The notes beneath the pieces were generated by a model. It ran no database searches. It saw only the letters and a program-made list of their open reading frames with translations, and was not told where the DNA came from. A program made the position numbers and the translations under genes. This document shows, one piece after another, positions 1-40,939 of a DNA stretch of 40,939 bases. Every line of letters begins with the position of its first letter. Within the stretch, counting starts at the first letter, position 1. Origin of the DNA: Clostridiales bacterium (GTDB lineage: Bacteria; Bacillota; Dethiobacteria; Dethiobacterales; Dethiobacteraceae); assembly GCA_018335855.1 (NCBI GenBank), contig JAGXRM010000029.1:1-40939 (forward strand), written 5' to 3'.

Positions 1-1500
1 AGCCTCTTCGCGGAAGACAAACTGGGCAACCAGAAAACGTGGAACTGGACGTTTATTGGTGCTTCACCCCCTGTGATAGCCGGGGAAACCCCGATATTAT
101 ACGGGGTGAGTACCATGACGCCCACTGTTTCCGCGTTTGTAAAAGGCCAGGGGGCGGCAGTTAACTGGGAGAGTATAGTGCTAACTTTAAATGGCACAAC
201 GGTGCTGCATGAAGATGACACAGCCACGGGCAGGATTTGGTATACGCCGACGCAGCCTTTGGCGAACGAGTCATATCATACTGTAGTCCTGTCGGTCAGC
301 GATGAGACAGGGTTGAATGTAACCAGAACCTGGCGGTTCTACACAAACACCTTTCCGGATATGTATGACGCGAACATTAATTTTTGTATCATTTGTCATA
401 AGGTGCCTCCGAGCAGCGATTTACGCGATCTGTATGTAGATGTCCATGCTAAGGAACTCTACTTTGGTGGCGACCACTTAAACAACAACTGCGACAACTG
501 TCATGACTACATTACGGTCAATGCCGGGTGCGGCCAGTGCCACGGCCAGACATACAGTGATGAGGATTACCCGCACGGTTCACGGATGAGGCTATATGAG
601 CCGAAAAATTTCAACGTATATTTCCCGTTGCGTGTCATGCGGAATCGGGAAATGTTTGACTGTGTGATTTGTCACCAGCCGGGGGCGGGGACGCTAAGGA
701 GGCTTGGTGCGCCTCTGAACCATCATGATATTCCTGAATTGCACAAAGCAGAGATTTCGGCATGTTCTGCCTGCCATGCACGCTCCCTGACAAGGGAACA
801 TGCGCGGCCGGGACGGTTTGGTTCCGGCGGGACAATGTTTGACTGTAATACGTGTCACCTGAGCGGCAGTCCGCTGGTTTCTTCGGCTATTGCCGGAAAA
901 AAAACCGGTTGTGACCAATGCCATGAAAATGCTGTGGTAGGCACGGCGCACGCGGAAAAGCATGAGACGGGATTAAAAGGCAAGTGTGCGGAATGCCACG
1001 GTATGAACATGATGAATGAAACGCAGTACCATAACGGAGATTGTTATATTTGTCATGTGACCGATGACCCAACGGTACAGGATGCGGTGTTAAGACAAAA
1101 AGACAGTTGCTTTGACTGCCATGAGCAGCCTCATGGTGTATATATGACCGCAGTACGCGGAGACATTCCTCTTTACGGCGGTGTTACATGGGGACTGCCA
1201 CAAGACGCTGCGGTGTGGGCAGGAGAGAACTGGTTGCCTGAAGAACTGGAAAATGATGCGTCGAAAGTTATCTTCAGCAGTCGGGCCGATTTGGACATAG
1301 CATACGTTTACTTCTTTTACACGCAGGCTATGGAGCAGGCTGGCTGGACATTGCTGGAGAGCAGTTATGCCCTAGGAAGCCCTTATTTTGAGTTAATGTA
1401 CAGGAAAGATCGGCGGTATGCTGCGATATGGTTCTTCCGGGGAGAAATCCCCAACACTGAAGGTAGTTTGAATGCCAGATTACAGATTGCGTACCATTAA
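1..1500 (+). CDS. Decaheme c-type cytochrome with Ig-like repeat (5' partial)
   Basis: The reading frame is open from base 1, so the true start lies upstream; a GTG at 73 is internal. The first residues end an Ig/cadherin-like repeat (N-W-T-F-I motif), and a further full repeat follows to about residue 115 of the visible part. Ten CxxCH heme-binding motifs follow (CIICH, CDNCH, CGQCH, CVICH, CSACH, CNTCH, CDQCH, CAECH, CYICH, CFDCH). The last about 110 residues are heme-free and contain FY...M...GW, shared with the next gene. It should be an exported, surface-exposed electron-transfer protein. It is a close paralogue of the 1604-5005 product: both share HQPGAGT and HARSLTREHAR around hemes 4-5. 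The electron partner is unknown. Role inferred; the heme motifs are seen directly. Confidence 0.93.
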   Translation, partial: SLFAEDKLGNQKTWNWTFIGASPPVIAGETPILYGVSTMTPTVSAFVKGQGAAVNWESIVLTLNGTTVLHEDDTATGRIWYTPTQPLANESYHTVVLSVSDETGLNVTRTWRFYTNTFPDMYDANINFCIICHKVPPSSDLRDLYVDVHAKELYFGGDHLNNNCDNCHDYITVNAGCGQCHGQTYSDEDYPHGSRMRLYEPKNFNVYFPLRVMRNREMFDCVICHQPGAGTLRRLGAPLNHHDIPELHKAEISACSACHARSLTREHARPGRFGSGGTMFDCNTCHLSGSPLVSSAIAGKKTGCDQCHENAVVGTAHAEKHETGLKGKCAECHGMNMMNETQYHNGDCYICHVTDDPTVQDAVLRQKDSCFDCHEQPHGVYMTAVRGDIPLYGGVTWGLPQDAAVWAGENWLPEELENDASKVIFSSRADLDIAYVYFFYTQAMEQAGWTLLESSYALGSPYFELMYRKDRRYAAIWFFRGEIPNTEGSLNARLQIAYH

Positions 1501-1603
1501 GTTGTAGTCTATCACAGTGGTAGTTTTGTATAGCATCAGTTATAAACCGTAAGGTTGTCTAATATGATTATAGCGATATACCCTACAGTTAGGAGGGTCG
1601 GAA

Positions 1604-4600
1604 ATGACGGAAAAAGTACGGCAGGTATATTCCCGTTTACACATAATTACGAGGTCGACAATCATTGTTGCTGTGATCCTGCTTACATTGGCCGGCTTAG
1701 TCTTTGTAGCCGCAGCTGGCAGTGGTATTAGTTTCAGTGGCCAAACCCCGGTCGGAGGAAGCGTGCTTTCCTCGGTGCCGCCTTTGGTATCGTTGGATAT
1801 TGGTGTAAACCAGGGTTTACTGATAGTGGACGATATATTTATGAAACTTAACGGGTCTTCTGTTAATCCATCCTTGGATAGTATCACGGGAGGCTACCGG
1901 CTTTCCTACGTGCCTGGGACACTGGCTAACGGAGTGCATACGGTATATGCCGGGGTCTATGACTCAGTGAAGGGGACTTACGAAACAACGAATTGGAGTT
2001 TCACCGTCGATGCTGCACCAAATGTCCTGGAGCGATATCCGGCCTCAGGCGCTACATTAAACATCTCAAACCCACAGGTGACTTTGCGTGTTAGAGATAC
2101 GTATGACAATCTTAATGCTATGTCTGTTAAAGCCAAGTTAAACGGCAATCCTGTGGCAACCACGTTTAAGTTCAAAGGCTACGAGCAGTATGACTCTTGC
2201 AGTAATACAACGACTTGGATTATCACAGATCGCAAGGAAGGGACGATTAGTCTTGACACCCCTGTGCTGGAGAACGGTACGCATACCGTTGAAGTGAGCA
2301 TTGCTGATACTAATGGGAATGTTTTGGTGGATACATGGTTCTTTGATGTTGTATCACAAGTTAAGTTCAGCAATTTTACACCGGCCAATAATACGGTTAC
2401 CGGTTTATCAAAGCCGACCATTTCTGTACGTGCTGTAGATGGAACGATAGACATGGAGAGTATTGAAATGTTGCTTGACGGTGTAGATGTTACAGCAGGC
2501 ATTACGATTCAGCCTATAGTTAATGGCTATAATATTTCGTATACACCGAGTAGCAATTTATTGGATAAACAATACACCGTAATGGTCAACATGTTTGACA
2601 CATATAAGGGTGTCTATGAGTCCACAAGCTGGAAGTTTACTGTGGATGCTGCTCCAAAGCCCAGCAAGTGGTACCCTGCTAAAGGCAGCACCCTTACATT
2701 CTCTAACCCGAAGATTTCTCTATACGTTAAGGATACATATGATAATTTGAACAGCACATCGGTAAGTGCCAAAATAAACGGAGTTCCCTTCGGTGCGACA
2801 TTCGCATATGAGACTGTTATTGACGCCTGTACCGGGGCTGTGACCGCGATTAAGTATAGAGAAGGGACAATTGAAGTCAACACCTCAGTACTTGAGGATG
2901 GGATTCAGAATGTGGAAATAAGCATTGCGGATGTTGCAGGGAATGTGATGACAGAAACTTGGTCTTTCACTGTAGCTGAACTGCCAAAGATTAGCAGCCT
3001 GTCTCCTGCAAACAAAAGCGAGTTAGCTAGTGCATCCCAGGTATCTGCTGTTGTAACGGATAATGTTGGGGTGGACTGGAATAGCGTAAAGCTTTACATT
3101 AATAACAGTCACGTTCCCCACACCTATGACGAAGCTACAGGAAAGGTTACTTATGACAACGACTTCATAACCGGCAATTACAATGTGAAACTGGAAGCAA
3201 GAGATCTGCGTGGGAACTTGGCTACTTCCAACTGGAGCTTTATTGTCAGTTCAACAGGCCCGACGCTGACAAAATTCTTGTATCTTACAGAAGGTATGAC
3301 AATCACAAATGGTATGCTTAGGTTACATGCTCAACTTAACAGTACGGTTGAAATCAACGATAATGTGATGTTAACGTTAAACGGTGAACCACTGGACTTT
3401 GCTTTCAGATATCAGGGGTATGTTGACTCTTGTACCGGAGTGTACATTATAACTTCCTTAAAAGAAGTATTTGTTGACTATAATAAGAAGGTAGCCGATG
3501 GGGACTTTACCGTTGTACTTACAGCGGAAGACAAATTCGGCAACCTTGCGGCATATACCAGATCGTTTACGGTTCGGACATTTCCTGTAATCTCAAATGT
3601 GGCTCCTTTTAAATATGGTCTACAGGAATTACAGCCAACCATTTCTGCCACTGTGACGGATAATGACTCGTTCCAATCTATTGTCCTAAAATTAAATGGG
3701 GTTGTAGTGGATGCGGATTACAATCCGGGTAACGGAAAGCTTACGTACACTCCGTCTGTACTGCTGGATAATGAGAGCAACTATACAGTTTCCTTGACGG
3801 CTATTGACCGGATTGGACTGACGACTAGCAAAACCTGGGGATTCAATATCAATACGTATCCGGATATGTTGGATTCCAATATAAGTATGTGCTTGCCCTG
3901 CCACGGGAATAAGAGCAACCGGTCGTTACCTTATGAAGCTGTTCACCTAGACTATTTCTGGGATCATTATGGTACTGGTTGCGACTATTGCCATAACTAC
4001 GTCACAGCACTTGACGTTTGCGGCAGATGCCACGATTCCGGGTCGGATCTTTACCAAGCCGATAACTTTCCTCCGCATGGTCTCAATCCTAATAAAAAAT
4101 ACTCGCCGAAAAACACAACTGGTTCCTTCCCACTTAGGGTGACAACCAACAGGGAAAACTGGGATTGCATTATTTGTCACCAGCCCGGGGCGGGCACCAG
4201 ATACAGAGTGTCCGGGTCTACCTTTAGATTGCTAAACAACCACGATATTCCACAGCTGCACGTTGCGCCATTGACGCAGGACAACGAGTCTTGTATCCAA
4301 TGTCACGCAAGGTCACTGACCAGGGAGCATGCGAGGGAAGGGCGTAAGGATCGAGCAGGTCAGACTATTACCTGCCTCACCTGCCATGTGAGTGTAAATA
4401 CGCAGGTGCAGGGTGCGATAGCAGCCAAAGATACGACCTGTACGGCTTGCCATGATATTAACTCGACTTCGGGACACTCTGATATGCATGTTGTCAGCTT
4501 AGGAGACCAGTGTGTTACGTGCCACGGCAATAACATGACTAGCGAGAAAGTATACCATCAGGATGATGGTTGCAAGGGTTGTCACAATAATTCAGAACCT

Positions 4601-5005
4601 CGGGTTCAAAGTGCCATTCAACTGCAAAACCGTACTTGTTTTGGCTGTCATGAGACGCCACATGGTGTGAAGATGACGGTGGTACGTGACGATATTGCCT
4701 TGTATAGTGGCTTGGTTTGGTCGAAGCCGGATCCGGCTGTTGTGTGGGCTGGGGAAGGCTGGCTGCCGGAAGAGTTGAACAATGACATGGCGCTGGTGCT
4801 CTTTAGTGCGGTGGTTTCTCTGGATAAAAATGTTGTCAGTTCCTTCTACAAGTCCGAGATGGTTGGACTTGGTTGGGTGCTTGTGGAAGAATCAGCGGAC
4901 AATGGCGGATTTAGTCTGCTTTACAGAAAAAGCCGCCGTCATTGCCTGATCCGTTATGTCCAGACAGCGGGCGGCGGATACAGGGTGATTACCGCATATA
5001 ACTAG
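1604..5005 (+). CDS. Large decaheme c-type cytochrome with about seven Ig-like repeats
   Basis: This 1133-residue exported protein starts at ATG 1604, 7 bases after a TAGGAGGG ribosome site. A hydrophobic segment at about residues 20-40 is a signal peptide or anchor. Residues about 45-760 hold about seven Ig/cadherin-like repeats, each ending in a W-x-F-x-V type strand. Two roughly 210-residue blocks within them are near copies (both carry TVDAAP and DTYDNLN). Residues about 765-1030 hold ten CxxCH motifs (CLPCH, CDYCH, CGRCH, CIICH, CIQCH, CLTCH, CTACH, CVTCH, CKGCH, CFGCH). The last about 100 residues form the same heme-free tail as in the upstream paralogue. The rigid beta stack may push the heme domain through the thick cell wall; that is inference. 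A strong terminator follows. Confidence 0.93.
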   Translation: MTEKVRQVYSRLHIITRSTIIVAVILLTLAGLVFVAAAGSGISFSGQTPVGGSVLSSVPPLVSLDIGVNQGLLIVDDIFMKLNGSSVNPSLDSITGGYRLSYVPGTLANGVHTVYAGVYDSVKGTYETTNWSFTVDAAPNVLERYPASGATLNISNPQVTLRVRDTYDNLNAMSVKAKLNGNPVATTFKFKGYEQYDSCSNTTTWIITDRKEGTISLDTPVLENGTHTVEVSIADTNGNVLVDTWFFDVVSQVKFSNFTPANNTVTGLSKPTISVRAVDGTIDMESIEMLLDGVDVTAGITIQPIVNGYNISYTPSSNLLDKQYTVMVNMFDTYKGVYESTSWKFTVDAAPKPSKWYPAKGSTLTFSNPKISLYVKDTYDNLNSTSVSAKINGVPFGATFAYETVIDACTGAVTAIKYREGTIEVNTSVLEDGIQNVEISIADVAGNVMTETWSFTVAELPKISSLSPANKSELASASQVSAVVTDNVGVDWNSVKLYINNSHVPHTYDEATGKVTYDNDFITGNYNVKLEARDLRGNLATSNWSFIVSSTGPTLTKFLYLTEGMTITNGMLRLHAQLNSTVEINDNVMLTLNGEPLDFAFRYQGYVDSCTGVYIITSLKEVFVDYNKKVADGDFTVVLTAEDKFGNLAAYTRSFTVRTFPVISNVAPFKYGLQELQPTISATVTDNDSFQSIVLKLNGVVVDADYNPGNGKLTYTPSVLLDNESNYTVSLTAIDRIGLTTSKTWGFNINTYPDMLDSNISMCLPCHGNKSNRSLPYEAVHLDYFWDHYGTGCDYCHNYVTALDVCGRCHDSGSDLYQADNFPPHGLNPNKKYSPKNTTGSFPLRVTTNRENWDCIICHQPGAGTRYRVSGSTFRLLNNHDIPQLHVAPLTQDNESCIQCHARSLTREHAREGRKDRAGQTITCLTCHVSVNTQVQGAIAAKDTTCTACHDINSTSGHSDMHVVSLGDQCVTCHGNNMTSEKVYHQDDGCKGCHNNSEPRVQSAIQLQNRTCFGCHETPHGVKMTVVRDDIALYSGLVWSKPDPAVVWAGEGWLPEELNNDMALVLFSAVVSLDKNVVSSFYKSEMVGLGWVLVEESADNGGFSLLYRKSRRHCLIRYVQTAGGGYRVITAYN

Positions 5006-5009
5006 TGAT

Positions 5010-5050
5010 AAAAGAGGTGGGGCAGTGGTAGCTGCCCCGCCTCTTTTGTA
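5010..5050 (+). terminator. Intrinsic terminator after the decaheme cytochromes
   Basis: A 16-bp stem (5010-5025 with 5032-5047, one G-T wobble) has a 6-base loop and ends in TTTTG. The A-rich left arm mirrors the T-rich right arm, so it may work in both directions. It separates the cytochrome genes from the amidohydrolase. Confidence 0.9.
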
Positions 5051-5091
5051 CAGATAGAGGGATGGCTATAATTTGGTACTGTGCAAGCTAT

Positions 5092-5120
5092 TTACTGGAA
5101 TCGGAATAAGGCATTATAAT
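5092..5120 (+). promoter_or_regulatory. Possible promoter of the amidohydrolase gene
   Basis: A perfect -10 box TATAAT lies at 5115-5120, 39 bases before the start codon and downstream of the preceding terminator. The -35 at the right distance (TTACTG, 5092-5097, 17-base spacer) is weak. A promoter is expected here because the gene follows a terminator. Confidence 0.4.
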
Positions 5121-5158
5121 AGGTATAAAACAAGAGACAGCTTAATAGGAGGTAATAC

Positions 5159-6289
5159 ATGAATCTAAAGACGACGTTAATTGAAACCCGGCGTAAGTTG
5201 CATGCAGCCGCTGAAACGGGTTTTGAGCTTGATAATACAAAAAAACTGCTAAGACAGTTACTGAGTGACATCAGCATCCCTCCTCACGAACAGGCTGGAG
5301 GGCTTATCGCAGAGTTGGGGAGAGGGAAGAGCTGTGTTTTGCTGCGGTCAGATATGGATGCGTTGCCGTTGCAGGATGGGAAAAGTGTATCGTATAGATC
5401 TTTACAGGAAGGTTTCTGCCATGCTTGCGGGCATGATGCCCACATGGCCATGTTGTATGGCGGGGCGCTGCTTCTAAAAGAAGTGCATTTGGCTGGGAAG
5501 GTTCGCTTTATGTTCCAACCGGCAGAGGAATGTCCGCCTGGCGGGGCGCTTGGCATGATAGAAGCCGGTGTGCTGGAGGGCGTGGATATGGCATTTGCCT
5601 TGCATCTGGCTCCATGGTTACCGTATGGTACCATAGGGATTAAAGAGGGAGCGACCATGGCCGCTACGGATAATTTTAAAATAATAATACGGGGCAGGAG
5701 TGGCCATGGCGCTATGCCGCATGAATGTGTGGATGCGGTATTGTCGGCTTCACATGTGGTGACCGGATTGCAAGCGCTTGTGAGCAGGATGGCAGATCCG
5801 CTTGAGCCGCTGGTGATTACGGTGGGGAAGATTTCCGGAGGAACTGCGGCCAATGTAATCGCTGATAGTGTGGTACTGGAAGGTACGGCAAGGACACTCA
5901 GTAGTGAAATGAGAAGTAAACTACCTAACTGGATTGAAAACGTGGCGAAAAATATTTGTGCTGCTTTTGGTGCTGAATGTGAGTTGGATTACATGTTTGG
6001 TTATCCGGTGTTAAGAAACACAAATGGGGGAATAGAAATTGCCGTTGAGGCGGCAAAGAAGGTTGTCGGCGAAGAAAAGATTGTCAGGTTAGATCGTCCT
6101 TTAATGGGTGGAGAAGATTTTGCGTATGTGCTGGAGCGGGTACCGGGAGCATTTATATTCTTAGGAACCGGAGATGAACAGTATCCGTATCCATTACATC
6201 ATCCCTGTTTCGATTTTGATGAAAAGATTCTGCCGGTGGGGGCAGAGCTGTTTAGGGAACTGGCAAAGATTGTACTAAGAGATGCATAG
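5159..6289 (+). CDS. M20D-family amidohydrolase (N-acyl-amino-acid / hippurate hydrolase type)
   Basis: This 376-residue protein has the usual length for the family and starts at ATG 5159 after ATAGGAGGT. It is a cytoplasmic two-metal hydrolase that removes an acyl group from an N-acyl amino acid or splits a small peptide; substrate choice cannot be read from sequence. Metal-site motifs are in order: SDMDALPL, HACGHDAH (Cys and His ligands), PAEE followed by GG, the lid-domain motif SGHGAMPH, GGEDFAY, and PLHHPCFDFDE near the end. It appears to be a single-gene unit between a terminator and the etf operon, with no visible link to the cytochromes. Other possible names are IAA-amino-acid hydrolase or thermostable carboxypeptidase. 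Confidence 0.93.
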   Translation: MNLKTTLIETRRKLHAAAETGFELDNTKKLLRQLLSDISIPPHEQAGGLIAELGRGKSCVLLRSDMDALPLQDGKSVSYRSLQEGFCHACGHDAHMAMLYGGALLLKEVHLAGKVRFMFQPAEECPPGGALGMIEAGVLEGVDMAFALHLAPWLPYGTIGIKEGATMAATDNFKIIIRGRSGHGAMPHECVDAVLSASHVVTGLQALVSRMADPLEPLVITVGKISGGTAANVIADSVVLEGTARTLSSEMRSKLPNWIENVAKNICAAFGAECELDYMFGYPVLRNTNGGIEIAVEAAKKVVGEEKIVRLDRPLMGGEDFAYVLERVPGAFIFLGTGDEQYPYPLHHPCFDFDEKILPVGAELFRELAKIVLRDA

Positions 6290-6453
6290 TATCGCATGAA
6301 TACTTATAATAGTTAATATTTATCAAATAGAACTATATTTTTAATTTTTAAAAAACAAGGAAGGAATATTCTAAAAACTGTCGAAAAGAAAACAAGGGTA
6401 AAATTTGCTGCCTAGTTACAATAAAAGATTATATTAGGGAGGGTGAGGATAAT

Positions 6454-7242
6454 TTGGAAATGATTGTTTGTATTAAACAAGTACCGGATACAACAGACGT
6501 GAAAATTGATCCTGAGAAAGGTACGTTGATACGTGAAGGCGTACCGAGTATTGTGAACCCGTTTGATAAAAACGCGGTTGAGGCTGCTTTAAAGATTAGG
6601 GAAGAAAAGGGCGGTAAGGTTACTGTTATTACCATGGGGCCGCCGCAGGCTGTGGACGCTTTACGGGAATGTTTGGCCATGGGAGCAGATGACGCTATTC
6701 TGCTTAGTGACCGTGCGTTTGCCAGTTCCGACACATGGGCTACATCCTATACGTTGGCCATGGGTATTAAAAAAGTGGGCAACCCGGATATTATCTTTTG
6801 TGGTAAGCAGGCGATTGACGGTGACACTGCACAGGTGGGACCGGGAATTGCAGAGCATTTGGGGCTGCCGCAGGTAACGTATGTTCAGAAAATTAAAGAA
6901 GTAAAAGAAGACGGCATGATTGTGGAGCGTTCTATAGAAGGCGGTTATGAAGTCGTTAGTGTTGGCATGCCTGTAATGATTGCTGTGGATAAATCCATTA
7001 ACGAGCCGCGTTTTCCCACGATGATGGGGACGATGAAAGCTCATAAAAAAGAAATTCCCACTTGGGGCCTGGCAGAGCTGGGCGCTGATGAAGATAAGTT
7101 GGGTATGAACGGTTCTCCCACGCGGGTGAAACGTATTTTTGCTCCTGAGCGTAAGGGACAGGGCGAAATGATTCAGGGTGATGATGAGAGCGAAGTTTGC
7201 GCGTTGCTTATTGAGAAGTTGCGCGATAAAAAAGTAGTTTAG
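6454..7242 (+). CDS. etfB: Electron transfer flavoprotein subunit beta
   Basis: EtfB (262 aa) pairs with EtfA to carry electrons between NADH, ferredoxin, acyl-CoA or similar dehydrogenases and the quinone/cytochrome side. The N-terminus IVCIKQVPDT is typical of the family. The segment GKQAIDGDTAQVGP carries the DGDTAQVGP form found in electron-bifurcating EtfB rather than the DDD-type form of plain ETFs, which suggests NAD(H) binding and bifurcation (inference). The start is TTG 6454 or ATG 6460: GGGAGGGTGAGG at 6437-6448 fits either, and TTG sits at the tighter spacing. etfA follows after 13 bases. No acyl-CoA dehydrogenase or lactate dehydrogenase partner lies in the window. Confidence 0.95.
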   Translation: MEMIVCIKQVPDTTDVKIDPEKGTLIREGVPSIVNPFDKNAVEAALKIREEKGGKVTVITMGPPQAVDALRECLAMGADDAILLSDRAFASSDTWATSYTLAMGIKKVGNPDIIFCGKQAIDGDTAQVGPGIAEHLGLPQVTYVQKIKEVKEDGMIVERSIEGGYEVVSVGMPVMIAVDKSINEPRFPTMMGTMKAHKKEIPTWGLAELGADEDKLGMNGSPTRVKRIFAPERKGQGEMIQGDDESEVCALLIEKLRDKKVV

Positions 7243-7255
7243 GAGGTGAAGCATA

Positions 7256-8458
7256 ATGGCTGTTAAAATTATTGCAGAAGAATGTATCGGTTGTGAGTCC
7301 TGTATAGATGCTTGTCCGTTTCCAGGCGCGATTGTCATGGATGACGGCATTGCTAAGCTAACTGATAAGTGCAATGGTTGCGGCGCGTGCGCCGACGCCT
7401 GTGCGGTAGAGGCAATATTGGTTGAAGAAACGGAAGTTAAGAGCGGTATTGATATTAATGATTATAAAGGCGTATGGGTCTTTATTGAACAGCGTGATAA
7501 CCATATCGCTAATGTATCATTGGAACTTATATGTGAGGGTCGTAAGCTGGCTAATGAACTGGGTACAGAACTGGCCGGTGTTGTCCTTGGTGACGGCGTT
7601 GAAGAACTGACCAAATACTGCTTTGCCTATGGTGCCGATAAAGCGTATCTGGTGGATGGACCGGTATTTAAAGACTACCGTACCGACTCTTACACCGATG
7701 TTATTGTTGAAATGATTAACAGATACAAACCGGAAGTTGTATTGTTTGGTGCGACCAATAACGGTCGTGACTTTGCAGCCAGAATCGCTGTCCGGGTTCA
7801 TGCCGGCCTGACTGCTGACTGTACGGAGCTGGGAATTGACCCGGAGACCAAACAATTGATGCAAACGCGTCCTGCGTTTGGCGGCAATATTATGGCGACA
7901 ATTATCTGTCCGAATCATCGCCCGCAGATGGCTACCGTTCGTCCGAAGGTTATGAAAAAGGTTGAGCCTGATTTTACGAAGACCGGAGAAATTATCCGTG
8001 TTGAGAATAGTGTGAAGGAAGAAGATGTAACCACAAAGATTCTTGAGATTATCGAGCATGCTACCAAGATGATTAACCTGTCGGAAGCCGAAATTATTGT
8101 GTCCGGCGGCCGGGGTATCGGTGGGCCTGAAAACTATTACCTGATTGAGAATTTGGCTGAAGTTCTGGGCGGCGCTGCCGGTGCATCCCGGGCGGCTGTG
8201 GATGCCGGTTGGGTACCGCATTACAGACAGGTTGGCCAGACAGGTAAGACGGTGGCTCCGAAGCTGTATGTAGCTTGTGGGATTTCCGGTGCGATTCAGC
8301 ATTTGGCCGGAATGCAGACATCCGATGTGATTGTGGCGATTAACAAAGATCCGGAAGCGCCAATTTTTAAGGTGGCAACGTTTGGGATCGTTGGAGACAT
8401 TCATAAGGTTGTGCCTTTGTTGACTAAGAAGTTTAAAGAGTTAAAGGAAGCAAACTAA
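7256..8458 (+). CDS. etfA: Electron transfer flavoprotein subunit alpha with N-terminal 2[4Fe-4S] ferredoxin domain
   Basis: This 400-residue EtfA is about 70-80 residues longer than a plain EtfA. The extra N-terminal part has two CxxCxxCxxxC clusters (CIGCESCIDAC and CNGCGACADAC) in the first about 55 residues. Such ferredoxin-fused EtfA is known from the caffeyl-CoA reductase and lactate dehydrogenase Etf complexes of acetogens. The C-terminal FAD-binding signature (VGQTGKT, ACGISGAIQH, then AINKD) is intact. The start ATG 7256 follows an ideal AGGAGGTGAAG. A terminator stands 45 bases after the stop, so etfBA is a two-gene unit. The missing dehydrogenase, with cytochrome operons on both sides, leaves its electron partner open. 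Confidence 0.96.
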   Translation: MAVKIIAEECIGCESCIDACPFPGAIVMDDGIAKLTDKCNGCGACADACAVEAILVEETEVKSGIDINDYKGVWVFIEQRDNHIANVSLELICEGRKLANELGTELAGVVLGDGVEELTKYCFAYGADKAYLVDGPVFKDYRTDSYTDVIVEMINRYKPEVVLFGATNNGRDFAARIAVRVHAGLTADCTELGIDPETKQLMQTRPAFGGNIMATIICPNHRPQMATVRPKVMKKVEPDFTKTGEIIRVENSVKEEDVTTKILEIIEHATKMINLSEAEIIVSGGRGIGGPENYYLIENLAEVLGGAAGASRAAVDAGWVPHYRQVGQTGKTVAPKLYVACGISGAIQHLAGMQTSDVIVAINKDPEAPIFKVATFGIVGDIHKVVPLLTKKFKELKEAN

Positions 8459-8502
8459 GTTGTAAATTCCAAAAATTAAAAGCGTAAACAATTGTGTGGA
8501 GG

Positions 8503-8532
8503 GCGGGAAGCGTAGGCTTCCCGCTTATTTTT
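8503..8532 (+). terminator. Intrinsic terminator of etfBA
   Basis: A perfect 9-bp GC-rich stem (GCGGGAAGC at 8503-8511 with 8516-8524) has a 4-base loop and is followed by TTATTTTT. Confidence 0.92.
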
Positions 8533-8765
8533 GTCTGAGTTGTTAAGGAAAAGTAACGTTTTTACGACAAATTATTGACGGAATGCTAATAATTGAGAGG
8601 AATTTCCTAGGTTGGCAGCGAATACGTAAACTGTAAAAGAACTTTTAGTAACTTGTTGTTTTTTTGCATATAAGGAAAGTTCTTGTATTCACAAGCAGGA
8701 TGTTTAACCTGGGAAGGAATTTGGCAACGGGAACTGGCTAAAGGGGGAAGCGGTAGCGCAACAGC
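8533..8765 (+). other. Leader region before the NHL/hexaheme operon
   Basis: This non-coding stretch precedes the surface-cytochrome operon and must hold its promoter, but no convincing -35/-10 pair is seen (a TTGACG at 8575-8580 lacks a good -10). It contains a 9-bp inverted repeat, AAGAACTTT at 8637-8645 with AAAGTTCTT at 8676-8684. Immediately before the ATG is GGGGGAAGCGGTAGC, partly shared with the leader of the second NHL gene. No known riboswitch consensus could be matched. Confidence 0.4.
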
Positions 8766-9737
8766 ATGAAGCGAAAAACGTTCATAAAGGTTGTCCTAGT
8801 ATTAGTGATAGCGTTAACTGCACTTTTTTTGTACTTATTCCTGACACGCAATACGCTTCTTGACAGAGTTCCTTTCCTGCCGCAAAGAAATCCTGTTCCT
8901 GTTTTTTTGTATTACCTGGATGATCAGGGGTTAAACGCCCCCGTTGGTGTGGCTACCGATGACTTGGACTACATATATATTACTGATACACGCAATAGCA
9001 GGGTGGTTGTTTTTAATAATAATGGTTTTAAATTACGTGATTTTGGACAGAACCATTTAGACCGGCCCGTATCTGTTTCTATCCTGAAAGGTTCCGTATA
9101 TGTTGCCGATCTGGCGCTACAAAGGATTCAGGTGTTCACCTCACAAGGTACGTTTAGAGAAACGTTAGTTGCCAGCGGTGAGAATAAGGACGTGGGGGTC
9201 TTTATTCCCACAGCTGTTACAGTAGACGATGAAAAAGGTTTGTTGTTTTTTACTGACGCGGCTTGGCATCGTGTTGTTGTGCTTGACCGGGATGGTAATT
9301 TTCGTTTTTCTTTTGGAAGTTCCGGTTCAGGACAGGGAGAATTTCTTTACCCCAACGGAATTGTTTTAGATACAAACAAGAATATCTATGTGGCCGATTC
9401 AAACAATGGCCGAATCCAGGTTTTTTCGCCTGACGGGAAAGAGGTCATTCGGGTAATCACGGGCTCCGGAAAACAAGGGGGTACGTTTGCGCTACCCAGG
9501 GGAATGGCAGTAGACAAGTCGGGTAGGTTGTGGGTTGTTGATTCCCTGGCTCATAATGTTTCCGTATTTGACGACGAGAGGAAATTGTTTTCTTTTGGTA
9601 AGCTTGGTACGGAGCAGGGGGAATTTTATTTTCCCAATACTGTGGCTTTGGACTCGGTTGGCCGAATCTATGTTACGGAGCGGGGCATGAATCGGGTCAG
9701 TGTCTTTACCTTGTCAGGTAATCCCCTTGCACGGTAG
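8766..9737 (+). CDS. Membrane-anchored NHL-repeat beta-propeller protein (copy 1)
   Basis: The 323-residue product has one N-terminal membrane helix at about residues 7-26 ending in LYLFLTRN, then an extracytoplasmic six-bladed NHL propeller. Repeats of the kind 'P.GVAVD..GNIYVADS.N.RIQVFS..G' recur at about residues 56, 100, 150, 200, 245 and 290. NHL propellers bind other proteins. Next to multiheme cytochromes they are common in Geobacter-type loci, but the exact role is not settled. It is followed after 3 bases by a hexaheme cytochrome, and the pair is duplicated at 11819-14033. The G-rich ribosome site (8743-8747) lies unusually far, 18 bases, from the ATG, with no in-frame start in between because of a TAG at 8754. 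Confidence 0.9.
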   Translation: MKRKTFIKVVLVLVIALTALFLYLFLTRNTLLDRVPFLPQRNPVPVFLYYLDDQGLNAPVGVATDDLDYIYITDTRNSRVVVFNNNGFKLRDFGQNHLDRPVSVSILKGSVYVADLALQRIQVFTSQGTFRETLVASGENKDVGVFIPTAVTVDDEKGLLFFTDAAWHRVVVLDRDGNFRFSFGSSGSGQGEFLYPNGIVLDTNKNIYVADSNNGRIQVFSPDGKEVIRVITGSGKQGGTFALPRGMAVDKSGRLWVVDSLAHNVSVFDDERKLFSFGKLGTEQGEFYFPNTVALDSVGRIYVTERGMNRVSVFTLSGNPLAR

Positions 9738-9740
9738 GAG

Positions 9741-11114
9741 GTGAGTTCAATCAGTAGGTTGCTGCTTAGAAAAGTATTGTTGATTTTACTGATTGTCTCC
9801 GTCATGCTACTGCAGGAGGCCGCCAGTGACGGTTCGGCTCCGCGTCGGATAGAAGTTGTGGTTACACAGGAATTCGGCGAATTCACTGCTCCCACAGGAA
9901 AATCGTTTATTATCCTTTACTGGGAAGAGCTTGATAACACGGCAGTTCAGTCTGAGTATGCTGTCTTTGAATCAAAGGTGGATAAAAATGGCTTATCCTG
10001 GCTTGAGCACGGTTATGGTAGCCGGGTAACATCACCTGTGTCGGGCGAGGAAGGTTACCTGGGATACTATCGCTACCCGGGTATTGTTACTATTGAGTCG
10101 GCGCAAACAGATTATCAAAACTACACATACCATGTGGGTACGAATCCAGACAACAGTTATAGTTCTGCCAGAGTCTACCCTCCTTCAGAAAATTATCATG
10201 CCAACTACCAGAAGAACACAGCAACATGTCAGGGCTGCCACAGCACTCACTATGCGCGACATCCGATGCTTTTAAACGAACGGATCATGTATAATATTTG
10301 TATTGAATGTCACGGAGACACCGGCACTTTCAGTAAGTATAATGTTTTGCAGGGGACAGTTGAGATTTCTCCAGGCGTGAAGGTACCGTCTCCGGCCGGG
10401 GCATTTGATTCTGTCGAAACCACTTCATTTCATAACGTTTTTTTGGAGGACGACTTTGAGTCATCAAGCATGTTTCTATTGCATGCACCGGGTAGTGGAG
10501 GGGAAAAATACAACCTGACCTGTACGGATTGTCACAGTGCCCATGTGACTTCGCACAGTAGCGGTTACCGGCTGCTTAAATTCCGGACAACACCGGTTAC
10601 CGCTTACTCATATGTTAGTGATGGTAAATATAATGTTTACTATGTCAACGGTATGAACAGCTTCTGTTCCAACTGTCATAGTTACTATAATTACGGCGAC
10701 GGATCCGAGCACGATTTTCCGGAGCATGTTCTTCGCCAGGAAGACGGAGATGGAATTAAAAAAAGCGGGGAGTTTTACCGACACCCCACAAACATTCAAG
10801 TAAGTAACTGGTTTGATTCATATACAGAACGGAACTTTACATTGCCGTTGGAGTCCAGAGATGGTGGAAAATACATGACCTGTAAGACATGTCATTATGC
10901 CCATGGAACAGCAATTATTGGTGAACAGGTATCTCCCGAGCTTACGGCTATCGGTGAAACTAAGTACGGCTACACAACGGATGAATTTGGAAACCGTATA
11001 GCTGAACCAAAAGATACAAGTTCCATGTTAAAAAGACTGGATGGAATGGGTATCTGCCTTCAATGCCACCTTAGCCAGATTTGGTCAAATACTGCTTATG
11101 AGATGCAAAATTAA
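9741..11114 (+). CDS. Hexaheme c-type cytochrome, possible OmcS-like filament type (copy 1)
   Basis: This exported protein (up to 457 aa) has a hydrophobic signal segment, a heme-free beta-rich domain resembling fibronectin type III at about residues 35-135, then six CxxCH motifs: CQGCH-STHY, CIECHGD, CTDCHSAHV, CSNCH, CKTCHYAHG and CLQCH. Four features also occur in OmcS-type nanowire cytochromes, as I recall that sequence: a closely spaced first pair of hemes, a CH-x-x-H heme 1, an HPT segment after heme 4 and a terminal heme close to the C-terminus. Filament formation is inference. The start is uncertain. GTG 9741 overlaps the perfect ribosome site AGGAGGTGA (9736-9744), TTG 9759 is far away, and an ATC at 9750 has the best spacing. 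Confidence 0.9.
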   Translation: MSSISRLLLRKVLLILLIVSVMLLQEAASDGSAPRRIEVVVTQEFGEFTAPTGKSFIILYWEELDNTAVQSEYAVFESKVDKNGLSWLEHGYGSRVTSPVSGEEGYLGYYRYPGIVTIESAQTDYQNYTYHVGTNPDNSYSSARVYPPSENYHANYQKNTATCQGCHSTHYARHPMLLNERIMYNICIECHGDTGTFSKYNVLQGTVEISPGVKVPSPAGAFDSVETTSFHNVFLEDDFESSSMFLLHAPGSGGEKYNLTCTDCHSAHVTSHSSGYRLLKFRTTPVTAYSYVSDGKYNVYYVNGMNSFCSNCHSYYNYGDGSEHDFPEHVLRQEDGDGIKKSGEFYRHPTNIQVSNWFDSYTERNFTLPLESRDGGKYMTCKTCHYAHGTAIIGEQVSPELTAIGETKYGYTTDEFGNRIAEPKDTSSMLKRLDGMGICLQCHLSQIWSNTAYEMQN

Positions 11115-11165
11115 ATAAGTAGTTAATTTTAAATAACAACATAGATAGTATGGGAGAGAACAATT

Positions 11166-11768
11166 ATGGAAAGTGAAAAGCGGGTAGGTGCCATTCCCGT
11201 ATTAGTAGTAATCGCGCTTATTTTACTGGGCGCTGCCGTTTTTGCCGTTTATTTTGAAGATCAGCTGTTTGGTGTTCAGGTACAGAGTAGTACAAATATG
11301 CAAGTGTTTGCACTGCAAGCTTATGTGGACCAGGATCCGTATAATGAACAAGCCAAAGTGAATCTTGGTTGGCTGTATTATTCGCAAGGTGAGTACGAAC
11401 AGGCAAGAGAACAGTTGGAGCAGGCGGTTGAGCTTGACCCGGAAAGCCAGGTTGCTTTCTACAACCTTGGTTTGGTTTATATGGAATTGGAACAATATGA
11501 TGCTGCGGAAAAGTGCTTGTTACGTTCATTAGATCTTGCCCGCCACCCAGACATCTTATATGTTGCACTGGGAGAGTTGTATCTGAGAAAAAGCGACTAT
11601 GATAAGGCGCTGGAGTATTTGGAGCAAGGAGAACATTGGTTGTCCACTTCCCCGGACATATATATTCGCATGGCCAGAGCATATAACGGAAAAGGGATGT
11701 CAAAAGAAGCAAACCAGTATTATGAAAAGGCTTACAGCTTCGATCCGGAATTACGCGGGACAAAATGA
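11166..11768 (+). CDS. Membrane-anchored TPR protein
   Basis: This 200-residue protein has an N-terminal membrane helix (about residues 9-27) and then four to five tetratricopeptide repeats from about residue 45 to 195, for example VNLGWLYYSQGEYEQAREQL and AFYNLGLVYMELEQYDAAE. The TPR face should sit outside the membrane and hold a partner. Lying between the two NHL-cytochrome pairs on the same strand, it may act in cytochrome assembly, export or filament biogenesis (inference). The start ATG 11166 follows GGGAGAG. TPR genes also accompany Geobacter and archaeal filament-cytochrome loci, as far as I recall. Confidence 0.9.
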   Translation: MESEKRVGAIPVLVVIALILLGAAVFAVYFEDQLFGVQVQSSTNMQVFALQAYVDQDPYNEQAKVNLGWLYYSQGEYEQAREQLEQAVELDPESQVAFYNLGLVYMELEQYDAAEKCLLRSLDLARHPDILYVALGELYLRKSDYDKALEYLEQGEHWLSTSPDIYIRMARAYNGKGMSKEANQYYEKAYSFDPELRGTK

Positions 11769-11818
11769 CACAACTGGGATAATGATTTTGGGAGGTCTGT
11801 GGCGGTAGCCAATCGTAT

Positions 11819-12808
11819 ATGAAAAAAAAGCAGTTTATTATTGGGGTACTGGTTATTATAATCGTCTTGCTTGCTATTTTTCTATATCTTTATCTGACAA
11901 GAAATGAGATATTGTACAACATTCCTGGCTTTTCCAGGGAGAGGGTTCCCACGTTTCAGTATTACTTGCAGGGCGATCCCCAGGATACTATGGACTCACC
12001 CATGGGGGTGGCTGTGGATGGTTTGGGAAATGTGTATGTGACTGATGCGGATAAAGACCGTGTGATTATGTTTGACAAAAGTGGAAAAATACTTCGTACA
12101 TTTGGCGAGTCCGGCACAGGCGAGGGGCAGTTGGACTACCCCTATGGTATTGCTATCTACAATAATGAAGTGTATGTGGCGGATAAAGGCAATAATCGAG
12201 TGCAGGTGTTTTCAGATACAGGTGAATATCTACGAACTTTGGTACGTAGCACCGAAAGTAGTCCTGCGGGTGTTTTCGAACCAGCGGGAATTACGTTTAA
12301 CCTACAAACCGGTGATATCTATATTACAGATTTGCTCGGGCATAGGATTATAGTTCTTAATAATCAAGGGCAGTTTATCCGTGACATCGGAGGAGCTGAG
12401 AGCGGTAGCGGATTTTTCCTTGCTTTCCCTAACGGGGTGGCGGTGGATGACAAAGGAAATATTTATATAGCAGACTCTAATAACGCACGTGTTCTGGTGG
12501 TTTCGGCAGACGGTAAGAGATTGCTGCGTGAGGTTGACGGAGAAAAAGATGATGAGGGCCGGTTCTCTTTACCGCGCGGAATTGGTGTGGATAGTACAGG
12601 CAGGATCTGGATTGTCGACACGTTGAATCACCGTGTCACCGCTTATCAGGGCGGGAACCGTTTGTTGCAGTTTGGCGAACTGGGTGTTAAAGAAGGTGAG
12701 CTGTATTTTCCAAATGGATTGGCTTTAGATAAAGAAGGGCGTATTTATGTGACAGAACGGGGCTTGAATCGCATCAGTGTTTTCGGGACGCAAGCCGTGA
12801 TTAAATAG
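11819..12808 (+). CDS. Membrane-anchored NHL-repeat beta-propeller protein (copy 2)
   Basis: This 329-residue paralogue of the 8766-9737 product has the same layout. An N-terminal membrane helix ends in FLYLYLTRN, and six NHL repeats follow (for example PMGVAVDGLGNVYVTDAD and PNGVAVDDKGNIYIADSN). The last repeat (FPNGLALDKEGRIYVTERGLNR) closely matches copy 1, pointing to duplication of the NHL-cytochrome pair. The ribosome site GGGAGG at 11790-11795 is 23 bases before the ATG, again distant as in copy 1. Both leaders have GGTAGC between the two. A hexaheme gene follows after 16 bases. Role as for copy 1: probably a cell-surface scaffold. Confidence 0.9.
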   Translation: MKKKQFIIGVLVIIIVLLAIFLYLYLTRNEILYNIPGFSRERVPTFQYYLQGDPQDTMDSPMGVAVDGLGNVYVTDADKDRVIMFDKSGKILRTFGESGTGEGQLDYPYGIAIYNNEVYVADKGNNRVQVFSDTGEYLRTLVRSTESSPAGVFEPAGITFNLQTGDIYITDLLGHRIIVLNNQGQFIRDIGGAESGSGFFLAFPNGVAVDDKGNIYIADSNNARVLVVSADGKRLLREVDGEKDDEGRFSLPRGIGVDSTGRIWIVDTLNHRVTAYQGGNRLLQFGELGVKEGELYFPNGLALDKEGRIYVTERGLNRISVFGTQAVIK

Positions 12809-12824
12809 TAACGGAGGGTGAAGC

Positions 12825-14033
12825 ATGTTTAGACGGGTAGCAGTTGTATTCATGGTTCTGCTTTTTGTAATAGGCGTCACTGTATTGACACGCACCCCCT
12901 CTGAGGCGGCGGCGCCCCGGAGGATTGAAGTATCTGTTACACCTGCTGGCAGCGGCCAATCCAACATAAGACTGCAATGGGAAGGTTCATTTACTGTGCA
13001 GAGGTTGAGTAGCATTAACGCAAACGGTGATACGTCGTGGTCAACGTTGGCATCAGGGGTTACCACTTTTAACCAGGATGTGGATGATTATAGGAACTAT
13101 GTGTATCGTGTCGGTGATGGGATCACATGGCAGGAAGCCCGTGTCTATCCACCCAAAGAAAGTGCGCATACCAATTACTCTATGAACTCAGATACCTGCA
13201 AAGGATGCCACCGTACTCACTACGCAGTGCATAAAAAGCTGCTCTCCCATCGCATTGTTTTTGAATTGTGTATAACATGTCACGGGGATAGCACCGGGAG
13301 CAAATATAATGTGCTGACGGGTATGACCCGCATCGGTCCGGGGACAAATGATGTGGTTGGTTCGCCAGCCGGTGCGTTTAGTACTGCAGGAACCACTTCG
13401 TATCATAATGTGTTCCTGGAGGCGGAAGGCGAAGAATTTTCGGCACCGGGTGGCAGTAAGATGACACTTACCTGTACTGATTGTCACAGTGCCCACGTGA
13501 CGCCTGACAGCAGTCCGTTCCGCCTGTTGAAGCTTATTGGTTCTGGTCCGGTGGATGCCTACTCCGTGGCCAACGGTAGCTCTTACACAACGGTTTACCG
13601 CCGGTACATGAATGATTTCTGCTCCAGTTGCCACGCTTTGTATAACTATAATACACACGCGATGACGGATAGTTGGCCCGACGGCAAAAGGCGGGGTGAC
13701 GGGATTAAAGCTCATCCGTCCAGTGGGGATATTTATCGGCATCCGACGGATTTGGACATAAAGAAGTGGTTGGCTGATCGGGGATTAACAACAACCATGT
13801 CGTTACCGTTGGAGAAGCGGGTTGAAGGCAGTCAGTCTGTTCACCGTTTAAGCTGTATCACCTGCCATATGGCCCATGGTACCAAGGTAAGTGGCGTGCA
13901 GGTATCCCCTGAGCCGGGAGTTGTCAAGATTGATAAAGACGGGCAAGCAGTGCCTAACTCTACCATGCTAAAACGTACAGGATACATGAGTGTCTGCATG
14001 GAGTGCCATCTGGACATTTCATTTGTACAATAA
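12825..14033 (+). CDS. Hexaheme c-type cytochrome, possible OmcS-like filament type (copy 2)
   Basis: A 402-residue exported cytochrome starts at ATG 12825 after GGAGGGTGAAGC. The signal peptide is about residues 1-29 (FRRVAVVFMVLLFVIG, then cleavage near AAAPRR). A short beta-rich domain runs to about residue 105, and six CxxCH motifs follow: CKGCHRTHY, CITCHGD, CTDCHSAHV, CSSCH, CITCHMAHG and CMECH. Order and flanking residues match copy 1 almost exactly, including RHPTD after heme 4 and ...SxMLKR before heme 6. It lacks about 30 residues of the N-terminal domain of copy 1. Six bis-His hemes in about 400 residues fit filament-forming cytochromes; whether it polymerises cannot be seen from sequence. 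Confidence 0.92.
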   Translation: MFRRVAVVFMVLLFVIGVTVLTRTPSEAAAPRRIEVSVTPAGSGQSNIRLQWEGSFTVQRLSSINANGDTSWSTLASGVTTFNQDVDDYRNYVYRVGDGITWQEARVYPPKESAHTNYSMNSDTCKGCHRTHYAVHKKLLSHRIVFELCITCHGDSTGSKYNVLTGMTRIGPGTNDVVGSPAGAFSTAGTTSYHNVFLEAEGEEFSAPGGSKMTLTCTDCHSAHVTPDSSPFRLLKLIGSGPVDAYSVANGSSYTTVYRRYMNDFCSSCHALYNYNTHAMTDSWPDGKRRGDGIKAHPSSGDIYRHPTDLDIKKWLADRGLTTTMSLPLEKRVEGSQSVHRLSCITCHMAHGTKVSGVQVSPEPGVVKIDKDGQAVPNSTMLKRTGYMSVCMECHLDISFVQ

Positions 14034-14096
14034 GAAAGCAAAGATGATAGACATAGAAGATACTGACAGAGTCATACTAATGTTGGAGGTGTTTTT

Positions 14097-14546
14097 ATGG
14101 AACAGGTCGGACAAGTGATAGAAGTGAACGGTGATTTTGCCAGAGTGATAGTAAGGCGCCATGATACCTGCAGCAAATGCGGTGGGTGCGGTGTGGCGAT
14201 TGCCGGGCCTGGAGATAATTACGTAGATGCACAGAATGTTGTGAACGCAGTGGTGGGACAGACGGTAAAAGTCACCAGCGATACATCCCACGTGCTAAAG
14301 TCATCTTTTGTTGTATACATGATGCCAATTCTGGCGCTTCTGGCAGGCATTTATGCAGGCCAGGAGCTAAGTAGTGCACTGGGATTATTTGTACGGCTGG
14401 ATATTGTGTTAGGTCTCGTTTTATTTTTCGCATCGTATCTGTTTGTCCGTGGGTACGACAAGAAAATAGCGGGAGGAAATTCAAAAGTTACGGTAACGGC
14501 GATTGTTGAAGAAGAAGACGTGCTGCCTAAGGATGCCAGATGTTAG
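14097..14546 (+). CDS. RseC/MucC-family positive regulator (SoxR-reducing system protein)
   Basis: This 149-residue membrane protein has an N-terminal beta-rich domain with a redox or metal Cys cluster (CSKCGGCG, about residues 23-30), two membrane helices at about 68-90 and 96-118, and a short soluble tail. This is the standard RseC layout; the family accompanies Rnf/Rsx complexes and SoxR reduction. No rnf genes are seen here. Its place at the end of the cytochrome operon suggests a link to membrane electron flow or to keeping heme-binding cysteines reduced (inference). It starts at ATG 14097 after TTGGAGGTG, and its 3' end overlaps the next gene by 7 bases. Confidence 0.85.
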   Translation: MEQVGQVIEVNGDFARVIVRRHDTCSKCGGCGVAIAGPGDNYVDAQNVVNAVVGQTVKVTSDTSHVLKSSFVVYMMPILALLAGIYAGQELSSALGLFVRLDIVLGLVLFFASYLFVRGYDKKIAGGNSKVTVTAIVEEEDVLPKDARC

Positions 14547-15100
14547 TCTTGGGACTTGCGGGGAGCCCAAGACGGGGGGGAAACTCTGAGACTCTGCTGG
14601 ATGAAGCGTTGGCCGGGGCAAAAGAAGCCGGAGCCACGGTGGAGAAGGTGGTCCTGTCTACGAGAAGTTTTTCTCCGTGTATCTCCTGCGGCGAGTGTGA
14701 GAAGACCGGGATCTGTGTAATTGATGATGATATGCAGGATATACATAAACTGATCAGTGACTGTGACGCCATGGTTTTTGCTTCCCCGATTTATTTTTAT
14801 TCCGTGTCAGCCTGGGCTAAAGCGGCTATTGACCGCTCGCAGGCTTTGTGGTCTCGTAAATATATCTTAAAAGATCCCCGGTTCACTGCAGATAAAAAAG
14901 GTGTGTTTATCGGTGTGGGAGCAACGAAGGGAAGTAAGCTTTTCGACGGCACACTACTGACGATGAAATATTATTTCGATGCGGCCGGGTTTTATCCCGC
15001 AGGTCAACTACTAGTACGTGGCGTGGACGAAAAAGGCCAAATCCTCAACCACCCCGACCACTTGGCCGCGGCTAAAGCCTTGGGGTCGGGATTGCTCTGA
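14540..15100 (+). CDS. Iron-sulfur flavoprotein / NADPH-dependent FMN reductase family
   Basis: The 186-residue product has a flavodoxin-like FMN-binding fold: the N-terminal phosphate loop GSPRRGGNSETLL, then ASPIYFYSVSAWAKAAIDR around the flavin. Between them CISCGECEKTGIC gives a compact Cx2Cx2Cx5C pattern, the spacing of the archaeal iron-sulfur flavoprotein (Isf), which holds one [4Fe-4S] cluster. It probably passes electrons between ferredoxin or NAD(P)H and an unknown acceptor in the cytoplasm. It overlaps the RseC-like gene by 7 bases, so the two are translationally coupled. A long palindrome follows its stop. Confidence 0.88.
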   Translation: MLVLGLAGSPRRGGNSETLLDEALAGAKEAGATVEKVVLSTRSFSPCISCGECEKTGICVIDDDMQDIHKLISDCDAMVFASPIYFYSVSAWAKAAIDRSQALWSRKYILKDPRFTADKKGVFIGVGATKGSKLFDGTLLTMKYYFDAAGFYPAGQLLVRGVDEKGQILNHPDHLAAAKALGSGLL

Positions 15101-15106
15101 AAATCA

Positions 15107-15152
15107 GGGGACGGTTCTCAAGTTGCACTTTTGCAACTTGAGAACCGTCCCC
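15107..15152. repeat. 46-bp perfect palindrome (REP-like)
   Basis: A perfect 21-bp stem (15107-15127 with 15132-15152) has a 4-base loop. Its ends are GGGGACGGTTCTC and GAGAACCGTCCCC. No T-run follows, so it is not a classical terminator, though it may stop or stabilise transcripts. Palindromes ending in GAACCGTCCCC recur in many Peptococcaceae genomes as far as I know, so this is probably a dispersed element. Other copies cannot be checked here. Confidence 0.85.
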
Positions 15153-15275
15153 GGGGTAGCATCCCAAAAGTTGCAGAAAATTGACCGGACAGCCGGTCAT
15201 TTTTGTTGTTGTACGTTTTTTTTTGCAGGAAAAAGAGAATTTATGTCAAAAAAGAATAAGGGGAGGGATGCGCTG

Positions 15276-16754
15276 ATGGTTTATAGTCAAAAGTCAAACT
15301 GGCGTCTCTTTCTTTTTATTTTATTGTTTAATATATCTGCGTTTTTGATTGTTCAGCTTGTCAGGTTTCCTGAAGTTTCCGGCGCGCGGCAGGATGAATG
15401 GTCATATGTGCGGGGATTGGTTGAGTCTGACGAGATGTGGGAGCAGGAACATGGCCATTTGCCGGTGATGCGTTATGATGCGGCACAGCTATTTTTTGCG
15501 GTGGAACAGAGGGAAGAAGAATTTGCGGATTATTTGAATATATTGGTATCACAGGGGGTTTTCTCTGAAGAGGAGATTTGGAGAGAACTACTCCGTGAAG
15601 AATTGTACCGGCTTATGGAGCGGTTGGAACCGAGTAATGGCAATTCGCGAAACGAATCGTATTTTCTGGGTGTTGCAGACGGCGATTTCCCAGTGGACTT
15701 TTATGCGCGATTAGGTATTATTGATGTGCCCTTTGACCGGCAATATCGGCCCGATGATGTGGTGACGCGGCAGGAAGCGGTATTTGTTGCGGTCAGAGCG
15801 GCACTGCCGGCTTTACGCGGGAATAATGCGCCTGTGGTTGTGCAGCCGAAACAGTGGTACACGTATGAAACCATGAGGGCGGATCTTGAGCGTTTGGCTA
15901 CGGCGTATCCGGAACTGTTGGTGCTGCATGTTATTGGGGAGTCGGTGGAAGGCCGGGCTATTTATGCGATGAGACTAGGCACGGGGAAGACGGAGATTTT
16001 CCTGGACGGGTCTAATCATGCCAGTGAATGGCTGACCACACCCCTGTTAATGAAAATGATGGAAGAGTATGCTCATCATGCTAAATACGGCTATTCTTTT
16101 GGCGGATATGATGTGGCAGGGCTTTTGGAAGAAGTTACATTTTGGTTTATTCCTATGGTTAATCCTGACGGGGTTACGCTTGTGCTGGAGGGGCCCGGTG
16201 CAGTGGAGCACGGTGCGTTTGTCCGGCAGGTAGCGTCGGCGCATAATGGCAGTGAGGATTTTAGCGACTGGAAGGCTAATATCCGTGGTGTTGATTTAAA
16301 CAGGCAGTTTCCCACCGGTTGGCAGGGGATGGTTAATGTAAAAAGGGCTGCGGCACCCAGTCATTACAAGGGCATTGCACCTTTGAGCGAACCGGAGGCG
16401 CTGGCGTTATTTGAGTTTACGCTAGACAGGCGACCGGCCATGGTGCTTTCCTACCACCAGCGCGGTGAAATTATTTTTTGGTATTACAGGCAGGATGGGG
16501 AGCAGTTGGCGCGGGATTGGCGGATTGTTCGGGAGATGGCGACGCTTACTGGTTATAGTTGGGATTTCTATTTGACAAACGGAGGGAAGTATCGAGATTG
16601 GGTTATCCGTGAGTTGGGAGTACCGGCGTTAATTATGGAAGTGGGGCAAAGAATTGGTGACCTTGGTGAGTGGGACCGCATCTGGCGACAGAACCGTTAC
16701 GGAGGATTGCGGGCTGCTGAATTGATTTTGGAAGAGTTGGATAAAAAAAAATAA
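15276..16754 (+). CDS. Exported M14-family zinc carboxypeptidase with SLH-like segment
   Basis: The 492-residue product starts at ATG 15276, 8 bases after GGGGAGGG; the open frame goes further up but overlaps the flavoprotein gene and the palindrome. An N-terminal hydrophobic segment (LFLFILLFNISAFLIVQLV) exports or anchors it. Around residues 145-178 a stretch with RPDDVVTRQEAVFVAVRAA resembles one S-layer homology repeat. The M14 catalytic domain follows (about 190-480). HASEW supplies the Zn ligands His and Glu, NPDG and LNRQFP bind the substrate carboxylate, YHQRG supplies the third Zn ligand and LIMEVGQ the catalytic Glu. It trims C-terminal residues from peptides or wall peptides (D,L-specificity unknown). 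Confidence 0.92.
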   Translation: MVYSQKSNWRLFLFILLFNISAFLIVQLVRFPEVSGARQDEWSYVRGLVESDEMWEQEHGHLPVMRYDAAQLFFAVEQREEEFADYLNILVSQGVFSEEEIWRELLREELYRLMERLEPSNGNSRNESYFLGVADGDFPVDFYARLGIIDVPFDRQYRPDDVVTRQEAVFVAVRAALPALRGNNAPVVVQPKQWYTYETMRADLERLATAYPELLVLHVIGESVEGRAIYAMRLGTGKTEIFLDGSNHASEWLTTPLLMKMMEEYAHHAKYGYSFGGYDVAGLLEEVTFWFIPMVNPDGVTLVLEGPGAVEHGAFVRQVASAHNGSEDFSDWKANIRGVDLNRQFPTGWQGMVNVKRAAAPSHYKGIAPLSEPEALALFEFTLDRRPAMVLSYHQRGEIIFWYYRQDGEQLARDWRIVREMATLTGYSWDFYLTNGGKYRDWVIRELGVPALIMEVGQRIGDLGEWDRIWRQNRYGGLRAAELILEELDKKK

Positions 16755-16846
16755 ACGGGTAGTAACTGCTTATTGGACAAGCTTTTATCCATTCCAAAGG
16801 GTTCGATAGCCTTAGAATAATACGCGAATAGGAGAAGCAAGGAAAA

Positions 16847-17452
16847 ATGATTGATTTTCAAAAGGAACTGTCTAAATTTGATTTTTTTACAATTGATCGT
16901 GAATTTGCAGGCCATTATAACGAGACAGCACAGGTTATTGACGTTTTCAATGTAACCCTCAGGCGTATCGGTAAAGAAATGAGCAATGCGAATATTCAGC
17001 TTGAGGAAGTTTTGGTCCAGGCTATGGAAGAAAAGGAAAAGGACAGGTATATTGCAGAGCAGAAGGCAACGATAGCCGCTTGTGAGGAAGCAAAGCTATC
17101 CCTTGTCCAGGGGTTAGTGGCTGTGCTTGACCAGCTTGAAAATATATACAGGTATGCGTTGAAAAACGAACGAGGTAGTTGGTCTGAGCAAGTACAGTTT
17201 TTATGGAGTGATACGTCAGCGATTTTGTTGCAGCAGGGAATAGTACGCGTCGAGGGTGAGAATACTCTTTTTGATTCACGGCTCCATTCCGCGGTACAGG
17301 TTAAAGAGGGCAGCAACATCCCAAACGGACTGATTCTCGAAGTGTTGCGTTGTGGGTATATGTATCAGTCACGTCTGATAAGAAAAGCACAGGTGATAGT
17401 AAATAAAAATGACGGAGGTAGCGAAGGTAATGAGCAATATGGTAGGGATTGA
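16847..17452 (+). CDS. GrpE-like nucleotide exchange factor
   Basis: This 201-residue protein is the first gene of an Hsp70 cluster. Residues about 45-85 are a charged helix likely to form the GrpE coiled coil. The C-terminal head keeps the GrpE pattern 'FD.RLH.AV...EGSNIPNG.ILEVLRCGYM...R.IRKAQVIV' (about residues 145-190). The N-terminal part is divergent, so this is an accessory paralogue rather than the housekeeping GrpE. It should release ADP from the downstream Hsp70. The downstream start codon lies inside its last codons (overlap 23 bases), so the two are coupled. Confidence 0.88.
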   Translation: MIDFQKELSKFDFFTIDREFAGHYNETAQVIDVFNVTLRRIGKEMSNANIQLEEVLVQAMEEKEKDRYIAEQKATIAACEEAKLSLVQGLVAVLDQLENIYRYALKNERGSWSEQVQFLWSDTSAILLQQGIVRVEGENTLFDSRLHSAVQVKEGSNIPNGLILEVLRCGYMYQSRLIRKAQVIVNKNDGGSEGNEQYGRD

Positions 17453-19148
17453 CCTAGGCACTTCTACATCGGAAATCGCTGTTTTAAAAGACGGGAAACC
17501 GTATGTCATCCCAAATCATCTGGGAGAATACATAACCCCATCGGTTGTCGGACTCTCGGCTGACGGAAGGATTATCGTCGGAAAAGAAGCCCGGGATCAA
17601 CTGTTGTTAAAACCGGATGATACGGTCATTGAGGTTAAGAGGTTAATGGGAAGCGGCACGACCGTTTTTATGGGAGGAAAGGAATACACTCCGCAGCAGA
17701 TTTCCGCTTTTATACTATCCTATCTTGTTGATTGCGCCCGCAAGTATCTCGGTGAAGATATTGACAGAGCGGTCATCACTGTGCCCGCCTATTTTTCCGA
17801 TACACAGAGACGTGCTACCGTAGAAGCGGGGAAACTTGCCGGAATCAAGGTAGGGCGTATTGTAAACGAGCCTACCGCAGCAGCGCTTGACTACGGGATA
17901 GACCATATGCGGGAATGTCAAAATATCCTGATCTATGACTTGGGCGGAGGAACGTTAGACGTTACCGTCCTGGAAATGTTTGAAGGTGTTCTTGATGTCA
18001 AAGCAAGCTGCGGCAGCAACCGGCTGGGCGGGAAAGACTTTGACCAGCGGCTCATGGATTACCTCTTAAGCAGGTTTGCCACCCGCTACAATCTGGATGT
18101 TTCCGGAGATAAAAGAGCGTTGATGCGTTTAAAAGATGCGGTGGAAAAATGCAAGATAGCGCTGAGCGATCAGGAAGAGTACCATTTGCTTATTCCATTC
18201 TTTGCCAAGGTGGGGGAAAATCCGGTTTCCCTTGAAGAAATCGTGAGCAGGGAGACATTTGAAAGCCTTATAGAAGAACTGATTGAATCCACGGCAAAAC
18301 AAATCAACACAGCCCTGTCTGACGCGGGCCTTACTGCTTCCGATATTGACCTTATCCTGCTTGTCGGCGGCTCAACGCGTATTCCTTACGTGCGAAGTTT
18401 TATTGAGAGAACCTTAGGCAAAGTTCCCCAGTCACTGATTGATCCGGATCTGGCAGTGGTAAGAGGTGCCTCTGTTCAGGTGGGTATTCTGGACAACCAG
18501 TTATCTTCAGAGCAGGACATTGTTATAACAGATGTCTGCCCCTACACACTTGGCACTTCTGTGCTCGAATACATTGGCGGTTTTCCTGTTAGCGACGCTT
18601 ATGATGTCATTATCCCGAGAAATGTGACGATACCGGTGGTAAAAGAAAAAATATATGGAACGGCCGCAGATAATCAAACCGTGGTTGAAATCAATGTCTA
18701 CCAGGGAGAATTCAAGAAGGCATCCCATAATAACTTCCTGGGAAAATTCATGTTAAAAGGTATCCCCCCTGCTCCGGCTTTTCAAGAAAAGATTGCTATT
18801 TCCTTTTCGTATGATGTAAACGGCATTCTGCAGGTGGAAGGAAGAATCGTAAGCACAGAGAAAAAGGTCAGTCTGGCAATTGAGACAACCGGGGTGGAAA
18901 TGGTCAGCGAGGTCGATACTGAAGGGTGGGACAAGGCTTCAGGTGCCCGCAAATACAAAGCGATTATCAAAAAAGCTGGCCGTATGCTGGAAACGGGAGA
19001 AGCACAGTACTATGCCATAGAAATGGAAAGCCTGATTCGAAAAATAAAAACAGGGTTGGTGCGGGGCGACGAACCGGAAATAATTGATGCGCTTAAAGAA
19101 GAACTTCATGAGATCATCTATGAGCTTACGGAGGGAAAGGATGTTTGA
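17430..19148 (+). CDS. Accessory Hsp70 (DnaK-like) chaperone
   Basis: This is an Hsp70 ATPase of 572 residues from ATG 17430, chosen because GGAGG at 17414-17418 sits 11 bases upstream; an earlier ATG at 17409 has no ribosome site. ATPase motifs are complete: GIDLGTSTS, VPAYFSDTQRRAT, NEPTAAALDYG, DLGGGTLDVTV and LLVGGSTRIPYVR. The substrate-binding part (about 385-500) is recognisable but shortened, and the C-terminal lid is about 70 residues, without the acidic tail of DnaK. With its own GrpE, a TPR protein and a J-protein in one overlapping operon it should form a dedicated chaperone machine; the client is unknown. The closest named family is DnaK. Confidence 0.94.
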   Translation: MSNMVGIDLGTSTSEIAVLKDGKPYVIPNHLGEYITPSVVGLSADGRIIVGKEARDQLLLKPDDTVIEVKRLMGSGTTVFMGGKEYTPQQISAFILSYLVDCARKYLGEDIDRAVITVPAYFSDTQRRATVEAGKLAGIKVGRIVNEPTAAALDYGIDHMRECQNILIYDLGGGTLDVTVLEMFEGVLDVKASCGSNRLGGKDFDQRLMDYLLSRFATRYNLDVSGDKRALMRLKDAVEKCKIALSDQEEYHLLIPFFAKVGENPVSLEEIVSRETFESLIEELIESTAKQINTALSDAGLTASDIDLILLVGGSTRIPYVRSFIERTLGKVPQSLIDPDLAVVRGASVQVGILDNQLSSEQDIVITDVCPYTLGTSVLEYIGGFPVSDAYDVIIPRNVTIPVVKEKIYGTAADNQTVVEINVYQGEFKKASHNNFLGKFMLKGIPPAPAFQEKIAISFSYDVNGILQVEGRIVSTEKKVSLAIETTGVEMVSEVDTEGWDKASGARKYKAIIKKAGRMLETGEAQYYAIEMESLIRKIKTGLVRGDEPEIIDALKEELHEIIYELTEGKDV

Positions 19149-19704
19149 AAGTCTGTCCGGTTTTTTCTATAACTCAGGGCTGCGGCTGGCGGGAGAAGAT
19201 CAAATCAGTAAAGCTGTACAGAACCTAGTTAAAGCTGTAAGTTATAACAGCGATAATATTGAGGCCTGGAACCTGGCAGGCTTGTGTTATTACCGTCTCG
19301 GCAAGTACAAAACGGCCGAATATTGCTGGAAGCAAAGTGTGAATAAACGCCGGGAAGGAAACGCGGCCAACGATTTTCTGGAGGATTTAAGAATTTCTCA
19401 GGCAGAAACCGCTCCGTATTTCTCCCAGGTTGCCTCTCTTTGCCAGCAAAGAAAATACGGGTACGCTGCCGGCATTGTGAGCAAAGAAATCTGTACCCGG
19501 TTTGATTTATCAGTCGGTTTACTAAACTTCCTGGGTGTTTTGCGGATGATTGACGGCAAGACAAAAGAGGCTGTTAAATGCTGGACAACTGTTTTAAACA
19601 TGGACAAATCAAATGCTGATGCGGATCTGTACTTAACAAACATGGAAAACCGCCTGAGTTACAGGCTGTTAAAACTGTTGGACAGATTATACAAAAGGGA
19701 ATGA
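19141..19704 (+). CDS. TPR protein of the Hsp70 cluster
   Basis: The 187-residue product starts at ATG 19141 after GGAGGGAAAGG and overlaps the Hsp70 stop by 8 bases; an upstream in-frame ATG at 19084 is inside the Hsp70 gene and unlikely. Two clear tetratricopeptide-like repeats are visible ([20 protein letters not shown] and [20 protein letters not shown]), with no membrane segment. It is presumably a cytoplasmic adaptor binding Hsp70 or a client. It has no similarity I can name beyond TPR. Its stop overlaps the ATG 19701 of the next frame, so all four genes are tightly linked. Confidence 0.88.
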
Positions 19705-19709
19705 TTTCA

Positions 19710-21059
19710 ATGAAGGACTATTATCGCACGCTTAACATTACCAAAAACGCAACGGTTGCGGAGATAAAAAAGGCCTATTTCGCGTTCGTCAGAAAATACC
19801 CCCCCGACCGGCATCCCGATGAATTTATGAAGATCCGGGAGGCTTATGAGGTTTTAGTTGACGAGAATACACGCCAGCAGTACGATGCAGTAGATTCCAT
19901 GCCGGACATTGTAAAAGTATATTTTAAAGAAGGGCAGAAGGCACTGGAGAACGGGGCTGTCGCGGAAGCAATCCGGCTTCTGGAGCAGGTCGTCAAAGCG
20001 TATCCGCGCTTTTCTGTAGTGAAGAGCCTGCTGGGAGATGCATATTTAGAAAACGAAAACAGCGGTAAAGCTATCCGTATTTTTGAGGAACTTGCAACCG
20101 ACGAACGCAATAATGCCGGGTTTGCCCGCCAGCTAGCCCAGGCCTACGCCTTGCGCGGCTGGTATAAGAAAGCGGTCGAACAGTTCAACAGGGCATTATC
20201 CCTTGATGAAGATAACATTTCACTTTGGCTGGGACTGATTGATTGCTATCTGGCAAGCAAAGATTTTGAGAATGCCAAAGAAACAGTCCAAAACGGCCTT
20301 GACGTCAGTAACCAAAAAGGCTGGGACAACCTGGAGCTGTATTTCCATATCGTTCAGATTGATATTTTTTCCGGCGACCATATTAACATGAAAAAGCATC
20401 TGGAAGAGATGAAAAACAAAGCGCTAGAAAAGGACGAAGAAAAAGCCCATGTAGCTTGGTTCTTAGGTACACTTTCTAAAAAGATCCAAGACATTGGCTT
20501 ATATGAAGAATCAGCAGCCACAATTGAAGCGGCGTTCGCGTTGCAGCCGGATGACGAAGAACTTTACAAAATTAAACGGGAAATAGACGCACAGTATGGC
20601 ATCTACGCCCAGCTCAGGAAGCTTGAAGAGGACACTGCTATAAAAAGCAGTTTAGCTGAAATGCTGGAATTTGAGTTGCATATTTGTGGCAATAAGTATT
20701 GCCTAGACTGTAAAGTTACACAATTATTTTTTGAGATGGATGTCATTGCGGAGATTATGCCTTACAGAAAAGATATATTGAGGCTGAAAAACTCCTACCC
20801 TGAGTTGTATAATTTGAAAAAGGACTTTTTTGATAGCGTACTCAACCACAAAAAAGAGGAATACCTGTTTGACATCTATCGGAAAAAGATTAATAAATAC
20901 AAAAAGCTGTGCCCCGAGAGATTTGAACTAGACGATGCAAATGAATATGAATACTACAATCAGAAACCTTACAGGCGCCCCGAACCAAAGGTTGGACGCA
21001 ATGACCCTTGCCCCTGTGGTAGCGGGAAAAAATATAAAAAATGCTGTGGCGGTTCGTAG
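19710..21059 (+). CDS. J-domain/TPR/SEC-C protein with a degenerate HPD motif
   Basis: The product is 449 residues from ATG 19710, with AAGGGA 9 bases upstream; ATG 19701 has no spacing. Residues 1-65 are a J-domain ([20 protein letters not shown]...KIREAYEVL). The loop that should read KYHPD reads [10 protein letters not shown], so the key His of HPD is Pro, and an HPD occurs three residues later. Residues about 70-300 carry several TPR repeats ([31 protein letters not shown] and others). The last 20 residues are a SEC-C zinc motif ([15 protein letters not shown]), as in SecA. It is the probable co-chaperone or recruiter of the Hsp70 above. Confidence 0.92.
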
Positions 21060-21060
21060 C

Positions 21061-21480
21061 TTAAAGATCAAGCAAATCCCTGAGGTTTTGTTCCATGAGC
21101 GGTTTGAAATCATGGTATTCCTGCCACGTTGAAACAACAAATTCCGCACGAAAATCTTCATCGCATGAGAAAAGTACACGGCCCTCCGTTACATGAAAAC
21201 GGAATCCGACAGTGGTTTGGTTCAGTGGCTGAACATCCACAGGCAGACCAAGTTCATGGCTCAGCTCCATTGAAAGAGACAGTGTGATATCATTTTGCTG
21301 GTCCTGTGTGACATTGTGTTTGAAATAAATAGCTATATCAATATCGCCTATAAGTTGTTCACCGGTTGCAGAACCATGCAGATAAGCGAAAGCAACGTCT
21401 GGCCGAAATGATAGTTTTGTTGTTATTTGTTTAATGATGTGATCCTTGTCAGCCTGGGTTAATTTAATTCTTGTCTTCAT
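21061..21480 (-). CDS. MNT-type nucleotidyltransferase (MntA-like antitoxin)
   Basis: A 139-residue minimal nucleotidyltransferase has HGSATGEQL followed by DIDIAIYF, the G-S-x10-D-x-D active-site pattern of the family. In type VII HEPN/MNT toxin-antitoxin pairs this protein attaches AMP to the HEPN ribonuclease and silences it. The gene is on the minus strand, convergent with the chaperone cluster (stop codons 1 base apart). Its ATG overlaps (ATGA) the stop of a short upstream frame that looks like the beginning of the HEPN gene. The active-site residues are intact, so the enzyme could still work. Confidence 0.87.
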   Translation of the reverse strand: MKTRIKLTQADKDHIIKQITTKLSFRPDVAFAYLHGSATGEQLIGDIDIAIYFKHNVTQDQQNDITLSLSMELSHELGLPVDVQPLNQTTVGFRFHVTEGRVLFSCDEDFRAEFVVSTWQEYHDFKPLMEQNLRDLLDL

Positions 21481-21617
21481 ATTTCACCATTTCCTACTAA
21501 CTGTCTCATGAATTCATCCTGATCCCGTGTGGCATAATTACGTAAGATGGTCAAAGATTGCTTGATATCAGCGACTTTCTGGCTTAGGCGAGTCAAGTTT
21601 ATTTTGTCAGCGGGCAT
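21477..21617 (-). pseudogene. Truncated HEPN-domain (HepT-like) toxin gene
   Basis: A 46-codon frame starts at ATG (21617-21615) with GGGGGGAT close upstream and ends in TGA overlapping the MNT start. The product (NLTRLSQKVADIKQSLTILR followed by NYATRDQDEFM) looks like the first helices of a HEPN/DUF86 protein. About 85 residues are missing, including the RX4-6H catalytic motif. It is probably a deleted toxin that leaves the antitoxin alone, although a short functional peptide cannot be excluded. Family assignment rests on helix pattern and gene order only. Confidence 0.55.
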
Positions 21618-21680
21618 AAGTATCCCCCCATCAATCTTTTACTGATATTATAATGTTTATGGAAACGGATGGCAATAAAG

Positions 21681-21713
21681 AAAAGAAATCCTCCGTGATG
21701 AAGGATTTCTTTT
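21681..21713. terminator. Bidirectional-type hairpin
   Basis: An 11-bp perfect stem (AAAAGAAATCC at 21681-21691 with 21703-21713) has A-rich and T-rich ends. It lies between the small minus-strand ORF at 21722 and the HEPN remnant. It probably ends transcription of the small ORF. Confidence 0.7.
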
Positions 21714-21721
21714 GCTAGTGT

Positions 21722-21886
21722 CTATTCATTTTCAAGGATATGGTTATATAGATGCAGTTTGCCTTTCCAGGCGAGAAAGGCGGCTAAATCAGGAAAGGCC
21801 TGTTCCACCGTTAGACCTTGGGCATTTAGCTCTGTTTTCAGACGGCGGTAGTTGGCCAGGGTGGGATTGAGGCAGAAACTTTCCAT
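21722..21886 (-). CDS. Small ORF of unknown function (54 aa)
   Basis: ATG 21886 to TAG 21722 encodes 54 residues, with NYRRLKTELNAQGLTVEQAF and FLAWKGKLHLYNHILE. The composition looks protein-like (balanced, helical), but no ribosome site precedes the ATG and I do not recognise the family. It could be the 3' remnant of a longer gene whose 5' part was lost. It precedes the terminator at 21681-21713. Confidence 0.35.
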   Translation of the reverse strand: MESFCLNPTLANYRRLKTELNAQGLTVEQAFPDLAAFLAWKGKLHLYNHILENE

Positions 21887-22045
21887 GGCATTTTTTTAGT
21901 GTGAATGGGGATTGGCAGCTTGTCCACCTACTTTATTCTTTGTCTAGGGAATGTATTCGGTGGGTTTTACTAAAAGCCCTTTTCTTTTGCAAAATTTTGA
22001 ACGAAATTATCTCAGATTTCTGGAGTTTGTGAGCATTTAGTGTAA

Positions 22046-22074
22046 TTGACAGATATACTGATGTATGATAGAAT
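22046..22074 (+). promoter_or_regulatory. Sigma-A promoter of the lysine operon
   Basis: A perfect -35 TTGACA (22046-22051), a 17-base spacer and a -10 TAGAAT (22069-22074) sit about 30 bases upstream of the lysine riboswitch. The predicted start of transcription is near 22081. Confidence 0.88.
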
Positions 22075-22105
22075 TCATGCAAACTAATTCATGCCTCACC
22101 GTCGG

Positions 22106-22281
22106 GTGAGGTAGAGGCGCGGTGAGTCAAGAGTATGGTCTGTGTCAGTAAAAGTGCAGGCAGGAAAGGGGCCATCGCCGAAGCCGGTGCCGTTCCCCGC
22201 GGTACAGGGCTGGGCCGTCAGTGAATAACTGCCGGACTGTCACCGCGTGTTCCCTTGACACACGGTGAAGAGCTATCTCAC
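22106..22281 (+). promoter_or_regulatory. Lysine riboswitch (L box)
   Basis: The conserved core elements occur in order: GTGAGGTAGAGGCGCGG, AGTATGG, GGGGCCATCGCCGAAG, ACTGTCACCG and GGTGAAGAGCTATCTCAC. The outer helix P1 pairs GTGAG (22106-22110) with CTCAC (22277-22281). It sits between a consensus promoter and lysA and should stop transcription of the lysine operon when lysine is high. Just upstream a small hairpin (CCTCACC, 22095-22101, with GGTGAGG) shares the 5' strand of P1. Confidence 0.95.
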
Positions 22282-22293
22282 AAAAGGGCGTTG

Positions 22294-22354
22294 AGGTTGA
22301 ATGTCAAAAAAGGCCGGCGGCTGACATCAACCTGTTAGTCGTTTTTTGTTTTTT
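22294..22354 (+). terminator. Antiterminator/terminator pair of the lysine riboswitch
   Basis: Two mutually exclusive stems are visible. A terminator pairs CGGCTGAC (22318-22325) with GTTAGTCG (22334-22341) and is followed by two T-runs. A longer helix pairs AGGTTGAATGTC (22294-22305) with GACATCAACCT (22323-22333). The second uses terminator bases and loop, so it would act as antiterminator without lysine. Helix assignment is by eye. Confidence 0.75.
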
Positions 22355-22453
22355 AAAAGAAATTATACGTAAATTAGATGAGAGTACCTGACAAATGGGG
22401 GTTGTTAGGAATCTTAGCAAACTTTTTGGGACTTAAATTAAGGAGGAACTAAC

Positions 22454-23794
22454 ATGTTTTTAACGGGTACGATGAGGTTTAATGAACAGGGTCATTTGGA
22501 GATTGGCGGTTGTGATACGGTGGAGTTGGTTAAAGAATTTGGCACACCGCTTTATGTAATGGATGAAGAGTTAATCCGTAAGAATTGTGCGGAGTACCGG
22601 GATACTTTTAAACGAATTTATCCCAACAGCCAGGTTGTGTATGCTGGAAAGGCGTTTTTGACCACAGCCATGTGCCGTTTGGTGGATGAAGAGGATATGG
22701 GCCTGGACGTTACCTCCGGTGGCGAGATTTTTACGGCGCTGCAAGCTGGATTTCCTGCACAGAAAATGATTTTCCATGGCAATAACAAGTCGCCGGAGGA
22801 AATTAAGATGGCGCTGGCTCACGGGGTTGGCCGCTTTGTGGTGGATAGCTTTGCGGAACTGGATTTGTTGGAAGAGACAGCAGGGGCTGTGGGTAAAAGG
22901 GCGGATATTTATCTGCGTATTAAGCCGGGTGTTGAGGCGCATACACATCACTATATCCAGACAGGCCAGTTAGATTCTAAGTTTGGCTTGGGGTTGTCCG
23001 ACGGCCAAGCCATGACGGCTGTAAAGATTGTGGCTAAACTGAAGAATGTGGAACTGCGTGGTATTCATTGCCATATTGGTTCGCAGATTTTTGATTTAAA
23101 GCCGTTCCAGTTGGCGGCATCGGTAATGATGGACTTTATTGCGGAGATTAAGAAAAAGACGGGTACTGTCATTAAAGAACTGGATTTGGGCGGTGGCTTT
23201 GGCATCCGCTACCTGGAAGAGGATTCTCCCTATTCCCTGGCTGAGTTTGTGGAAATGATTGCGGCTACCGTGAAAGAAAAGGCTACTGAGCTTGGGTTGC
23301 CTTTGCCAAAGTTGTTTGTGGAACCGGGCCGTTCCATTGTGGGTGAAGCGGGAACGACGCTTTACACCGTAGGTTCTGAAAAGAATGTTCCTGGTATCCG
23401 TAAGTATGTATCGGTGGACGGTGGTATGATGGATAATCTGCGTACCGCGTTGTATGAGGCTAAGTATGCTGCTGTGGTTGCGAACCGGAAGGATAAGGAG
23501 CCCACGGAAGTGGTCTCCATTGCCGGGAAAGCTTGTGAGTCGGGAGATATGTTAATCTGGGATATTACACTGCCTGTACTGCAGCGGGGAGATATCTTAG
23601 CAGTACTTTCTACCGGTGCCTATCACTATTCCATGGCGAACAACTATAACCGTTTTCCCCGTCCTCCTGTGGTTTTTGTTGGCAACGGGAAGGCTGATGT
23701 GGTTGTGGCACGTGAATCATATGAGGATATCGTCCGTAATGATATTATTCCTGCCCGGTTGAGGAATTCTGGCGTGAGGGAAGCGGCCAATTAA
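22454..23794 (+). CDS. lysA: Diaminopimelate decarboxylase
   Basis: LysA (446 aa) removes CO2 from meso-diaminopimelate to give lysine, the last step of the pathway. It is a PLP enzyme of the alanine-racemase fold. YAGKAF carries the PLP lysine; other family motifs are HCHIGSQ, LDLGGGFGI and EPGRSIVGEAGTTLY. SIAGKACESGDML supplies the catalytic Cys of the dimer partner. It starts at ATG 22454 after AAGGAGGAACTAAC. It is the first gene of the riboswitch-controlled operon; dapF follows 11 bases on. Confidence 0.97.
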   Translation: MFLTGTMRFNEQGHLEIGGCDTVELVKEFGTPLYVMDEELIRKNCAEYRDTFKRIYPNSQVVYAGKAFLTTAMCRLVDEEDMGLDVTSGGEIFTALQAGFPAQKMIFHGNNKSPEEIKMALAHGVGRFVVDSFAELDLLEETAGAVGKRADIYLRIKPGVEAHTHHYIQTGQLDSKFGLGLSDGQAMTAVKIVAKLKNVELRGIHCHIGSQIFDLKPFQLAASVMMDFIAEIKKKTGTVIKELDLGGGFGIRYLEEDSPYSLAEFVEMIAATVKEKATELGLPLPKLFVEPGRSIVGEAGTTLYTVGSEKNVPGIRKYVSVDGGMMDNLRTALYEAKYAAVVANRKDKEPTEVVSIAGKACESGDMLIWDITLPVLQRGDILAVLSTGAYHYSMANNYNRFPRPPVVFVGNGKADVVVARESYEDIVRNDIIPARLRNSGVREAAN

Positions 23795-23805
23795 GGAGGA
23801 CGGAA

Positions 23806-24669
23806 ATGCGTTTTACTAAGATGCACGGCTTGGGCAATGATTTTGTTGTCATCGATGATATGTCACTGCAACTCAAAAATTACGATGAATTGGCCCGGTG
23901 GCTTTGCGACAGAAACTTTGGTATCGGTGCCGACGGTATGGTACTGCTGCAACACTCTGACAAAGCGGCCTTCCGCATGCGGATTATTAATTCTGACGGC
24001 AGCGAAGCGGAAATGTGCGGCAATGCACTCCGTTGTATCGGCAAATATGTATATGAAAAAGGGCTGACTGCAGAGACAGTAATTTCCCTGGAAATGTACA
24101 ATGATGTAAAGATACTGCGCTTACGTGTGGCAGGAAATACAGTGTCTACGGTGGAAGTGGACATGGGGGAACCGTATCTGGACAGTGACCAGGTGCCGGT
24201 AACCGGTGAGAAGCGCCGGGTAGTGGGAGAAGAAGTGAGCGCCGCCGGTGAAACGTTTACGTTTACGGCCGTTTCCATGGGCAACCCCCATTGTGTCATT
24301 TTCACCGATGACGCGGCCGGTGTCCCTCTGGAAACGTGGGGACCTGCATTGGAAACACACCCCGCCTTTCCTCGCAAGACGAATGTAGAGTTCGTGGAAG
24401 TAAGTTCTCCGGGGGAAGCCAGCTTCCGGGTCTGGGAGCGGGGTGTAGGGCCGACACTGGCTTGCGGTTCCGGTGCTTGTGCCGTACTGGTCGCTGGTGT
24501 GTTGAATAAGAAATTGGACCGCAAAGCAAAATTGCACCTGCCCGGCGGCCCGCTGGAAATTGAGTGGCGTGATGATAACCATGTTTACATGACCGGCCCA
24601 GCCACGGAAGTATTCCAGGGTGAACTGGTTACCGGAGATGATTTTGCAGACAAATACTTGAAGAAATAG
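23806..24669 (+). CDS. dapF: Diaminopimelate epimerase
   Basis: DapF (287 aa) turns LL-diaminopimelate into the meso form for lysine and peptidoglycan. The two active-site cysteines are present: AEMCGNALRC near residue 73 and ACGSGACA near residue 225. The N-terminus FTKMHGLGNDFVVID is typical. It has an AAGGAGGACGG ribosome site and is tightly placed between lysA and dapL in the lysine operon. Confidence 0.97.
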   Translation: MRFTKMHGLGNDFVVIDDMSLQLKNYDELARWLCDRNFGIGADGMVLLQHSDKAAFRMRIINSDGSEAEMCGNALRCIGKYVYEKGLTAETVISLEMYNDVKILRLRVAGNTVSTVEVDMGEPYLDSDQVPVTGEKRRVVGEEVSAAGETFTFTAVSMGNPHCVIFTDDAAGVPLETWGPALETHPAFPRKTNVEFVEVSSPGEASFRVWERGVGPTLACGSGACAVLVAGVLNKKLDRKAKLHLPGGPLEIEWRDDNHVYMTGPATEVFQGELVTGDDFADKYLKK

Positions 24670-24682
24670 GGAGGAATCTTTA

Positions 24683-25864
24683 ATGAACGTTCAACCTGCA
24701 GACCGTATTCGTAAACTACCCCGTTACCTTTTTGCGGAGATTGATAAGAAAGTCCGTGCGGCCTTAGATAAAGGGGTCGATGTCATTAAACTGGGTATCG
24801 GCGATCCCGACCAGCCCACACCGGGTTATATTATTGAAAAAATGATGGAAGAAGTACAGAAGCCGCGGAACCATTCGTATCCCCCCGATGAAGGTTTGAC
24901 GGAATTTAAACAGGCTGTGGCTGATTACTACAAAACCAGACATGGCGTGGACCTGGATCCGCAAAAAGAAGTCTGTGTTCTGTTGGGTTCAAAAGAGGGG
25001 ATTGCTCATATTTCTGCTTGCTTTGTCAACCCCGGTGATGTGAATCTGGTTCCCGACCCGGGCTACCCCGTATACAGCATTGGCACCATGTTTGCCGGTG
25101 GTGAAGTGTACCGGATGCCGCTTTTGGCGGAGAACAATTTTTTGCCCGATTTGGCCGCCATTGATCTCGCTGTGGCAGATAAAGCAAAGCTCATGTTTTT
25201 GAACTATCCCAACAACCCGACCGGTGCGGATGCACCACTGGAGTTTTTTACTGAGGCGGCTGCGTTTGCTGCCAAACATAATGTTATTATCTGCCACGAC
25301 CAGGCTTACAGTGAAATCGCCTATGACGGCTATAAGCCTATTTCCTTACTGGAAGCACCAGGCGGCAAAGATGTTTGTATCGAATTTGGTTCCCTGTCCA
25401 AGACATTTAATATGACCGGCTGGCGCATCGGTTATGCTGTAGGTTGCGCGGAAGTGGTGGAAGTGCTGACCCGCTATAAAACAAATATTGATTCCGGTAC
25501 GTTCAGAGCAATTCAGTACGCCGGCGTGGAAGCGTTCACCAATGGCGAAATGGCATCTTTTAGTGAAAAGATGAGTAATATGTACCAGGAGCGCCGTGAT
25601 GTTGTTGTGGCTGCACTGCGGGAAATGGGCTTTACCATCCGTGTGCCAAAAGCTACTTTCTATGTCTGGGCGCCTATTCCCGAAGGGTTCGCATCATCTA
25701 CCGAATTTGTCAGCTTTATTCTGGAGGAGACAGGTGTGGTTATCACCCCGGGCCGCGGTTTCGGCGAACACGGGGAAGGCTATTTCCGTATTGCACTGAC
25801 GGTGGATGCGAAGCGGATGCAGGAGGCCATGGACCGTATTAGTCAAGCATTGTCAAGCAGGTAG
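24683..25864 (+). CDS. dapL: LL-diaminopimelate aminotransferase
   Basis: This 393-residue PLP aminotransferase makes LL-diaminopimelate directly from tetrahydrodipicolinate and glutamate, bypassing the succinylase or acetylase steps. SLSKTFNMTGWRIG holds the PLP lysine, and NYPNNPTGA and DQAYSEIAYDGY are typical of the DapL/class I fold. Its position between dapF and asd supports DapL over other aminotransferases. The DapL route is known from clostridial Peptococcaceae, Chlamydia, plants and methanogens. The start ATG 24683 follows GGGAGGAATC. Confidence 0.93.
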   Translation: MNVQPADRIRKLPRYLFAEIDKKVRAALDKGVDVIKLGIGDPDQPTPGYIIEKMMEEVQKPRNHSYPPDEGLTEFKQAVADYYKTRHGVDLDPQKEVCVLLGSKEGIAHISACFVNPGDVNLVPDPGYPVYSIGTMFAGGEVYRMPLLAENNFLPDLAAIDLAVADKAKLMFLNYPNNPTGADAPLEFFTEAAAFAAKHNVIICHDQAYSEIAYDGYKPISLLEAPGGKDVCIEFGSLSKTFNMTGWRIGYAVGCAEVVEVLTRYKTNIDSGTFRAIQYAGVEAFTNGEMASFSEKMSNMYQERRDVVVAALREMGFTIRVPKATFYVWAPIPEGFASSTEFVSFILEETGVVITPGRGFGEHGEGYFRIALTVDAKRMQEAMDRISQALSSR

Positions 25865-25885
25865 TGATGAGATGGGGGTAGTGAG

Positions 25886-26923
25886 TTGAAAAAGTATAAT
25901 GTAGCGATTGTTGGGGCTACGGGTATGGTGGGGCAGTCATTGGTTCAAGTGCTTCAGGAACGGAACTTCCCGGTGGGGGATTTGAAGCTGTTGGCTTCGT
26001 CCCGTTCTGTGAACCTGACGATTGAGGTATCGGGTAAGGAGTACCGGGTGGAGGAAGCGAAGCCGGAGGCATTTGAAGGGGTGGATATCGCCTTCTTCAG
26101 TGCCGGGGAAGCGATCAGCCGGGAACTGGCACCGGAGGCGGTGCGCCGCGGTGCGGTGGTCGTTGACAATAGTAACGCGTTTCGGATGGATGAAGGAATG
26201 CCGCTGGTGGTGCCTGAGGTCAATCCTGACGCGTTAGCTGGGCATCAGGGGATTATCGCCAATCCTAACTGTTCTACCATCCAGTTGGTGGTGGCGTTGC
26301 AACCGCTACAGGAAGCGGTTGGTTTAAAGCGTGTGGTTGTGGCTTCCTATCAGGCAGTTTCCGGTGCGGGGAAAGAAGCGGTGGATGAATTGGCCGCTCA
26401 GACTCGGGCTATTTTGGATGGGCGGGACGATTTTCCCCGGGAGCGGTTCCCCCACGGTGGAGCTAAGGTGCAGCACCAAATGGCGTTTAATATGGTGCCG
26501 CAGATTGATGTGCTGACCGAAAACGGGTATTCCAAGGAAGAAATGAAAATTATCCGTGAGACCCGGAAGATTATGGGTTTGCCGGAGTTGAAGATTACAT
26601 CAACCACGGTGCGTGTTCCTGTCTTCAACGGACATTCCGAGGCTGTCAACGTGGAGTTTGAGAAACCCCTTTCTGCGGAAGATGCCCGGGAGTTGTTGCG
26701 CAAGGCGCCGGGTATTATTATTATCGATGATATGGATGAGTTGGCTTATCCCATGCCGGCGGTGCTTGATGGCCGTGATGAAGTTTTCATCGGCAGAATC
26801 CGTGCTGATGAATCCGTAGAAAACGGCCTGAATATGTGGGTTGTTGCGGATAATATCCGCAAAGGTGCTGCAACAAACTCCATTCAAATTGCAGAAACGC
26901 TCATTGCCCGCGGTCAATTGTAG
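25886..26923 (+). CDS. asd: Aspartate-semialdehyde dehydrogenase
   Basis: Asd (345 aa) reduces aspartyl phosphate to aspartate semialdehyde with NADPH. The nucleotide loop VGATGMVGQ is at the N-terminus, the catalytic Cys is in ANPNCSTIQ (about residue 130), and RFPHGGAKVQHQMAFN with PVFNGHSE completes the active site. The start is TTG 25886, with GGGGGT 7 bases upstream; the nearby GTG at 25881 runs straight into a stop. The aspartokinase gene follows 9 bases after the stop, so the substrate-producing enzyme is co-expressed. Confidence 0.96.
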   Translation: MKKYNVAIVGATGMVGQSLVQVLQERNFPVGDLKLLASSRSVNLTIEVSGKEYRVEEAKPEAFEGVDIAFFSAGEAISRELAPEAVRRGAVVVDNSNAFRMDEGMPLVVPEVNPDALAGHQGIIANPNCSTIQLVVALQPLQEAVGLKRVVVASYQAVSGAGKEAVDELAAQTRAILDGRDDFPRERFPHGGAKVQHQMAFNMVPQIDVLTENGYSKEEMKIIRETRKIMGLPELKITSTTVRVPVFNGHSEAVNVEFEKPLSAEDARELLRKAPGIIIIDDMDELAYPMPAVLDGRDEVFIGRIRADESVENGLNMWVVADNIRKGAATNSIQIAETLIARGQL

Positions 26924-26932
26924 GAGGGTGCT

Positions 26933-28192
26933 ATGAAAATTATTGTACAGAAGTTTGGCGGCACATCCGTGGCAAACCTCTCGTTGCGGGAGGAAGTGGT
27001 AAACCGGATCCGGGAAGCCCGGGCAAAAGGGTATAAGCCGGTGGTGGTTGTTTCCGCCATGGGCCGGTCCGGTGACCCGTATGCCACAGATACATTAAAA
27101 GATTTGATGTCATCCACTTGTGCCTGCGGCGACCAGTCTCTGCGGGATATGGATATGATTATGTCCTGTGGGGAAATTATCTCCGCGGTGGTCATGTCTT
27201 CCACGTTGTGTGCTGAGGGGATTGCTTCTCTGGCGCTGACCGGCGGTCAGGCAGGCATGATAACAGACGGTAATTACGGTGACGCCCAGGTAGTGGAGTT
27301 TCAACCGGAGAGGTTATTGGCTCACCTGCGTAATGATGAGGTGGTGGTGGTGGCTGGCTTCCAGGGCATTACTCCCGAGGGAGAGATTAATACCATGGGC
27401 CGGGGTGGCAGTGATACCAGCGCTGTGATTCTGGGCGCCGGCCTGGGCGCGGAGCGGGTGGAGATTTACACCGATGTAAACGGGATTATGACGGCGGACC
27501 CCAAGCTTGTTTCCGATGCTCGTATGATCGACCACCTGACTTATAACGAAGTTTGCCAGCTTGCTTATGAAGGGGCTAAAGTCATTCATCCCAGAGCTGT
27601 GGAAGTGGCCATGCAGCATAATGTATCTTTACTTGTAAAGCATTTGCGTAAGAGTGAAGAAGGTACAGTCATCGACGGTGATGTAACACCTATTGGTGAA
27701 CCACGTTTTTCACAACGGGAAACCAGGGTGATTACCGGGATTGCCCATATGCCCGGCCTTGTTCAGGTGACTGTGGATATGGAGGCCGATGACGCTGATT
27801 TGGAACTGCAAATGTTTAACCAACTGGCCGAATCACGGATATCGATTGATTTAATCTCTATTTTCCCGGAACGCAAGAATTTTACGATTAAAGAAGATAA
27901 CCTCTTTCAGGCGGAGGCAATCATTAAAAAGCTGGGGCTAAAATACTCCATGCAGACAAGCTGTGCCAAAGTCTCTGTGGTGGGATTAGGTATGCGCAAT
28001 CTTCCCGGTGTGATGGCCCGGGTGATTAAAGCACTGAAAGAAAAGAAAATTAGGATTTTACAGACTGGGGATTCGAACATTACCATTTCTCTGCTGATTC
28101 GGGAAGAAGATTTATCAGAAGCCATTCGTACTCTCCATGATCATTTCAGATTGGCGGCTCCTCCCAGTGATGACGAGCGGGTCTTGGCCTAA
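26933..28192 (+). CDS. Aspartate kinase (single chain, two ACT domains)
   Basis: This 419-residue kinase makes aspartyl phosphate, the entry step of the lysine pathway. The N-terminus KIIVQKFGGTSVA binds aspartate/ATP, and GRGGSDTSA and YTDVNGIMTADP complete the catalytic domain. Two ACT domains at about 270-410 (TGIAHMPGLVQVTV and VSVVGLGMRNLPGVMARV) provide feedback control, probably by lysine in view of the operon. Both lysC and dapG names are used for this type, so no symbol is given. It is the last gene of the operon, followed by a hairpin. dapA and dapB must lie elsewhere. Confidence 0.95.
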   Translation: MKIIVQKFGGTSVANLSLREEVVNRIREARAKGYKPVVVVSAMGRSGDPYATDTLKDLMSSTCACGDQSLRDMDMIMSCGEIISAVVMSSTLCAEGIASLALTGGQAGMITDGNYGDAQVVEFQPERLLAHLRNDEVVVVAGFQGITPEGEINTMGRGGSDTSAVILGAGLGAERVEIYTDVNGIMTADPKLVSDARMIDHLTYNEVCQLAYEGAKVIHPRAVEVAMQHNVSLLVKHLRKSEEGTVIDGDVTPIGEPRFSQRETRVITGIAHMPGLVQVTVDMEADDADLELQMFNQLAESRISIDLISIFPERKNFTIKEDNLFQAEAIIKKLGLKYSMQTSCAKVSVVGLGMRNLPGVMARVIKALKEKKIRILQTGDSNITISLLIREEDLSEAIRTLHDHFRLAAPPSDDERVLA

Positions 28193-28214
28193 AGCACTCA
28201 TACCTTCATGTAAA

Positions 28215-28240
28215 AGCCTGCCGGTAATCGCCGGCAGGCT
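28215..28240 (+). terminator. Hairpin ending the lysine operon
   Basis: A perfect 10-bp stem AGCCTGCCGG / CCGGCAGGCT has a 6-base loop, 22 bases after the aspartokinase stop. The tail TTAAATTAAAT is only moderately T-rich. Confidence 0.75.
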
Positions 28241-28269
28241 TAAATTAAATCCGGGTAAGGGCGGATACT

Positions 28270-28323
28270 ATGAGAGAAAAATTATTAGGCTTTTGTAGAG
28301 GCAAAACACTGCCTATTTGTTGA
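28270..28323 (+). other. 17-codon ORF, possible 5' remnant of an interrupted gene
   Basis: ATG 28270 follows GGGTAAGGGCGG and reads MREKLLGFCRGKTLPIC before TGA, overlapping the 3' end of the minus-strand AlbA-type gene. A good ribosome site before such a short frame at the cassette edge would fit a gene cut when the cassette arrived. It may equally be chance. Confidence 0.2.
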
Positions 28324-29470
28324 TAGAGCGGTGTATAGTGACTTTAAAAAGGTTTGCATTTCTTTCATCTTCAAAGTCGATATTTGGATATTCTTTCAGA
28401 GCCCTCCTAATTCCATTGCCTAGTCCACGATAAGGCAGTATCTTTGTTGCAAATGAAGTTAAAATCGGATTCCTGATATTTGAGTTACCACTTTTTATAT
28501 TTTCAACAGTTAAATTATTAGGTAAATGCCCTGGACTTATAATCTCAATACGATCATCAAAGAGGAATATGCGAATAGGCGCTGAAACAAAATAATCCCT
28601 ATGAATGAGTGCGTTGACTACTAATTCCTCTAATGTAACCTTAGGAATTTCAAGCTCACCGAGAGAGTTTACATTCCGCCCATTCTGTAGGCGACCAATA
28701 TTACGAGTGATAAAACTCATCACTCGTGTAAACACATCTTTCAGCGAGCCCGCTATATCTTCGCTATCACGATATTCAGAAGAATGAATATTATTTCCGG
28801 GGTAAGAAACACACTTGACTATAAATACCGGCAATCGAAGCTGTGGAGTTTTTGTAAACAGCAAGGCTCCGGCAACATTAAGGATGCCGTTATTCATTAG
28901 ATTCATATTTTCCAAGATAGTTGGTAAAGGAAGTTCTTGGGCTTCAAGTTCCTCTTCATATTGTTTACGGAAAAATTCGCGAAAGTAATCCAAATCAAGA
29001 TCAGCAACCGTTAACCCATTTGCCGGGATTTGGTCGCCGTGTATTAGCCCGGAGCTTTGAAACATCCTCTGAATTTCTTCTCTCGATGTCACTTTACGTT
29101 TATCCGCTCCACTTTTGACCCAGATTGCACCGCTATTGTCCATATAGGGTTTACTGATACCTGGATGAATAGTAACAACCATAACTAACCCGTCAGGCAT
29201 TTCTACATTCTCGGTTTGTGGATTGATGGGAGGACGAACTGACTGAGATGCAGTATTAGAAACAAGCGTATTAAGCCTTCCTAAATCAGCGCGTGTTAAT
29301 CCTGCAATATTTCCGTCATTAGTAATACCTATGAAAATTCGGCCACCGCTTGCATTACTGAACGCGACCATTTCAGCAGCTAAGGCGTTTTCATTGTTGA
29401 TATTTGCCTTAAACTGGTTTCTGCCGTCTTCTTCACGACCAATTATTTTTATTAGTTCCGTGGGTTCCAT
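28313..29470 (-). CDS. AlbA_2 (Schlafen-like) DNA/RNA-binding protein with C-terminal HATPase domain
   Basis: The product is 385 residues. The N-terminal about 120 residues form the AlbA_2 domain (NQFKANINNENALAAEMVAF, NASGGRIFIGITNDG, WVKSGADKR), found in transcription regulators, Schlafen proteins and many defence genes. Residues about 270-370 are a GHKL-type ATPase (EELVVNALIHRDY, IEIISPGHLP, YRGLGNGIRRAL). The middle is a RecG-like linker. Proteins of this layout are often labelled 'ATP-dependent DNA helicase RecG-related', but no helicase motifs are present. It overlaps the upstream PHP-ATPase gene by 19 bases, so the two act as one unit. The role is probably sensor or regulator in a defence module (inference). 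It is AT-richer than its neighbours. Confidence 0.88.
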   Translation of the reverse strand: MEPTELIKIIGREEDGRNQFKANINNENALAAEMVAFSNASGGRIFIGITNDGNIAGLTRADLGRLNTLVSNTASQSVRPPINPQTENVEMPDGLVMVVTIHPGISKPYMDNSGAIWVKSGADKRKVTSREEIQRMFQSSGLIHGDQIPANGLTVADLDLDYFREFFRKQYEEELEAQELPLPTILENMNLMNNGILNVAGALLFTKTPQLRLPVFIVKCVSYPGNNIHSSEYRDSEDIAGSLKDVFTRVMSFITRNIGRLQNGRNVNSLGELEIPKVTLEELVVNALIHRDYFVSAPIRIFLFDDRIEIISPGHLPNNLTVENIKSGNSNIRNPILTSFATKILPYRGLGNGIRRALKEYPNIDFEDERNANLFKVTIHRSINK

Positions 29471-32103
29471 ATCTGATAAATCTCCTTCCGCCTGTTAAAT
29501 GCCTCTTCGCCGCCTTCCATAATATTTACAATTTCTTTTTGAATAGTTGGACTATCGATACTACCATTTGTTAACTCGATTTTTTCATTTGAATATTTGC
29601 AGGAATGGATTTGCTCCGCATCCCCAAGAACAGGGAAATTAGCGTTGTGAGTCGCAAAGATAAATTGGGTCTGTACTTTTATGCCTCGAATGAGTTTAAT
29701 GACATCTTCATAGATGGTTTGGTTATCAAGATCGTCTTCGGGTTGATCGATTATAATCACATCATTTTCCCGTTGACTGAGGACAAACAGTATTAATGCG
29801 GAGGCTCTTTGCCCAAGGGAATGTTGTTTTAACTCCTTTTCACGGTATTTAATAGTAAATCGATTCGGCACCTGCCAGGTTAACAGCGCTTTTAGGTTTT
29901 CCATATAGTATTTCTCGAACAGTGCCGCATTAGTACCAGTCTCTTTTTTTGCCTTTTCGAAATCACGAAACATCGCGTTAAAATCAGAAAACTGATTTGC
30001 CAGACTCTGGAAAGTATTTTCTCTAATTCGACTTCCTTTAAACATTTCCTTCATGAAAGTTGTAAATGCTTCTTTATCGCCTTTATAGTCAGCTACAATG
30101 GTTAGAGCCGGCTGATTCTTATTAATTTTATCGAGCTCGGTTTGAATTAATCTAAACTCTTCGTGCCAAAGATCATTCAAAGCTGTCAGTTCACGAATTA
30201 GTTCATCATCAACTGTTGTTTTTTGTAATTGCTGCTTGTCCAGAGCATCCAACATCTGCTTTGAATTGTCAACAATCTTACGAAGTCTCAGGAACTCCTC
30301 TGGTCGTATGGACTGAGTGCCGCTATCTTTTAATTCCTCTGAAAGCTTACGTTCAATATTTGCAAACTCTTCTTTTAATCCTTTCTTTAAGTTTTCAAAT
30401 TCTGCTGCTTTCTTCTTAATGTCTTGGAGATCCTTCTGTCCGGATAATAGTATTTGCTTGTGTGTGTCAAAGTTGGTTTTTAGAGTATCGTAGATTGCAA
30501 AAAAATCACTAAAAAAGATTTTGTTTTGTTTAGAATTGTAGAGTTTCATATTTGCAAAATCGTCTTCGAACTGACTGATTAACTCAGCCAAGGAAGCAAG
30601 ATAGCTATTCAAAAATTCAGTAATCTGTTTAATCTTTCGTTCATCAGCATCAAAATCAACCTGTTTCTGAAGTCTTTCCTCAACTCCATTCTCTCTGAAA
30701 ATTTTTAACCGGAACTCTGCATCCTGTTTTTTTAGTTCATATTCCTTTTTCTGTTCATCAACACTGGATAGTTTTTGTAAACGGTCAACCGTTTGAAAAA
30801 CTCGGGACTTGTAATCTTCAATTCGTCTACGAAGATCAATAAGTTTTTCGCCAACCAGTTTTTCAACCAAGTCTTTTTCAAAGCCTTCCCCGGTACTAGA
30901 AAGATCTTTCTGCCCGAAATAAATTGGCTTATAAAGAATGGTTTCTCGGATTTTCACACCTGGGTACAGATTCCCTTCTGTATAGACATCAGGGGGTTCA
31001 TTGATAATTCGACTAACTTCATACTCTGTGCCATGTCTGTCAACAGCAAGTATTACCGCTTTTCCGCCACTACCGAAAGTATGGCGCACCAGAGACTCTT
31101 TATATTTTTGATCTAGTGACTTTTCACCAAACGGAATGTCTAGCACATACCGAATTGCTTCTAATATAGATGACTTTCCACTACCTCGTATACCAATTAG
31201 AGCATTTAGTTCAGGCGAAAAATTGACCGTTTGGCCATTAAGAACACCACCTTCAAAAGAAATGGCCTTAACATAAGAATGCTTGTAAGTTATTGGCTCT
31301 GTTGAAACCCGATTTTTATAATCCCGCAGAGCGTACTTAACGGCTTCAAATGTAAAGTCGCCTAGCTTAAGGAAACACCTGTTACCTTTACCAATTTCAT
31401 TAATTGATTTGCAGTCAGATCCTTCAACTTCAGCTGGATATCGATCACCTAGCCATCCTTGAACCTTCGAACGGCATACCCCATCATGTTTTTCATGGGT
31501 TCTAACCTTCTGAAATCCAAGAATAACGCGTTTAAAAAACTCGGTTTCGCCAAGTTCCTTTATACGACCGCCCGAAAAGCCTCCCCAAAGCCCATTCTTT
31601 GCTTCAACATGTGCAAATAACATAAAGAAATCTTTTCCAAACTTGTCCAACTCTCTAATAGTATCAATTAAGTCATGGTTAGAGCGAGCATTCTCATTAT
31701 GGTAGTTGAATTGTCCGGCAAAGGTAATATTGAGAAAATTGTTTATATAGTCAGTATTGCCCTGATTAATGAACCAATCATCACTAAATATAACCAGTGT
31801 ATGAATACCACTAGAACCATCTTTTACAGATAGCTCAACACCTGGCAGCAAAAAAATTTCTTCACTAATTGCTTTTTTACGTAAGGTAATAAACTCTTTT
31901 GCGTCAAATTTATTGTGGTTCGTTATAACGCCCACTTTGATGCTAGATTCTTTTAGTTTCTTAATATAATCCTTTAAAAATTGGTTATCTTCATCATTAT
32001 ATTCAAATTCTTTATCTGCTTTTGTGTGTAGATGAAAATCCGCTCTCAGCCAGGTACTTCCATTTTTAAAAACACTATATTTTTTTTGTTTTTCAGTGCT
32101 CAT
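29452..32103 (-). CDS. PHP-domain / SMC-like AAA ATPase (TrlF-like), putative defence protein
   Basis: This 883-residue protein has an N-terminal PHP phosphoesterase/nuclease domain (DFHLHTKAD about residue 22, TNHNKFD about 62, PGVELSV about 90, AHVEAKNG about 165). The usual last PHP motif SDxH reads GSDCKS, so its His is missing. An SMC/RecF-type ATPase follows: Walker A IGIRGSGKSS about 310, a long coiled-coil arm about 420-680, the signature HSLGQRASALILF about 765, Walker B VIIIDQPEDDLDN and the H-loop FATHNAN. It should grip DNA through the coiled coil and cut or signal through the PHP part; this is family-based inference. The start ATG 32103 follows TGGAGGAGC. It forms one transcription unit with the AlbA gene. 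Confidence 0.9.
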   Translation of the reverse strand: MSTEKQKKYSVFKNGSTWLRADFHLHTKADKEFEYNDEDNQFLKDYIKKLKESSIKVGVITNHNKFDAKEFITLRKKAISEEIFLLPGVELSVKDGSSGIHTLVIFSDDWFINQGNTDYINNFLNITFAGQFNYHNENARSNHDLIDTIRELDKFGKDFFMLFAHVEAKNGLWGGFSGGRIKELGETEFFKRVILGFQKVRTHEKHDGVCRSKVQGWLGDRYPAEVEGSDCKSINEIGKGNRCFLKLGDFTFEAVKYALRDYKNRVSTEPITYKHSYVKAISFEGGVLNGQTVNFSPELNALIGIRGSGKSSILEAIRYVLDIPFGEKSLDQKYKESLVRHTFGSGGKAVILAVDRHGTEYEVSRIINEPPDVYTEGNLYPGVKIRETILYKPIYFGQKDLSSTGEGFEKDLVEKLVGEKLIDLRRRIEDYKSRVFQTVDRLQKLSSVDEQKKEYELKKQDAEFRLKIFRENGVEERLQKQVDFDADERKIKQITEFLNSYLASLAELISQFEDDFANMKLYNSKQNKIFFSDFFAIYDTLKTNFDTHKQILLSGQKDLQDIKKKAAEFENLKKGLKEEFANIERKLSEELKDSGTQSIRPEEFLRLRKIVDNSKQMLDALDKQQLQKTTVDDELIRELTALNDLWHEEFRLIQTELDKINKNQPALTIVADYKGDKEAFTTFMKEMFKGSRIRENTFQSLANQFSDFNAMFRDFEKAKKETGTNAALFEKYYMENLKALLTWQVPNRFTIKYREKELKQHSLGQRASALILFVLSQRENDVIIIDQPEDDLDNQTIYEDVIKLIRGIKVQTQFIFATHNANFPVLGDAEQIHSCKYSNEKIELTNGSIDSPTIQKEIVNIMEGGEEAFNRRKEIYQIWNPRN

Positions 32104-32372
32104 AATAGCTCCTCCATTTTTTTGGAATTATCCGCTAGATACTTCAGATATTCTATAACAAAATTGGTAAATCCTTCTTGTACATCTTAAACGTTTTGTG
32201 CATCTATGAATGAAACTATGTTAACATATAAGGCGTAAAGTTTTGTTAGCTAAGAATCCGTCGAAGGTTGCCAACTAATCTTTTAATTCATGTACACCAC
32301 GCTATTATTATATACAAATCAACCATAATTTGCATACATGATTAACTTAACATTTCATAACTGGGAGTATCA

Positions 32373-32470
32373 GTCTAACAAAGCGTTACACAGGAATTAT
32401 GAATAACATACTGTGAAAGTATTAACGATCTAAAAAAGAAACTGTGTAGTCCGCGTAACCTTTGTTAGGT
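32373..32470. repeat. 98-bp imperfect inverted repeat with attC-like ends
   Basis: The left arm GTCTAACAAAGCGTTAC (32373-32389) mirrors the right arm GCGTAACCTTTGTTAGGT (32453-32470). The right arm has extra unpaired bases, and ACAG/CTGTGT extend the pairing inward. The ends match the integron site pattern RYYYAAC...GTTRRRY. It lies in an AT-rich gene-free stretch (32104-32493) upstream of the PHP-ATPase cassette. It may be an attC-type recombination site, a small mobile element or a relic; nothing else was recognised in this gap. Confidence 0.5.
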
Positions 32471-32493
32471 TTTGGCAATAAATAAAATAAGTC

Positions 32494-32522
32494 TTGACAG
32501 TTGCACTGTCTCTGGATAAAAT
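32494..32522 (+). promoter_or_regulatory. Sigma-A promoter of the aromatic amino-acid operon
   Basis: A perfect -35 TTGACA (32494-32499), a 17-base spacer and a -10 TAAAAT (32517-32522) lie just before the T-box leader. Expected transcription start is near 32529. Confidence 0.88.
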
Positions 32523-32529
32523 TAATGCC

Positions 32530-32800
32530 ATACATATGAACGCGATGAAGAGGAATTAGTAGGACGCAGTTTGGATTACAGAGAGCCGGTGGCGCTGCAA
32601 ACCGGTATCCGTGCGGGCTGAAATTACACCTCTAAGCGGCGGACCGAACGGTAACAAGTAGGCTCCGACGGATTCCCACCGTTATCCCGGGAAGGGGCAT
32701 AATCCTGCTAAGCGGGCCGTGCCTTGTGAGTGGGTCGTCATGGCCAAATTGGGTGGTACCGCGGATATAATCCGTCCCTTCGGGGGCGGATTTTTTATTT
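32530..32800 (+). promoter_or_regulatory. T-box leader RNA, probably tyrosine-specific
   Basis: Stem I features (AGTA at about 32558, GAGAGCCGGTGGCGCTGC with matching ACCGG), the 14-base T-box core TGGGTGGTACCGCG (32750-32763) and a terminator are in order. The specifier region reads GAAATTACACC. TAC at 32625-32627 followed by A is the most likely specifier codon (Tyr); ATT (Ile) is the main alternative. Uncharged tRNA-Tyr would bind, favour the antiterminator and switch on aroF-tyrA-aroA. tyrA as second gene supports Tyr. Confidence 0.92.
32769..32798 (+). terminator. T-box terminator
   Basis: A 10-bp stem AATCCGTCCC / GGGGCGGATT (one G-T wobble) with TTCG loop is followed by TTTTTATTTTTTTT. 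Its 5' arm competes with pairing to the T-box sequence just upstream. Confidence 0.9.
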
Positions 32801-32819
32801 TTTTTGAGGTGGTGGTTTC

Positions 32820-32909
32820 ATGGACGTTGATTATGATTATTGCCGATACGGTTCTTTATCAGCACATGGTTTAAAATTGAGAGTATGTTTAAAACTAAAG
32901 AAGAGGTGA
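32820..32909 (+). CDS. 29-codon leader ORF rich in tyrosine codons
   Basis: A short frame starts at ATG 32820 after GAGGTGGTGG and ends at TGA 32907, within the ribosome site of aroF. It encodes MDVDYDYCRYGSL at its start, so three of the first ten codons are Tyr. It lies after the T-box terminator and ends 7 bases before the aroF start, so its translation could tune aroF initiation by coupling. No attenuator hairpin is visible after it. Whether it is translated is unknown. Confidence 0.45.
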   Translation: MDVDYDYCRYGSLSAHGLKLRVCLKLKKR

Positions 32910-32916
32910 AAATGAA

Positions 32917-33942
32917 ATGATTATTGTCATGAACCCTGGAGTAAAGGAAGAGGAAATACAAAGGGTTGTTAAAAAACTGAAGGATGCCGGTCTGGGTGTC
33001 CATTTATCCGTAGGTGAGTTTCGTACGATTATCGGCGCCATCGGCGATGAAAAATTGGTCAGGGAGATTGGCCTGGAGGCCATTCCCTCGATAGAGCGGG
33101 TGCTGCCCATTACTCAGCCCTTTAAACTGGTAGGCAGGGAATTTAAACCGGAAGATTCCGTCTTTGATTTAGGCTCCTGCAAGATTGGCGGCGACGAAAT
33201 TGTGATCATGGCTGGCCCCTGTGCCGTGGAAAGTGAAGAGCAGTTGTTGGAGGCGGCCATGGGGGTTAAAGCTGCCGGTGCCCAGATTCTGCGGGGAGGC
33301 GCGTTTAAGCCGCGGACCTCACCGTATGCGTTCCAGGGTCTGGAAGAAGAAGGATTAAAATTACTAGCTAAAGTTCGGGAGAAGACGGGCTTGCCTATAG
33401 TTACTGAAGTTATGGATCAGCATACTGTGGGTATCGTTAATGAATACACCGATATTATTCAGGTCGGTGCCAGGAATATGCAGAATTTCTACATGCTACG
33501 GGAACTGGGTAAGTTGACTAAGCCTATTCTTTTAAAGCGGGGCCTTTCTGCCACCATGGAAGAATGGCTGATGGCCGCAGAATATGTGATGTCCGGGGGC
33601 AACCGTCAGGTCATTCTCTGCGAACGGGGTATTCGTACATTCGAAACATATACACGAAACACACTGGATTTAAGTGCTGTTCCTGTGGTCAAACATTTAA
33701 GTCATTTGCCTGTGATTGTCGACCCGAGCCACGGTACGGGGAACTGGCGGTGGGTACCGTCCATGAGTCGGGCGGCGGTGGCTGCCGGTGCTGACGGTGT
33801 GATGATTGAAGTTCACCCCCATCCGGAAATGGCTCTTTGCGACGGCGCCCAGTCGCTGACTGTGGAGAAGTTTAGTATTCTACTGGATGAACTGCGTAAA
33901 GTGGCAGCCGTTTTCGATAAGCGGTTGGGGACGGTGAGCTAA
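32917..33942 (+). CDS. aroF: 3-deoxy-7-phosphoheptulonate (DAHP) synthase
   Basis: This 341-residue enzyme of the AroA-beta/KDO8PS-like class condenses phosphoenolpyruvate and erythrose 4-phosphate, the first step of the shikimate pathway. Residues 1-70 form the small ferredoxin-like regulatory domain ([14 protein letters not shown]) typical of the Thermotoga-type enzyme, which usually gives feedback inhibition by Tyr or Phe. Catalytic motifs: [50 protein letters not shown] and DPSHGTG. The start ATG 32917 follows GAGGTGAAAATGAA. It heads the T-box-controlled operon; tyrA begins directly after its stop. Confidence 0.96.
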
Positions 33943-35058
33943 TTGTCCCCGCTTTTCAAAAAAGTAGTTATCGTTGGGGTGGGGATGGTGGGCGGTTCTC
34001 TGGGGAAGGCATTGCTCACACGGAAACTGGCCGGGGAAGTGGTGGGCGTTGATCCTGCTCCCGGCGTGCTGGAAAAGGCGGTGGCATTAGGCGCTGTGTG
34101 CCATGGTGCCGCATCGTTGGCAGAAGGAGTTGCCGGAGCAGATGTGATCATTTTGGCTACTCCTGTAAGTACCACCCTAACGTTGCTGTCAGACCTGGGA
34201 TCACTTGTGGGTGAAGAGAAAGTGCTGGTTAGTGATGTTTGTAGCACCAAGGCCCGGGTGGTCAGTCATGCGGCTTCAGTGCTGCCGCAGACGGCATCAT
34301 TTATTGGCGGGCACCCCATGGCAGGTTCGGAAAAAGAAGGGGTGGAAGCGCTGGATGGGGATCTTTTTGAAAATGCGTTATATATATTAACGGCGGCGTC
34401 GGGAAGCGATCCCTTTGCGCTGGAAGCCATGGAGAAGTTGGTAAAAGGGCTGGGTGCGGTTCCCGTGGTCATGGAAGCCACACAGCATGACCGGGTGGTG
34501 GCTGCCATCTCTCACCTGCCCCATATGGCCGCGTCGGCCTTGGCGCAGACGGCGGCGGGCTGCACCGAATACCGCAATGAACTGTTGGCGTTGGCTGCTG
34601 GAGGTTTTCGAGATACAACCCGGGTAGCCATGGGCAATCCGGTAATGTGGAAAGATATTTGTCTTTCTAACAGTGATCATATTATCGCCATGATGGATCA
34701 GTTCAGCAAGGAGTTGGCAACGCTGCGTACGCTCATTGCTGAGGGTGAGGAAAAAGCACTGCTAAACTATTTTGATCAGGCACGGGAATTTCGCCGGCAG
34801 GTTCCCTTCCGTGGGAAAGGAATTCTGCCGCCAATCTATAATTTATATATATATATACCAGACCGGCCGGGTATTATCGGTGAGGTCGCTACCCGCCTCG
34901 GCGCATCGGGCGTCAATATCGCGGAAATTGAACTGCTGCGGGTTCGGGAAGAAGAAGGGGGGCCGCTTCGTTTGGGCTTCCTGAGTATCCACGGGCGCCG
35001 TGATGCGGCTGCCATGCTCAACAAAGAAGGATTCCGTACGGAAATGCAGGAGGACTGA
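33943..35058 (+). CDS. tyrA: Prephenate dehydrogenase with C-terminal ACT domain
   Basis: TyrA (371 aa) oxidises and decarboxylates prephenate to 4-hydroxyphenylpyruvate, the committed step to tyrosine. An N-terminal NAD-binding loop ([11 protein letters not shown]), [12 protein letters not shown] around the substrate His, and [10 protein letters not shown] are visible. An ACT domain at about residues 300-365 ([20 protein letters not shown]) allows feedback by tyrosine. The start is TTG 33943, immediately after the aroF stop with only a weak GGTGAG upstream. A GGGGAC/GTCCCC hairpin (33927-33932 with 33945-33950) encloses this start, so translation probably depends on ribosomes coming from aroF. 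Confidence 0.95.
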
Positions 35059-35065
35059 TTATTAT

Positions 35066-36370
35066 ATGAGTGTGAAGATTCAAGGGAAGGGCCCTTTGCG
35101 CGGAGAAGTCTCTGTACCGGGCGACAAGTCTGTATCTCACCGGGCCGTAATATTTGGCGCACTGGCCGAAGGAAGAACGGAAATTGAAGGCTTTCTTTTT
35201 GGCGAAGACTGCCTTTCCACCGTTTCCTGTATGCGGCAGTTGGGCGCCGCCGTTCATGTAAACGGTGAGACGGTCAGCGTAGACGGAGTGGGTTTGACAG
35301 GCCTGAAAGAGCCGGAGAATATTCTGGATGCCGGCAATTCAGGAACGACGGCCCGTTTACTGCTGGGAGTACTGGCAGGACAGCCGTTTTATACCGTCCT
35401 AACCGGAGACGGCTCGCTGCGTCGCCGCCCCATGAGCCGGGTGACGAAACCCTTACTGCAAATGGGAGCCGCCATTTCAGGCCGGGCCGGAGGCACGTTG
35501 CTGCCCCTGTCTGTGCAGGGGAGTCATCTTACCCCAACCACATACACATCTCCCGTGGCCAGCGCCCAGGTCAAATCTGCTGTTTTACTGGCTGGCCTGT
35601 TTGCCGAAGGAGAAACGACTGTGACGGAACCGGAGAAGAGCAGGGACCATACGGAGAGGATGCTGGCCGCGTTTGGCGCCGCTGTGGACGTGAGGGGTAA
35701 CTCGGTTACCGTGACCGGACGGCCGAAGCTCCAGGGGCGGACAGTCCGGGTACCCGGTGATATTTCGTCGGCGGCTTTTTTCTTGATCGCCGCCAGTATC
35801 GTCCCCGGGTCTGACCTGCTGGTGCGCAATGTCGGCATTAACCCGACCCGGACCGGTATTCTTGACGTACTGACGGAGATGGGCGCAGATATGGAGTATA
35901 TCAATACCCGGGATGAAAGCGGGGAGCCGGTAGCCGATATCCGGGTGAAGGCGGCGCCGTTACGCGGCGTGGAAATCGGCGGTGAGATTATCCCCCGCCT
36001 GATTGATGAACTGCCGGTGCTGGCTGTGGCAGCCCTTTTTGCCAAGGGAGAGACTGTTGTCCGGGATGCGGCGGAACTCCGTGTGAAAGAAACCGACCGT
36101 ATCGCCGCCATGACCGAAGAATTAAGCAGCCTGGGCGCCGACATTGAAGCCCGGGATGACGGCTTTATCATCAGAGGCGGACGGATGCTGACCGGCGGTT
36201 CCGTAAAGAGCCACGACGACCACCGCGTCGCCATGTCCCTCTGCATCGCCGCCCTGGGCGCCGGCATCACCGTTGACCTGGATTCCCCCGACTGTATCGC
36301 CATCTCCTACCCATCATTCCTGGAAACAATAAAAACCCTGGGGTCAGGCTTGCAGGAGTGGGACAAGTAA
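35066..36370 (+). CDS. aroA: 3-phosphoshikimate 1-carboxyvinyltransferase (EPSP synthase)
   Basis: AroA (434 aa) joins phosphoenolpyruvate to shikimate 3-phosphate. The start ATG 35066 follows AGGAGG (35048-35053); an upstream in-frame ATG at 35000 lies inside tyrA. Motifs: GDKSVSHRA (substrate Lys/Ser), [13 protein letters not shown] (PEP loop), [28 protein letters not shown] and DDHRVAMS. The loop reads [11 protein letters not shown]; whether it is a glyphosate-tolerant class II type cannot be settled by eye. It is the last gene of the aromatic operon in this window. Confidence 0.97.
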
Positions 36371-36405
36371 CCTGTCCCCATGTCCCGTTGCCGAAGCTTT
36401 TGCCA

Positions 36406-36450
36406 CCCAAGAAATAAGCACGCCTCGTTGAGGCGTGCTTATTTCTTGGG
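36406..36450. terminator. Long perfect hairpin after aroA (terminator or IS-associated palindrome)
   Basis: A 20-bp perfect stem (36406-36425 with 36431-36450, sequence CCCAAGAAATAAGCACGCCT) has a 5-base loop. The arms carry AAATAA and TTATTT, as in a bidirectional terminator. It also sits directly at the start of the IS91-type remnant and could mark its edge. Confidence 0.7.
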
Positions 36451-36460
36451 AGAGTAATTC

Positions 36461-37081
36461 ATGCAACTAGCTCTTTATTCTGAGCAGGGTACCGATGTTG
36501 AAACTTTTGGTGAATGGCTGTATGAAGAAGTCCTTAAACAAGTTCCACACAGGCAGTGGGTTTTCAGTATACCAAAAAGGCAAGACGGCAGTACCACTAA
36601 AACTTTTCTAGCCTTGGACTGGCTTGCTCACCTGATAACCCATATCCCCAATAAAGGTGAGCAGATGGCAAGATATTATGGCTATTATTCCAATAAGGCC
36701 CGGGGACTGCGTAAAAAAACAGACACCGCTGAGCTGGTACCTGCTTTGATTGACACGGATATCTCGAAAAAAGAGTTCCGCAGGAACTGGTCCCGACTGA
36801 TCCAGAAGGTTTATCATGCCGATCCGCTTGTTTGTCCAAAGTGTTCCGGAAATATGAGGATTATTTCTTTTATTGAGGATGCGAGTGTAATAAAAGATAT
36901 TTTGCTTCACCTGGATCTATGGGTTGTAAGAAACCATGGCCCGCCTTTGGGAAAGGCAGCTAAGAGGTATCTTCCGGAAAGTGTTGAGATTCCGGAAGAG
37001 CCACAGTTTTCTGATGAAGTTCAGTTTTTTATGATGGTGATGATTGTGACCAGTTCTTTGAGGATGACTACTCTCAAGTAA
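36461..37081 (+). pseudogene. IS91-family (Y2-type) transposase remnant with internal deletion
   Basis: This 206-codon frame joins two parts of an IS91-type rolling-circle transposase. The N-terminal piece YEEVLKQVPHRQWVFSIPK is fused to the C-terminal piece DWLAHLITHIPNKGEQMARY with YYGYYSNKARG and CPKCSGNMRII. Full proteins are about 350-450 residues, and the HUH and catalytic-Tyr region that should lie between them is absent, so it cannot transpose. The last 191 bases recur exactly at 40663-40853. The end (FEDDYSQ-like codons in another frame) also looks decayed. Confidence 0.82.
36870..37060 (+). repeat. 191-bp direct repeat, copy 1 (IS91 transposase 3' part)
   Basis: Identical base for base to 40663-40853. 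It encodes the C-terminal transposase segment beginning IEDASVIKDILLHLDLW. The two copies flank 3.6 kb with three intact genes and one truncated gene, and their flanks differ on both sides. Confidence 0.95.
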
Positions 37082-37205
37082 TAGATTATGCCGAATAATT
37101 CACAAAATATCTCGCTCTTCTGTAAAATGTAAATATGTCACTGGATTAATTACTCAAAATGGTTCAGGACGTCCCTTTCAGGATGATCACTTTTCCAATG
37201 GCAAC

Positions 37206-38594
37206 CTAATCACTACTTCTGCTAGCTGATTGTTTTCGTGGGTTCGTGTTTTGACTGAATTGGGTTTTTCGTTGCTCTTTTACTGGCTTTGCCCGTTTAG
37301 TGTCTAATGATGTGCTGCGAGATTTATTCGAGTCTGAACGTTTAGCTTTATCTTGATTACCTTTACTCTCTTGCATACTGAATTTGCTTCGTCGTTGTTC
37401 TTTTGCTGGCTTTCTCCCTAGAGTATCCTGTTGTTTTCTGTGATGCTTATTAGAGTCAGTTCGGTAAACTTTATCTTCACCAACAATCGTTCCTTGTCGT
37501 TCAATAGTCATGCCAATACCTTTTTCGATTGCTTGTAACTCTGCACTATCCCTTGGCGTTGCTAAAGTAATGGCTAATCCCTTTTCTCCTGCTCGTCCGG
37601 TTCTGCCAATACGGTGAATGTAACTTTCTACATCATGGGGGATATCATAATTAAATACATGCGATATACCTTCCACATCTAAACCTCTTGCTGCAACGTC
37701 CGTTGCCACAAGTATTTCTAGTTTTGCATCTCGAAAGCGCTTCATAACCTGCTCTCGTTTGGATTGGGATAAATCTCCATGTAGTTCATCAGATGAATAA
37801 CCGTGCTCAAGCAAGGCTTTATTAAGCGCAGCAGTCCTTCTTTTTGTCCGGCAGAATATCAGTGTCAAGTATGGTCTAAAATCATCGATTAGTTTAAATA
37901 AAGTATCTTGCTTTCCCCTATCAGTAGTAGCGACAACCACCTGTTTAATCTCATCTAAGGTGATTCTTTTACTCTCTATTTGAATATCCACCGGATTTTT
38001 CATGTAGCGTCTTGCAAGATTACGTACGCTTACCGGTACTGTTGCGGAAAAGAGCATAGTTTGGCGTTTTGGAGATGCTTGTTTAATTATTTGCTCAACA
38101 TCAGGCAGAAAACCCATATGTAGCAGTTGATCAGCTTCATCAAGAACTAACATGCTTAGCCCGGAAAGGACTATTGTTCCTCGACGAATATGATCTAATA
38201 GTCGCCCTGGTGTCCCAACAACAATATGAATTGAACCTTTTAATTTCTTGAGTTGTCGTTCCACATCCTGACCGCCATAAGCAGCCAAGGCTTTAGCATT
38301 GACCTTAAAGGCTAGTTTGTTTAATTCAGTAGTAATCTGTAAAGCTAATTCCCTTGTGGGAGTAATTATTAAGGCCTGTACATAAGGTTTATTTGCGTTT
38401 ACTCTTTCTAATATTGGCAGTAAAAAGGCAAACGTCTTCCCTGTGCCTGTTTGGGCTTGTACCACAATATCCTTCCCAGAAAGTAAAATAGGAATTGCCT
38501 GCAACTGCACAGGAGTGGGAACCTTGATCCCCAGTTCTTTTAAGACTTCGTTGAGTTCAGTTCTAACCCCTAACGACAAAAAATCACTTGGCAC
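37206..38594 (-). CDS. DEAD-box RNA helicase
   Basis: This 462-residue ATP-dependent RNA helicase has all core motifs: Q motif (PTPVQLQAIP), AQTGTGKT, PTRELALQI, TPGRLLDHI, VLDEAD, SAT (LFSATVP), FCRTKRRT, ATDVAARGLD and HRIGRTGRAG. The last about 80 residues are a basic, low-complexity tail with repeated KPAKEQRRSKF / KPVKEQRKTQF units that should grip RNA. The type resembles CshA/RhlE proteins used in cold shock, ribosome assembly and mRNA decay. It lies divergent from the Crp gene. The region is bracketed by IS91 repeats, so it may have been acquired. Confidence 0.95.
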   Translation of the reverse strand: MPSDFLSLGVRTELNEVLKELGIKVPTPVQLQAIPILLSGKDIVVQAQTGTGKTFAFLLPILERVNANKPYVQALIITPTRELALQITTELNKLAFKVNAKALAAYGGQDVERQLKKLKGSIHIVVGTPGRLLDHIRRGTIVLSGLSMLVLDEADQLLHMGFLPDVEQIIKQASPKRQTMLFSATVPVSVRNLARRYMKNPVDIQIESKRITLDEIKQVVVATTDRGKQDTLFKLIDDFRPYLTLIFCRTKRRTAALNKALLEHGYSSDELHGDLSQSKREQVMKRFRDAKLEILVATDVAARGLDVEGISHVFNYDIPHDVESYIHRIGRTGRAGEKGLAITLATPRDSAELQAIEKGIGMTIERQGTIVGEDKVYRTDSNKHHRKQQDTLGRKPAKEQRRSKFSMQESKGNQDKAKRSDSNKSRSTSLDTKRAKPVKEQRKTQFSQNTNPRKQSASRSSD

Positions 38595-38744
38595 TTTTCA
38601 GCTACCTCTTTCTATTCTTTAGATTTACTAATTAGTATACCAGATTACACCATTAATATAAATGATAGCTACTTTCGCCACCTCATAGCATTTTAGATGG
38701 GTGGTAGAATCTTGTCTTCAGTGGAAACATCGCTGAATAGATGG

Positions 38745-38772
38745 TTGAAGTGGTCACATTCTATGATATAAT
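38745..38772 (+). promoter_or_regulatory. Promoter of the Crp/Fnr gene
   Basis: TTGAAG (38745-38750), a 16-base spacer and a perfect TATAAT (38767-38772) lie 113 bases upstream of the Crp/Fnr start in the divergent intergenic region. Confidence 0.65.
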
Positions 38773-38884
38773 TCAAATATGCTATGGACACATCATTCAG
38801 GAGATTAATTATCTTCCCCCATTAAGACAGCATGGGAAATAAAAGTAAGAGCAAAATATTCAGATATTATAATGGGAAAGAGAC

Positions 38885-39577
38885 GTGAAACTTTTGGATA
38901 AGAGACTCATTTATGATCAGATAAAATCACTTTATCCCTTTATGGAATTTTTTAATAGTGATCAAGAGAAATTATTTATTGCTAATATGTTTAATCGTCA
39001 CTATTCACCCGGAAGTATTCTAATGGAACATGGAGTTAGCTGCAACGATATCTTTTTCATACTAGAAGGGTCCCTTCGGGTATCTGGGATATCCGAAGAG
39101 GGTCGAGAAGTTGTCCTATACCGAATTCACAAGGGAGACTTCTGCCTAATGAAAGCCTATAGCATTATGACTGAAACAGACTTTCCCGCGGTTGCTCAAG
39201 TGGAGACAAAAACAGAAGTAATCGCTTTACCTGCCAAGATTTTCAAAGATATCTTAAGTGAGAATCCGCAACTTCAGAACTTTATTTTTACAAGCTCTCT
39301 ACATCGGCTGAAAGACGTAATCGGAGTATTAGAGAGTATTACTTTTATCGGTATAAAACAGCGGCTTGCCAAGCTCCTAATATTGCTCGCAACCCAACGC
39401 TCAAGCCATACTCTAAAGATTACCCATGAGCAGATAGCTTTAGAAATAGGCTCATCTCGGGAGGTTATTAGCCGAACACTGAAAAACTTTGGAGATGCGT
39501 CAGTTGTCCAGCTTTCCCGAGGTCAAATCCAGATATTATCTCTGGATTCTTTAAAAAAAATCTGTTCCAGTGACTAA
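38885..39577 (+). CDS. Crp/Fnr-family transcription regulator
   Basis: The product has 230 residues from GTG 38885 (GGGAAAGAG upstream). An N-terminal cyclic-nucleotide-binding-like beta barrel (about 20-130) contains GSILMEHGVSCNDIFFILEG and GDFCLMKAY. A long dimer helix follows, and a C-terminal winged helix (about 160-225) has THEQIALEIGSSREVISRTL as recognition helix. There is no Fnr-type cysteine cluster; single Cys residues at about 50 and 91 are possible redox or ligand sites. The effector is unknown. The DUF302 gene follows after 90 bases and is the likely target. Confidence 0.93.
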   Translation: MKLLDKRLIYDQIKSLYPFMEFFNSDQEKLFIANMFNRHYSPGSILMEHGVSCNDIFFILEGSLRVSGISEEGREVVLYRIHKGDFCLMKAYSIMTETDFPAVAQVETKTEVIALPAKIFKDILSENPQLQNFIFTSSLHRLKDVIGVLESITFIGIKQRLAKLLILLATQRSSHTLKITHEQIALEIGSSREVISRTLKNFGDASVVQLSRGQIQILSLDSLKKICSSD

Positions 39578-39667
39578 GTCACAGAACTAACCTCTCTAAT
39601 CTTGTATTATCTAACTACAGTGATGCTCCGGAGCACACAAAAGATTTTTAAGAGGAGAGGGAATAAA

Positions 39668-40219
39668 ATGAAAAAGAATTGGAAAGTTTTTGGTGTTAGT
39701 GCTTTGTTGGTGATGTTTGTCTTTGGCTTCTTTTTTCAGTCGTCGTCTGCTTTTGGATTAGAGTTTCCCGGAAAAGGTAACAGTAACACCCCGTTTAGCG
39801 TAGATGATGAAGCGGAACAGCCACAAATGCAAATGATACTGGAGAATGAAAGCAAGTATGGTTTTGCTGAAACGGTAGAGTTGTTTGAACAAAATGTTGC
39901 GGAAGCTGGCTGGTCGGTAGTTGGTGTTTATGATTATAAAGAGATCTTGGCTCCTAAGGGCTTTGATATTCTTGACATTAAGATCATTGCATTATGCTCA
40001 GGCAAACACTCAGCTGCAATTCTAGAGCTTGACGATGAGCGCATGGTATCGCCCTTAATGCCTTGCACCATTTCAATTTACGAAAAAAGTGATGGTAAAA
40101 CGTACATCGCACGGCTGAATGCCGGTGAAATGGCTGCACCTTTCGGAGGCGTTGTTGCTGAAGTAATGGAGACGGTTGCAGAAGAGACAGAAGCAATGGT
40201 ACGTGACCTTATTAAGTAA
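39668..40219 (+). CDS. Exported DUF302-domain protein
   Basis: This 183-residue protein starts at ATG 39668 after AGGAGAGGGA; the open frame extends to 39602 without a ribosome site. An N-terminal signal peptide (WKVFGVSALLVMFVFGFFF then SSSAFG) is followed by a DUF302/TT1751-like domain (VELFEQNVAEAGWSVVGVYDY; PCTISIYEKSDGKTYIARLN). DUF302 proteins are small alpha/beta folds of unknown reaction, often next to sulfur or redox genes. Placement after a Crp/Fnr gene suggests redox-linked expression. A terminator follows directly. Confidence 0.85.
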   Translation: MKKNWKVFGVSALLVMFVFGFFFQSSSAFGLEFPGKGNSNTPFSVDDEAEQPQMQMILENESKYGFAETVELFEQNVAEAGWSVVGVYDYKEILAPKGFDILDIKIIALCSGKHSAAILELDDERMVSPLMPCTISIYEKSDGKTYIARLNAGEMAAPFGGVVAEVMETVAEETEAMVRDLIK

Positions 40220-40233
40220 GCTTTAACTAGACT

Positions 40234-40273
40234 AAGTCCACTCCCTAAGAAATTAGGAGAGTGGACTTTTTTG
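40234..40273 (+). terminator. Intrinsic terminator after the DUF302 gene
   Basis: The stem AAGTCCACTCCCTAA / TTAGGAGAGTGGACTT has one bulged A, a GAAA loop and a TTTTTT tail. Confidence 0.93.
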
Positions 40274-40285
40274 TAATAAGAATGA

Positions 40286-40327
40286 AAACAGGTGATTGAG
40301 CATATGTTCTGCTCTAACCACCTGTTT
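40286..40327 (-). terminator. Terminator hairpin for the minus-strand truncated gene
   Basis: A 9-bp stem AAACAGGTG / CACCTGTTT (40286-40294 with 40319-40327) encloses a 5-bp inner stem GAGCA / TGCTC. Read on the minus strand it ends in TTTTCATT, 29 bases past the stop of the gene at 40356. Confidence 0.65.
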
Positions 40328-40355
40328 CGGACATTGTAACGATTCTATACCAACA

Positions 40356-40662
40356 TTATACTTTAGCAAATTCCTTTTGCTTTGTTCTTGCAATGGTGAC
40401 ATTATCACTTGTTCGATCTCTTAGGGCCGCTACCGCATTCGGTGATACCTCTGCCCGGTAATCCTGACTCATCTTTTTCTGATGTTGGTCAATTACCATA
40501 TGGCTAGGGACCGAGTTAATGTCATTATTTACCTTATTTTGGTACCAGAAGAATGTGTGATTATCTGGCAAGTCATTAACATTTTTCAAATCTTCTTTAT
40601 CAGCGGTGAGTTCAATCTGCTCACCAAGAACTTTGCGTACATAATCACGTGTATCATGAAAA
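40356..40662 (-). pseudogene. 3' part of an unrecognised gene, truncated by the IS91-type repeat
   Basis: The minus-strand frame ends at 40356 with about 100 codons of protein-like sequence (FHDTRDYVRKVLGEQIELTA, DHQKK-like and VSPNAVAALRDRTSDN segments). It runs at 40663 into the antisense of the 191-bp repeat, where a chance ATG supplies a start. The missing N-terminal part must have been removed when the repeat arrived. I do not recognise the family. A terminator-like hairpin lies beyond its stop, so this is the real end of the gene. Confidence 0.6.
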
Positions 40663-40939
40663 TTATTGAGGATGCGAGTGTAATAAAAGATATTTTGCTT
40701 CACCTGGATCTATGGGTTGTAAGAAACCATGGCCCGCCTTTGGGAAAGGCAGCTAAGAGGTATCTTCCGGAAAGTGTTGAGATTCCGGAAGAGCCACAGT
40801 TTTCTGATGAAGTTCAGTTTTTTATGATGGTGATGATTGTGACCAGTTCTTTGCTTAAATCTTTAGGTATTTATTTTTTGTTGTTTTTTGTCTATGTGGG
40901 AGGAAAACGGATTGCAAATACGTCTTTATGGAATATTAT
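40656..40939 (+). pseudogene. Second IS91-type transposase fragment, open to the window end
   Basis: From ATG 40656 the frame enters the 191-bp repeat (IEDASVIKDILLHLDLW onward). After 40853 it leaves the transposase and continues with a hydrophobic run (GIYFLLFFVYVGG) to the window edge. The product is a chance fusion of the fragment with new flanking DNA; no ribosome site precedes the ATG. The rest lies outside the window. Confidence 0.6.
40663..40853 (+). repeat. 191-bp direct repeat, copy 2
   Basis: Identical to 36870-37060 and in the same direction. Left and right flanks are unrelated to those of copy 1, so both borders are sharp at this end. Confidence 0.95.

Follow-up and report, generated by a model that had tools for sequence, protein, structure and literature searches.

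The window, i.e. the whole stretch of 40,939 nucleotides that was analysed, comes from a Clostridiales bacterium of the Dethiobacteraceae and carries on its + strand five closely spaced genes in the order NHL1, HEX1, TPR, NHL2 and HEX2, with gaps of 3, 51, 50 and 16 bases. NHL1 (8766-9737, +; 323 aa) encodes an extracytoplasmic NHL beta-propeller (Pfam PF01436, E 2.2e-34) and is followed by HEX1 (9741-11114, +; 457 aa, GTG start), a secreted hexaheme cytochrome c of the OmcS family. Behind the gene for a TPR protein (11166-11768, +; 200 aa; Pfam TPR, E 2.4e-25) lie NHL2 (11819-12808, +; 329 aa), encoding a membrane-anchored NHL propeller (PF01436, E 4.6e-40), and HEX2 (12825-14033, +; 402 aa), encoding a second secreted hexaheme cytochrome c of the OmcS family. 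The first-pass annotation had described this order and had taken both pairs to be paralogous, which is borne out by the open reading frames, the Pfam matches and the identities of HEX1 with HEX2 (42%, E 7e-98) and of NHL1 with NHL2 (46%, E 3e-94).

Downstream of the cassette follow genes for an RseC/MucC-like membrane protein (14097-14546, +; PF04246, E 1.5e-24) and, overlapping it, an NADPH-dependent FMN reductase-like protein (14540-15100, +; PF03358, E 1.7e-23). The former is conserved behind the cassette in Dethiobacteraceae, with an identical position in two relatives (L001 and L087), and the position of the latter is likewise identical in relatives. A terminator-like hairpin (8501-8526, +; a consensus match only) lies between the ETF genes and the cassette, and another (15182-15199) lies 3' of the FMN reductase gene. 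The putative transcription unit is probably larger than 8766-14033, running from 8766 through the RseC/MucC-like gene and the FMN reductase gene.

The host is a monoderm-type member of the Bacillota, in agreement with the Gram-positive nature that had been proposed for it, and no Omp85 was found in its genome. Three cytochrome-c assembly ORFs are present in the genome, while the identified genes flanking the cassette include no PPIase (OscH) and no porin-type or outer-membrane secretion partner. In each of the two NHL proteins, several repeats of this type exceed the Pfam threshold. The hydropathy of NHL1 peaks within the first 30 residues and not afterwards, which points to one N-terminal transmembrane helix, and one such helix is also predicted from hydropathy for the TPR protein.

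Relationship of the hexahemes to OmcS

The CxxCH motifs are located at residues 163, 187, 261, 309, 381 and 439 of HEX1 and at residues 125, 149, 217, 266, 344 and 391 of HEX2, and paired CXXCH Pfam matches were obtained in the two hexahemes with E 5e-11 and 2e-13. The six motifs per protein, the HPT segment after heme 4 (as YRHPT) and the C-terminal position of the last heme are all present as the first-pass annotation had read them, and so is the extra N-terminal beta domain that it had noted. This domain is Fn3/Ig-like, i.e. a beta-sandwich, following a profile search of the PDB, an AlphaFold2 model and Foldseek, the latter giving for the mature HEX2 model weak FN3/Ig-type matches alone, all to the N-terminal domain (best E 0.018). 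The AlphaFold2 models, made from a four-sequence input, reached a pLDDT of 39 for mature HEX2 and 31 for its heme core, which makes them unusable for heme geometry.

A profile built from 31 Bacillota hexaheme homologues was searched against PDB structures, and its top match was OmcS (6ef8/6nef; E 1.2e-21, 80 bits), with 6r2q as runner-up (E 3.4e-8). A match was also obtained to 7tfs (E 5.5e-5), which we take to be OmcE. In the global alignment made with hhalign (99.4% probability) all six CxxCH motifs of OmcS are in register. To a set of 1,000 shuffled OmcS sequences in which the heme motifs were kept (500 of them with all Cys and His kept as well), the family profile assigned at most 34.4 bits, compared to 80.4 for the real OmcS, which rules out a chance similarity brought about by the heme motifs. 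The likeness to OmcS, which the first-pass annotation had proposed, is therefore real homology. It is a distant one, with an identity of ~26% that is detectable at the profile level alone, which counts against the explanation favoured below: OmcS as a lone query had no match in this genome, and phmmer with the single HEX1 or HEX2 sequence had no meaningful match in the PDB. A search of viral contigs for further HEX homologues yielded none.

HEX1 and HEX2 are secreted members of the OmcS family in a monoderm-type member of the Bacillota, and this monoderm variant of the family is new. Like OmcS of Geobacter sulfurreducens (PDB 6ef8, 6nef), they are predicted to be secreted and to carry six hemes in the same order on a homologous core; they differ from OmcS in the extra Fn3/Ig-like domain at the N-terminus, in having a heme core with shorter loops, and in their monoderm host. 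The Cys and His residues conserved across the 31 homologues are exactly those of the six CxxCH motifs plus H115, H132, H194, H224, H306 and H351, each of these six candidate distal histidines being kept in 30 or 31 of the 31 members. Conserved HEX equivalents in register were found for H2, H16, H110, H147 and H335 of OmcS. For H257 of OmcS and H306 the RHP tripeptide after heme 4 is shared, yet the programs leave the two unaligned. OmcS has 12 His ligands, one of which is donated by the neighbouring subunit (PMC6584659). The HEX family has the same number of candidate ligands, and by conservation all of its hemes would be bis-His.

Electron transfer and the question of filaments

Electron transfer to the outside is highly likely to be the function of these cytochromes. 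How they would be arranged is less certain, and the explanation favoured here, held with even confidence, is that OmcS-family hexahemes, each with its own membrane-anchored NHL propeller, carry electrons across the wall, most likely joined head to tail as in OmcS. Each cytochrome would be exported by Sec and receive its six hemes outside the membrane from CcsA-type machinery, after which the NHL propeller that belongs to it and the TPR protein, both held in the membrane by a single helix, would receive, fold or position it. The bis-His hemes would then form the path along which electrons leave the membrane, cross the wall and reach an external acceptor, for instance Fe(III). In the most likely arrangement the histidine of CxxCHxxH (H132 in HEX2, corresponding to His16 of OmcS) would bind a heme of the next subunit, and such head-to-tail joining would lead to filaments, short or long.

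That the HEX proteins polymerise into filaments at all is plausible, falling just short of an even chance. Among OmcS and its paralogues in Geobacter only OmcS is known to form a wire, no polymerisation being known for OmcT, OmcJ and GSU2501 (PMC12977616), which counts against HEX filaments. The large N-terminal domain, which OmcS lacks, might moreover obstruct the contact surface between subunits of a filament. It is quite possible, if on the doubtful side, that HEX1 and HEX2 are non-polymerising family members, i.e. monomeric relays in the wall, bound through the Fn3-like domain and by the NHL and TPR proteins in a fixed electron-transfer complex. The Fn3/Ig-like domain would then be a possible wall adaptor, and the NHL and TPR proteins, which are membrane-anchored and consist of modules for general protein interaction, are read as helpers of multiprotein complexes in the Dethiobacter study (PMC10376724). 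Against such monomers speaks the retention of all six distal histidines including the equivalent of OmcS His16, as a swapped ligand predicts; H132 itself is conserved in 30/31 members, which is compatible with an intramolecular as well as an intermolecular ligand.

If head-to-tail joining does occur, the assemblies of HEX1 and HEX2 are probably separate rather than mixed. Tentatively, and with more doubt than confidence, the locus may encode OmcS-family nanowires of the Bacillota that run through or from the thick wall, with an own NHL propeller (plus TPR protein) per subunit, two pairs making two wires, and neither porin nor PPIase.

Pairing of propellers and cytochromes

TPR-NHL-hexaheme cassettes recur in many families of Bacillota, and because the cassette recurs in so many other genomes it is not a chance arrangement. 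An NHL gene lies just upstream of 28 of the 31 hexahemes (gaps of -61 to 134 bases, mostly <50), and this genome has five NHL genes, every one of which adjoins multiheme genes. The association of NHL and TPR genes with such cytochromes, noted at first for Geobacter and archaea, has thus turned out to be strong and general. The duplication, in contrast, does not distinguish the locus and was rejected as a hallmark, since many Bacillota have NHL-HEX-NHL-cytochrome runs and repeats of the NHL-cytochrome pair are frequent in this phylum.

The trees of the NHL proteins and the cytochromes agree, the true pairing ranking first out of 1,152 (i.e. ahead of all 1,151 within-genome re-pairings) with r 0.66 versus a mean of 0.25 for the re-pairings, and it is rather probable that the NHL protein is an assembly partner of its cytochrome. 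Congruent trees could also result from linked duplication alone. The NHL protein would then be no partner at all, the bicistron being merely co-inherited and the congruence a by-product of tandem duplication, for which the tight NHL-HEX linkage would suffice without physical contact. We consider this unlikely, since the pairing spans many families and several cytochrome types (c6, c7, c12 and c15) with the NHL gene nearly always upstream, and since this genome has no NHL gene away from multihemes. With the recurring cassette, the unexplained NHL genes near such cytochromes give rise to a testable hypothesis, namely one cognate propeller per cytochrome.

It is very improbable that the hexahemes are terminal reductases or other redox enzymes (of the nitrite, sulfite or tetrathionate type) with the NHL protein as catalytic or substrate-binding partner, as could be argued from the role of multihemes in sulfur respiration of D. 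alkaliphilus (PMC10376724) and from weak, partial profile matches to an octaheme nitrite reductase (E 3.8e-5) and NrfA-type cytochrome c-552 (0.0013), since OmcS is ahead of these matches by at least 16 orders of magnitude and the candidate distal histidine conserved at every heme would leave no open catalytic heme. Identity with a nitrite/sulfite reductase was rejected on the same comparison (3.8e-5, partial, versus 1.2e-21), and OmcS is the closest relative rather than the cytochromes of that type; a closest kinship with the latter had been named beforehand as speaking against wires.

Comparison with known electron transfer loci

Solved cytochrome wires come from Geobacter and archaea, and a 2026 review of cytochrome nanowire structures makes no mention of Gram-positive bacteria. 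As NHL-hexaheme pairing recurs across the phylum, electron wires in Gram-positives become directly testable, and the recurring TPR-NHL-hexaheme cassette gives the exact genes to seek in cultivable ones. NHL/TPR/multiheme clusters of Dethiobacter have been described before as extracellular-electron-transfer loci. The close relative D. alkaliphilus is an Fe(III) reducer, and ferrihydrite raises the levels of multihemes encoded in such clusters (PMC10376724). In strain AHT1 of this species, Cluster 2-Fe-T and others like it combine secreted cytochromes with NHL/TPR-repeat proteins and electron-transfer flavoproteins; they are assigned to Fe(III) reduction in the same study and are very likely loci of the same type as this cassette. 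Judged by gene order, the HEX orthologue of Cluster 2-Fe-T is probably DealDRAFT_1428. The authors liken the cytochromes to secreted ones of Thermincola and Carboxydothermus, and their main text mentions neither OmcS nor nanowires.

In the osc (omcS companion) operon of Geobacter, EET cytochromes are encoded with accessory proteins (Shen et al. 2025, as given in PMC13194489). The same is true of an operon of ANME partners with a six-bladed propeller and a PPIase, where a beta-propeller gene belongs to the conserved gene set that surrounds related Gram-negative EET cytochromes (PMC5539420). As proposed for this cassette, the accessory proteins would aid folding, secretion or positioning. Unlike these operons, the present locus has no adjoining PPIase, porin or 16/26-heme partner, and has an added TPR protein and one NHL protein per cytochrome; the lack of the PPIase and porin-type partners of Geobacter counts against the favoured explanation. 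Moreover, the NHL proteins here have a one-helix membrane anchor, whereas the core propeller described in PMC5539420 lacks transmembrane helices and starts out with a signal peptide. OcwA and OmhA, from Gram-positive Fe(III) reducers, are cell-surface multihemes of Bacillota tied to Fe(III) reduction, as the HEX proteins probably are, and are set apart by description through their 9 and 11 hemes versus six; the OmhA paper mentions neither OmcS nor NHL. The relatives examined carry one NHL-HEX pair, compared to two in this window.

Gene order and relationship to OmcS

The five genes named in the first-pass annotation are all present as stated, on the plus strand and with short intergenic gaps: the NHL beta-propeller genes NHL1 (8766-9737) and NHL2 (11819-12808) are followed by the cytochromes HEX1 (9741-11114) and HEX2 (12825-14033), with a TPR-repeat gene (11166-11768) between the two pairs. 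The Pfam assignments (NHL, TPR and paired-CXXCH) were borne out, HEX1 and HEX2 each contain six CxxCH motifs, and identity is 42% between the two hexahemes and 46% between NHL1 and NHL2. Both hexahemes have signal-peptide-like N-termini. Hydropathy gives NHL1, NHL2 and TPR one strongly hydrophobic N-terminal stretch and none further on, which is why these proteins are probably membrane-anchored, outside the cell. The operon likely extends into an RseC/MucC-like and an FMN reductase-like gene. A hairpin with a 20-pair stem (15107-15152) lies directly 3' of the latter, and another terminator-like hairpin spans 15182-15199.

When all PDB sequences were searched with a hexaheme profile (31 homologues), the top match was OmcS (E 1.2e-21), the hexaheme cytochrome of Geobacter filaments ("nanowires"), which was already the best match of a five-sequence family profile (E 0.0038). 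Second came 6r2q (E 3.4e-8), listed by the PDB under another name and which we take to be the MtrA chain of an MtrCAB entry, followed by an octaheme nitrite reductase (E 3.8e-5) and 7tfs (E 5.5e-5), presumably OmcE. Real OmcS (query identical letter for letter to the PDB chain) scored 80.4 bits, versus 34.4 bits for the best of 1,000 shuffles that kept the heme motifs and, in half of the cases, also every Cys and His. The likeness to OmcS noted at the outset holds, and the proposed family search puts OmcS first, with the nitrite reductase-type match far weaker.

All six heme motifs of the hexahemes and OmcS align in register, as do HEX2 H132, H194, H224 and H351 with OmcS His16, H110, H147 and H335; a global alignment also places H115 on OmcS H2. 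His16 is reportedly the inter-subunit donor in OmcS (Wang et al. 2019). The RHP tripeptide that follows heme 4, common to both, is left unaligned by the programs. Across the 31 homologues the only conserved Cys and His are those of the six CxxCH motifs plus six more His (HEX2 H115, H132, H194, H224, H306 and H351), which would suffice to make every one of the hemes bis-His-ligated. OmcS has 12 His ligands, one of them supplied by the neighbouring subunit at heme 505 (Filman et al., PMC6584659). A search of the window genome with the single OmcS sequence did not find the hexaheme genes. Judged from the sequences, the homology is real but distant.

The extra N-terminal beta domain that had been noted also stands: about residues 31-112 of HEX2 give an Fn3-like match (3mpc, E 0.0022, PDB profile search), about seven beta strands are predicted (pLDDT about 55-71) and Foldseek finds a weak likeness to FN3/Ig domains. 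It is a small beta-sandwich, of a kind often used for binding; a role as wall adaptor is a guess.

Recurrence and co-inheritance of the NHL-cytochrome cassette

Hexaheme matches (E 1e-15 or better, with HEX1, HEX2 and family relatives as queries) occur in 24 of 398 Bacillota genomes, one per species. Maps of about thirty loci place TPR, NHL and hexaheme in this order in many Bacillota families, often with another NHL gene and cytochrome behind them, and an NHL gene lies immediately upstream of 28 of the 31 hexahemes (gaps of -61 to 134 bases). The window genome has only five NHL-repeat ORFs, all adjoining multiheme genes (two in the window, one on each of three other contigs, C27, C20 and C7). 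The cassettes on these contigs (L088, L089 and L090, respectively) start with a dodecaheme (about 380 aa, N-terminal hydrophobic stretch), followed by TPR, NHL and a 6- or 7-heme cytochrome. Elsewhere in Bacillota, six NHL-hexaheme cassettes (L072, L074, L075, L078, L080 and L092) have huge cytochromes directly downstream (about 2,190-2,480 aa, 26-35 CxxCH). In a variant layout of the NHL-cytochrome association (L094, L095), TPR-NHL pairs face a divergent ten-heme cytochrome instead of lying upstream of one.

The trees of the NHL proteins and of the hexahemes are congruent. Each places copy 1 of the window (NHL1-HEX1) as sister to the copy of another genome (G010) and has copy 2 (NHL2-HEX2) branch first within the family clade. 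The distance matrices correlate with r 0.66 (28 pairs), the best of 1,152 re-pairings (mean r 0.25), which were made within genomes and thereby keep the species signal. NHL gene and cytochrome gene are thus duplicated and inherited together, as one unit. This supports a cognate physical partnership without proving it, because genetic linkage alone could yield the same congruence.

NHL/TPR genes near Dethiobacter multihemes (PMC10376724) and a beta-propeller inside operons of related Gram-negative cytochromes for extracellular electron transfer (PMC5539420) have already been reported, and folding and secretion proteins for OmcS are proposed in the Geobacter osc operon (PMC13194489). Literature searches, of incomplete coverage and leaving novelty unproven, returned no report of Bacillota hexahemes as OmcS homologues, of the TPR-NHL-hexaheme cassette recurring across Bacillota, or of each NHL co-segregating with its own cytochrome; a 2026 nanowire review mentions neither Gram-positives, Firmicutes nor NHL.

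Host and possible electron route

Among sequenced genomes, Dethiobacter sp. MAGs carry the closest relatives of the hexahemes, and the window genome (2.96 Mb, 99.5% complete) is therefore of Dethiobacteraceae-type Bacillota. It contains three cytochrome-c assembly ORFs and no Omp85, which the same search detected in seven control genomes; this absence agrees with a single-membrane envelope. D. alkaliphilus, a relative in culture, is an Fe(III) reducer whose clusters of multiheme, NHL and TPR genes have been assigned to extracellular electron transfer (PMC10376724). One of these, 2-Fe-T, includes electron-transfer flavoproteins (PMC10376724), which in the window are found just upstream of the cassette; judged by gene content, the two loci are very likely of one type.

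In the proposed mechanism, the cytochrome would be exported by Sec and receive its hemes outside the cytoplasm. Its cognate NHL propeller, anchored in the membrane and acting with TPR, would then hand it over or position it, and electrons could move through six bis-His hemes, crossing the wall to reach an acceptor outside the cell. The likeliest single mode, at somewhat under even odds, is for subunits to polymerise end to end in the manner of OmcS. Non-polymerising wall relays are a close second, a little less probable. Even for OmcS, it is contested whether the filaments are needed physiologically (PMC11077965).

Other genes in the window

Two tandem large cytochromes (1-1500, truncated by the window start, and 1604-5005), each combining bacterial Ig-like repeats with about ten CxxCH, resemble the Ig-domain MtoA-like decahemes of D. 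alkaliphilus. The cytochrome operon is followed (16847-21059) by an extra HSP70 (17409-19148), TPR genes and a DnaJ-TPR-SEC-C fusion (19701-21059). On the minus strand (28313-32103), an AlbA_2/Schlafen-domain protein adjoins a large SMC/AAA_21-type ATPase, possibly as a defence pair.
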